From positions 1 through 41,699 of IMG/VR virus record IMGVR_UViG_3300035388_000034: a stretch of 41,699 nt of DNA; one strand, written 5' to 3'. Source of the DNA: a virus. The translations under genes were made by a program, and so were the position numbers. Under the pieces are notes generated by a model, which saw nothing but the letters and a program-made list of their open reading frames with translations, was not told the origin of the DNA and made no database searches. Positions 1 to 41,699 of the stretch are shown here, piece by piece. Every line of letters starts with the position of its first letter. The first letter of the stretch is position 1.

Positions 1-523
1 TTGCTAATTCTACCAAAATACTATAACATAATTCTTCATCTACGATTCAAATTAATTTATTTATCGGTTGAATACATTTCCTTTCGATTTCCTTTACCCA
101 TATTCTGGAACCCTGAGCATTTTGTCATGGGAATGATAATCTCAAAGCTATATTTCCTACCTTTTATAATATTAATCTCAATTGCCGATACTTTCTTTGC
201 TAATTCTACCAAAATACTATAACATAATTCTTCATCTACGATTCAAATTAATTTATTTATCGGTTGAATACATTTCCTTTTGATTTCCTTTACCCACATT
301 CTGGAACCCTGAGCATTTTTCAGGGGAATGATTCTCTCAAGGCTATATTTCCTACCTTTTATAATATTAATCCCAATTGCCGATACTTTCTTTGCTAATT
401 CTACCAAAATACTATAACATAATTCTTCATCTACGATTCAAATTAATTTATTTATCGGTTGAATACATTTCCTTTACCCATATTCTGGAACCCTGAGCAT
501 TTTGTCAGGGGAATGATAATCTC
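1..523. repeat. Tandem 195-196 bp direct repeat, about 2.7 copies
   Basis: Three head-to-tail copies begin at about 1, 197 and 392, each opening with TTGCTAATTCTACC. The third is cut short near 523 and lacks about 11 bp inside. Copies differ by point changes and small indels. Each contains a dyad of the form CCCTGA-loop-TCAGGG, intact in copies 2 and 3 and broken in copy 1. On the minus strand, copy 1 can be read as about 60 codons ending in STDK-stop, so the unit may be the duplicated 3' end of a gene. Copy 2 is frameshifted in that reading. The left boundary is unknown because the window starts inside the array. Confidence 0.8.
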
Positions 524-627
524 CAAAAAAATTATTATTATGACTACATATTCAGGTTATGTTTTATGAACAGTATATTTTCCTGAAAATTCAGTAATTA
601 TAAATAACGATATTCTTAGCTTGATAA

Positions 628-726
628 AAAAACTCTCTCTTAAAAGAATTAGACTTTGCAATTACCCATGCTTCTACACACTACAATCGTGTACTTGATG
701 AATTATCTAAAACAGATGAATGTTAA
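628..726 (+). pseudogene. 3' end fragment of an unidentified gene, possibly a transposase
   Basis: A 32-codon open stretch with no start codon ends in the residues THYNRVLDELSKTDEC and a TAA stop at 724-726. A compact C-terminal run of the THYNRVLDEL kind resembles the tail of some transposases, but the fragment is too short to assign. It sits between tandem repeats and an inverted-repeat element, in keeping with a region of mobile-DNA debris. Confidence 0.25.
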
Positions 727-748
727 TGGCAAAACATATTTGCAACTT

Positions 749-887
749 ATGGCAACATAAAATTGCTTTATATGGAGAAGTGAGTATGGTAGCCTGCCTC
801 GGGTGTCAAGCCTTAGTATACTAGGCTTTTTTGCTTGTCAGCCATACTCACAGAGGTTCCATGTCAAGCAATTTTATGTATTGCCAT
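749..887. repeat. Nested inverted-repeat element with internal hairpin
   Basis: Three concentric inverted repeats are visible. The outer pair (749-768 and 866-887) matches over about 20 bp apart from a 2-nt insertion. The middle pair is a perfect 10 bp (GTGAGTATGG at 780-789, CCATACTCAC at 842-851). The core is a terminator-like hairpin at 808-827 followed by TTTTTT. There is no open reading frame. It could be a miniature transposable element or a structured RNA/terminator; I do not recognise the family. Confidence 0.55.
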
Positions 888-1316
888 TTTAATCAAAAAT
901 CTATTGCCAAATACACAGATGAATTAAAAAAACGAAAAAAAGGTATAGTTCAAAATAAAATATCCTCTACAATATGATTTAACCTTCCTAAACTAACGAA
1001 TAGTGTTGTCGGCACTGTCGATACTTTCGTAACTTTCCCCGGAAATTTTCTCAACTCCAAAGAAAAACATCCTTAAATTAATAACGGGTTCCGTTCTAAG
1101 GTGCAAAGTCAAAAAAACGCAGGTAAAAAAACAGTATAAATTCAAATTATAATATAATAATTTCGAAATTTGCTGTTTTTTTCTATGTGGAAATGCTTGC
1201 AATATTTTGTTTTTTTGCTGAAATCGTCTATTTTAAATAATGGCTATGTTAGACAATAGTGTTTTTATATGCTATAAGTTAATATTATTATATTCGTAGG
1301 GCTAAAACAAGTTCTT

Positions 1317-1537
1317 CTAAAATAAAAAATCACACCTTTTTTTAATCAGAAAAGGTGCAACTCTACTTGATGCCAAATTTCGATTTGTGATTGCTCTCTT
1401 ATTGTTCTTCATCTCACTGTGAAATGAATAAAACAATCTTTTGCCATCTATACCTTTAAGAGATTCTTCAAGAAATTTGTAATTATTTTAATCTCATAAA
1501 TATTCTGAATAGTATCATGTATGTACATTATTAACAT
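1317..1537 (-). pseudogene. Frameshifted C-terminal transposase-like remnant inside the insertion element
   Basis: On the minus strand a short open frame beginning at 1537 reads into HDTIQNIYEIKII. The coding sense then continues in another frame as YKFLEESLKGIDGKRLFYSF and on to a stop at 1317-1319 after RCDFLF. The basic C-terminal half is consistent with the tail of a DNA-binding enzyme such as a transposase. Its position within terminal inverted repeats supports that reading, but no catalytic residues are left to confirm it. Confidence 0.35.
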
Positions 1538-1553
1538 AATAAAAATAAATACA

Positions 1554-1587
1554 AAAGAATAGCATGATAATTGCCATGCTATTCTTT
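1554..1587. terminator. Strong bidirectional hairpin inside the insertion element
   Basis: A perfect 13-bp stem (AAAGAATAGCATG at 1554-1566, its complement at 1575-1587) with an 8-nt loop. It is A-rich before and T-rich after, so it could end transcription from either side of the element. Confidence 0.55.
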
Positions 1588-1696
1588 GTGTAATTTATAT
1601 TGTTATTTTAGTTGCAATTTTTTGACTTTGCAACTCAGAACGGAACCCGTTGTTAAATTAATAAGAATGTTTTTTTAAATCTCTATGAGAATACAA

Positions 1697-1730
1697 TGGT
1701 GAAGGCGGAGATCATCGAACCCACGTCACA
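1697..1730 (-). other. Degenerate tmRNA/tRNA-like 3' end (possible old attachment scar)
   Basis: Read on the minus strand, this stretch ends in CTCCGCCTTCACCA after GACGTGGGTTCGA. That closely follows the 3' end of bacterial tmRNA (T-loop GTTCGA, acceptor strand and CCA). The T-stem no longer pairs properly and no upstream tmRNA body is present, so it is a relic and not a working RNA. Because ssrA is a common integration target, it may be a scar left by another element. Confidence 0.35.
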
Positions 1731-1906
1731 CTAAATTATTAACATTTGCTATTTCATTCTGCAATTTTACTGTAAAATAGCAATTGTTTTAAAAAAGTTT
1801 CCTAGTATATATTCTTCTCGGTTTATACATTTGACAAAACATAAGTTTTGTTATATATTTAGGCTATATATGCGCTTGATATTAGTGCTCGTAGATTTCA
1901 ACTCTT

Positions 1907-1943
1907 AAAAAAACAGCCCATAACCAAAATAGTCATGAGCTGT
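1907..1943 (-). terminator. Original host rnpB terminator, displaced by the prophage
   Basis: On the minus strand an 11-bp stem (1932-1942 pairing with 1914-1924, including G-U pairs) is followed by seven U residues (1907-1913). It lies just downstream of the left attachment repeat, where rnpB transcription would have ended before integration. It is now separated from the rnpB body by the whole prophage. Confidence 0.75.
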
Positions 1944-1960
1944 ATCCTTTGATATTACTA

Positions 1961-2001
1961 TCAATTGGCGAGTAAGTCTATAAGCCGAGTTCTGTATTCG
2001 A
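1961..2001. repeat. attL: left attachment site, duplicated 3' end of rnpB
   Basis: This 41-bp sequence matches 41499-41539 except at one base (G at 1976, A at 41514). It includes ATAAGCCGAGTTCTGT, the complement of the conserved 3' end of RNase P RNA. Here the similarity to rnpB stops after the repeat, so this is the orphan copy created by integration. Similarity to the right copy ends sharply at both edges. Confidence 0.9.
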
Positions 2002-2051
2002 AATCGCGCCTGCCTTACTACAATTTTGACTATCTTATTATATCACATTAT

Positions 2052-2156
2052 GTAGACAAACCAACCGCTTCAAGCTAACTTTTTATTAAATCATATTTTA
2101 TTATATCTTAAAATGAATTATAAAAGTTTTTTCACCGTAGGCAAAATGTAGGCAAA
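2052..2156. promoter_or_regulatory. Candidate integrase arm-type sites, left arm
   Basis: Two direct copies of GTAGGCAAA at 2137-2145 and 2148-2156 have an 11-bp period, with a one-mismatch relative (GTAGACAAA) at 2052-2060. The right end carries GTTGGCAAA twice with the same 11-bp period and orientation. Paired short repeats flanking an att core are typical of the arm sites bound by the N-terminal domain of tyrosine integrases. Confidence 0.55.
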
Positions 2157-2183
2157 GTGGAAATTTATATTTTTTGTATATAT

Positions 2184-3854
2184 TCACTTGCTACTATAAT
2201 TTATAACTATCTTATTAATCTCATCTAATATTGGCTTAAAGTTAGAAAAATCAATTTCCATATAATTTTCTAAAACATATCCAGCAAAAACGCTCTTTCC
2301 ATAATGTTTATCTTTATCTATTTTATTTTCCCTAGAAAAACTCTTCCCCTCAATTTTCTGTAAAAGAACCCCTTCCTCAAATAAATCTTCAATCTCACAT
2401 TCTTTTTTCTGCTTAACCAAAGGATTTGTTAAGAGATATAAATTGCTGCTAATGTTAGTGCATATTTCACCTTCCGCTAAACTTACGTTTTTTGATTTGA
2501 CAAGATTTAGAAACTTTCTCAAAGGCTTAAGTTTCACCTGTTCATTATCAAAAACTAAAAATACTGGATTCAAGGGTTTTGTTTGGCTCTTATTTTTAAA
2601 AAAATCTAATAGGTTTGAGCAATTGCTTTTACCAGCATAGAAATTATATATATTTTGCATAGTATCTGCACCATCTTGATGAATACCCAAAAAATAAGTA
2701 AGTCTAGGTGTCTTGTTCAAAAATGAGATTTTATATTCATACTCATTCCTATTTTTTTTAATAAGCTTAGGATAATCCGCATGATACTTTTTTAATGCTG
2801 ATCTCAAAAAAATAATATCTGTTTTCCCTTCAGTTACTACAAGGGTTTTTTGATTTGAGTAAAAGTAGTTGTAAAATAAAAACTTCTGGTATTGTTCTTC
2901 CCGTGATTTCAAATTACTAAAGTGGTTTCCTTTACCAGCCATTTTATTATTATAACGAACAAGTTGATTAATGTATGCAAATCTTCCTTCTAGCTGTTTA
3001 ATACTTCCTTCAACACCATTAATTTCAAACTGTCCATGTTCATATAAATTATTAGCCATTGCTCTTGTTGACTTGTAATATTCTCTTTTTACATTAATCT
3101 TTTTATTAACTACTAGCCCTGTAACTTCTTGTCTAGAATCTTTATATAACAATCTAGTTTTATTATCATTTATAGATAATCCAAACAGTTCTGACTCCCT
3201 CTTAATCGCCTCACAAAATTCTACTTGCTTATGTAAAAAATCCTTATCATTAGTTGAAAACGTTAAATCATCTGCATATCTAGTATAATCCACTTTATAT
3301 TTACGAGCAATTTTAACTATACGCATATCAAGAATATTACAAATTAAATTTGTAATAATTGGTGAACTCGGTGCTCCTTGAGGTAGCTTTCCTTCAAAAC
3401 AAGTTAATTGAGCTAAAATTGTTGCTACTTCTATAGGAAGTTGAAAATTTCGATTTTTATTGAAATACCCTCTTACTCTACCAAAATGAAAACTATCAAA
3501 AAAATTTTTAAAATCCATATTCAATACATACCGTTTATTTCTATGAACTTCTGCATTAGTTATAATTCCTTTTTTCTTTTCAAATCCATGTGATACATTT
3601 GTATTAATTTTCTCATTTTCATTAATTTTTTTTTGAAAGATCCATAAAGAATCTGATAATTTTCTTTGTAGATTTTTTAAATCTCCGCCCGGTGCATTTA
3701 TATGTCTAGTTCCACCATTCTTTTTGGGGATATCAAATGACTTATAATAGCTTTCTGTTTTATTTATATATAGAATATGTGTGAATTTTTTAAGCGGTAT
3801 TTTTAAAAATCGAGCTAATTCTGCTCTTGATTTTATTTCATTGAATTTTTTCAT
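2184..3854 (-). CDS. Retron reverse transcriptase with C-terminal TOPRIM domain (Ec67-like)
   Basis: A 556-residue protein that should reverse-transcribe the adjacent msr-msd RNA into msDNA. Retron hallmarks are visible in order: region X with NAEVH at 100-104, catalytic Asp in NMDFKNFFDS (D114), LPQGAPSSP at 157-165, YADD at 193-196, and the VTG motif of region Y at 244-246. From about 335 a TOPRIM-like domain follows, with VVTEGKTD at 339-346 (E342) and LVFDNE at 433-438 (D436). Length and fusion match the Ec67 enzyme, whose RT also carries TOPRIM (type I-C, from memory). The ATG at 3854 is chosen because AAGGTG lies 6 bp upstream. A longer frame to 3920 would run into the retron RNA. Inferred role: msDNA synthesis coupled to a nuclease-type effector in phage defence. 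It is the last prophage gene before attL. Confidence 0.93.
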   Translation of the reverse strand: MKKFNEIKSRAELARFLKIPLKKFTHILYINKTESYYKSFDIPKKNGGTRHINAPGGDLKNLQRKLSDSLWIFQKKINENEKINTNVSHGFEKKKGIITNAEVHRNKRYVLNMDFKNFFDSFHFGRVRGYFNKNRNFQLPIEVATILAQLTCFEGKLPQGAPSSPIITNLICNILDMRIVKIARKYKVDYTRYADDLTFSTNDKDFLHKQVEFCEAIKRESELFGLSINDNKTRLLYKDSRQEVTGLVVNKKINVKREYYKSTRAMANNLYEHGQFEINGVEGSIKQLEGRFAYINQLVRYNNKMAGKGNHFSNLKSREEQYQKFLFYNYFYSNQKTLVVTEGKTDIIFLRSALKKYHADYPKLIKKNRNEYEYKISFLNKTPRLTYFLGIHQDGADTMQNIYNFYAGKSNCSNLLDFFKNKSQTKPLNPVFLVFDNEQVKLKPLRKFLNLVKSKNVSLAEGEICTNISSNLYLLTNPLVKQKKECEIEDLFEEGVLLQKIEGKSFSRENKIDKDKHYGKSVFAGYVLENYMEIDFSNFKPILDEINKIVINYSSK

Positions 3855-3868
3855 TAATATCACCTTAA

Positions 3869-3994
3869 GCGTGTGGCCACTCAATATGCAATAAGCGTGC
3901 ATGACATTAGGACAAGACATCTAAGAGTAGAGCAAGTCTCCCCAACATTTTTCTCAAAACCTGCGAAACACAAGTCAAAAATCTAGCCACACGC
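3869..3994 (-). ncRNA. Retron msr-msd RNA
   Basis: The RNA lies directly upstream of the RT gene on the same strand, where retrons carry it. Perfect 9-nt a1/a2 inverted repeats (GCGTGTGGC at 3994-3986 and its complement at 3877-3869) bound it. After a1 comes TAG, whose G at 3983 is a candidate branch guanosine. Three hairpins follow: 3982-3947 (ATTTTT outer stem, inner ACTTG/CAGGT with loop TGTTTCG), 3945-3907 (long stem with internal loops), and 3902-3886 (ATGCA/TGCAT). The msr/msd boundary cannot be set by eye. a2 ends 15 bp before the RT start codon. Confidence 0.85.
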
Positions 3995-4000
3995 AATTCT

Positions 4001-4029
4001 ATTTTATCTCTTTTTTTAGTATATTACAA
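4001..4029 (-). promoter_or_regulatory. Sigma-A-type promoter of the retron
   Basis: On the minus strand TTGTAA (4029-4024) and TAAAAT (4006-4001) are separated by exactly 17 bp. The predicted start falls at about 3994-3997, so the transcript would begin at the a1 repeat, as in known retron RNAs. Confidence 0.6.
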
Positions 4030-4185
4030 TAACATTTATCAAAAGATGCTATTCCCACTCTGTAACTACACTTTTACTGCTATTGCAATACGTTGATTTC
4101 ACTGCATCTCATTTTAAATATTTCATCAAAATCAATCATTTTTTACAACTTCAAAAATTATGCGTATCATATGAGTATCACAATG

Positions 4186-4510
4186 CTAATAATTTCTTAT
4201 GATAAGTTCGCAGTATTTATTATTTATATCCTCATAACGGTGCTGCAAATTATTGCTCCTAACAATCTCCTCTATAGAATGATCTTTGTACATGTCCCTA
4301 TTTTCTTTACAATTATTGTAGACAATATGAATTTGCCTTCCAACTTGTCTGCAACAGCTTTCAATCTCAAGTGGTTATCTTTTTGAGAATGATACTTCCT
4401 TATAATAATGCTCAGTGCCATAATAAGGTGGATCTAAATAAAATAACGCTCCTGGTTTATCGTATATCTTCATTATAAACCCTTTGTTTTTGCATGAACT
4501 ATCAAAATAC
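4186..4510 (-). pseudogene. Relic of a D12-class (Dam-family) adenine DNA methyltransferase
   Basis: Only the C-terminal part survives, split over two frames. The first segment contains the catalytic motif region YDKPGALFYLDPPYYGTEHY (DPPY is motif IV of N6-adenine methylases) and stops after VSFSKR. A shift resumes as DNHLRLKAVADKLEGKFILS. A second shift returns to the first frame, reading YNNCKENRDMYKDHSIEEIV to the stop at 4186-4188 after IIRNY. With no N-terminal SAM-binding half and two frameshifts it cannot be active. It sits between glnA and the retron, on the same strand. Confidence 0.8.
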
Positions 4511-4602
4511 ATTAGCACTAATTTTCAACATTTCTTGAATTAAAACATATTTCTATTCACTCAAAAAATCAATATTTCGTTATCAAAATGTTAGCAAGTT
4601 AA

Positions 4603-4625
4603 AAGCCAGGAGTTATTCCTGGCTT
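4603..4625 (-). terminator. Terminator downstream of glnA
   Basis: A perfect 9-bp stem (AAGCCAGGA / TCCTGGCTT) with a 5-nt loop begins 5 bp after the glnA stop codon. It ends in a short U-rich tail on the minus strand. It would separate glnA transcription from the methylase relic and retron. Confidence 0.7.
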
Positions 4626-4629
4626 CATA

Positions 4630-6000
4630 TTAATATTTTTTTAAATAGTTACTTACTTCCCAGGAATGAACAGTCTGATCATATTCCCTCCATTCCTTCA
4701 TTTTAGTTTTGTAAAATATATCGAATGCATGCTCTCCTAAGGTTTCTTTTAATAAACTGCTTTTTTTCATATACTTCAGTGCTTCATAAAGATTGCTTGG
4801 ATATTGCTCGATTTCATATGTTTTTTGTTCTTTCCTTGTCAGATTATAAATATTCCTATTTACAATTTCCGGTGGCTCAATCTTGTTTTTTATTCCTTCA
4901 AGACCAGCCTTCAGCATTACAGCAAAAACAAGATATGGATTAGCAGTTGGGTCAGGTGTTCTTAGTTCAATTCTTGTACCTTTTCCTCTTGAATTGGGTA
5001 TTCTGATGAATGACGATCTGTTTGAGAATGACCATGTTATATTTGTAGGCGCTTCATAATTAGGCACTAGTCTTTTGTACGAATTTATTGTAGGATTGCA
5101 TACAGCCGCAATATCCTTTGCATATTCGATAAGACCACCTACATAATATTCGGCAATCTTGCTTAATCCAGATTTCCTTCCGCTGTCATAAAATTTATTA
5201 TCACCTTTTATATTGAGCGACTGATTACAGTGCATAGCATTTCCACTCTCTCCTGTAAATGGCTTAGGTAAAAAAGATGCATAAAGACTATGTTTGTGCG
5301 CAATATTCTTGACAACCTGCTTGAAGGTCATCCATTTATCAGCTGTCAACAGTGCTTCATCATATTTAAAGTCAATTTCATGCTGTCCAGGTGCAACTTC
5401 ATGATGAGAAGCTTCAATTTTAAATCCAAGTTCCTGCATCTTTAAAATCATCTCTCTTTTTGCATCTACTCCTTTGTCAAAAGGAGAATTGTCAAAATAG
5501 CCAGCATTGTCATGTATATCAAAAACAGGATTCCCTTTTTCATCAACATTAAAAAGAAAAAACTCTCCTTCTGGTCCCACATCAAGACCATATCCCATTT
5601 CTTCCGCTTCCTTCAGCACTCTCTTTAAGATATTTCTGGGACATCCTTCAAAAGGCTTCTTGTCCTTGTCATAAACATCACAGAATATCTGCGAAACACC
5701 ATATTCATTTGGTCTTAACGGGATAGGTTCGAATGTATCCAAATCCGGAATCAAATACATGTCAGATTCTTCAATTCTACCAAATCCATCTACTGATGAT
5801 CCATCAAACATCAACTCTCCATCCAACGCCTTATCAATCTCATCTGGAGTTATCTCAACATTTTTCCCAAAACCAAATATGTCAGTAAAATTCAATCTGA
5901 TAAATTTGATATCATTTTTTTCTACTAATTCCTTAATCCTCTTTTTCTTCTTCTCCAATCCAATGCTGTAAATACTCGCCTCTTCGTCACTATTGCTCAT
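4630..6000 (-). CDS. glnA: Glutamine synthetase, type I
   Basis: A 456-residue GS-I subunit, full length, that would make glutamine from glutamate, ammonia and ATP in the cytoplasm. Family signatures are intact: FDGSS at 65-69, metal ligands in GPEGEF (E144, E146), ASHHEVAPGQHE ending at 208, MHCNQSL from 256, NPTINSYKRLVP at 312-323, and RIELRTPDPTANPYL from 353. The shorter Gram-positive (alpha) form is suggested by resemblance to Bacillus GlnA and by NIYNLT in place of the adenylylated Tyr loop of beta enzymes. About 12 extra residues lie at the N-terminus. The gene has its own promoter and terminator, AAAGGAAGG is its ribosome site, and it lies inside the att-bounded prophage between the lysis genes and the retron. 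It may be cargo or an acquired host gene. Confidence 0.95.
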   Translation of the reverse strand: MSNSDEEASIYSIGLEKKKKRIKELVEKNDIKFIRLNFTDIFGFGKNVEITPDEIDKALDGELMFDGSSVDGFGRIEESDMYLIPDLDTFEPIPLRPNEYGVSQIFCDVYDKDKKPFEGCPRNILKRVLKEAEEMGYGLDVGPEGEFFLFNVDEKGNPVFDIHDNAGYFDNSPFDKGVDAKREMILKMQELGFKIEASHHEVAPGQHEIDFKYDEALLTADKWMTFKQVVKNIAHKHSLYASFLPKPFTGESGNAMHCNQSLNIKGDNKFYDSGRKSGLSKIAEYYVGGLIEYAKDIAAVCNPTINSYKRLVPNYEAPTNITWSFSNRSSFIRIPNSRGKGTRIELRTPDPTANPYLVFAVMLKAGLEGIKNKIEPPEIVNRNIYNLTRKEQKTYEIEQYPSNLYEALKYMKKSSLLKETLGEHAFDIFYKTKMKEWREYDQTVHSWEVSNYLKKY

Positions 6001-6022
6001 AATACCTTCCTTTCATTACTTA

Positions 6023-6054
6023 AAAAGAGTTCAATTTATATTTTGAACCCTTTT
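6023..6054 (-). promoter_or_regulatory. Hairpin in the glnA leader
   Basis: A 12-bp stem with one G-U pair (6054-6043 with 6034-6023) and an 8-nt loop, followed by TTTTTAAG on the minus strand, lies between the glnA promoter and start codon. It is attenuator-like, or it could stop readthrough from the late operon. I do not see a clear GlnR operator of the TGTNA-N7-TNACA form. Confidence 0.45.
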
Positions 6055-6057
6055 TAA

Positions 6058-6086
6058 ATAATATCATTATGTATTATTTTTTTCAA
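6058..6086 (-). promoter_or_regulatory. Sigma-A-type promoter of glnA
   Basis: TTGAAA (6086-6081) and TATTAT (6063-6058) on the minus strand with a 17-bp spacer. It gives glnA transcription independent of the phage late operon. Upstream, 6087-6260 holds no convincing gene. It contains a 23-codon open frame (about 6191-6120) and a near-palindrome GATATTTTTAAATATC at 6217-6232. Confidence 0.6.
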
Positions 6087-6260
6087 ACAAGCTGACTATC
6101 CCTATATCTTTCCGCCCTGTTCATATTTCATTTAACGTCACCTTAGAGACCTCAAACTTAAACATGCTGAAATATTCTCTTGTTTCCTCCATCATTCTAC
6201 CATATATGATGATATTGATATTTTTAAATATCACAATGACCAGTAGAAGTCTGATCTTTC

Positions 6261-6854
6261 TTATTTATACCTCTTCCTATATTCCGCTAAGGCATAATCT
6301 CCTCTGGTCAAATGTGCATCCGGTCTAAATAATCCATCCGGAAAACCTTCCATCCTTCCAGATTCTATCAATGCTTTTACTCCCAGCTCAGCATGATGAC
6401 CTGTTATATCATCGGTGAATTGTATCATCAGATAAAGACCAGCAGACTTGGAGTTACCCTTATAGACAACTTTACCTGGACAGTGCATTGGCCAATAAAT
6501 CCTGTTATCATTCCCCTCCAGCTTCACTGCATCAAGTGCCCAGTGCTCATAAAGATTATGTCCATACATTGCCTTATATCCTACTTCCAGATACCTAGTC
6601 GTTATCCTATAAGGACCATTGAACAAGGTATTATTCATCATCCTGTAAAGAGCTTCCTTGTCCGGCTCAATCTTCCCGTTCTCAATGTCTCCCATGCTGT
6701 AATTGTCATAACTTCCCTTCACACAATCAGCATGGAGATGCTCACCATCTGCTGCTCCACTGGATCCATACTCACCTATCTGCTGGCCATACCTTAAGAT
6801 GTCTCCAACTTCCCAGGCTGTGCTCTTCAGGTGCAACATTCTGCAGGTATTCAT
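6261..6854 (-). CDS. M23 peptidase-like C-terminal half with S-layer homology domain
   Basis: 197 residues. The N-terminal part (HLKSTAWEVGDILRYGQQIG ... SSGAADGEHLHADCV) follows the second half of an M23/LytM peptidase, with the HLH zinc-binding motif at about 39-41. The first half, including the HxxxD ligand, is absent. The C-terminal 50 residues form one S-layer homology motif (ALIESGRMEGFPDGLFRPDA...LTRGDYA), which would bind the cell wall. It overlaps the upstream protease gene by an ATGA, so the two are translationally coupled. It is last in the late operon, at the usual endolysin position. The missing ligand makes it doubtful that it is an active peptidase alone; it may be a truncated wall-binding subunit. 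Confidence 0.7.
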   Translation of the reverse strand: MNTCRMLHLKSTAWEVGDILRYGQQIGEYGSSGAADGEHLHADCVKGSYDNYSMGDIENGKIEPDKEALYRMMNNTLFNGPYRITTRYLEVGYKAMYGHNLYEHWALDAVKLEGNDNRIYWPMHCPGKVVYKGNSKSAGLYLMIQFTDDITGHHAELGVKALIESGRMEGFPDGLFRPDAHLTRGDYALAEYRKRYK

Positions 6855-7960
6855 CAGTACACCACCTTTGCAGACCGGTCCTCAGGATTCCAAATGACGT
6901 ATGCTCCAATGTCTGAAGCGTATCGTATTGGAAGAAGGAATCTTCCATTCTCTATCTTTGCCGGAGCTTCCATCTCAATGACTTCTCCGTTAATCACAAT
7001 ATTGTTGTTGTCATGCTGCATCCACATATTAAGCTCCAGAGGCTGCAATGTGAAGAATCCTGCACCGTATATCTTGTCTACTCCTGGTATGCCTAAGTCC
7101 TTTGTATTGAACTTGACCAGGTTCCACAACAGATCTTCAGTTATTGGCTTCTTGAATGTTTCTCTATACTTGTTGGCAATTAGAATCCCTGCTCCACATG
7201 ATATAGGCGTAGACATTGATGTTCCGGACATGTAGACATATCCACCATAATTACATGCTGAAAGCACATGTACTCCTATCTGACAGATATCAACATGGTT
7301 TCCAGTTGTCGTGAAATATGCCTGCTCCTTCTTGATGTCTACAGCGCCTACCGCAATGACCTCATCAAGACACGCTGGATATCTTATGCTTTCATCACTT
7401 GTATTGCCCATAGAGCAGAATACTGCAGTTCCATTCTTAACCAGGTCACTTACTGCTATCTTAAGCTGCAAGAGCTCATGTTCTCTTATTCCCCTGTCGT
7501 CTGCAGAAAGGCTCATTGATACAGCTGTGAGCTTCTGTCCAGTCTTAGGATGCCTCCAGTCATTTGCATACCTAAGGCCTTCAATTATCCAGGCCCACTC
7601 CCCTTCACCATCTCCACCACCTAATACTTTGATTGGTACTATTTCACATTTTGGAGCAACTCCAACATTCTTGCCTGCAATGGATCCAGCACAATGAGTG
7701 CCATGTCCAAAGTGGTCGGTGGTGATGTCGGGATCTCCATTATGGTCCTTAGTGAAGTTCTTGCCTTCCAGGAGTCTGTCCTCAAATTCCGGATGTGGTG
7801 AAACTCCAGAGTCTATAACTGCTACTACTTCTCCCTGGCCATAGAATCCCTGGGAGTAATATGCCCTTCTTCCGGTTAGGTCCAGAAACTCCAGGTCCTC
7901 CGGTTTGATTGAATCTACTATGCTATCTGTTATTGGTTTGTCTTCAACAAATTTTATCAT
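6854..7960 (-). CDS. Subtilisin-like serine protease (S8) with stalk-like C-terminal domain
   Basis: 368 residues. The subtilisin catalytic set is complete: D50 in VVAVIDSG, H86 in HFGHGTHCAG, N166 in SMGNTS and S238 in MSGTSMSTP. No signal peptide is seen, so release would need lysis or the adjacent holin. Residues from about 315 (INGEVIEMEAPAKIENGRFL onward) resemble the copper-amine-oxidase N-terminal-like stalk domain found in Gram-positive wall proteins. It stands where an amidase or glycosidase endolysin is expected, immediately after the holin gene. Possible roles are proteolysis of the S-layer or wall proteins during release, or processing of a phage protein. The first is an inference from the SLH domain in the next gene. 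Confidence 0.88.
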   Translation of the reverse strand: MIKFVEDKPITDSIVDSIKPEDLEFLDLTGRRAYYSQGFYGQGEVVAVIDSGVSPHPEFEDRLLEGKNFTKDHNGDPDITTDHFGHGTHCAGSIAGKNVGVAPKCEIVPIKVLGGGDGEGEWAWIIEGLRYANDWRHPKTGQKLTAVSMSLSADDRGIREHELLQLKIAVSDLVKNGTAVFCSMGNTSDESIRYPACLDEVIAVGAVDIKKEQAYFTTTGNHVDICQIGVHVLSACNYGGYVYMSGTSMSTPISCGAGILIANKYRETFKKPITEDLLWNLVKFNTKDLGIPGVDKIYGAGFFTLQPLELNMWMQHDNNNIVINGEVIEMEAPAKIENGRFLLPIRYASDIGAYVIWNPEDRSAKVVY

Positions 7961-7970
7961 TGAGCTCTCC

Positions 7971-8420
7971 TCACTTCGCTTCTTTATTGTTTATATCTGA
8001 TTTCTTCTGCAGGATCTCAATTCCTCTTTTCAATGGATCTGCAATAGGCACTCCCATCAATGCTGCATTCTCAGTAAGTGATATCAACTCATTGACACAA
8101 TAAGCAATGATAACAGCATTCCTGATAAAATCTGATCCTATTGTCATGTCCAATCTTGTAGCCACAAAAACAATAATGAGTGTCACACCCTTTCTACAAA
8201 GACCTTTCCATCCGGCTTTTGATTCCAAAGCTCCGGTCTCTGACTTGCTGCTTTGCTGGAATATTCCAGCAACTAGAAGACCTGTGATATAATCAGCAGC
8301 CATAAATCCTATCAAAGTAACCAAGGCTGTATCCCACCCCCCTAATGCTGACGCTATCATACTTCCAATTACTCCCAATGTTCCCATTAATCCTAGTTTA
8401 ATACTTGATATCTGTTCCAT
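7971..8420 (-). CDS. Phage holin (TcdE/Cph1 holin family)
   Basis: 149 residues with three or four hydrophobic segments in the first 115 residues (LGVIGSMIASALGG, ALVTLIGFMAADYITGLLVA, GVTLIIVFVATRL, NAVIIAYCVNELISL). A polar, charged tail ends KKSDINNKEAK. The pattern GFMAADYITGL ... SK.GWKGLCRKG matches the toxin-secretion/phage-lysis holin family common in clostridial phages. It would form membrane lesions that time lysis. The start is supported by AAAGGAGG 5 bp upstream. The gene lies between the last tail-fibre gene and the protease. Confidence 0.92.
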   Translation of the reverse strand: MEQISSIKLGLMGTLGVIGSMIASALGGWDTALVTLIGFMAADYITGLLVAGIFQQSSKSETGALESKAGWKGLCRKGVTLIIVFVATRLDMTIGSDFIRNAVIIAYCVNELISLTENAALMGVPIADPLKRGIEILQKKSDINNKEAK

Positions 8421-8432
8421 GTTTTCCTCCTT

Positions 8433-9674
8433 TTATTTCAGTACTACGACTCTCAATTTAGATCCTGCATCTACTATCGTCGCGCTTGATGAACCATAGT
8501 GATAAAGCTGTATATAATCACCTTGTGATACTGGAATTGCCGATATATATATTCCTGCATAATTTTTATCACCTGCAACTGCTATCGTATCTCCATTCAA
8601 CAATATTCTTTCACCACTAGAATCACTATGATCCGAACCAGGAGCCTTACCATAAATACATACCAATGACACTCCAGCTGGGATAATTATTTTCGTAGGA
8701 TCCCCGGAACTCCACATTCCTAAATCGTCATTATCCTCAACATCAAAAGTGACATTGACTCCCTGGTTGCCAGGGCTGTAATCTGCAGATACTGAAACCT
8801 CTGTATACTTCCCTAAATTTTGTGCTGCATATAGCTGCTTTCCCTTAAGTGGTGTCAAATACTTATTGTCTACACTTCCTGCTTCAGCTTCCGCCTGGGT
8901 TGCAATTCCATAGTTTTGTACACTACCTAGCGCCACCTGTGACTTTGTTATACCATGCGGGTTGGACGTGTTTGTCCTATGTGAATCAGAACTTGCAACC
9001 TTTGTCTTCTCTGAATCATTATAGGCATTTGTATTTGCTTGCGCCTCATATAGAGCTTTAATCTCTGATCCTGTCTGGTCTCCTGTAGCTCCTGATTCAA
9101 TACCGTTAAGCTTTGTCTTGTCTTCTGCTGTCATAAGACCGTCAACCGTTGGAGTCGCATTTGAGACTCTGAACCTGCAGAAACCGCAGACAGCTTCGTC
9201 TTCTCTCTCACTGGTAATCTCTCCTGAGGTTATTGTTGAAAAACCATTTGCCAAAGAGATCTTAGCAAGTGATGCCTCATAATATGTTGAGTCATCCTGT
9301 ATCAATGCCGGTGGTATTGGACTTGCTGATGGTGTACCCTGCTTTACTGCCAATTCAATTTTTCTTTCTGTAAAATTGATTCTAGCCACAATTCTATCTA
9401 TCCTGGGATTTCCACTTATATTATCTGCAATACTTAGCGTTTCTGCGCTGGCCTTAACAAGCATGGCTCCAATTATAAAAACCGCCCCTGTATCCACATA
9501 TATCGATTTATTCGGAACAGCCTGAGGCTTAACTTCAAGTTCATTTCCTACATCCGCTACAATGTGTCCAATAAGTAATTTGTCAAAATACTCCCTCCAG
9601 GTACCTGATCCAGTCGCTCTATCCCCACCCACAGATGTAAATGGAAATCCAACTGTATTAATAATTTCTGGCAT
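8433..9674 (-). CDS. Tail fibre / receptor-binding protein
   Basis: 413 residues, probably a trimeric distal tail component. The N-terminal 150 residues resemble a baseplate attachment domain (INTVGFPFTSVGGDRATGSG). The middle holds fibre-repeat signatures: VDGLMTAEDKTKLNGIESGA at about 190 and HGITKSQVALGSVQNYG at about 250. The C-terminal 100 residues are beta-rich (YTEVSVSADYSPGNQGVNV ... AGSKLRVVVLK) and likely form the receptor-binding tip. It is the last structural gene before the holin, as usual for host-recognition proteins. Confidence 0.8.
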   Translation of the reverse strand: MPEIINTVGFPFTSVGGDRATGSGTWREYFDKLLIGHIVADVGNELEVKPQAVPNKSIYVDTGAVFIIGAMLVKASAETLSIADNISGNPRIDRIVARINFTERKIELAVKQGTPSASPIPPALIQDDSTYYEASLAKISLANGFSTITSGEITSEREDEAVCGFCRFRVSNATPTVDGLMTAEDKTKLNGIESGATGDQTGSEIKALYEAQANTNAYNDSEKTKVASSDSHRTNTSNPHGITKSQVALGSVQNYGIATQAEAEAGSVDNKYLTPLKGKQLYAAQNLGKYTEVSVSADYSPGNQGVNVTFDVEDNDDLGMWSSGDPTKIIIPAGVSLVCIYGKAPGSDHSDSSGERILLNGDTIAVAGDKNYAGIYISAIPVSQGDYIQLYHYGSSSATIVDAGSKLRVVVLK

Positions 9675-9689
9675 TTTTTCACACTCCTT

Positions 9690-10127
9690 TTATTTCATTT
9701 CCTTAAATTTCTTGGTTTTGTGTTCGTGTCTTTTGATTCCACTGATCCCCAAGTTGTAAAGGTATTCAAGCTCTTTCTGGTCAGTCCACTCTGGCCTCAT
9801 GGCATCTATGTCTAGTGTACCATCCTGAATCTTCTTTTGGATATTGGCTCCATAAAGTGCATCGTCATATTTCTTGTATGTTACTTTGTCCATTTTCTCA
9901 GTAAGTATTAAGTCTGCATCATCTTCGGTTAAAATTTCAACACTTGGATGATTTAAATATTTCTGGGCTTTTTCTGTATCAACGACTTCCATCAACGTTA
10001 CCGGAACTTCTCCACTCATAGATTGATGTCCTTGAGTATACTTCAACCCAATGGCATCTTCCCAACTTCTTAACCTGGCTTCTTCACCCATAATCTGTGA
10101 TAATTGTCCTGTAAATTTAAGTATCAT
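9690..10127 (-). CDS. Hypothetical tail-region protein
   Basis: 145 residues, charged, with no domain I recognise. The N-terminus MILKFTGQLSQIMG resembles short phage tail-accessory proteins. The C-terminus is basic (KRHEHKTKKFKEMK). It sits between two tail-fibre genes with 11-15 bp gaps, so it is probably a fibre-associated factor such as a chaperone or adaptor. That is inferred from position only. Confidence 0.6.
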   Translation of the reverse strand: MILKFTGQLSQIMGEEARLRSWEDAIGLKYTQGHQSMSGEVPVTLMEVVDTEKAQKYLNHPSVEILTEDDADLILTEKMDKVTYKKYDDALYGANIQKKIQDGTLDIDAMRPEWTDQKELEYLYNLGISGIKRHEHKTKKFKEMK

Positions 10128-10138
10128 GCAGCTTCCTC

Positions 10139-10918
10139 CTAGCTTGTTTTCGTTCCACCCACTCCTGTCGGGTAGTTATATGCTGCATCGAAGTTGTTTA
10201 TCGATGCGAATGTTGCTGGATTTAATTCGTGTATTTTGTCATTGGAAGCATCAACATGGAACAAACGGTTGTCTATACCTCCGATACCTCCTGTTGAACC
10301 TGCCACTGGCGATGCTGACGGTCCTCGCAATACTGCTAGGTTGCTTGGGTTAATCTCTGCAACGTTGCCACCGCCTGAGTAAAACAGCTCATCGTTGGTT
10401 CCACCTACACCATCTGGGCTTGTGTCAGGTGAATTAGCCTTTTGTACATAACCATAAAAGGGTGTTGCATGATCCGGGTTTTCTTCTCTTATATCATTAT
10501 CGTCGTCATCGACAATAAATACCTGAGACCCTAACCCTCCGATATCCTTGACGCTGTAGTCAGGAGAGTGGGTACCTGAATTGGAGATAGTTGCATATGT
10601 CGATGGGTTTAACTCGTACATCCTGTCCTCATCCACATTATATAGCCTACCTCTACCATCTCCACCGCATCCAATACACTGGTACTTGTAGATTTCATCG
10701 ATAACTACTCCGTTATCTGGATTGATTTCGTCCATATTATCGGCAACCCTGTCTGCGGCATAAAGCTTGGATGAGCCATAGGTCATACATTCTTTCCACA
10801 CACCCGACACTTTACGGTACGGCATAACTTCCGGTTTCCAAACACCTCCAACATTTCGCCAAACGTTAACTACCTCTTTCCAAACACTACTAACTTTTAC
10901 ATGCGTTGCTTTTGCCAT
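10139..10918 (-). CDS. Tail protein with VWK repeats and a five-repeat beta-propeller-like region
   Basis: 259 residues. Residues 6-45 contain a short repeat with VWK, VWR, VWK, YRK and VWK spaced 6-11 residues apart. From about 51 there are five imperfect repeats of about 40-45 residues, each with the pattern L-Y/F-x-x-D-...-E-x-NP (for example LYNVDEDRMYELNPSTYA and LFHVDASNDKIHELNPATFA) and Gly-rich turns such as GIGGI. This spacing suits the blades of a beta-propeller, perhaps used for binding surface sugars. It lies among tail-fibre genes, all starting from strong ribosome sites. Function is inferred. Confidence 0.75.
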   Translation of the reverse strand: MAKATHVKVSSVWKEVVNVWRNVGGVWKPEVMPYRKVSGVWKECMTYGSSKLYAADRVADNMDEINPDNGVVIDEIYKYQCIGCGGDGRGRLYNVDEDRMYELNPSTYATISNSGTHSPDYSVKDIGGLGSQVFIVDDDDNDIREENPDHATPFYGYVQKANSPDTSPDGVGGTNDELFYSGGGNVAEINPSNLAVLRGPSASPVAGSTGGIGGIDNRLFHVDASNDKIHELNPATFASINNFDAAYNYPTGVGGTKTS

Positions 10919-10929
10919 GCGTTACCTCC

Positions 10930-11958
10930 TTACTCATATTGGAAATATATATCTCCATCAGAACCCCCTGAGGGATCTGCTGTCCCTGAAGTAATATTAT
11001 AAGAGGTCATGTTGTCATCCACATACTTTTTTGTTGCCGGATGATAGTCTGCTGTTGGAGTAAAAGTGGTTGTATTTGTTTTTGCCAAAACTTGATCTAT
11101 ATTTGCAATGGTTTTCCATGCTGTCCAACCGGCATTATCATACATACCTGTTCTATACTGTAGTGGGTCTCCACCATGAGAAGGTCCATAAGGTGTATAT
11201 AACTGAAGTGTTCCACCATCCTGAGCCGACGTGTGACCCTTTACAGTAAGTACTGTTCCATAGTTAGGCCATCCATCTGCAGGAGTTACAAAGCAAGTCT
11301 CAACTCCATAGTTGTAATCTCTAGGTAGTTTGGTATCGTCATTCCATGTATAATGTGCTAATGCTCTAATTCTAGTGTGATAATGACTTAAGGCTGCATA
11401 TAAAGCACTATGTGTATGATTGCCCTCTGCAACCTGTCCTGCACTTGTTCCTAATGCTTTATTAAAACCTGAATTTTTTGTGAAAACTGGTTCGTAAACC
11501 CCACTGTGGTTATGGTCTGAATATGAAAATTCTTTCCAAGAACCCCAACTACCACTACCGCCTACATCTGTAGGATTACCACTTCTGATAAAAGATTTAC
11601 CACCTGTATAATTACAGTACATTTGCGTGATTGTATCTGATAGACCATACATAACCAATAATTGTCCATAACTAGCTGCTCCAACAGGCATATTAGTATT
11701 ACTGCTACCTAATCTATATATTCCAGATGTAGTGAGTGTATTTAAGTCCGCTCCACTGGCTATATTCTTAACTTGAGCAAATCCAGATGAGCTTATGTTA
11801 TCAAGTTTTTCAGAATCTACTGCTTTGGAAGAAGCACCTAACTTAGTATCTAGTCCATCGTCGACATATTTCTTTGTAGTTGCATCATTATCATTAACAG
11901 GTGCACCCACATTAATGATCTTGTTCATAACCATATCAAGAAGTTTCAGAATCTTCAT
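10930..11958 (-). CDS. Tail fibre protein with pyocin-knob-like domain
   Basis: 342 residues. It contains two copies of the fibre motif ATTKKYVDD/PATKKYVDD (near residues 26 and 315). In the middle are pyocin-knob-like segments: GADLNTLTTSGIYRLGSS followed by GSGSWGSWKEFSY, and later a second set around TCFVTPADGWPNYGTVLTV ... AGWTAWKTIA. HNHSGVYE and GNHTHSALY are typical fibre His-rich turns that often bind metal. It is probably a receptor-binding fibre. A ribosome site, GAGGGTGG, precedes the ATG. Confidence 0.82.
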   Translation of the reverse strand: MKILKLLDMVMNKIINVGAPVNDNDATTKKYVDDGLDTKLGASSKAVDSEKLDNISSSGFAQVKNIASGADLNTLTTSGIYRLGSSNTNMPVGAASYGQLLVMYGLSDTITQMYCNYTGGKSFIRSGNPTDVGGSGSWGSWKEFSYSDHNHSGVYEPVFTKNSGFNKALGTSAGQVAEGNHTHSALYAALSHYHTRIRALAHYTWNDDTKLPRDYNYGVETCFVTPADGWPNYGTVLTVKGHTSAQDGGTLQLYTPYGPSHGGDPLQYRTGMYDNAGWTAWKTIANIDQVLAKTNTTTFTPTADYHPATKKYVDDNMTSYNITSGTADPSGGSDGDIYFQYE

Positions 11959-11968
11959 GTTACCACCC

Positions 11969-12889
11969 TCATCCTATGCATATCACTTTATATTGATTTG
12001 TCGTTGGAGCAGTTGAAAAGCTTACTGTTGCATTGTTTGCATCTGTACATACAATGTCTGTGTAGACTTTGCTGTTTGATGCTATTTCAATAACAGATAC
12101 ATCAACATACTGATTCCCCAAGTTGTGGTTTATAGTGAAAGATGTTAGGCTTCCATTGCCAATTGTTGTTTCATATCTGTCAACCGTGTTAACCTCTGCG
12201 CCTGAAGCTATTACATTTAGTTTATTAAGAAGTGTATCTGTAAAGTCATTTGCAGAAAGCCCCTTACCTGCAACCTTATCTACTTTATTTGCAAGAGCAT
12301 TTGTAATTGTTGTTGCAAAATTCGGATCATCTCCAAGAGCAGCAGCCAATTCATTAAGGGTATCAAGCGTAGCAGGTGAACTTGCTATAAGGTTTGCAAT
12401 GGCTGTATCTGTGTGGGAATTTGCTGATGATTCCGCAGAATCTGCTTTTGTCTGTGCCCCTGATATTGTTTCCTTTGCATTCCAGTCGGATTTTTCTGAA
12501 TCAGTTACAAACCTGTGTGTAGCATCCTGCGAAACTATAGTGTTTGGAATTGCTGAAATAATAAAATTAAGCTTCCCTGTAGCATCATCATAAGTTACAC
12601 TTATATTTGTCTCAGTATTACCAGCCACCATTGCTCCGATAATATCCTGTACCGATTCTTCAGTTGGCTCAAAAGTTGATGGTTTCCCAGTGATATCTCC
12701 CCATGCAACAGCATCTACGCTACCAAGAGAAGTCCAACTTGATCCATTGTAGTAATAGATTTTCTTGTCAGTTGAATTATAGTATATCTTTCCCTCTATC
12801 CCCGACGGAGATGAAGCCAGAAGGTGCAGCTTTACATTTTGCATCTCATTATTATTAAGATCCACATTGCTTACATATTTTATAGACAA
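11969..12889 (-). CDS. Tail fibre / baseplate structural protein
   Basis: 306 residues. The N-terminus MSIKYVSNVDLNNNEMQNVK is the common phage-fibre N-terminal motif. It is followed by a GKIYYNSTDKKIYYYNGSSW strand repeat, then WGDITGKPSTF, a collar motif seen in many siphophage fibres. A helical segment (AQTKADSAESSANSHTDTAI) and a C-terminal beta domain (TSFTINHNLGNQYVDVSVIE) close the protein. The same NHNLG...V.V C-terminal module also ends the upstream Gp37-like protein, suggesting modular exchange. Confidence 0.8.
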   Translation of the reverse strand: MSIKYVSNVDLNNNEMQNVKLHLLASSPSGIEGKIYYNSTDKKIYYYNGSSWTSLGSVDAVAWGDITGKPSTFEPTEESVQDIIGAMVAGNTETNISVTYDDATGKLNFIISAIPNTIVSQDATHRFVTDSEKSDWNAKETISGAQTKADSAESSANSHTDTAIANLIASSPATLDTLNELAAALGDDPNFATTITNALANKVDKVAGKGLSANDFTDTLLNKLNVIASGAEVNTVDRYETTIGNGSLTSFTINHNLGNQYVDVSVIEIASNSKVYTDIVCTDANNATVSFSTAPTTNQYKVICIG

Positions 12890-12904
12890 ATTACCATCTC
12901 CTTT

Positions 12905-14221
12905 CTAGTTTAAGTATGCTTTCCCGCTGAAAGCACCTGAAAATAAAACTGTCAGCGAGTTGATATCAGTGTAGTCAACTTCACCAACAACTACTGAGTT
13001 TGCACTGTCAACAATAGATACTGAAGGATATTTACCAAGATTGTGATTTACAGTCCATATTGAAGCAGCAACAGTCTGGTTGTGTATATAGTTGGCATCT
13101 GAAGTTGATCCACTACTCGAACCTGCTGTTTCAGATGTTTCAATTACTGAGATTCTGTCATTTATTGAATTGAATATTTTTCCTACTGTCCTCTCTGACT
13201 TGCCAAATTCCGGTATAACCTGTATGTTCCCTGCCTCATAAACTTCCTTGACCTTCTGGACCTGAAGGTCCATATAGTTGTCCTTGTCAATAACAACTGT
13301 AACGAAATCGCCGAGGTCCCAGTCTGATTCATATTTATACTGCATTTCCAGCACCTCAAACTCATAGCTATTGATTGCTGCATTTTCCGAAAGTGCCTGC
13401 TGACCTCTTTCCGTCAATTCTGCGTTTTCATTGATGTCCCTGGCATCGACAAACTTTTCCTTCCTCCTGGAAGAACCTGTGCTCTCAACCTCAACAATGT
13501 TCCTTGCAGCTCCCTCACCTTGACCACCTACATAGGCAACAGTCTTCTCGGCAAGTATGTCCTTCACCTTCTTGTAGTTTGCAATATTGCCGTACTTCAG
13601 ACCAAACATCACCCTGTTATTCACACTCTGGCCAGAAGTAAGATTCTTCCCTTCCGATACATTGAAAACAAACTGATGATTGATCAAGTCAATTTCAAGG
13701 CACCATCCCAGATCCTCAATAGACAGTACCCTAATAATCTCATCAGACAAGTTTTTATACCTGGTCTGCTCGGTCAAACTACTTCCAAGTCCCTGTAAAT
13801 TTCCAAGAACAACAGGATATTGCTTTCTGTCAATATCAACAGGATTGATACAGTTCGAATCAACCCAACCTTTGACAATAGCTTCCCTTGTTCCGGTCCT
13901 CCTGTCATAGGCCTGTCCTGCAGGAGGGATTGTGATGTAATCCTTGATTAGAGCATTGATATGAGTTGAAATAATCTCATACTGCTCCACTCCATTTTCA
14001 AAGTTCATAAGGATCCTTTCAACAATAAAGACTTTCTCATATTCCTTGTCAAACCAAATCAGGTCATTCTCTGCAATCTGATCAGCATTGGCAATGTCCG
14101 AACAAATAAAAATATTCATGCTTCCAATACCGTTCCATGTCCTATTCATAACAATAGATTCATAACCTTTAATTGCTGCCTTGTATGTAAAATTCAACTT
14201 CATAATATTTAAAATCTTCAT
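12905..14221 (-). CDS. Siphovirus Gp37-like tail protein (tail-associated, baseplate hub)
   Basis: 438 residues. The N-terminal 350 residues fit the ReqiPepy6 Gp37-like family, with LNFTYKAAIKGYESIVMNR opening and WDLGDFVTVVIDKDNYMDLQ near 305-325. This family folds like baseplate hub proteins and follows Dit in siphophage operons. After a Ser-rich linker (ETAGSSSGSTSDAN) there is a short beta module with WTVNHNLGKYPSVSIVD shared with the next gene. The order tape measure, Dit, this protein, fibres is standard. Confidence 0.82.
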   Translation of the reverse strand: MKILNIMKLNFTYKAAIKGYESIVMNRTWNGIGSMNIFICSDIANADQIAENDLIWFDKEYEKVFIVERILMNFENGVEQYEIISTHINALIKDYITIPPAGQAYDRRTGTREAIVKGWVDSNCINPVDIDRKQYPVVLGNLQGLGSSLTEQTRYKNLSDEIIRVLSIEDLGWCLEIDLINHQFVFNVSEGKNLTSGQSVNNRVMFGLKYGNIANYKKVKDILAEKTVAYVGGQGEGAARNIVEVESTGSSRRKEKFVDARDINENAELTERGQQALSENAAINSYEFEVLEMQYKYESDWDLGDFVTVVIDKDNYMDLQVQKVKEVYEAGNIQVIPEFGKSERTVGKIFNSINDRISVIETSETAGSSSGSTSDANYIHNQTVAASIWTVNHNLGKYPSVSIVDSANSVVVGEVDYTDINSLTVLFSGAFSGKAYLN

Positions 14222-14222
14222 A

Positions 14223-15095
14223 TCACACCCCTACATACCTGTTATTGTATTTAACAACTGCACCCTCAACCTCTGAATCGTCAGCAACAACTTTAATCTT
14301 GTTGGAACCAAGGACTAGATTAAAGAATGTCGTCTCACCTACATCGATATACTGAAAAGCTACAGATGTATCACCTGTAGCCAAATCAGTCTTAATAACA
14401 TTAATATTATCAATCTCTGTAGTAATCGTTAGTCGCTCATCTGCAAACAGGTCCATGTCCAGGACTATCTTTTCTCCGGTAGTTTCATTTTCGATTTCCA
14501 TGGGACTGGACTTTGGCCCATCAAGAATGACGGTGACAGGAGTCTCAACATCCCCATTATTCTGAATCGTAACTCCGTCAACATTCAGATAATCAAATTC
14601 AAAGCTTTCAGTAATGTTCACGGGAAATTCAAACAAATTTCCTCCGGAGACAACCTGCGCTTCAATCTCCGTAACATCCTTATAGTAAGGATCAAAAGCT
14701 TCCAGGATAATGCTTGTGAACTGGAAAGCCTTTCCTTTTGACATACCGCCCAGCATTGAGGGAAGCTTCCTTGCTCTCACCCTGGTAAGCATCCGGCTTA
14801 CTCCGTCTCTTTCGTAGATCAAGGTTCCATCACCATGCTTCGGATTCAGAATGTTGTTCAGTTCTCTCAATGCAGACATTACATCATCAGACATTATTAT
14901 GAAACTAACATTAAGGATCCTTGTCATCATCCTTGGTGTACCCTTCAGGGAAGCTCCATCCTGGTACGGTCCCACTGATGTCTGCATGTTGAAGTTCATA
15001 CCTCCAAGGTCTTCAACATTAATCCACTGATAAGTTCCAGTGTCTTTGAATTCAATCTGCTGTTCTCTTGCGTTTGTAAAAATCAATCTTTCCAT
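14223..15095 (-). CDS. Distal tail protein (Dit-like)
   Basis: 290 residues, siphovirus tail-component family. The N-terminal half (QWINVEDLGGMNFNMQTSVG, then RILNVSFIIMSDDVMSALRE and LIYERDG) is the ring-forming Dit domain at the tail tube tip. The C-terminal half (about 170-290) is a beta-sandwich-like domain (DVETPVTVILDGP ... GETTFFNLVLGSNKIKV). It lies directly after tape measure and before the hub protein, matching canonical order. Confidence 0.87.
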   Translation of the reverse strand: MERLIFTNAREQQIEFKDTGTYQWINVEDLGGMNFNMQTSVGPYQDGASLKGTPRMMTRILNVSFIIMSDDVMSALRELNNILNPKHGDGTLIYERDGVSRMLTRVRARKLPSMLGGMSKGKAFQFTSIILEAFDPYYKDVTEIEAQVVSGGNLFEFPVNITESFEFDYLNVDGVTIQNNGDVETPVTVILDGPKSSPMEIENETTGEKIVLDMDLFADERLTITTEIDNINVIKTDLATGDTSVAFQYIDVGETTFFNLVLGSNKIKVVADDSEVEGAVVKYNNRYVGV

Positions 15096-15099
15096 ATCA

Positions 15100-17430
15100 T
15101 CACCCTATCTGTGTTGCCAGCTGCTTGTCCAAAATTTCAATTTCTCTAACCGCTTCTGCCGGACTTTTAACATTAATGTTGACCTGTTCTATTACTGTCT
15201 GCTTTTTATACTCCTCAATTCGAGGATCATCAACACCGTTAGTTGGTTGGGATATCCATTCAGGGACTTCAACCTTTTCGTTGCTAAAAAGACCTTTCAT
15301 GACATACTGAGCCGTATCTTTTGTAATGGTCCCGTTCTTCAGCTTCGATGCAATTGAATCAACTGCGTTCTTCCTGGTATTGTAAAGAGCCTGCATCTGC
15401 TTGTTGATATCGCTGATTGTTTGAGTAATGGATCCTTTCATCTTTTCAAAAGCATCAGCAGTTTCAAGTGCATCATTCTGGATTCCAGTAAAGTATTTAT
15501 CACTACTTTCTTCAGTTTCTTCACTCGACTCAACAATCACTTCATTAGCTACAACAATCGCATCAGCCATTGCCTGATATCTTGCGCCAGCTTGATCTGC
15601 TGCAGCAACCGCTTTGTCCTTCAAATATTTTTCGGCTTGAGCTGCATATCTTTGACCAGACAATTCCGCCGCATCAACAGCCTTTGAATAAGACATCGTC
15701 ATATTGTCGAACGCTCTATTTATTCGCTGGGCATTTTCCTCCATCTTAACTGTCGTTTCATTCATCTTCTGATTAATTGCATTCAAGTGTTCATCCGTAG
15801 AACTATTCATTTTCTCGAATGTATCTTGCCAAGATTCCGGCAGGAACTTAACAAACGGCTCTAATTTCTCAAGTATCTTATCAATAGTTTCCCAGAAATC
15901 CTTCACAATGTTTTGCAGATCTCTTTTGGCATTCAATCCAACAGCTTGTATAACTGCTTGAAACATTTCCCATCCACTTTTCAATTTAGCAATTACTAAA
16001 TCCGAATTCTTATACAATAACCAAAGTACGGCAACAATAGCCATGACAACCAATATAATCGGATGAGCAACCACAACTCCATACAAAAACTTAAACCCGC
16101 CTGCAACAGCCATCGCTCCCGACTTCATCAAACCAAATGCCTTTCCAACATTTACACCCGCCAGTTTTGAAACCGCAGCCATATTCTTCAATGCTGTTGG
16201 GGCCATGTTTATTGTAGTAACCAATGCCGATGTTGTCCTGATTGTATTTGAAGTTGCCAACATAATAGGCCCTAATGCAGCTGCATAAAGCCCAAACTTG
16301 ATAATATTCTCTTTTGTAGAATCATCAAGGCTCTTGAACCATTTCACCATCTCTGATATTTTCCCAAGAAAGTCATTTACCGTAGGCGCAAGAACCTGAC
16401 CGATTTCTATTCCTAGATTCTGAATCTCAATCATAGTATCCTGCCATGTATCTGCAGTGCCCTGGTTCATCTTGTCATATGCCGCTTGTGTCGCACCAGC
16501 TGCATTACCCATCTCAACTATTGCATTAGCAAAATCCTTCGCCCCTGATGTTGTCAACACAGTTACTGCATTGAGGGCTTCTGTAGATCCAAACAACTTT
16601 GCCATTGCTTCCGATGAACCGCCTGTCTTCTCTTTGACTTCCTGGAGAAACTGAGCCCAACCGACACTCTTCAAGTGTGCTGAGTTAAATTCCAGTCCCA
16701 AAGAACCGGCAAGCTTTGCGGCTTCTGCTGTAGGTTTCAATATATTGCTATATGCAGCCTTAAGACCAGTAACTGATTGAGAAGTCTGTATACCGTTTTT
16801 TGTCAATGTCGCCATCGATGCAAATAATTCATCCGTTTCAATTCCCAAGTTAGCTGCAATAGGTATTACATTACCAATACTCTGGGCCATTTCTCCAAAT
16901 GTAGTTTTACCCAAATTTTGAGCTGTGAGCATCTGATCCGATACCATCTGCATTGCAGCCGTTCCCTTCAATCCATATGCATTTGTAACAGTCGTAAGAC
17001 CATCCACTGCAGTAGTTACGTCTGTAAAACCACCTTCTGCTGCTTTTACTGAAACTCCAACATTAGTCAAAGCATTCGCAGTATTCCCTGTTGCTGAAAT
17101 CATCTGATAAGTAGCTTCATTAATTCCGGTTGCTGCGATTCCATACTTGTTACTTGTGTTCAACACTTCCGCTGATATGTTCTTCATGCTCTTGACGTTT
17201 TCATCAGCAACAGTAGAAACCTTGTTCAAACTTGTTTCAAAATCAGCAAACGCCTTTGTTGAAGCGCCATAAGCAGCTGCCACAGGAGCAGTAATATTCT
17301 TTGTTAGAGTTGAACCAACATTACCGATTTTCCTTGCTTCTTTATCCAATGTCTTTGAAACAGTAGTCATCTTCTTTTGAAAATCACTAATGTTTGCTCC
17401 AACATTAACTATAAATTTTGAGAATGACAT
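15100..17430 (-). CDS. Tail tape measure protein (TP901 family)
   Basis: 776 residues. The N-terminal 350 residues are the TP901 tape-measure core: long Ala/Thr-rich helices, GSTLTKNITAPVAAAYGAST at about 38-57, and INEATYQMISATGNTANALT. A hydrophobic stretch near 445-475 (LYGVVVAHPIILVVMAIVAV) is a likely membrane-interacting segment used at DNA ejection. Two predicted coiled-coil regions follow (about 545-600 and 660-720). The protein sets tail length; the modest size suggests a fairly short siphophage tail. It follows the frameshifted chaperone genes that load it. Confidence 0.93.
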   Translation of the reverse strand: MSFSKFIVNVGANISDFQKKMTTVSKTLDKEARKIGNVGSTLTKNITAPVAAAYGASTKAFADFETSLNKVSTVADENVKSMKNISAEVLNTSNKYGIAATGINEATYQMISATGNTANALTNVGVSVKAAEGGFTDVTTAVDGLTTVTNAYGLKGTAAMQMVSDQMLTAQNLGKTTFGEMAQSIGNVIPIAANLGIETDELFASMATLTKNGIQTSQSVTGLKAAYSNILKPTAEAAKLAGSLGLEFNSAHLKSVGWAQFLQEVKEKTGGSSEAMAKLFGSTEALNAVTVLTTSGAKDFANAIVEMGNAAGATQAAYDKMNQGTADTWQDTMIEIQNLGIEIGQVLAPTVNDFLGKISEMVKWFKSLDDSTKENIIKFGLYAAALGPIMLATSNTIRTTSALVTTINMAPTALKNMAAVSKLAGVNVGKAFGLMKSGAMAVAGGFKFLYGVVVAHPIILVVMAIVAVLWLLYKNSDLVIAKLKSGWEMFQAVIQAVGLNAKRDLQNIVKDFWETIDKILEKLEPFVKFLPESWQDTFEKMNSSTDEHLNAINQKMNETTVKMEENAQRINRAFDNMTMSYSKAVDAAELSGQRYAAQAEKYLKDKAVAAADQAGARYQAMADAIVVANEVIVESSEETEESSDKYFTGIQNDALETADAFEKMKGSITQTISDINKQMQALYNTRKNAVDSIASKLKNGTITKDTAQYVMKGLFSNEKVEVPEWISQPTNGVDDPRIEEYKKQTVIEQVNINVKSPAEAVREIEILDKQLATQIG

Positions 17431-17467
17431 CTATTCACCCCCCTTTGGCAAAATAAAAAGACCCTCA

Positions 17468-18015
17468 TCAGAAAGTCCTCTTGTTTGAATTATTATTTTT
17501 TGATTCTGCTTCTTTTCTTGATTTCTCTCTTCGTGACTCCTGGAGAACAAAAAACGCCTTCCACTCTTGCAATTCAGTTGCTGTCATTTCTTCAAGCATT
17601 CTTGATATACTTGCATACTTAAGCTCTTGCGCCAATTCGTAATGAAATGTTCTCTCGTAGTCACCCTTTAGTTTTTTACCGTTTCGTCAATATCCTCTAA
17701 CTTATTGATTCTGGTGATCTCTTCAAAAACCTTGTCAATTCCACTTGAAGGCATATTGCCTATAGCCTCAACATCTGTTTTCTCAAATAGCCTTTCACCT
17801 GTTTCAGGATCATATGTACATGCAATAATAAATTCAGCAGCCATTCTTGAAATATCAACAACCCCAGTCTTCATATTTGTCGTTTTGCTTGAAATATCAT
17901 ACTTATCTTTTGCAGTCAATTCCTTGATTTTAACATCAACACCCCACTCAGGAACATTGATAACCTCTTCCTTTGCCTTAACATTCAATATCTTTTCTCT
18001 TAACTTATCCATCAT
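17468..18015 (-). CDS. Tail assembly chaperone, frameshifted long product (GT-like)
   Basis: Ribosomes slipping -1 on AAAAAAC at 17677-17671 would bypass the TAA at 17670-17668. They would continue for about 68 codons to the TGA at 17470-17468, adding LKGDYERTFHYELAQELKYA ... SNKRTF. The extension is helical and charged, ending in a basic tail, like the T part of lambda GT, which binds the tape measure. The extension has no ribosome site or suitable start of its own. Its position directly before the tape measure gene is as expected. Frameshifting is inferred from sequence and the conserved arrangement. Confidence 0.8.
17668..18015 (-). CDS. Tail assembly chaperone, short product (G-like)
   Basis: 115 residues ending DIDETVKN before the TAA. 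Small acidic protein with the pattern VPEWGVDVKIKELTAKDKYD typical of phage XkdN/gpG-type chaperones. It would coat the tape measure protein before tail tube polymerisation. It starts ATGATG after an AGAGAGG site. Downstream it runs into the slippery heptamer that produces the longer fused form. Confidence 0.85.
   Translation of the reverse strand: MMDKLREKILNVKAKEEVINVPEWGVDVKIKELTAKDKYDISSKTTNMKTGVVDISRMAAEFIIACTYDPETGERLFEKTDVEAIGNMPSSGIDKVFEEITRINKLEDIDETVKN
17671..17677 (-). other. Programmed -1 ribosomal frameshift site (A AAA AAC)
   Basis: On the minus strand the zero-frame codons are GTA AAA AAC TAA, so the heptamer A AAA AAC sits in the canonical X XXY YYZ register directly before the stop codon. 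Confidence 0.85.
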
Positions 18016-18034
18016 CTTTCTACCTCTCTATTTT

Positions 18035-18634
18035 TTATATAAAACTTATTTCACCATCAGACTCAAAGCTTACACTCTGGTCTTGTTCTCCACTTGCTGC
18101 TGCCTTAAATTCATCTGAATTGATTGCAGCCCAAAATATTAACGGTGTCAAATCCGCCTGGGGATACAATTCAATTACAACCATTTCTCCTGCAATTAAC
18201 TTTTCTGCAAAATAAAAATCCGTAGTCACCCATTCAGAGATACTTCCGGACGCATTCTTATCACCCTGGACATTCTTGTTATATTCAGACCCAAAGACCG
18301 GTGCCGGAAGCAGATTAGCATTCAAGCTCACTTCATACTCGTGCGCATTAGCTATATCTGCCATAGGCATGTATTTTCCATCAAGGGTTATAACTTCACC
18401 AGCTCCATTTGCAACACTAAAAGTTAATTTACCGGTTAAATAATCAATCGTAAATCCGGAAGAAATCTCCCCTCCATCCTTGTATACCGTAGGAATTACA
18501 CTCCTGTCCAGCACCCTTTTTGCTTCATTTGTAATCTTATAAACTGTATATCCTTCACTTGCAGTAGTTGATTCTCCTGAAAAAGCCGTTGATGTTCCCG
18601 ACTTCCTAACCTTGGCCAGTTTACCTGCATACAT
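18035..18634 (-). CDS. Tail structural protein (major-tail-like)
   Basis: 199 residues, beta-rich, with one clear module TVYKITNEAKRVLDRSVIPT ... IDYLTGKLTFSVANG, and a C-terminal ADLTPLIFWAAINSDEFKAA. Such proteins occur next to the tail tube gene in Gram-positive siphophages. It may be a second tail tube or tube-decorating subunit. It lies 12 bp downstream of the tube gene and before the chaperone. Confidence 0.65.
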   Translation of the reverse strand: MYAGKLAKVRKSGTSTAFSGESTTASEGYTVYKITNEAKRVLDRSVIPTVYKDGGEISSGFTIDYLTGKLTFSVANGAGEVITLDGKYMPMADIANAHEYEVSLNANLLPAPVFGSEYNKNVQGDKNASGSISEWVTTDFYFAEKLIAGEMVVIELYPQADLTPLIFWAAINSDEFKAAASGEQDQSVSFESDGEISFI

Positions 18635-18646
18635 CTACATCACTCC

Positions 18647-19030
18647 TTAACCGCTAACTACTGATACTGCACCATCAGACTCAAGCTCGTATGATACAGA
18701 AACCTCTCCGGCTACTGCAGCACCCATGTTCATGCTGGAAACCTTGTAATCGAATGTCCAACCGTTTGCACCATCCGGAAGATATGTAACTGATACATTG
18801 GCACCATTTGCCCAGGCACTGTACAATGCAACCTGCCCTGTATCTGCTCCATTATAAAATCCACTTAAAGAAAGCTTTCCGCTCTTCAATCCTTGGATCT
18901 GTTTCTTCCATCCTCCGTCACTGAAGGTTGTTCCATCAATCAAAGCACCATCAAAACTTATACCTGCATCGTTCAATCCATTTATTGCTGTTGCACCTTG
19001 TTTAATAACTGCATTTTTACCTGGTAACAT
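18647..19030 (-). CDS. Phage tail tube protein
   Basis: 127 residues. The sequence GKNAVIKQGATAINGLNDAG at the N-terminus, the central strand pattern SGKLSLSGFYNGADTGQVAL, and a C-terminal VSSMNMGAAVAGEVSVSYEL fit the small TP901-1/lambda gpV-like tube proteins. The subunits should stack as hexamer rings. It is located between the tail completion proteins and the chaperone, as in the standard order. Confidence 0.8.
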   Translation of the reverse strand: MLPGKNAVIKQGATAINGLNDAGISFDGALIDGTTFSDGGWKKQIQGLKSGKLSLSGFYNGADTGQVALYSAWANGANVSVTYLPDGANGWTFDYKVSSMNMGAAVAGEVSVSYELESDGAVSVVSG

Positions 19031-19048
19031 CTTTAATCACCCTTTCTT

Positions 19049-19192
19049 TTAATATTCTCGTTTCAAAATTTCACCACAATCTCTACACTTGAATCTTCTT
19101 TCTGAATCTCCAAATGTGGTCATTTCTATAACATTTTCATGATTACAAGTATTTTTCTGAATGCAACTCTTAATCATTTTATTCAACTTCAT
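19049..19192 (-). CDS. Small zinc-ribbon-like protein
   Basis: 47 residues with Cys/His ligands spaced as C-x5-C-x-H near the N-terminus (SCIQKNTCNHE) and CRDC near the C-terminus (RRFKCRDCGEIL), a likely zinc-binding fold. ATG at 19192 has AGGAAAG upstream. It is wedged between tail completion and tail tube genes. Function unknown. Confidence 0.6.
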   Translation of the reverse strand: MKLNKMIKSCIQKNTCNHENVIEMTTFGDSERRFKCRDCGEILKREY

Positions 19193-19196
19193 TTCA

Positions 19197-19589
19197 TCAC
19201 TTTCCTTCCTGAGCCACTACCCTGAAAACAGAATAGATTATATAAGGCTCTTCATCTGTATCCGAATGTTGCTCATCCATCTCCAGATTAACAAATGAAT
19301 TATCATCCAAAGCCAAATCCTCATTAAGTATCCTTTCAACATCCTCCTGGATATCAAAGGCTTCCTTGGATCCGTTGTATTTGGAATACACAACAATTGA
19401 CACCATAACCTCCCTGCCCTTTCTTCCAAAGGTATTCTTCGGTCTGGCATCAAACTGACCAACTGTGATATACGGATATTTGGCATTCTTCCACGGCTTA
19501 TCCCTTATGGAATTCACCTTATTCTTAAGTTCTGTATCCTCTTTCAATGCCTTATACACAGCATCATGAACTTCTCTGACTATATTCAT
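19197..19589 (-). CDS. Tail completion / terminator protein (DUF3168-like)
   Basis: 130 residues. The N-terminal EVHDAVYKALKEDTELKNKV and YPYITVGQFDARPKNTFGRK resemble the DUF3168 family that caps the tail tube (lambda gpU-like). Its place is after the HK97 gp10-like protein, as in the usual head-tail joining block. Acidic tail EQHSDTDEEPYIIY. Confidence 0.75.
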   Translation of the reverse strand: MNIVREVHDAVYKALKEDTELKNKVNSIRDKPWKNAKYPYITVGQFDARPKNTFGRKGREVMVSIVVYSKYNGSKEAFDIQEDVERILNEDLALDDNSFVNLEMDEQHSDTDEEPYIIYSVFRVVAQEGK

Positions 19590-19598
19590 CTATTCCCC

Positions 19599-19961
19599 TC
19601 ACTTGAAAATCCTTTGAATATCTTTTCCAAACTGATCCATCTTTCTGTTGTATACCTGGAAAAAGAAATCAGCTGCATTGGCAAACTTGGTCCCGAACTC
19701 AACCAGGTGAAAATGATTAGCCTTACCAGATCCATATGGCACATACACTTTTCCATAGTAATCGTTCTTGATCTGAGATTTGATATTTTTCTTAAGTATT
19801 CCTGTTTTACCAACCGGAGTTACACCCCTTATTTCTTTGGCTGTGCTTCGAGTTGTATCTTTAACAACCTTCTTGACCGCTTCCGCCTTTTCTTTTTCAA
19901 AAGCTTTGACAAATGATTTAACCTCGTCCTGCCCTTCAACGGTTATCTTAATGTTTATCAT
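19599..19961 (-). CDS. HK97 gp10-like head-tail joining protein
   Basis: 120 residues, with VEGQDEVKSFVKAFEKE at the start, TPVGKTGILKKNIK in the middle and HFHLVEFGTKFANAADFFFQ, the characteristic HK97 gp10 signature, near the C-terminus. It would help complete the tail or neck. Overlaps the upstream adaptor gene by 4 bp (ATGA). Confidence 0.87.
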   Translation of the reverse strand: MINIKITVEGQDEVKSFVKAFEKEKAEAVKKVVKDTTRSTAKEIRGVTPVGKTGILKKNIKSQIKNDYYGKVYVPYGSGKANHFHLVEFGTKFANAADFFFQVYNRKMDQFGKDIQRIFK

Positions 19962-20296
19962 CTCTCACCAAATCCTTCATTTTTCCTTTCGCATATCAAA
20001 GCTGTGGATTTTCGATACCCTTTAGGATCATGAGCCCTAATGATTGAATAATAATCTCCATTGAACTTGACATACATCGTATTACTGTCAATATCAGTTC
20101 TGTATCTTATTTCAAACTCATCCTTATAGACGGACTGAACAGCTTCATCGTCTATCTTTTCCGACGAGTTTGATGATGTATGCTTCGCCCTCAATCTCTT
20201 GAAAAGTTGCCAGGTATCTTTGGATCCTCCTGCATCATCATCAACTGAAGTAAATTTTCCGATCTCAATGATGTCCTTCAGGCTTCCTGCTCTCAT
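19958..20296 (-). CDS. Phage head closure protein (head-tail adaptor)
   Basis: 112 residues of the SPP1 gp16-like adaptor family: MRAGSLKDIIEIGKF at the start, WQLFKRLRAKHTSSNSSEKI in the middle, and FEIRYRTDIDSNTMYVKFNG followed by YYSIIRAHDPKGYRKSTAL. These proteins plug the portal channel after DNA packaging. Overlaps the upstream connector gene by 4 bp. Confidence 0.87.
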   Translation of the reverse strand: MRAGSLKDIIEIGKFTSVDDDAGGSKDTWQLFKRLRAKHTSSNSSEKIDDEAVQSVYKDEFEIRYRTDIDSNTMYVKFNGDYYSIIRAHDPKGYRKSTALICERKNEGFGER

Positions 20297-20880
20297 AAAG
20301 GCACCACCCTATCAATTCCAAGAAGCGCAGTCACACCAAAAGGAATATCAATCAAGTTAACTGGAGCAGAATTTTCCCTGTTCTCATACATATGGCCAAT
20401 CAATAAAAGAAGCCCTTGCTTGATATGTCCTGGTACATCATCAGCAGTATCTCCATATCCGGCATCAAACTGAATCTCAACTCCATTCACTTCCTTCAGC
20501 TCATATACTGAGTATTCAGAAAGCTTGTTCTCTTTGAAAATTATACTTCCCTTGAAAGATGCAGTGTTTACCAGGTAATCAGATGTATCCACAGTGATTT
20601 CAGTCCCCGACTCGTCAATAATCTTGAAGCTTCCAACAGAAATAAGATCTGCTTTAGGCAACACAATTTTGTTTGTCAATGTGTCCAGGTAAAGCTTCCA
20701 TGTCTGCTTAATGATTGCCCTGTTCATAAATGATTCAGCATAACTCCTTGCAGCAATAATGTATCCCTGAATCAAGTCATCTTCTTCGGTTTCCGTATCA
20801 AGAATCCTTAAATGCTGCTTTGCCAAAGTCAATGCTATTGGTTCAACACTTGGAGCAGCTTCAATTTTCAATCCAGCCAT
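20293..20880 (-). CDS. Head-tail connector protein (HK97 gp6-like)
   Basis: 195 residues. The N-terminal EPIALTLAKQHLRILDTETE is the strongly conserved start of gp6-like connectors, followed by GYIIAARSYAESFMNRAI. The C-terminal HIKQGLLLLIGHMYENRENS is equally typical. It forms the ring joining portal to neck proteins. First gene of the connector group after the capsid cluster. Confidence 0.9.
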   Translation of the reverse strand: MAGLKIEAAPSVEPIALTLAKQHLRILDTETEEDDLIQGYIIAARSYAESFMNRAIIKQTWKLYLDTLTNKIVLPKADLISVGSFKIIDESGTEITVDTSDYLVNTASFKGSIIFKENKLSEYSVYELKEVNGVEIQFDAGYGDTADDVPGHIKQGLLLLIGHMYENRENSAPVNLIDIPFGVTALLGIDRVVPL

Positions 20881-20888
20881 ATAATCAC

Positions 20889-21227
20889 CTACCCAATCAG
20901 CTCTTTAATTCTTTTAAGTGCGTTTTCTTTTCCCTGGAATTTTTCTCCCGATTTGAGGACGAACCAATTACCTTTTATTTCAGCTACATGCTCTTCCAGT
21001 AACTCTTCATCAGTTGGAGCTTCTTCATTACCTTCGTTGTCCTTATCAACCTCTTTGTTATCATTCTGTTCATCAACCTTTACAACATGCTCATCTTCCT
21101 CAAGCCTACATAATCCAATCTTGTTCCAATCCTTGTACACACTTTCATCAATCTCAAGAACTGCCTCTATAACATACTCAGTTCCCTTGTATCTTACAGG
21201 CTTCAATGTTTTTATTTTAATTCCCAT
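20889..21227 (-). CDS. Small acidic protein of the head region
   Basis: 112 residues. A short beta N-terminus (KTLKPVRYKGTEYVIEAVLE) is followed by a very acidic linker rich in Asp, Glu and Asn (about 45-80). A C-terminal KGNWFVLKSGEKFQGKENAL may be a small helix-turn module. I do not recognise it. The ATG at 21227 has no clear ribosome site, because the preceding bases belong to a GC-rich hairpin, so translation may depend on the upstream gene. Confidence 0.6.
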   Translation of the reverse strand: MGIKIKTLKPVRYKGTEYVIEAVLEIDESVYKDWNKIGLCRLEEDEHVVKVDEQNDNKEVDKDNEGNEEAPTDEELLEEHVAEIKGNWFVLKSGEKFQGKENALKRIKELIG

Positions 21228-21235
21228 AACATAAA

Positions 21236-21253
21236 GGAGGGCTTATGCCCTCC
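21236..21253. terminator. GC-rich hairpin between decoration-like and acidic-protein genes
   Basis: A perfect 7-bp stem (GGAGGGC / GCCCTCC) with a 4-nt loop, nearly symmetrical, stands in the intergenic gap where most neighbours have a ribosome site. Without a strong U-tract it is more likely an attenuator or mRNA-processing/stability element than a full terminator. Confidence 0.45.
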
Positions 21254-21265
21254 GATCACCTCCTA

Positions 21266-21961
21266 TTAACTATCGTAATCCGCTACATTCTGCACAAATC
21301 CATATCTAGGATCATCCCTCGTTACAACTGCATTGCACACACCATTGGCTGTTGATGTAATCTTTGGAGCAAAGTGAGTGAATCCATTGTTCACATCCAA
21401 ATCAAAGTTGTCAATTTCAACAAAGGCCAGTGCTGAAGTTGTCGCCAGTGTTACTGTTCCTGCGACCTCAGTCTTAGAAAGTGTAATATCAAAATCTTCC
21501 AGCGCTTTGACTGTAACGGTAGTAGTGCTAACTGAAGCAACCACTCCATCAACTCCATATGTTGCATGATTTACACAAGCCACAAGTCCTGCAGCGTCCG
21601 CAAATTCCCTATCTGCTTCTGAAGTAGCAGCTGCCTTTGTGTAACTCAATCCATTAATTACAACAACATCGGTGTTTGCTACTGTAGCTAGAGCAATAGT
21701 TGCAATCTGAACATTTGTATTTGCAGTAATAGTTGCACTGAATCCATCAACTGCCTTTGCACTTGTTCCGCTTGAATCTGTTGCCTGCATCAAAGTCAAA
21801 GCTGCAGTCTTAGCAGCTGCCATTGCACCAACATTCATAAGCACCAAGGCTTTTCTGAAGTGTGTCATATTCAAGTATCTGCCAACTGCATTTGAATTGT
21901 TTATTGTCTGAGCATCAAGCCCAATATCCATCTTCATCTTTTCATATATTTTCTCACTCAT
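21266..21961 (-). CDS. Probable capsid decoration / minor head protein
   Basis: 231 residues, rich in Ala, Thr and Val with long beta-strand-like stretches (TTTVTVKALEDFDITLSKTE). The helical N-terminus reads KMKMDIGLDAQTINNSNAVG and RYLNMTHFRKALVLMNVGAM. It sits immediately downstream of the major capsid gene, the usual place of decoration proteins. The ATG at 21961 is preferred over an upstream TTG because AAGGAGG lies about 10 bp before it. No family name can be given with certainty. Confidence 0.65.
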   Translation of the reverse strand: MSEKIYEKMKMDIGLDAQTINNSNAVGRYLNMTHFRKALVLMNVGAMAAAKTAALTLMQATDSSGTSAKAVDGFSATITANTNVQIATIALATVANTDVVVINGLSYTKAAATSEADREFADAAGLVACVNHATYGVDGVVASVSTTTVTVKALEDFDITLSKTEVAGTVTLATTSALAFVEIDNFDLDVNNGFTHFAPKITSTANGVCNAVVTRDDPRYGFVQNVADYDS

Positions 21962-21976
21962 AATCAATTTTCCTCC

Positions 21977-23233
21977 TTATTTCAATAATACAAACGGTGA
22001 TACTTTAGTTGAACCATCTTCCAATGTCAAAGGATCCTTAGCCCATGACTGACCGTCAACAGAGTAAACTATCTTCACTACCGACATATTTGTTGTAAAT
22101 TTGACATGTGGTGAAACCGCAACCAATGGACCGTAACCATCCTTAACAAGATACTTGCTTATGTCAACCAATGATACATCTCCCTCATTTCCAACAGTTG
22201 GTGCTTTACCAGTCCATATAATCGGTCTTCCAAGAAGTGAATCAGGTTCTTTCTTAGCAATATTACCCTGCAGGAATATGTTGTTGTTTGCCTCATCCTT
22301 TAGCTTCAAGATTTGTGGCTTAGCACTTTGTGAGATTATATATACATATGCTCCGCCGGACTCATCCATCATGATTTTTGCTTCCATATTCAAAATATCA
22401 TCCGTTACAATCTTTGCAGTCGTTTCTCTTTCAATCTTAATCGCACAGTCTGACTTCTGTATTCCCAAAGGCTTGCCGTTTCCATTTCCTACAAGAAAAG
22501 CAATGTCTTCCGCACTTATTACCGCACTTCTCAAAAGCCCTTCAATAAATGCATTTGTTCCAGCCCAGTTCCTTAGAAGCTTGTTTGACACCTCTGTATA
22601 AGCTGTCATTTCCTGAGGATTTAGGTTGATAAAATCAAGACCACCTTGAGTCTCACTCATTACTTTTCCTTCTCCAGTCCATATAACTGTTACACCTGAA
22701 TGAGCTCCATCTGCTCCCTGCTTAAGTACCGGTATCTTCATCTGCTGATCAGGAGATGCACTGTCTGCACCAATAACAGTTGCCCTTGGTCTTACGATTG
22801 CATTCTCAGCACTGAATTTCATTATGCTATCTCTAAATGCAGGAGGCACCATTATTCCACCAGCTTCACCAACATCCATACTCATGTCTTTCATTATACT
22901 GTCCAGTCTTCCCTTTGCATCTTTACCAGTTGAAACTGCAAAAATAAATTCTCCAAGACTCTTGAATCCATAATTCTCATCAACTTCTTTTTGAGTATCC
23001 ATGTTCGAAGGTACCAGTTTTGAAGTTGCAGGAGACTTCATGAATTCATCATTTTCAGCTACTTTTTCTGCAGCTTCAATACTCGCCTTTAAGTTGGTAA
23101 TTTCATCTTGAATATCATTGAATGATTTTATTTCATCCGCATTCAATCCTCTCTTTTCTTCTTGTGCCTTTGACACAATACCTGACTGTGCCTTCATCTT
23201 CATTTCCAGTTGTGCTTTTAAAAATTTCAACAT
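21977..23233 (-). CDS. Major capsid protein (HK97 family)
   Basis: 418 residues. The N-terminal 100 residues are a charged coiled-coil delta/scaffold domain (EDEITNLKASIEAAEK-type heptads around ITNLKASIEAAEKVAE) that the neighbouring protease should remove. From about 110 the HK97 fold begins (GEAGGIMVPPAFRDSIMKFS, later YTEVSNKLLRNW and GNGNGKPLGI). The C-terminus ends VSPFVLLK. It lies between the prohead protease and the decoration-like gene. Confidence 0.95.
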   Translation of the reverse strand: MLKFLKAQLEMKMKAQSGIVSKAQEEKRGLNADEIKSFNDIQDEITNLKASIEAAEKVAENDEFMKSPATSKLVPSNMDTQKEVDENYGFKSLGEFIFAVSTGKDAKGRLDSIMKDMSMDVGEAGGIMVPPAFRDSIMKFSAENAIVRPRATVIGADSASPDQQMKIPVLKQGADGAHSGVTVIWTGEGKVMSETQGGLDFINLNPQEMTAYTEVSNKLLRNWAGTNAFIEGLLRSAVISAEDIAFLVGNGNGKPLGIQKSDCAIKIERETTAKIVTDDILNMEAKIMMDESGGAYVYIISQSAKPQILKLKDEANNNIFLQGNIAKKEPDSLLGRPIIWTGKAPTVGNEGDVSLVDISKYLVKDGYGPLVAVSPHVKFTTNMSVVKIVYSVDGQSWAKDPLTLEDGSTKVSPFVLLK

Positions 23234-23235
23234 AA

Positions 23236-24027
23236 CTATCTAACCTCCATAAAATTGTTGTTAATCTGTATTTGCTTCTCAAATAAAACAAGACCACCCT
23301 TTTCAGGACAGTCTTTATCTTTACCGCCTACCTTTGGAATTATAAAAGTGCTCTTGGTATTCATCAAAGAATAAATCTTCTCGGCACTTTCCCTTGGAAT
23401 ATAATTCATTCCATCCAAGCTCCTAACCACCCACTCCATCATAGGAGCTAGATCAATACCTTTGCTCTTTGCATCAATCAATGCATCCGGATTTGCCGGC
23501 ACTGGAACCGCACTGTATTCCAGGAGTTCCTGCTTTGCATAGTCAATTCCCCATGGTCTGTCTTCATCCTCTGCCCACTTGTATTCAGTTGGATTAAATC
23601 CGACTGATACCGAATTGAGATATCCTTCCTTATACATTTGTCCAATCATATATCCGAATGGATTCAAGTCCTTGGGAGTGAATTTCGCCTCTGATTTAAG
23701 ACTATCCGCATCAATCCTCGTGTTTAATGCTTTTCCTACAGGTGGCTCTCCATACCTGTGCGCCCAGAGTACGACTGGATTTTCATTGTAATTCTTTAAA
23801 TCCCATCCATCCATTGCTATAATGTCATTATCTCGGTCCCTAGCAGCCGTTGAAATAATAAACGGAACTATTAAACTTCCCTTTTCTTCAACAATCTCAC
23901 CTTTTCGCACTGTGTATGACTTCCTCAGCTTTAAATCTTCTATATCCTTTAAACTCTCTTCTTTCCTAAACTTCTGTTTAAATTCATCAATACTTAAAAA
24001 ATCACCTATTTTACTCACTCCCTTCAT
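23236..24027 (-). CDS. HK97-family prohead protease
   Basis: 263 residues. Signature features: STAARDRDNDIIAMDGWDLK at about 59-78, VVLWAHRYGEPPVGKA with the catalytic His, and YLNSVSVGFNPTEYKW with the catalytic Ser. The protease trims the capsid scaffold domain during head maturation. It overlaps the portal gene end by 17 bp and is followed 2 bp later by the capsid gene, so all three are co-translated. Confidence 0.95.
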   Translation of the reverse strand: MKGVSKIGDFLSIDEFKQKFRKEESLKDIEDLKLRKSYTVRKGEIVEEKGSLIVPFIISTAARDRDNDIIAMDGWDLKNYNENPVVLWAHRYGEPPVGKALNTRIDADSLKSEAKFTPKDLNPFGYMIGQMYKEGYLNSVSVGFNPTEYKWAEDEDRPWGIDYAKQELLEYSAVPVPANPDALIDAKSKGIDLAPMMEWVVRSLDGMNYIPRESAEKIYSLMNTKSTFIIPKVGGKDKDCPEKGGLVLFEKQIQINNNFMEVR

Positions 24028-25237
24028 TGATTATTCCATCAACTTTCTTATAATTACCGTTAGCCATATACACCTTGCCTTCTTCTATTGGATTCATGTT
24101 CTCAAGTTCTCTCCACTCATTGCCGTTAATGACTCCATCATTTCTCATTTGATGCAGCACATATGCTCTTGTCTTTGCATCAGCTCTGAGCAATGTGTTA
24201 ATAAGGAACTCCGCATAGTAACCTTCAGCCCTTTCCTTCTTGGAAAACAGCTTAAAGTTTATGAAACTTTCCCACCTTCTGAACCAGGGAAGCATTGTGT
24301 ATTGAATAAATTCAAGGCTCTGGTGCTCAATATTATTGTTTGTCGCCTTGTCCAAGTTCTGGATCAGGTGCAAAGGTACCCTGTAAATCCTGGCTATATC
24401 TTCGACCTGGAACTTTCTAGTTTCAAGAAACTGACTGTCATTAGGAGATATGCCAATTTGTGTATATTTCATACCTTCTTCAAGTACTGCGACCTTGTGG
24501 CTGTTGCCCACTCCCTTGTACATTTCATTCCAGGCATCCCTTAAACCATTTTTTGCAGGATCAGATAAATTTGCTGGATGTTCTAGCACTCCTCCAACAG
24601 TAGCTCCATTTGCAAAGAAGTCCGCTCCAAAAGTTTCTGAAGCTATACCAAGACCGATTGCATTCCTCGCCATAGTTATTGGGCTGTATCCCTTTATGCC
24701 ATCATATCCAAGCCCCGGTACATGGAAGATTTCTGATGGATCCACTTTGGTAAACTTTCCTCTGTCATTAACACTATATGTAATTGCTCCAGTCAAATAA
24801 TCTCTGTCTGCATTAACATCTCCAGGCTTAAAATTATTAAGCTCAAGAACATCTCCGCCCCTCGACCTGATAATCTGTGAATAAAAATTACCATCAGTCC
24901 CTTCATGCATCATAGCAGTTTCAAAAAAATAATATGCTGGCATGTTTGAGTTGGGAGCATTTTTCAAGATGTCATATAAAGGATGCTCAACCGCCCTCGT
25001 CTTTCCTGAAGCCTTGTTGCCAGGATCCAAATCCCTATAAACAATAATTGGTGTACTTGCCAAAGTTTCAGCCAACACCTTGCAGCATGAAAATACAGCA
25101 CTCAACCTCAATGCACTTTCATTTGATACACTAGTACCGGAGCTGCTCTTGTAAATTGTTGATATCTGGTCCCATAATGTTTCACTGTTGAGCCAACTTT
25201 TCGTTGGACTCCTGCTTAATTGCCTTATAATACCCAT
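24011..25237 (-). CDS. Portal protein (HK97 family)
   Basis: 408 residues. Typical segments: ALRLSAVFSCCKVLAETLAS near 42-61, HPLYDILKNAPN, a central EIFHVPGLGYDGIKGYSPIT, and VEDIARIYRVPLHLI near 270. It forms the dodecameric ring at one capsid vertex through which DNA passes. Lies directly downstream of the small membrane protein and terminase, as is standard. Confidence 0.95.
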   Translation of the reverse strand: MGIIRQLSRSPTKSWLNSETLWDQISTIYKSSSGTSVSNESALRLSAVFSCCKVLAETLASTPIIVYRDLDPGNKASGKTRAVEHPLYDILKNAPNSNMPAYYFFETAMMHEGTDGNFYSQIIRSRGGDVLELNNFKPGDVNADRDYLTGAITYSVNDRGKFTKVDPSEIFHVPGLGYDGIKGYSPITMARNAIGLGIASETFGADFFANGATVGGVLEHPANLSDPAKNGLRDAWNEMYKGVGNSHKVAVLEEGMKYTQIGISPNDSQFLETRKFQVEDIARIYRVPLHLIQNLDKATNNNIEHQSLEFIQYTMLPWFRRWESFINFKLFSKKERAEGYYAEFLINTLLRADAKTRAYVLHQMRNDGVINGNEWRELENMNPIEEGKVYMANGNYKKVDGIINEGSE

Positions 25238-25241
25238 CTAA

Positions 25242-25412
25242 TCACCCCCTCTCACTCCTCTCGAATATTGTTGGTAAAAATAAAATACATCCTAAAAGGA
25301 TATAGGATGCAGGTGAGTATATTAAAAATGTTCCGTACCAGATTAGTGCAATACCAATTACCGATACGGCTGAATCCAAAAGCCCTATTACTCTATCTTT
25401 GTTTTTAACCAT
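25242..25412 (-). CDS. Small membrane protein between terminase and portal
   Basis: 56 residues with two hydrophobic segments (VSVIGIALIWYGTFLIY and SYILLGCILFLPTIF) around a short turn, and charged ends (MVKNKDR ... ERSERG). A strong AGGAGG site stands 7 bp before the ATG at 25412, and the stop is next to the portal start. Small two-helix proteins at this position are common in HK97-like phages of Firmicutes. The role is unknown. Confidence 0.75.
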   Translation of the reverse strand: MVKNKDRVIGLLDSAVSVIGIALIWYGTFLIYSPASYILLGCILFLPTIFERSERG

Positions 25413-25421
25413 CTAGTCCTC

Positions 25422-27107
25422 CTAAAGAACTGTGAGACCTGAACTCTCATACTTTGATACTGTATTGTGAGTTGGTTTACTTATTGCCCTTGTATGTCCT
25501 GAGATAAATGCAGCAGCACCATCAATTCGATATTTCGATTTACTCTTATCAAATTTTATGTTTCCTGCTGGGTCTTTTACAATGATGACATTACTCATAT
25601 TCCAGGTAAGCAATGGATTATTGTTATGTATTATCTTTTTACTCGCAACCAATCGTTCCAAATCTTTCATGCTTGGACTAATTGTTTTAAACCCTTGCCT
25701 CACTTCAATAACCTTATAACCTTCATTGTCCATATCGTTTGAAAATTGAGTTGCATTCCAAGGATCTACACAAATTTCCTGTGTCTTCCAGCGGTAATCT
25801 CCCTCCGGATTATCTCTTGATATTATGTAATCCTGTATCCAATCATAATCAACTACATCACCTGGAGTAGCAATCATATAACCTTCCTCAATCCATACTG
25901 AATAAGGCACTCCATCCCGTTTCTCTGCCTCAGCTATTTTCCCCTCCGGCATAAATCCCATTACATGCACATATATATAACCATCATCCAACCAGAACTC
26001 ATGGGATACTGCTGTAAGGTCTGTTGTAGCTGAAAGGTCAACGCCAACAACGCACTCCTTATTTCTAAGGTCTACTTCACGAACTGGCATTGTGTTCCAA
26101 TCTAAAATATCAATCCAAGCTAAGTCTCCAGCAACCCACATATTCATATGTTTTATTTTGAAGTTATTTTGAGCCGATTTCATTTCCTTTGCCGTATTGC
26201 ATTTTCTTTGAAGATAATCAAGTTTGACAGATACTCCAATATTAGGGTTAGCTTTAATCCAGTTTTTTTCATCTCGCCAATCATCATCTTTATCCAGCTG
26301 AGCAATATATGCAAAAGTCGTTTCATCCTTTATTGCACCCTTGAGAATTTTCACACAATAATCATACCTATCTTTACATATACCATTAGGATTGCTTCCA
26401 GCTGTTGTAGTTGTTAATATCAATGGTTGCCTCCTTGCTGCAACTCCATCTGATATTAAGTCATAAGTCTCCCTCGTGGGATGAGCATGAAGCTCATCAA
26501 TCAATCCCATATGAATGTTATAACCATCCATCGACTTCAAATCTGAAGACAAAGGTTCAAACTTACTACCCAGCATTGGCATTGATATGTTTGATTTCAA
26601 CACATCAAGATATTTAGCTAAACTTGGACTCTGCATCACCATACTTTTTGCTTCATCAAATATTATTTTTGCCTGATCTCTTTTAGTGGCAGCCGCATAT
26701 ATTTCAGCACCGCCTTCATTATCCATAGTCAGACCATAAAGTCCATTACCTGATGAAACCAATGACTTTCCATTTTTCTTTGCTATCTGTACATATGCTT
26801 CCTTGAAACGTCTATAGTCAGTGTCTCTATTCTTCCACCCATAAATAGAACCCTGGATAAAACATTCCCAGGGCTCAAGCACAATATTCTGACCTTTCCA
26901 TTCTCCCTTACTCTGCTTAAGCAGCTTTTCAAAGAAATCAAAATTCTTTGTAGCTGCAGCTTCATCAAAATAAAATGGATAGCTCTTTTTCTTTGATTCT
27001 TTTAGATTATCAATATGTCTTTGGCATGCAAGAATGACCAGTTCACCAGCAACTATATTCCTGGCAACAACATTCTTGGCATACCTGGTAGTCCTGTCAA
27101 CTTTCAT
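25422..27107 (-). CDS. Terminase large subunit
   Basis: 561 residues. ATPase domain: Walker A-like IAKKNGKSLVSSGNG at about 108-122, Walker B MGLIDELHAH near 205. The nuclease domain begins about 340 with CVVGVDLSATTDLTAVSHEF, containing the first metal-binding Asp. It translocates DNA into the prohead and cuts the concatemer. Forms a pair with the P27-like small subunit immediately upstream (2-bp gap). Confidence 0.95.
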   Translation of the reverse strand: MKVDRTTRYAKNVVARNIVAGELVILACQRHIDNLKESKKKSYPFYFDEAAATKNFDFFEKLLKQSKGEWKGQNIVLEPWECFIQGSIYGWKNRDTDYRRFKEAYVQIAKKNGKSLVSSGNGLYGLTMDNEGGAEIYAAATKRDQAKIIFDEAKSMVMQSPSLAKYLDVLKSNISMPMLGSKFEPLSSDLKSMDGYNIHMGLIDELHAHPTRETYDLISDGVAARRQPLILTTTTAGSNPNGICKDRYDYCVKILKGAIKDETTFAYIAQLDKDDDWRDEKNWIKANPNIGVSVKLDYLQRKCNTAKEMKSAQNNFKIKHMNMWVAGDLAWIDILDWNTMPVREVDLRNKECVVGVDLSATTDLTAVSHEFWLDDGYIYVHVMGFMPEGKIAEAEKRDGVPYSVWIEEGYMIATPGDVVDYDWIQDYIISRDNPEGDYRWKTQEICVDPWNATQFSNDMDNEGYKVIEVRQGFKTISPSMKDLERLVASKKIIHNNNPLLTWNMSNVIIVKDPAGNIKFDKSKSKYRIDGAAAFISGHTRAISKPTHNTVSKYESSGLTVL

Positions 27108-27109
27108 TG

Positions 27110-27595
27110 TCAGGCACCACCTTTAATCATTTGAAGAAAAGGATCATTTATTTCATCCTCGCTCATACCAACAGCCTTTATTGCTGATCTAGATGCAGGC
27201 GTCAATCCAAATTCCTTAAGATAATCCTTCATAAGCCTTGCAGTATCTTGTGCAATCTTTACTTCAGGTCTTACAGCAACTCCCTTTGGAGTGAACATTG
27301 TAAGACCTTCTTCTTTAACTAATTGCTCTGCCTGATACCACCTACTATATAATTTACAATATATGGCCAGTGCATTATAATCACCTTCCGTCAGCACTCC
27401 GACTTTTAACAGGATGTTTCCAAGCACTTTCCATTCTCTTCTCGCATACTTGTCACCTACTAAAACATCCGGAGGATCCGGAAGGCTTTTGGGAGTATCA
27501 TATTTAGGTTCATCTTCATTCAATTCTCTTTTACCCGGATTCCCCTGCAGCTTTTTCATCACTGTAGGTTTTGGAGCCGGTCCTCTTTTCCCCAA
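27110..27595 (-). CDS. Terminase small subunit (P27 family)
   Basis: 161 residues, with GKRGPAPKPTVMKKLQGNPG at the N-terminus and a helical middle (YNALAIYCKLYSRWYQAEQL), characteristic of the P27 small-terminase family. It recognises the packaging site. A TTG start at 27595 is preferred since GAGG stands 7 bp upstream; a GTG at 27604 overlaps that site. It is preceded by the presumed packaging/late-promoter region. Confidence 0.9.
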   Translation of the reverse strand: MGKRGPAPKPTVMKKLQGNPGKRELNEDEPKYDTPKSLPDPPDVLVGDKYARREWKVLGNILLKVGVLTEGDYNALAIYCKLYSRWYQAEQLVKEEGLTMFTPKGVAVRPEVKIAQDTARLMKDYLKEFGLTPASRSAIKAVGMSEDEINDPFLQMIKGGA

Positions 27596-27667
27596 ATTGA
27601 TCACCTCACTTCAATAAAAAATGAGAGCTTCTTTGCCCTCATCTGATTACAATATTTTCATAATACA

Positions 27668-27676
27668 ATCATAGCA
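27668..27676 (-). promoter_or_regulatory. Candidate late promoter (extended -10)
   Basis: On the minus strand TGCTATGAT gives an extended -10 element about 70 bp before terS. No good -35 is at the right distance (TTGACG stands too far upstream), which fits a promoter needing an activator such as the ArpU-like protein. Confidence 0.45.
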
Positions 27677-27707
27677 CACATTTTATACAAAAATCCGTCA
27701 ACTTTCG

Positions 27708-27778
27708 TTCAAAATCTTGCAAGTTTCACTTTTTTTCAAAATTTGCAATTTTTTCAAAACCTGCGAACGCACGTGCGT
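27708..27778. other. Candidate cos / terminase-binding region
   Basis: Three similar repeats of the form TTCAAAA-Y-(Y)-TGCRA begin at 27708, 27735 and 27753. They are followed at once by a perfect 12-bp palindrome ACGCACGTGCGT (27767-27778), strikingly GC-rich for its surroundings. Location next to terS and near an HNH gene fits a cos site with terminase-binding repeats. The rest of the gap (27779-27840) contains only a C-rich stretch. Confidence 0.4.
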
Positions 27779-27840
27779 GACTTGGGTTAACGGTCTATAT
27801 ACCAAAGACATGAAGGATTTTCCACCCCCCTCCCCCATTG

Positions 27841-28713
27841 CTATTCTTCCCACCATCTAGGATTTTTTCCATTATCATGTGACTTAGTATTGAATATAAC
27901 TTTTGATAAAGGAATACCTGAAGGATGCAGGTAGATATCAGGATCTATTGAACGAATTCTTTCTTCGGCTTTCACTGCCTTAGCAAAGTCATCTGGATAG
28001 TTAAGCTTGAGCTGCTTCCATGCACCATTGTCCTGCATTGGACAGATGACACAAGATGTTCTGTTCGGCTCTGGCCAACCAAAGTGTCTAATCATCTCAA
28101 GACAATGAGCTCTTGACATATTAGCCTCTATCAATGGATACCTGTGCTTGTACCACTTCAAGCCTGATTCTTTTGTTCTGCTATACTCATCAGTAGATAT
28201 TCCTAGCCAACACTCACAGCTCTTAACGCCTTGTTCTCTTAGCCACCTCATTATTGTCTTATTCTTCCAAACCCCGGAACACCTGGTCTTGAATCTTATC
28301 TTCTCATCTTCAGTCACTCTGAATGCTGGTAGTACTAGGTATCCTCTATTATCAAACAGTTCATTGCTATAATAATCTGTAGTCTTAACAATCTTGAAAT
28401 CAACACCAACATTGTTCAACCTGGGTATGATCACGCTGTGTACATAATCCCAGGTTGATTGCTTCTCCCAGCCACAATCAGCCATCAATACAACATCGGG
28501 TCTCTCTATCTTCCCCTGCTCAATCATTATGGCAATAGCAGTACTTTGAACACCAGCTCCACAGCTTAAGAATATATACCGCTTAAGCTTCGCTCTATCT
28601 TCTTCTCTAGTCCTTGCAATCGACCTATTTGAACAAGTCTTGCTACAATACTGCCTGGTCTTCCTTTCATGGTCAAATTCTTTTCCACACTCTTTACAAA
28701 TAAGTTTATGCAT
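27841..28713 (-). CDS. PAPS-reductase-like PP-loop protein with zinc-ribbon N-terminus
   Basis: 290 residues. An N-terminal zinc ribbon has CKEC at 6-9 and CSKTC at 23-27. A PP-loop ATP-pyrophosphatase motif variant SCGAGVQST spans 50-58, and VVLMADCGWEKQSTWDYVHS follows. A C-terminal Cys pair lies in TSCVICPMQ. This is the PAPS-reductase/ATP-sulfurylase superfamily, which includes the DNA phosphorothioation protein DndC, but no other Dnd-like genes are here. The start at 28713 is chosen because its ATG overlaps the HNH stop and GGAGGG stands 10 bp before. It sits between HNH nuclease and terminase, so a DNA or packaging-related role is possible. The real function is unknown. Confidence 0.75.
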   Translation of the reverse strand: MHKLICKECGKEFDHERKTRQYCSKTCSNRSIARTREEDRAKLKRYIFLSCGAGVQSTAIAIMIEQGKIERPDVVLMADCGWEKQSTWDYVHSVIIPRLNNVGVDFKIVKTTDYYSNELFDNRGYLVLPAFRVTEDEKIRFKTRCSGVWKNKTIMRWLREQGVKSCECWLGISTDEYSRTKESGLKWYKHRYPLIEANMSRAHCLEMIRHFGWPEPNRTSCVICPMQDNGAWKQLKLNYPDDFAKAVKAEERIRSIDPDIYLHPSGIPLSKVIFNTKSHDNGKNPRWWEE

Positions 28714-29092
28714 TGTTTCCAAACCCTCCATCTTCTTTTGCAGTCTTCCTGCTATGACATTCCACACACAGGGACTGCCAATTCCTCACATCCCAAAACA
28801 ACCTTGCATCTCCTTTGTGTGGTATCTTGTGGTCAACATGCTTTGCCTCTTTAACTATTCCATTCGCCTGGCACTCTACACACAATGGATTATTCTTCAA
28901 ATAAACCTTCCTTGCTTTCTGCCATCTATAGTTATATCCCCGGGCAGTACTGCTCCCTCTCTGCTTGTCATACTCTCTATTCTTTTCCTTGATTGATTCA
29001 TCGTATTCCTTCTGGCACTTCTCGCAGAATCTTTCCTTTGTCAGCTCGTGACATCCTACCTTGTTGCATTCTCTCCATGCTTTTCTGGCCAT
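28706..29092 (-). CDS. HNH endonuclease
   Basis: 128 residues. Two zinc-ligand CxxC sets (CVEC at about 80-83 and CVEC near 111) surround KHVDHKIPHKGDARLFWD, the HNH core with its catalytic His, and later SLCVECHSRKTAKE. Small HNH proteins next to terminase take part in cos cleavage in several siphophages. The ATG at 29092 is preceded by CAGGAGG. The 3' end overlaps the PP-loop gene. Confidence 0.9.
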   Translation of the reverse strand: MARKAWRECNKVGCHELTKERFCEKCQKEYDESIKEKNREYDKQRGSSTARGYNYRWQKARKVYLKNNPLCVECQANGIVKEAKHVDHKIPHKGDARLFWDVRNWQSLCVECHSRKTAKEDGGFGNNA

Positions 29093-29255
29093 ACTTCCTC
29101 CTGTTATAATGAACAATCCTCTCAATATATTCGCATTTGAGTTTATCTTATCTTAGGATTGTATCAAACTCGTTTTATTCGCTCTATGCTTTGATATATA
29201 GCTGTTCTACAGCCATTGCTGAAAAACAGTTTGTTGTGTTCTACAATGTAGCAAA

Positions 29256-29801
29256 CTAATATCGAAAAGCCTTAATTGCACGGTCAATATCCAGCTGCTC
29301 AATGCCAATATATCTTAGTGTCTCTTTCTCCGAAGAATGTCCTAAAATCAGCTGCAATGTCTTGGCATCCTTTGTGACCATATAGAAATGATAGCCAAAT
29401 GTCTTCCTCAGAGTATGAGTCGATAGTCCATACACTTTGCACTTTTCTCCAGCTTCCCTGATTATCTGGTAAGCTCGTTGTGAAGTTATTGGCTTATTGA
29501 AACTTTCCCGGCTCTGGATGAGATAGTCATCATAATACATATCTTCGACATAATCATCCAGCAGCTTTCTCAATTCAATGTTAATAGCCAACCTGGTCTC
29601 CTTTCCTGTTTTCTTCGCCCGGATATAGATCTGGTCCTTACTCTTGACATCAAATACCCTTAACCTCAATATGTCGCTGATTCTTAGACCAGTGTATAAT
29701 CCTATCTGAAACATTATATAATTCCTCATATTGTCATTTTTCAGATAATGCTCAATCTCTCTCAATTTATTCTTGTCTCTAATAGGTATAGGTGTATTCA
29801 T
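29256..29801 (-). CDS. Tyrosine recombinase, catalytic domain only
   Basis: 181 residues with all catalytic positions: Arg in GLYTGLRISDILRL, His and Arg in HTLRKTFGYHF, His in LILGHSSEKETL, and Tyr in RYIGIEQLD. The N-terminal core- and arm-binding domains are absent, so it is unlikely to integrate the phage alone. Such short recombinases are frequent in this position of Firmicutes prophages, between late regulator and packaging genes. ATGA overlap with the regulator gene. Between it and the HNH gene (29093-29255) I see only small dyads. Confidence 0.85.
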   Translation of the reverse strand: MNTPIPIRDKNKLREIEHYLKNDNMRNYIMFQIGLYTGLRISDILRLRVFDVKSKDQIYIRAKKTGKETRLAINIELRKLLDDYVEDMYYDDYLIQSRESFNKPITSQRAYQIIREAGEKCKVYGLSTHTLRKTFGYHFYMVTKDAKTLQLILGHSSEKETLRYIGIEQLDIDRAIKAFRY

Positions 29802-30319
29802 GATGCATCCACTTCCTTCATTCCCAAATCTTTAGCAATCATTATGATCATCCGGTCTAAGTTCCTTTTAACACTGGACTCCGACACGCTTATTTTGACA
29901 CCAATCACCTTGAAACTTCTTGCATCATTGAACCTCATTGACAACATCCGCTGCTCAACATCATCAAATGATTTAATTATCAACTCTAATCCAATAGTTT
30001 TTTTTTCAAATCTCTGCACATTCTTTTTTGCTGCTGCATACTCCTTCATCTCTTGGGAGTAGATAGCCATGAGCCTGTCCGACGACTTCTCAAGTTCAAT
30101 GTCTATCTGTGACTTTGGGCTTCCCACTTGTACGTTTATAGAGTCAAACCTCATTGCCCTAATATCGGTATTCATGAATACATTACTTGATTTTATATCA
30201 GCTTTTGCTTTTGATACTGACACCTCTAACAACTTCACCCTTTCCTTCTGGATATTCAACTTTCTGCAGTTCACATAGTATTCTTTTATAAGTTTTTTTA
30301 CCTTTCCCTCTACACTCAT
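29798..30319 (-). CDS. ArpU/RinA-like late transcription regulator
   Basis: 173 residues, mostly helical and coiled-coil-forming up to 125. A C-terminal sigma-factor-like HTH follows (RMLSMRFNDARSFKVIGVKI then SVSESSVKRNLDRMIIMIAK). The architecture matches phage late-operon activators of the ArpU family. It is placed at the end of the early operon, just before the packaging and structural genes it should activate. Confidence 0.75.
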   Translation of the reverse strand: MSVEGKVKKLIKEYYVNCRKLNIQKERVKLLEVSVSKAKADIKSSNVFMNTDIRAMRFDSINVQVGSPKSQIDIELEKSSDRLMAIYSQEMKEYAAAKKNVQRFEKKTIGLELIIKSFDDVEQRMLSMRFNDARSFKVIGVKISVSESSVKRNLDRMIIMIAKDLGMKEVDAS

Positions 30320-30362
30320 TCCCTTATCTCCTGCTAGTTTTTTTTGTAAAAATAGAGAAAGC

Positions 30363-30382
30363 CCAGGAATTAATCATCCTGG
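30363..30382 (-). terminator. Weak hairpin after the Com-like gene
   Basis: CCAGG / CCTGG stem of 5-6 bp overlapping the stop codon of the small zinc-finger gene, followed by a T-rich stretch on the minus strand; possibly a partial terminator before the late regulator gene. Confidence 0.35.
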
Positions 30383-30534
30383 ACTTCTAGAGTCTCTGCT
30401 TTAAATAAATTTATCTTTTTACACTTACGACACTTTTTTTCAACAAATCCCTTGTCATTATATTCATAAATAATCTGTTTTTCATCTGCTTTCCAAAATA
30501 AGCTATTACAATATTTACACCTTACTTCTGTCAT
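30370..30534 (-). CDS. Com-like small zinc-finger protein
   Basis: 54 residues with two Cys pairs, CKYC at 6-9 and CRKC at about 35-38, in the pattern of the Mu Com translational regulator (VRCKYCNSLFWKADE ... KKCRKCKKINLF). Com activates translation of a phage mRNA in Mu; here the target is unknown. Its ATG overlaps the stop of the preceding small gene. Confidence 0.7.
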   Translation of the reverse strand: MTEVRCKYCNSLFWKADEKQIIYEYNDKGFVEKKCRKCKKINLFKAETLEVQDD

Positions 30535-30668
30535 CCATCTACCTCTCTTGTCCTGTTGCTGATATCCATATGACTAAGGGCTTGACTGACAGACACTCTT
30601 CTAATTACTGCAATTGCCAGTGCATACCAGTTTTCCTTATATTTCTTAATCTTTTCCTGATCTGTCAT
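30531..30668 (-). CDS. Small protein of the early operon
   Basis: 45 residues, helical, MTDQEKIKKYKENWYALAIA and onwards, no recognised domain. Coupled by ATGA overlaps to the genes on both sides, which supports real translation. Confidence 0.6.
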   Translation of the reverse strand: MTDQEKIKKYKENWYALAIAVIRRVSVSQALSHMDISNRTREVDG

Positions 30669-30958
30669 ATAGCTTTCCTTTCAAGAGCTCTATGATATCT
30701 TCTGTAGCAAAAATCTCCAGACATACCTAGTAGTTCTCCTATAGCTCTCCATGTCATTCCAGAATCTCGGTATGAAATAATCTCTTGATCCATGTAAGGA
30801 TCTCTCTGATAATTCTGTATTCGACCATTCTCCCAAAGCCCTGTAGCTTGCTCAGGCGTCACATATTTTTTATACATGATAGCAATAAACAATGTTCCCC
30901 AAGCCCTTTCAATATCAACGGGCTCTGGTGCAGGATGTTTATTTTTCTTGTAAAGCAT
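30665..30958 (-). CDS. HTH-containing early protein
   Basis: 97 residues. The C-terminal half (ISYRDSGMTWRAIGELLGMS then GDFCYRRYHRALE) looks like a helix-turn-helix of the kind used by small phage regulators. The N-terminus is basic and Pro-rich. Possible DNA-binding role. Translationally coupled to the next gene. Confidence 0.65.
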   Translation of the reverse strand: MLYKKNKHPAPEPVDIERAWGTLFIAIMYKKYVTPEQATGLWENGRIQNYQRDPYMDQEIISYRDSGMTWRAIGELLGMSGDFCYRRYHRALERKAI

Positions 30959-30970
30959 TACATCACCTCA

Positions 30971-31198
30971 CTAATTGACCTCTTCACCAGCTTGTGAAAT
31001 TGCATCTTCCATAACAACTCTTTGAGCTGCACTCTGGCTAATTAGCAGACAGTTATTTATATTCTCCATAAACTCTTCCATCTCTTTTTCCGTCATGTAC
31101 TGTTGAAAGTTAATTTCAGCAAATATGTCAATTTCTCCACCTTGTATCAATTGCAAAGGATTCTTTGCTTCAACGGTAAAAAGTTTTATTTTTTCCAT
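30971..31198 (-). CDS. Small early protein of unknown function
   Basis: 75 residues, acidic (EEFMENINNCLLISQSAAQR). The ATG overlaps the TAA of the upstream gene (TAATG at 31200-31196). Nothing recognisable in it. Confidence 0.6.
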   Translation of the reverse strand: MEKIKLFTVEAKNPLQLIQGGEIDIFAEINFQQYMTEKEMEEFMENINNCLLISQSAAQRVVMEDAISQAGEEVN

Positions 31199-31365
31199 TA
31201 TCGTACCTCCCTATAGTGTATGCATTTATAACAAAATGCCTTATCTGTTGTGAACCCAATCCAATTCCAAGGATTGGTTGTATTCTTACAAAACATACTC
31301 ATTCTTCCATGAGCTTGCTTCGTCTCCATGTATATGCAGTTTTTACAAGTTCTAATGTTTATCAT
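31198..31365 (-). CDS. Small Cys-rich protein
   Basis: 55 residues with CKNC at 7-10, a lone Cys near 26 and CYKC near 46-49, so probably a zinc-binding fold (RTCKNCIYMETKQAHGRMSM ... AFCYKCIHYREV). Starts inside the end of the upstream gene and ends by overlap with the next, which is tight coupling. Confidence 0.65.
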   Translation of the reverse strand: MINIRTCKNCIYMETKQAHGRMSMFCKNTTNPWNWIGFTTDKAFCYKCIHYREVR

Positions 31366-31724
31366 TCTTCATACCCATCACGTAAACAACTTTCACATTT
31401 CCAATTTTCAGGATGATAATGCAATGACTTTAGTAATTCTAGGCTCCCCTCAGATTCATCTATTATCCCAGTTGTTACCTTACCGCATTTTGCACATTTG
31501 CCATCAAACATATCCCCATCAATCATTGTTTGATATGACTTGCTGTCTACTGCAATTATATGGTCGCATACAACTGCTCTTAGATAAGACAAATCAGCAG
31601 AATCAAGTTTATAATATTCTTTCAATTCGAATTCAAATTTGTCTATAACATCATCATCGTGAAGGCAGACCAATAGTCCTTCAATTGCTTTCTTTTCATG
31701 TTCATCACATACTAATATTTTCAT
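31362..31724 (-). CDS. Early protein with zinc-binding Cys pairs
   Basis: 120 residues. CAKCGKV near 77-80 and CESC near 110-113 suggest one zinc ribbon. The N-terminus is helical and acidic (CDEHEKKAIEGLLVCLHDDD). Overlaps both neighbours by 4 bp. Unknown function. Confidence 0.65.
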   Translation of the reverse strand: MKILVCDEHEKKAIEGLLVCLHDDDVIDKFEFELKEYYKLDSADLSYLRAVVCDHIIAVDSKSYQTMIDGDMFDGKCAKCGKVTTGIIDESEGSLELLKSLHYHPENWKCESCLRDGYEE

Positions 31725-32326
31725 ATTGCCTCCTTCTCAATCTGCTCCCAAGCCATCTTCAATGCTATGTGATACAGATACAATCTACTATTTAACCGTT
31801 CTCCTGCTTTGAATAGCTCTGTATCACAATCCTCACCTAACTTATCCAAGTCCTGATCGGCAACATAGTTTATCCATCTTTCCTTGAAATCAGTCTGGGC
31901 ACAATCCACAAATTCATTAATTGCAGCTATCTTCTTTTCATAATGTTCCTTATCACCAGGATATTCTTCTATTTCCTCTTTGATTTCAGATATCCTGTCT
32001 TTTTTCCATTCTTCAATATCTTCATTGCAGTCATCTTGGTCCCATTTATGTTTTCCATATGAGACAGTTCTTAACTTACCAAGGAAGTAACTGAAGTTAT
32101 TATCTGCACAACTCTTTAGGCTCGTTTTCCAAGTACATTCATAAACTGCCTCTCCCAAATCTCCGCAAATGATAACAAAGTTTCCATGAAAAATAACATC
32201 CATTCCAAACATTCTTGTTCCCGGCTTATTCCACTCAAGTCTTTTCATGTCGCCCTGATCTGCATACTTTGCTACATGATCTTTAAAATCACTCTTTGCC
32301 AATTGTTCCATTTCTTTGTATTTCAT
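31721..32326 (-). CDS. Hypothetical early protein
   Basis: 201 residues from the ATG at 32326, which has GAGG 7 bp upstream. Compact N-terminal part (RMFGMDVIFHGNFVIICGDL then GEAVYECTWKTSLKSC) and a highly charged helical centre (IEEWKKDRISEIKEEIEEYP). I have no family for it. The relatively large size in an operon of tiny genes suggests a real enzymatic or DNA-related role. Confidence 0.65.
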   Translation of the reverse strand: MKYKEMEQLAKSDFKDHVAKYADQGDMKRLEWNKPGTRMFGMDVIFHGNFVIICGDLGEAVYECTWKTSLKSCADNNFSYFLGKLRTVSYGKHKWDQDDCNEDIEEWKKDRISEIKEEIEEYPGDKEHYEKKIAAINEFVDCAQTDFKERWINYVADQDLDKLGEDCDTELFKAGERLNSRLYLYHIALKMAWEQIEKEAI

Positions 32327-32371
32327 CTCCACACCTCAACCCTTCTTATTACCTGCTCTTTCTCAATCACT

Positions 32372-32533
32372 CTATCCCCTATTCCCAACAAACTTCCTAC
32401 AACTTCTGCAGATTTTGTTGGCACTACCTTCAAGTTCGCTATAACCACTACACATGTTCTCAACTATCCTTGCTGCATCAACACCATCCCTTGCAGCCTT
32501 CTTGTGTAATTTGCATTTATAAATATCTTTCAT
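32372..32533 (-). CDS. Small protein with CRSC motif
   Basis: 53 residues. Basic N-terminus MKDIYKCKLHKKAARDGVDA and a C-terminal ICRSCRKFVGNRG. Begins just after the helicase loader stop (ATG at 32533). Possibly zinc-binding; function unknown. Confidence 0.5.
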   Translation of the reverse strand: MKDIYKCKLHKKAARDGVDAARIVENMCSGYSELEGSANKICRSCRKFVGNRG

Positions 32534-32534
32534 C

Positions 32535-33101
32535 TCATCCTCCAATTTTCATAGTCTCTGTATTCAATTTACTATCAATCGACTTAATCATATTTTCTCC
32601 AATTGCTATTCTCACTCTTTCACTCAAAACACCCTTGGCCTTAACTCTGCCCTTGACCACAGCATACATCTTCAGAAAATGCGCCCGATCTGCCATCTGA
32701 TTCTGCATTGGACTTATAGCGGTTTCATGTATATTCATGCTCCTGGCAACCTGCTCAAGAGCTTCACATTTCTCTCCAAGTTGCTTGTATAACACATCTG
32801 AATTGCTGTAGTTATAGTCCCTAACAGCTCTCATAAACAACTTCCAAGCTTCATCATCAGTTATCCCTTGTGTTGAATTCTCATATATCTCTGACCTCAA
32901 GTCTGCAACAGTTGGAGGAAACTTCTCTTTCTGACACCAGCTCATAACAGCGACTGAAAGCTGCTTGTATTCCAGGTCTTCCAGCATGATAAACTGTGTG
33001 TCCAATACTTCAGGATCCATAAGTGGCTTTATATAGTTTGAGAATCTTGAATAGTTCGACCTCAAGATCAACATGATCTTTGTAAACTCTGCTCTGGTCA
33101 T
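32535..33101 (-). CDS. Replicative helicase loader/inhibitor (G39P-like)
   Basis: 188 residues. The N-terminal 70 residues (MTRAEFTKIMLILRSNYSRF ... DTQFIMLEDLEYKQLSVAVM, SWCQKEKFPPTVADL) match the G39P-type loader and inhibitor of replicative helicase. It should deliver the host DnaB/DnaC-type helicase to the phage origin. Coupled by ATGA to the replisome organizer gene, its expected partner. Confidence 0.85.
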   Translation of the reverse strand: MTRAEFTKIMLILRSNYSRFSNYIKPLMDPEVLDTQFIMLEDLEYKQLSVAVMSWCQKEKFPPTVADLRSEIYENSTQGITDDEAWKLFMRAVRDYNYSNSDVLYKQLGEKCEALEQVARSMNIHETAISPMQNQMADRAHFLKMYAVVKGRVKAKGVLSERVRIAIGENMIKSIDSKLNTETMKIGG

Positions 33102-34066
33102 ACAAAGCTCTCCTCTCCACGTGCTATAAACTCATTCAATGCATCTTTGAAGCTTTCTCCTCCATTTTGGCTCTTCTGGTTCAAATACGATTCAAACTTG
33201 GTTCCGAACAATGTCTCTGGACGTAGAAACTTTTCAAAATCAGTCCCTATCCACTCTGTAGACTTCTTCATGATGACCATCTTAAAGTCATCCAGTACGT
33301 AACCATCATTCATCCTGGCTTTAATCAAAGACTTGGTTTTCTTGGAAGATGCCCTATAGCTAGTTCCAACTGTGCTGTTTAGAAAATCGACAACATCATT
33401 GATCACCTTGCCTACAGGTTTAGCATTTTCTGTTTCATCAGGATCAGCAGATAGTACTTCAACAGTTTCGTCAACAGACACATCGTCGGGCTTGCCCGAT
33501 TCTGTTTCTGCTTCTTTTTCTGCTTCTGATACTGTTTCTGCTTCTTTTACTTCTTCTTTTACTTCTTCTGTTTCTTCTTCTGTTTCTGTTTCTTGTTTGG
33601 CATACCCTTCAGAAACCCTTTCGAAACCCTTTAAAAAATCCAAAGAAACTTTCTGCTTAACAGCCTCTATTAATTCGTCATACTTCTCTATTTCCAATTC
33701 ACACAGCGTTTTAAGCAGGTCTTCAAATAACTCAGTATTAGGCAGCTCATCAATTCTCTTTATGGCACTGGCAACCTGATTCTTGTTATCAAGCTTGTTA
33801 TACTTAAGAAACCTCTTCACAAACACTATATTTGAGGCTTCATCATGCTTAATAAAACCATTATCCAACAGTTCACCTAACCCTTTATCAAACCGTTCCT
33901 CTACCATTCCTAAATCAAACATGGCATACATCTTTGGCATATAATAGAATCCAAGTATGTTTCTGTGTGGATTGGATAACAAATATACAAATATATATCT
34001 GGCATCTATAGAACATTTTTTCAGTTTTTCATCTCTCCAAAACAAGTCTTCAACTTTCGTATACAT
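33098..34066 (-). CDS. Phage replisome organizer
   Basis: 322 residues. The N-terminal 110 residues (WRDEKLKKCSIDARYIFVYL ... MVEERFDKGLGELLDNGFIK) are a winged-helix replication-initiator domain. The centre (about 155-220) is a low-complexity Glu/Thr/Val linker such as TETEEETEEVKEEVKEAE. The C-terminal KPVGKVINDVVDFLNSTVGT and IKARMNDGYVLDDFKMVIMK make the conserved phage replication C-terminal domain. It binds the phage origin, which in such phages often lies within this gene. Confidence 0.87.
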   Translation of the reverse strand: MYTKVEDLFWRDEKLKKCSIDARYIFVYLLSNPHRNILGFYYMPKMYAMFDLGMVEERFDKGLGELLDNGFIKHDEASNIVFVKRFLKYNKLDNKNQVASAIKRIDELPNTELFEDLLKTLCELEIEKYDELIEAVKQKVSLDFLKGFERVSEGYAKQETETEEETEEVKEEVKEAETVSEAEKEAETESGKPDDVSVDETVEVLSADPDETENAKPVGKVINDVVDFLNSTVGTSYRASSKKTKSLIKARMNDGYVLDDFKMVIMKKSTEWIGTDFEKFLRPETLFGTKFESYLNQKSQNGGESFKDALNEFIARGEESFV

Positions 34067-34085
34067 AAGTCACCTCAAAAATCCT

Positions 34086-34232
34086 TTATTCATATTCCTT
34101 CCACTTCTCACAAAGCTTGCACTTTCTTACATACTTTTTTCTCTTGCCAATTTCACAAACAATATATTCAACACTTTCTCCATAATCCTCTGAATATTGG
34201 CATGTTTCACAACACTTCTCCAGACCAATCAT
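34086..34232 (-). CDS. Small Cys-rich protein
   Basis: 48 residues with CCETC at 7-11, a Cys near 26 and CKLC at about 38-41; likely a zinc ribbon. ATGA overlap with the upstream gene. Ends just before the ribosome site of the replisome organizer. Confidence 0.65.
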   Translation of the reverse strand: MIGLEKCCETCQYSEDYGESVEYIVCEIGKRKKYVRKCKLCEKWKEYE

Positions 34233-34483
34233 ATTGCTCCTCCAGCAACTCCAGCATAATCAATAAATGACATTCCTGTAGTAAACTTCTTGTAATGCTC
34301 AAGCTTTGTCCTTTCTTCCATATACATAACTAGAAGTCCAGTCACTGCATCTCCCAGCAGTGAAATCTGAACATCCTCTTCTATCTTGTCAGTGATGCGT
34401 ATATCGTAAATATTCACTGACTCAAGTTCTTCAATTCTTTCGTTCACATGTATTAATGCTTCATTCAGCTCATTTAAATTCAT
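34229..34483 (-). CDS. Small helical early protein
   Basis: 84 residues, mostly helix (LNELNEALIHVNERIEELES). A hydrophobic LLGDAVTGLLVMYMEE follows and the end is FIDYAGVAGGAI. Unrecognised. It is preceded by GTGAGG and a long untranslated stretch. Confidence 0.6.
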   Translation of the reverse strand: MNLNELNEALIHVNERIEELESVNIYDIRITDKIEEDVQISLLGDAVTGLLVMYMEERTKLEHYKKFTTGMSFIDYAGVAGGAI

Positions 34484-34678
34484 TATTTTACCTCACTAAA
34501 ATAAACCGGGAGAGACATTAAAGCAGTATTCAGGGTTGACCACGATAATTAGAAATCTTAGATTTTTGCTTATATCCTTTTCAAATTCCAAATTTCTCCC
34601 GGTTGCTTGCAATTAAATTTTGTTTCTGTTAAACTATCCTTAGTTATGAATCGACTCGCCTTTTAACTGTTACAGCAG
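34484..34678 (-). other. Untranslated region with long inverted repeat
   Basis: About 195 bp without a gene in an otherwise overlapping operon. A perfect 10-bp inverted repeat (AACCGGGAGA at 34504-34513 and its complement at 34595-34604) encloses about 80 nt. A second dyad, AACTG-6-CAGTT, lies at 34665-34680. A structured leader, processing site or origin feature is possible. I do not recognise a known RNA family. Confidence 0.4.
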
Positions 34679-34807
34679 TTATTGGGCTTTTTTTCTTTCT
34701 TCACAATCATCAACATCCCAATCAATATACTCGCCGTCATTGAATATGAGAAATATTCCACCTGATTCATATGCCAAATTTGCTTGTTCACATGTTATGT
34801 TTTCCAT
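34679..34807 (-). CDS. Small early protein
   Basis: 42 residues, acidic: MENITCEQANLAYESGGIFL then IFNDGEYIDWDVDD. AGGAGGATGC is placed before the ATG at 34807. Function unknown. Confidence 0.55.
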   Translation of the reverse strand: MENITCEQANLAYESGGIFLIFNDGEYIDWDVDDCEERKKAQ

Positions 34808-34808
34808 T

Positions 34809-35102
34809 TTAAGCATCCTCCTTTTTAATTTCTCCAGCTATCTGTATTATGATAGTTGTAAAGAAAACATTGTTTTTATCACTGTAATGCCTTCTGATGC
34901 GTGATATATGTTTCTTTTCGAATCTTATAACATTAGTATGCATATCATTTTTCCAACTGGTCCTAATTACCCTATAACAATCTAAATGTTTTTCATATTT
35001 AAGCTTTACATTAAACATTGAAACAATTGTGTGATTATTCAAACAAATATCCACAGATAGTACTCTTCCAGCAGGTTTTGTTTCGATGCTAACTCTTTCC
35101 AT
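34809..35102 (-). CDS. Hypothetical early protein
   Basis: 97 residues from the ATG at 35102, chosen over 35108 because AAGGAGG is 6 bp away. Beta-rich and basic (VLSVDICLNNHTIVSMFNVK ... FEKKHISRIRRHYSDKNN). No family recognised. Confidence 0.6.
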   Translation of the reverse strand: MERVSIETKPAGRVLSVDICLNNHTIVSMFNVKLKYEKHLDCYRVIRTSWKNDMHTNVIRFEKKHISRIRRHYSDKNNVFFTTIIIQIAGEIKKEDA

Positions 35103-35241
35103 ATTCATCCTCCTTCAATCTAAATTTTGCTCCACACTTCCTGCAGGTACCGTCATAAAATAAGGACCAGAATCTATACCCACACCCTATACACGTTACA
35201 ACTAGGAAACTTCCTGTTTTTATTTTTCTCTCACTGTGCAT
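35089..35241 (-). CDS. Zinc-ribbon protein
   Basis: 50 residues with CIGC at 17-20 and CRKC at 33-36, a classical two-CxxC zinc ribbon (LVVTCIGCGYRFWSLFYDGT). It overlaps the next gene start by 14-20 bp and follows the upstream TAG directly (TAGATG). Unknown role. Confidence 0.68.
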   Translation of the reverse strand: MHSERKIKTGSFLVVTCIGCGYRFWSLFYDGTCRKCGAKFRLKEDEYGKS

Positions 35242-35691
35242 CTACACCATCTCACTTAAATTATTAAGAAACATCAAAGATAGTGCTGCACCAGTCATCT
35301 CGTTAAGCTCCTTAACTATCATTTTCCAATCTTTTGATTCCTCTTCAGATATGCAGCCGTCTCTGGCTATTTCTCTAATTCTTCTGCTCTTGCACATTAC
35401 ATCTTCCATTTCATTCTGTAGCGCAATGACACCTCTTGGCAGATCTTCAAAACTTACATCCGGTAGATATCTTCCCAAATCGCTGTTTCTCTTGATATGC
35501 TGATATGCCAAATGCCTTGTTTTGTAAATCTCAATCATCCTGTGAACAATATTGTCAGATGGGATCCTTTCGTAAACTTCATATGCAATCAAGGACCTTA
35601 CGCTTACACCAATGAGCTCTGCTGCATGTTCTTGTGTTAATCCTGCTGAAACTCTTCCGGATTTATAGATGTTGATGTCACCTGAAATCAT
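35242..35691 (-). CDS. Phage HTH (XRE-type) regulator
   Basis: 149 residues. The N-terminal HTH is SGRVSAGLTQEHAAELIGVS with RSLIAYEVYERIPSDNIVHR following. The rest is helical (ALQNEMEDVMCKSRRIREIA). Probably an early DNA-binding regulator. Overlaps the upstream small gene by 4 bp. Confidence 0.75.
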   Translation of the reverse strand: MISGDINIYKSGRVSAGLTQEHAAELIGVSVRSLIAYEVYERIPSDNIVHRMIEIYKTRHLAYQHIKRNSDLGRYLPDVSFEDLPRGVIALQNEMEDVMCKSRRIREIARDGCISEEESKDWKMIVKELNEMTGAALSLMFLNNLSEMV

Positions 35692-35816
35692 TCATCTCCA
35701 CCTCCTTTCCATGTAGAATTAAGTATAGAGTTTAATCTCGCCTGAAACATAAAGCTTTTAACAAGCTCATCTCTCAGAGCAATCAATACAAACTTAACTC
35801 TCTCTCGGGGTGTCAT
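35688..35816 (-). CDS. Small early protein
   Basis: 42 residues, MTPRERVKFVLIALRDELVK onward, basic and helical. The ATG at 35816 stands 9 bp after GGGAGGTG, and the stop overlaps the next start. Function unknown. Confidence 0.6.
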   Translation of the reverse strand: MTPRERVKFVLIALRDELVKSFMFQARLNSILNSTWKGGGDE

Positions 35817-35848
35817 GACAACGGCACCTCCCTTTCCCATGTAATAGA

Positions 35849-36070
35849 TTAGTTATACTCTTCAACAAGAAGCTCACTAATATTATCCAAATTAGTAAGG
35901 TCTTTCCCCTCGTATTCCTCAAGAAACTTATCCAATGTAACTTTTCTAACTTTCAAACTACCAAGCTTCAATGCCGGTAAATAACCTTTCTTAATCAAGG
36001 CATAAACATAATTGATATTACTGTGGATCAGTTTGCTCACATCCTGGACCGTATATAATACGTCTTGCAT
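35849..36070 (-). CDS. Excisionase-family helix-turn-helix protein
   Basis: 73 residues from ATG at 36070 (AAGGAGG 8 bp upstream). MerR-like winged helix: YTVQDVSKLIHSNINYVYAL then IKKGYLPALKLGSLKVRKVT. This fold is used by excisionases and by small phage regulators. It may direct excision with the integrase, though it lies 4 kb away in the early operon. Confidence 0.8.
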   Translation of the reverse strand: MQDVLYTVQDVSKLIHSNINYVYALIKKGYLPALKLGSLKVRKVTLDKFLEEYEGKDLTNLDNISELLVEEYN

Positions 36071-36100
36071 TTTTCCCACCTCCTTAATAAAAATAAAGAT

Positions 36101-36280
36101 CTATTGATTTTCAGTCGTTTCCCTTTCGATTTTTCTTAACATTTTATCGTGTTCAAACAATAATTTTGTCTGCTTTGAAAACTCTTTTCCAAACTTTGAT
36201 TCGGGATTTATATTCGTTTCTCGCATCCATGATTTAACATCATCTAGATGTCTTTCCAGCAACTCATCAGACTTTTCCAC
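36101..36280 (-). CDS. Small helical early protein
   Basis: 59 residues from a GTG at 36280, placed 8 bp after GGGAGG. Charged helices (SDELLERHLDDVKSWMRETN ... LLFEHDKMLRKIERE). Possibly a small terminase-like or regulator fold, but I cannot assign it. Confidence 0.55.
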   Translation of the reverse strand: MEKSDELLERHLDDVKSWMRETNINPESKFGKEFSKQTKLLFEHDKMLRKIERETTENQ

Positions 36281-36293
36281 ACTCCTCACCTCC

Positions 36294-36509
36294 CTATCCT
36301 ATTTTTCTGACCTCTGAATCATCCTCATCAATAAAAATCGAATCATCCGCCTGAAGGACTTTCTTCAACTTCAGTGCCTTGTCAAGAGGTGGATTTCTCC
36401 TTCCAGTCTCATACATGGTATAAGATGGTCTCTCGACACCTATTTTCTTTGCAACATCTTCCTGGGTCATGCCAAGCTCCAGTCTTCTTTTTTTCATATT
36501 GTTTCTCAA
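36294..36509 (-). CDS. Cro-like XRE-family regulator
   Basis: 71 residues. A TTG at 36509 is preferred since GGGAGG stands 8 bp before it. HTH region: LGMTQEDVAKKIGVERPSYT then MYETGRRNPPLDKALKLKKV. An acidic tail DDSIFIDEDDSEV follows. As first XRE gene of the leftward early operon it is a good Cro candidate, although the operators are over 700 bp away. Confidence 0.8.
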   Translation of the reverse strand: MRNNMKKRRLELGMTQEDVAKKIGVERPSYTMYETGRRNPPLDKALKLKKVLQADDSIFIDEDDSEVRKIG

Positions 36510-36545
36510 AATTCTCACCTCCCTGTGTTTTTTTGTTGTAACTCA

Positions 36546-36574
36546 TTGCTACATTGATAAATAAGTGATATAAT
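36546..36574 (+). promoter_or_regulatory. Sigma-A-type promoter for the rightward DUF2513-like gene
   Basis: TTGCTA (36546-36551) and TATAAT (36569-36574) with a 17-bp spacer, 42 bp before the start codon at 36616. Confidence 0.65.
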
Positions 36575-36615
36575 TTTTTATTATGAACTTAAACTAATTA
36601 TTACTGAGGAAGCCG

Positions 36616-36963
36616 ATGAAACGCGACTTGAAATTTGAACGAAAGATTCTTCTAAAGATTGAAGAACATCCAAACAATGACTTTATTCCCCCAGAGACTT
36701 TCATAAACGATGAACAAAACAAAGCATCTGTGGCATACCATCTTCAATTATTATCAGATGATCAATATATTGAAATCAAAGATTATAGTACTTTTGGCAA
36801 TGGTGACAATATATATGTTTTGAGAATGACTTCGTCTGGCTGTGAATACTTGGACAGACTCAGATATCCAAAACTGACTTTTTTTCTATCATCTGCAAAG
36901 ATGACCATTGCCGGATTGACTGAAGCTTTCAAACTCTATTTGAGCCTTATAGGTGGCAAATAA
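36616..36963 (+). CDS. DUF2513-like phage protein
   Basis: 115 residues. MKRDLKFERKILLKIEEHPN opening and AYHLQLLSDDQYIEIKDYST are typical of the DUF2513 family in Firmicutes prophages, a winged-helix-like fold often found in lysogeny regions. GAGGAAG is the ribosome site. It points right, against the early operon on both sides, with its own promoter. Its 3' end overlaps the convergent small gene by 17 bp. Confidence 0.8.
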   Translation: MKRDLKFERKILLKIEEHPNNDFIPPETFINDEQNKASVAYHLQLLSDDQYIEIKDYSTFGNGDNIYVLRMTSSGCEYLDRLRYPKLTFFLSSAKMTIAGLTEAFKLYLSLIGGK

Positions 36964-37204
36964 ATTCAGCTTCAGCTATCAAGACATTCTTTATGACTTC
37001 GTCCAGTTTTTTATATTCATTCATAATGCTCTCTCTAAAATCATCGTTTAAATCTTGATGACTGAGCATTTTCAATAACTTGGACCTTGTATTGAGGATA
37101 CTCTGTATTCTCTGCAAACTTAATAAGTATTGAAGCATAACTTTTTTTGGCATATATGGCCTCCATGATTTAAGATACATTGTCAGTAATAGTTTTTTCA
37201 GCAA
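36947..37204 (-). CDS. Small basic protein, first gene after the early leftward promoter
   Basis: 85 residues from a TTG at 37204, preceded by AAGGAGG at 9 bp. A longer frame to 37285 would overlap the promoter itself. Helical and basic (YLLSLQRIQSILNTRSKLLK ... EYKKLDEVIKNVLIAEAEFI). No family recognised. As the first product from the repressed promoter it could be an antirepressor or early control protein; this is inferred from position. Confidence 0.6.
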   Translation of the reverse strand: MLKKLLLTMYLKSWRPYMPKKVMLQYLLSLQRIQSILNTRSKLLKMLSHQDLNDDFRESIMNEYKKLDEVIKNVLIAEAEFICHL

Positions 37205-37256
37205 CGTTCTCACCTCCTTTGCGAGGTTGTTTGAATATGAAATACAATAACAAAAT

Positions 37257-37271
37257 GTTCCGTTTGGAAAC
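37257..37271. promoter_or_regulatory. Operator O1
   Basis: GTTCCGTTTGGAAAC, a 15-bp dyad overlapping the -35 of the repressor promoter. Shares the GTTYC...GRAAC pattern with O2. Confidence 0.65.
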
Positions 37272-37292
37272 CTTTTATATTGCAATTATAGT
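37264..37292 (+). promoter_or_regulatory. Repressor maintenance promoter (PRM-like)
   Basis: TTGGAA (37264-37269) and TATAGT (37287-37292) with a 17-bp spacer, firing toward the repressor gene. Its -10 overlaps the -10 of the opposing early promoter, so the two cannot easily be used together. Confidence 0.55.
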
Positions 37293-37313
37293 TTCTTTAA
37301 GAAACATTGTCAA
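37285..37313 (-). promoter_or_regulatory. Early leftward promoter (PR-like), perfect consensus
   Basis: On the minus strand TTGACA (37313-37308) and TATAAT (37290-37285) with a 17-bp spacer, a perfect sigma-A promoter. Operator O2 fills almost the whole spacer, so repressor binding should block RNA polymerase. Confidence 0.85.
37291..37305. promoter_or_regulatory. Operator O2
   Basis: GTTTCTTTAAGAAAC, a perfect 15-bp palindrome around a central base, inside the spacer of the early promoter. Centre-to-centre distance is 34 bp to O1 and 32 bp to O3. Confidence 0.8.
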
Positions 37314-37322
37314 TGATTATTT

Positions 37323-37337
37323 GTTTACTTTCGGAAC
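37323..37337. promoter_or_regulatory. Operator O3
   Basis: GTTTACTTTCGGAAC, an imperfect 15-bp dyad with the same half-site ends, between the early promoter -35 and the repressor ribosome site. Confidence 0.55.
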
Positions 37338-37360
37338 TTTTTTACAAAGGATATGACGCT

Positions 37361-37756
37361 ATGATAAATAAACGTTTAAAAGAACTCAGAAAACATTTTA
37401 ATAAAAAACAAAATGATATTGCTGAATATATTGGTGTAGCAAGGTCTACATATACAAATTATGAAAGCGGAAACAAAAAACCGCCTTATGAACAATTAAT
37501 AAAAATCGCCGAGTTTTATTCTGTATCTGTAGATTACCTACTCGGCAGGACAAATGATCCTACGCCAGTAAGCAATCTTAACGAAGATATGATCAGCGAA
37601 AATATTGATGAAGAGTTAAGCACTTTTTTAAAAGACAATCCGGAAATGAGAGTTGCATTCATGGACTTTCCTTCCTGGAGTGATGCAGACAAGCAGGAAC
37701 TGCTTATTTATTTAAAAGCTAAACAAACTGCTAGGGAAAGCATGGACAAAAAATAA
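37361..37756 (+). CDS. CI-like repressor, HTH domain without S24 peptidase domain
   Basis: 131 residues from the ATG at 37361, with AAAGGA upstream. XRE HTH at about 3-60 (LRKHFNKKQNDIAEYIGVAR then STYTNYESGNKKPPYEQLIK). The C-terminal 65 residues are acidic and short (ENIDEELSTFLKDNPEMRVA). There is no Ala-Gly cleavage site or Ser-Lys peptidase as in lambda CI, so RecA-stimulated self-cleavage is not possible. Inactivation by the ImmA/IrrE protease 2 kb downstream is the likely alternative. Binds presumably to O1-O3. Confidence 0.87.
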   Translation: MINKRLKELRKHFNKKQNDIAEYIGVARSTYTNYESGNKKPPYEQLIKIAEFYSVSVDYLLGRTNDPTPVSNLNEDMISENIDEELSTFLKDNPEMRVAFMDFPSWSDADKQELLIYLKAKQTARESMDKK

Positions 37757-37805
37757 AAATTAATAATGGGGTTCGGTGGATAGTTTTTGACGAGCGTTTC
37801 AATGA

Positions 37806-37835
37806 GCCCCAATTCATTTATGTATGAATTGGGGC
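37806..37835 (+). terminator. Terminator after the repressor gene
   Basis: Perfect 12-bp stem (GCCCCAATTCAT with its complement) and 6-nt loop, followed by ATTATTATATT. The tail is T-rich but not a pure U-tract. The rest of the gap up to 38040 is AT-rich with no gene and no promoter I would defend. Confidence 0.75.
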
Positions 37836-38051
37836 ATTATTATATTAGAGTAAGGTGTGCAAACACAACAAAATCTATAATTATATTGATGCAAGGAACA
37901 GTATATTATTTGAGACATTCAATTTATTAAAAGATTACTTTTTAGCTAAACATCAGATATTGTTTCAAGTATAAATCCTCATTCGTCAAATATGAGCGTT
38001 TATGTCTAAAATATTATTTAAAAAATTAATTTCAAATACTAGGAGGTATTG

Positions 38052-38993
38052 ATGAGCGTTTTATATTTAGCAAAGTTAAATTTAACTTCAAAAATCAATG
38101 ATATTCTGTCGGGAAAACTGAAAATGAGTACGGTGAAAAATAAAATAGTATTAGGTTTAGAAGCAAACAAAGAGTATCATAGAGAAGATATTCGTACAGT
38201 TTTAAATGATGAAGATGATAATACTCACGAAGAAATAACCTATGAAGCTGATTATTGGTTTGACGTTTTAAGTTTACAAGATGATGGCCTTAAAAGGTCT
38301 ATATATGGACAACTTGCTAAAAAATCTAACATATTTATCAATACTGAGATAAAAAATGGGAAATTAATTAGAAAAGAAGAACCCAACATTGAAAGAATAA
38401 GATTTTGTTACGATGTGGAAAGAGAACTTATAGCTTTTCATACGACTCAAAGATTTGGTTATAAAGAAATTTTAATAGCATTCAATTCATTGTTCAATAA
38501 ATTACTTAAAAAGAGAGGCTATACATTTGATTTAGACTTAGTAAGAAAAAGTATGTCTTTTGAAGATATTCAAAAACAATTAAAAAAAATGAAAAATATC
38601 GATAAGATTTCAATATCCATTAAAACACCAAACCCTGACGATGACCTTCTGGATGATATGCTAAAAAAAGGAAGCGAAATAGTAGATTCCTATAAAGAAG
38701 GAAACATTACAAAAAAATCAATTATTCTTGAATCAAAAGCTAAAAAAGGTCTTAAAGTTGATACTGATGCAATTAATGAAGAATTAGAAAAGTTAAATCT
38801 AATACATGAGTCAATATCAACTGAAGTTGCATTACAAAATGGATATGCTAAAATAATAGCAACTAGTCCAACTTATACTTTATCATCAGAGGATAGTGCT
38901 CCATACAAAGGCACATATGATGATAAATTAGATAGTTTAATAGAGTTTGGAGAACAGTGTAAAAAGTTTATTAAATCTTTTAGAAATCGGTAG
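38052..38993 (+). CDS. Unknown soluble protein, first gene of a candidate defence module
   Basis: 313 residues from the ATG at 38052 (AGGAGG 5 bp upstream; an adjacent TTG is less likely). A mostly alpha/beta protein without membrane segments. Notable stretches are YEADYWFDVLSLQDDGLKRS, a core of RIRFCYDVERELIAFHTTQR then FGYKEILIAFNSLFNKLLKK, and Lys/Asp-rich helical regions. I do not recognise the family with certainty; it has the feel of the DUF4747/DUF4868 kind of anti-phage proteins, but I have no residue-level proof. It is followed 7 bp later by a membrane protein. The position between repressor and integrase, expressed in the lysogen, suggests superinfection immunity or abortive infection. 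Confidence 0.75.
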   Translation: MSVLYLAKLNLTSKINDILSGKLKMSTVKNKIVLGLEANKEYHREDIRTVLNDEDDNTHEEITYEADYWFDVLSLQDDGLKRSIYGQLAKKSNIFINTEIKNGKLIRKEEPNIERIRFCYDVERELIAFHTTQRFGYKEILIAFNSLFNKLLKKRGYTFDLDLVRKSMSFEDIQKQLKKMKNIDKISISIKTPNPDDDLLDDMLKKGSEIVDSYKEGNITKKSIILESKAKKGLKVDTDAINEELEKLNLIHESISTEVALQNGYAKIIATSPTYTLSSEDSAPYKGTYDDKLDSLIEFGEQCKKFIKSFRNR

Positions 38994-39000
38994 GTATACT

Positions 39001-39687
39001 ATGATTAAAATATTAACTAATAATCACAAGTTTTTAGATTTTATTAATATTAAAAACACTGAAATTAGAATAAGTATTCTAGTCACAGTAATTACTTGGT
39101 ATATATTTGCATCTATCAATTTCCATGATTTATACTTCTCTGATCAAAGTGTGATTATAGATATTATGTCAGTTTTAATTGCCAGTTTTATATCCTTGAT
39201 AGGTTTAGTATTAACTGGTATGGCAATTTTTATTAATCTATTCAGTAATAAAGTTGCACACAGAATTAATGAGAGCGATGATGCGTTCATTGAGAAAATA
39301 TTAAGTAGTTATATTCTACTTGCTTTTTCATTGGGAATCTTTAGTGCAATATTATTAATTCTAAAAATTTTGATTGCATACAATTTCTTGCCTTATAATA
39401 ATTATGTGTTATATGCCCTATCTCTATTTGTAGTGTATTTTACTTGTTTTAACATTTTCTATACAATAGCATTAGTAAACAATTTTATAATAATACATAA
39501 GATTTATCTAACATTCTCAAAAGTTGTACAATATGAAGATATTATTAACGAGAGAATAATCTCATTCTGGATAGCATACACCAAAGACTCAAATAATGGA
39601 CTAAGGTCTAGCTTTGAAGAATATATCGCTGAATGTAACCCTAAAGATAAAGAAGCATTGTTAACCTTTTTAAAGAAACAATACTAA
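39001..39687 (+). CDS. Four-helix membrane protein, second gene of the candidate defence module
   Basis: 228 residues. Four hydrophobic segments at about 28-45 (ILVTVITWYIFASI), 55-85 (IIDIMSVLIASFISLIGLVL), 105-130 (SYILLAFSLGIFSAILLILK) and 140-170 (YVLYALSLFVVYFTCFNIFY). A cytoplasmic-looking C-terminal tail of about 45 residues ends EALLTFLKKQY. No family assigned. Start ATG at 39001; a longer frame to 38947 overlaps the upstream gene. Pairing of a soluble sensor-like and a membrane effector-like protein is a common anti-phage layout; Kiwa has a similar mix but a different gene order. Confidence 0.75.
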   Translation: MIKILTNNHKFLDFINIKNTEIRISILVTVITWYIFASINFHDLYFSDQSVIIDIMSVLIASFISLIGLVLTGMAIFINLFSNKVAHRINESDDAFIEKILSSYILLAFSLGIFSAILLILKILIAYNFLPYNNYVLYALSLFVVYFTCFNIFYTIALVNNFIIIHKIYLTFSKVVQYEDIINERIISFWIAYTKDSNNGLRSSFEEYIAECNPKDKEALLTFLKKQY

Positions 39688-39706
39688 ATCATCAGAAACT
39701 TCTCAA

Positions 39707-39755
39707 CTCTATATTCATATGGATTATTATCATTAAGAATATTGAGGAGATTTTT
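39707..39755 (+). terminator. Possible terminator of the two-gene module
   Basis: CTCTATATTC (39707-39716) pairs with GAATATTGAG (39737-39746) with one mismatch, followed by GAGATTTTTATTTT. The long 20-nt loop makes it a weak candidate. Confidence 0.35.
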
Positions 39756-39765
39756 ATTTTGAAAT

Positions 39766-39794
39766 TTGCATTCGAACATTTGTTCTGTTATAAT
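39766..39794 (+). promoter_or_regulatory. SOS promoter with LexA box for immA-int
   Basis: TTGCAT (39766-39771) and TATAAT (39789-39794) with a 17-bp spacer. The spacer contains CGAACATTTGTTCT (39773-39786), one base pair short of a symmetric Gram-positive LexA box (CGAAC-N4-GTTCG). LexA on this site would keep the protease and integrase genes off until DNA damage. Confidence 0.75.
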
Positions 39795-39826
39795 ACCTCC
39801 TAGATACTATTGAAGGGGTGTTCATA

Positions 39827-40327
39827 ATGTATTATAATATGCTTAAGGAATCAATTTACTTATTAACCGAATATCAAATATTCAACTTCCCTGTTCCAGT
39901 ACACGAACTGGAGCAGCTATTCACTGACAAAGGAGTCGAGATTCTTTTCAGTGAACACATCACCAGACCCCATGCGGTCTGTGAATCAGTAACAATTCCC
40001 TATTGTACCAACTCTTGTGAATACAGGCACATGCTCGCACATGAAGCAGCTCATGTCTTCTTTCATGATCCCAATTATTTATTCAAGAAAGATGTTGTCA
40101 CTATTAAGAATGAAAATCAAGCCAATGCTTTTGCAGCGTATTTTTTGATGCCTGTCTATGTTTTTGAGGAAGCTATAAATTATTGTCGTAATGATTATGA
40201 ATTGGCCAAAGAGTTTGGTGTATCAGAATGTTTTGTTCGATTCCGGAAAAGTTTGACTGAAGGGTTAATCATTGATGGATATTTTGATGACTATTTTGAG
40301 GAGGAATATTATGGAAGGTCATGTTAG
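39827..40327 (+). CDS. ImmA/IrrE-family metalloprotease
   Basis: 166 residues from the ATG at 39827 (AAGGGG 8 bp upstream; a GTG at 39818 overlaps that site). The zinc-binding HEAAH is in RHMLAHEAAHVFFHDPNYLF, and NENQANAFAAYFLMP supplies the third ligand region, as in ICEBs1 ImmA. These proteases cut HTH repressors lacking their own peptidase, matching the short repressor here. The gene overlaps the integrase by 17 bp and shares the LexA-box promoter. Confidence 0.92.
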   Translation: MYYNMLKESIYLLTEYQIFNFPVPVHELEQLFTDKGVEILFSEHITRPHAVCESVTIPYCTNSCEYRHMLAHEAAHVFFHDPNYLFKKDVVTIKNENQANAFAAYFLMPVYVFEEAINYCRNDYELAKEFGVSECFVRFRKSLTEGLIIDGYFDDYFEEEYYGRSC

Positions 40328-41471
40328 AAAACGAGGATCCAAATGGTACTATTCAATAGAAATTGCTGCTGTTGGTGGAAAAAGAAAAAGAGTTGAAAGA
40401 GTTGGAGGAAGGACTAAAAAGGAAGCTGAAGAAGCATTGAGGATTGCCCTGCAGAATTACCAGGTTGGATTCGTAGATTCAGTGAAAGTTACACTTGAAG
40501 ACTATCTCAATGACTGGCTGGAAAACCAAATCAAGAAGAGCCGGAAGATAAATACATATAATAGATACAAAAGCATTATCGACAGAAGCCTTGTTCCCCA
40601 TATTGGTGGTTACAAGATTAATAAGTTGCCTCCAAAGAAGATCCATGAAATGTTAATCAAGGAAAAGGATAAAGGACTAAGTAATACAACTGTACAAAAT
40701 ATTTATGGTGTATTGAATGCTGCATTGAATCAAGCAGTTAAATTCCGCATGATCAGGGACAATCCTTGCAAATATGTTGAACGTCCAAAACGGGACAAAT
40801 TTGATGCAGGTATACTGACAATTGAAGAATTCCAGAAGTTTACAGACTCATTGGATACGAAAAAATATAATGGCTACATCATGGATCTAGCTACCAATAT
40901 CGTAATGGAACTTGGACTGAGACGAGGAGAGCTTGCCGGACTAACTTGGGATGATTTCGATGAGAATACATTGACTATCAGAAATAATTTGATTTATTCC
41001 AATGGGAAGACATATCTTGAGACTCCTAAGACTTTGGAGAGCGAGAGAACTATCTATGTGTCCGACCACTTAAAAGGGCTCCTGGTTGAACATAGAGTGC
41101 TTCAGGACGAAAATAAAGAACTATATGGAGAGCATTATAAGGTTTCAACTTTTAACAACGTGAATTATGATTTCATCATGACCTGGAAGAATGGTCACTA
41201 TGTTCATCCGCTCTACTATTCAACCAGGTTTAAAAAACTGCTTGAAAAGATCAGCATTAACAGGAAAATCAGATTCCACGATCTGAGGCATTCCAATGCC
41301 ACTTTACTCCTTTCCCAGGGAGTGGACTTCAAAACTATCCAGGCAAGACTTGGACATGCTGACATAAATACTACTTTGAATATTTATTCTCATATCAGTA
41401 TGGAAATGCAGAAAAAAGCGACTCAAAAAATCGAAAGTATTTTGAGCGTTGGCAAATCGTTGGCAAAATAA
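40311..41471 (+). CDS. int: Phage integrase (tyrosine recombinase)
   Basis: 386 residues from the ATG at 40311 with GAGGAGG 6 bp upstream. N-terminal arm-binding domain (HVRKRGSKWYYSIEIAAVGG), SAM-like core-binding domain at about 60-155 (VTLEDYLNDWLENQIKKSRK), and catalytic domain with Arg in LRRGELAGLTW, HDLRHSNATL, LGHADINTTL and the Tyr in NIYSHIS. It would integrate the phage at the rnpB 3' end. Its last codons overlap the proposed right arm sites, and its stop is 27 bp from the right attachment repeat. Confidence 0.96.
   Translation: MEGHVRKRGSKWYYSIEIAAVGGKRKRVERVGGRTKKEAEEALRIALQNYQVGFVDSVKVTLEDYLNDWLENQIKKSRKINTYNRYKSIIDRSLVPHIGGYKINKLPPKKIHEMLIKEKDKGLSNTTVQNIYGVLNAALNQAVKFRMIRDNPCKYVERPKRDKFDAGILTIEEFQKFTDSLDTKKYNGYIMDLATNIVMELGLRRGELAGLTWDDFDENTLTIRNNLIYSNGKTYLETPKTLESERTIYVSDHLKGLLVEHRVLQDENKELYGEHYKVSTFNNVNYDFIMTWKNGHYVHPLYYSTRFKKLLEKISINRKIRFHDLRHSNATLLLSQGVDFKTIQARLGHADINTTLNIYSHISMEMQKKATQKIESILSVGKSLAK
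41448..41467. promoter_or_regulatory. Candidate integrase arm-type sites, right arm
   Basis: GTTGGCAAA occurs twice (41448-41456 and 41459-41467) with an 11-bp period inside the 3' end of int, 32 bp from the att core. Same orientation, period and core word as the left arm repeats. Confidence 0.55.
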
Positions 41472-41477
41472 AAAAAC

Positions 41478-41495
41478 GACCGCTAGACAGCAGTC
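41478..41495 (-). terminator. Prophage-borne replacement terminator for rnpB (bidirectional)
   Basis: A 7-bp stem with one G-U pair (GACTGCT / AGCGGTC on the minus strand) and a 4-nt loop, followed by GTTTTTTT on the minus strand. It can end rnpB transcription in the lysogen, and on the plus strand may limit int readthrough. Confidence 0.7.
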
Positions 41496-41498
41496 ATT

Positions 41499-41539
41499 TC
41501 AATTGGCGAGTAAATCTATAAGCCGAGTTCTGTATTCGA
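41499..41539. repeat. attR: right attachment site within rnpB
   Basis: The 41-bp partner of 1961-2001, with one mismatch (A at 41514). Here it is continuous with the rnpB body to the right, so this side keeps the functional gene. Confidence 0.9.
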
Positions 41540-41699
41540 TAATCATCTATCTAGGCACATCGTTGCCGAAGTGCTCAAGCGACCTACCTCGGGATATGAC
41601 GAGCAGCCATTCCATGTCCCTACTTGGTCTTGCTTCAAATGGGGTTTACACAGCCGATTAGTCACCTAACCGCTGGTGAGCTCTTACCTCACCTTTTCA
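41501..41699 (-). ncRNA. rnpB: RNase P RNA, 3' part (runs off the window)
   Basis: The reverse complement shows conserved RNase P RNA blocks: GAGGTAAGAGCTCACCAGCGG-like, AAACCCCATTTGAAGCAAGA with CCAAGTAGGG following, and the 3' ACAGAACTCGGCTTATAGA. It is the catalytic RNA of the tRNA 5'-processing enzyme. The 5' half lies beyond the window. The last ~40 nt are supplied by the phage attachment core after integration, so the mature RNA is preserved. The exact mature 3' end near 41501-41505 is inferred from the terminal ACTCGCC, which should close helix P1 with the 5' end. Confidence 0.92.

Follow-up and report, generated by a model that had tools for sequence, protein, structure and literature searches.

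A tailed prophage at the 3' end of rnpB, with an exchanged terminator and an integrase of an rnpB-associated clade

Islands and prophages that use tRNA or tmRNA genes as targets normally restore the 3' end of the gene they enter (PMC4383910). The locus described here resembles these elements, which follow the Islander principle, in its tyrosine integrase, in an attP that would contain part of the target RNA gene, in the restoration of the gene on integration and in the displaced fragment found at the other end. It differs from them in its target, the ribozyme gene rnpB, and in the visible exchange of a transcription terminator (PMC4383910). The integrase family that targets dusA is similar in that one conserved gene is hit and that its members are found with both prophages and genomic islands; according to the accessible part of that report, its target is protein-coding and is hit at the 5' end (PMC4482086). 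An element in rnpB has also been described, namely a putative phage-inducible chromosomal island (PICI) said to split this gene in Clostridium novyi sensu lato (PMC8473940). It is likewise an integrative element in the rnpB of a clostridial host, but it is a satellite island, and the accessible part of its description contains no att, terminator or integrase analysis (PMC8473940). This was the one element in rnpB that the literature search found; in the other papers of that search rnpB served merely as a marker gene or was listed among annotations. An integrase clade specific to rnpB is described nowhere in the papers within reach of this search, which excluded most subscription papers.

The window, i.e., the whole stretch of 41,699 nucleotides analysed, ends on the right in the 3' part of rnpB (Table 1). 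This part matches Rfam RF00010 with 147.1 bits (E 1.5e-45), the alignment covering positions 155-367 of the 367 of the model, and the 5' part of the gene is truncated by the window end. The last bases of the gene recur near the left end as a 41-bp repeat in the same orientation, with a single mismatch, G at 1976 versus A at 41514. A 31-mer of the repeat, with up to 3 mismatches allowed, matches only these two sites in the window and has no match in shuffled sequences. The genes for TerL, portal, capsid, prohead protease, tail, holin, repressor and integrase lie between the two copies. One end of the locus has the RNA gene, intact as far as the window reaches (its 5' part being beyond it), and the other has a displaced 3' fragment that points the same way; no tRNA or tmRNA gene is present within the window as an alternative target. 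The copy at attR is probably the functional, restored rnpB.

Table 1. Coordinates of the main features of the window
Feature	Position	Strand	Remarks
Host flank left of attL	1..1960		Non-coding near the junction; 1908-1960 matches the sequence that follows rnpB in D. aminovorans
Original host rnpB terminator (predicted)	1907..1943	-	Hairpin 1943-1913 and T run 1912-1907; directly adjoins rnpB in D. aminovorans
attL core, displaced copy of the rnpB 3' end	1961..2001	-	40/41 identical to the attR core
Prophage, attL to attR, tailed phage	1961..41539		Terminase, portal, capsid, tail, lysis, repressor and integrase genes
Left arm-type sites (putative), GTAGGCAAAAT and GTAGGCAAAG	2137..2157	+	Direct pair 11 bp apart
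Tyrosine integrase, 386 aa	40311..41471	+	Convergent with rnpB; Pfam Phage_integrase, SAM_3, Arm-DNA-bind_4
Right arm-type sites (putative), GTTGGCAAATC and GTTGGCAAAA	41448..41468	+	Direct pair 11 bp apart, in the last codons of the integrase gene
Phage-supplied rnpB terminator (predicted)	41470..41500	-	12-pair hairpin 41500-41473 and T-rich tail
attR core, rnpB 3' end	41499..41539	-	Conserved stretch ACAGAACUCGGCUUA, P1 3' strand and a few bases further
rnpB 3' part, class A RNase P RNA	41503..41699	-	RF00010; 97% identity to D. aminovorans rnpB

An rnpB-derived pattern search points to one species with the empty site, Dethiosulfatibacter aminovorans DSM 17477, which is a related species and a different strain from the host of the window. 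In this genome (L003) the rnpB, 97% identical to 41508-41699, is contiguous with a homologue (92%) of 1908-2005 that includes the same terminator as window 1907-1943; the remainder of the left flank, 1-1906, has no counterpart there. Because of this contiguity, the strong terminator hairpin to the left of attL is considered the ancestral host rnpB terminator, cut off by the prophage and now about 39.6 kb away from its gene. At the other end, the phage-supplied hairpin is placed between rnpB and the integrase stop codon, with its T run opposite the stop codon region. Its folding energy of -14.2 kcal/mol stands out by a moderate margin, as 2 of 40 shuffles are equally good. The two terminators (1907-1943 and 41473-41500) are unrelated in sequence and, since the sequences part directly after the repeat, the exchange of the rnpB terminator is certain at the sequence level. 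Judged from their structure, both hairpins would terminate rnpB transcripts, and RNase P activity is presumably unaffected by the insertion. The first-pass annotation had placed the integration in the rnpB 3' end, which the junction sequences and the empty site support. Its identification of the 41-bp att repeat with the RNase P RNA 3' end agrees with the RF00010 match and the 40/41 repeat, and the host terminator is stranded where it had been placed, as a hairpin and T run that D. aminovorans keeps beside rnpB. The empty site to be looked for in related genomes exists, rnpB being joined straight to the 1908-2005 homologue. A phage terminator given as 41478-41495 is also present, with a slightly wider hairpin (41473-41500).

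The integrase matches PF00589 (E 3.5e-22) and its gene is located at the restored end, 31 bp from rnpB. Its translation contains the catalytic motifs R (LRRGE), HDLR, LGH and Y (NIYSH), and it is the likely agent of the insertion. The motif T[TA]GGCAAA occurs only six times on the plus strand of the window, and four of the six form the two direct pairs of Table 1, with the consensus (G)TWGGCAAA. Equivalent pairs are found at both element ends in the relatives, and these GTWGGCAAA pairs are read as putative integrase arm sites. In the proposed mechanism, Int would bind core sites in the conserved rnpB 3' stretch and, on the phage DNA, the two GTWGGCAAA pairs; strand exchange would occur inside the 41-bp identity. 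The terminator side of the crossover would thereafter be entirely phage-derived, and the host 3' fragment would be left behind with its terminator at the far end. The phage would keep rnpB intact by bringing the same P1 3' strand and, between the att core and the integrase gene, a new intrinsic terminator. It is very probable that the prophage of the window is tailed and temperate and that a tyrosine integrase inserted it at the rnpB 3' end, with att, arm and terminator elements of this kind.

The mere existence of a repeat, and nothing more, would also be accounted for by a segmental duplication or recombination that copied the rnpB 3' end, with the phage between the copies by chance. This is extremely unlikely: D. 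aminovorans has an empty site, the integrase gene nearly adjoins rnpB, arm sites occur at both ends and the same anatomy is seen with related integrases in at least five other genomes. The hairpin at 41473-41500 directly follows the integrase stop codon, and might mainly end the integrase mRNA and serve rnpB only incidentally. However, the plus strand has no T run at the hairpin (ATTTC comes next), the T run being on the rnpB strand, and most relatives have an rnpB-strand terminator at the same place, which makes an integrase terminator improbable.

The position of the crossover bears on how much of the RNA is supplied by the phage. The sole difference within the repeat (1976/41514) falls in P1, opposite a G of the 5' strand of D. 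aminovorans, which was used to judge the pairing as the window lacks its own rnpB 5' part. Facing a G, the base forms either G-C or G-U and pairs either way. A crossover before the mismatch, in the RNA sense, would mean that the phage gives the whole P1 3' strand, and one after it, the last bases and the terminator alone. As the crossover could fall on either side of the single mismatch, the change in the mature RNA would here be one base at most. The comparison of allele pairs and P1 strands gave no single position within the repeat. A crossover at the extreme 3' end of the repeat, by which the phage swaps the terminator only and 1976/41514 is an attP difference left in attL, is possible, though we do not favor it. 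The T at the mismatch is common to attR and the D. aminovorans empty site (RNA sense GATTTACTC), and attL has C. On the other hand, the identity block runs through the P1 3' strand in every element, as would follow if the crossover lay near the 5' edge of the block and the phage had to restore all of the gene downstream of it. The G102 mismatch (CA/TT) and G058 put their crossovers 3' of ACAGAAC, and no finer. With the element-supplied strand, P1 has at least 9 pairs in seven of the seven other genomes; the P1 of G053 has an internal mismatch common to both copies. For the prophage of the window, the earlier statement that it swaps in its own 3' end and terminator is thus retained for the terminator, and the 3' end of its own amounts to at most one base of the mature RNA.

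The use of rnpB is recurrent. In a survey of 199 genomes of the same order, 191 had an rnpB match, and in 7 of the 191 the rnpB 3' end is present once more as a short copy (G014, G025, G032, G044, G053, G058 and G102), a number to be read as a minimum because detection needs copies of about 25 bp or more. The displaced copy is on the same contig, 2.8-50 kb from rnpB, in 6/7, and on a separate contig in G014. The genomes with the best integrase matches (G014, G053 and G032) belong to this set, and a class-wide sample of 391 genomes yields two good integrase matches, G521 and G438. The att core spans the conserved ACAGAAC-CGGCUUA stretch of RNase P RNA. This stretch is part of the catalytic core of the ribozyme, and its conservation may account for the preference of the integrases.

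Viral contigs were searched likewise. An exact 69-mer of rnpB has no match in IMG/VR. This collection was then scanned with a 16-mer, and the many matches that were apparently host rnpB or chance were excluded. Three contigs (L129, L138 and L141) have an attP-like order of repeats, rnpB 3' end, terminator and repeats, with phage-like DNA on either side as expected of attP. They carry other integrases, and in L138 and L129 an integrase-like gene adjoins the attP-like region. A search of IMG/VR for related loci with the window integrase found none. The phage record MT835480.1 contains an rnpB stretch and was not counted, since no such integrase is within reach. Five further viral contigs (L075, L102, L105, L109 and L125) have high-GC, Thermus-like rnpB 3' ends of varied lengths joined to non-rnpB DNA, a terminator and GTGGGA repeats; they are perhaps another, independent user of rnpB.

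The rnpB-associated integrases, the window one included, form a single clade (7/7; UFBoot 100, SH-aLRT 100) in a maximum likelihood tree of 15 sequences, in which a grouping is one side of a branch. The five that are 50-59% identical to that of the window (G014, G053, G032, G521 and G438) all stand beside rnpB, at 40-68 bp in four of them and at about 2 kb in G032. L069 (37-42% identical) is the most distant member; its arm sites adjoin rnpB, and its integrase gene lies several hundred bases beyond. Weaker matches (at most 41% identity) are never near rnpB, and a search for nearby tRNA targets in G045, G019, G033 and G063 found none. The nearest named phages in the collection have full-length homologues with 34-39% identity (Clostridioides phages phiC2, phiCD418 and phiCDKH02, Paenibacillus phage Tadhana and Latilactobacillus phage TMW 1.1447 P1), which lie outside the rnpB clade. 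The element of G032 has a Zot-type ATPase next to a replication-like gene and is on this basis considered a filamentous phage; as it carries a clade integrase, the clade serves differing virus types, tailed and filamentous. An apparent remnant of another integrase end, with an arm site and a terminator, is found next to rnpB in G032, and a NO VEIN-type protein and a 117-aa MazG-like ORF lie between its integrase and rnpB (L044, L051). Decayed integrases of the window kind persist in G044 and G102. At the same site in G058 there is a different, Xer-like integrase with another N-terminal domain; since it is unrelated to the clade, the rnpB site seems to have been taken up on two or more occasions.

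In seven pairs and in the window, rnpB (on the element side) and the displaced copy are each followed by a hairpin with a T run. Within a pair the two terminators have different sequences, and only those of G032 are almost alike; there, the element-side stem ACACTATC...GATAGTGT and its T run were read directly, the scoring script having chosen another hairpin. Terminators supplied by the element stand right after rnpB in the window, G014, G053, G032, G521 and G438, and the decayed elements of G102 and G044 likewise have hairpins; L069 has no convincing terminator after rnpB. The element terminators are mostly unrelated to one another in sequence, so the arrangement arose repeatedly or was rebuilt. 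In G053, G438 and G044 the hairpin includes arm sites or the last part of the integrase gene; that of the window merely abuts its arm sites. Int binding or convergent integrase transcription in these three could conceivably modulate rnpB termination or antisense, and RNase P RNA levels would then be linked to the state of the phage, a conjecture of very low probability.

As restoration is ordinary in tRNA and tmRNA genes and the C. novyi island already occupies rnpB, the locus is a well-resolved case of a known kind at an under-described target. The view of rnpB as a rarer target than tRNA and tmRNA genes agrees with the literature found, yet the site is recurrent in this bacterial order. The first-pass annotation also saw a neat solution in the new terminator; the replacement is there, but it follows the usual logic of elements at RNA gene 3' ends, and rnpB had been reported before (PMC8473940). 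New here are the clade of rnpB-adjacent integrases, one of them from a filamentous phage, the second, unrelated integrase at the same site, the element-supplied terminators in nearly all elements examined and the putative paired arm sites at both prophage ends. In Clostridia and relatives, temperate phages thus land repeatedly in the most conserved part of rnpB, a universal and essential ribozyme gene, and a dedicated integrase clade common to tailed and filamentous phages serves this site. Prophage finders limited to tRNA and tmRNA genes would overlook such boundaries, and rnpB annotations adjoining these elements may be miscalled as split. The natural swaps of terminators, and sometimes of P1 strands, could reveal the needs of RNase P RNA maturation.

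Other features of the window concern its flank and gene content. The left edge of the host flank (1-523) consists of 2.7 tandem copies of a 195-bp unit with 92% matches, and 738-890 contains a long imperfect inverted repeat (ACATAAAATTGCTT ... AAGCAATTTTATGT) around a smaller hairpin. Beside attL, 2184-3920 (minus strand) encodes a reverse transcriptase-TOPRIM nuclease fusion of the retron Ec67 family, RT-Toprim type I-C (NCBIfam NF038237, 647 bits; PADLOC E 1.5e-241), which is a probable retron defence gene; a single folding of the upstream region (about 3921-4250) identified no retron ncRNA. Also on the minus strand are a full-length type I glutamine synthetase, GlnA (4630-6000; 524 bits, over the cut-off), with relatives in only 29 phage records (best identity 55%), and a subtilisin-like protease with a copper amine oxidase N-terminal-like domain (6854-7960), adjoining holin and endolysin-like genes. 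A phosphoadenosine phosphosulfate reductase-like protein whose N-terminus weakly matches HNH endonuclease profiles is encoded at 27841-28767 (minus strand). Finally, a second tyrosine recombinase of 181 aa, Xer-like (phrog_216) and comprising the catalytic part alone, is encoded in the middle of the prophage, at 29256-29801 on the minus strand.
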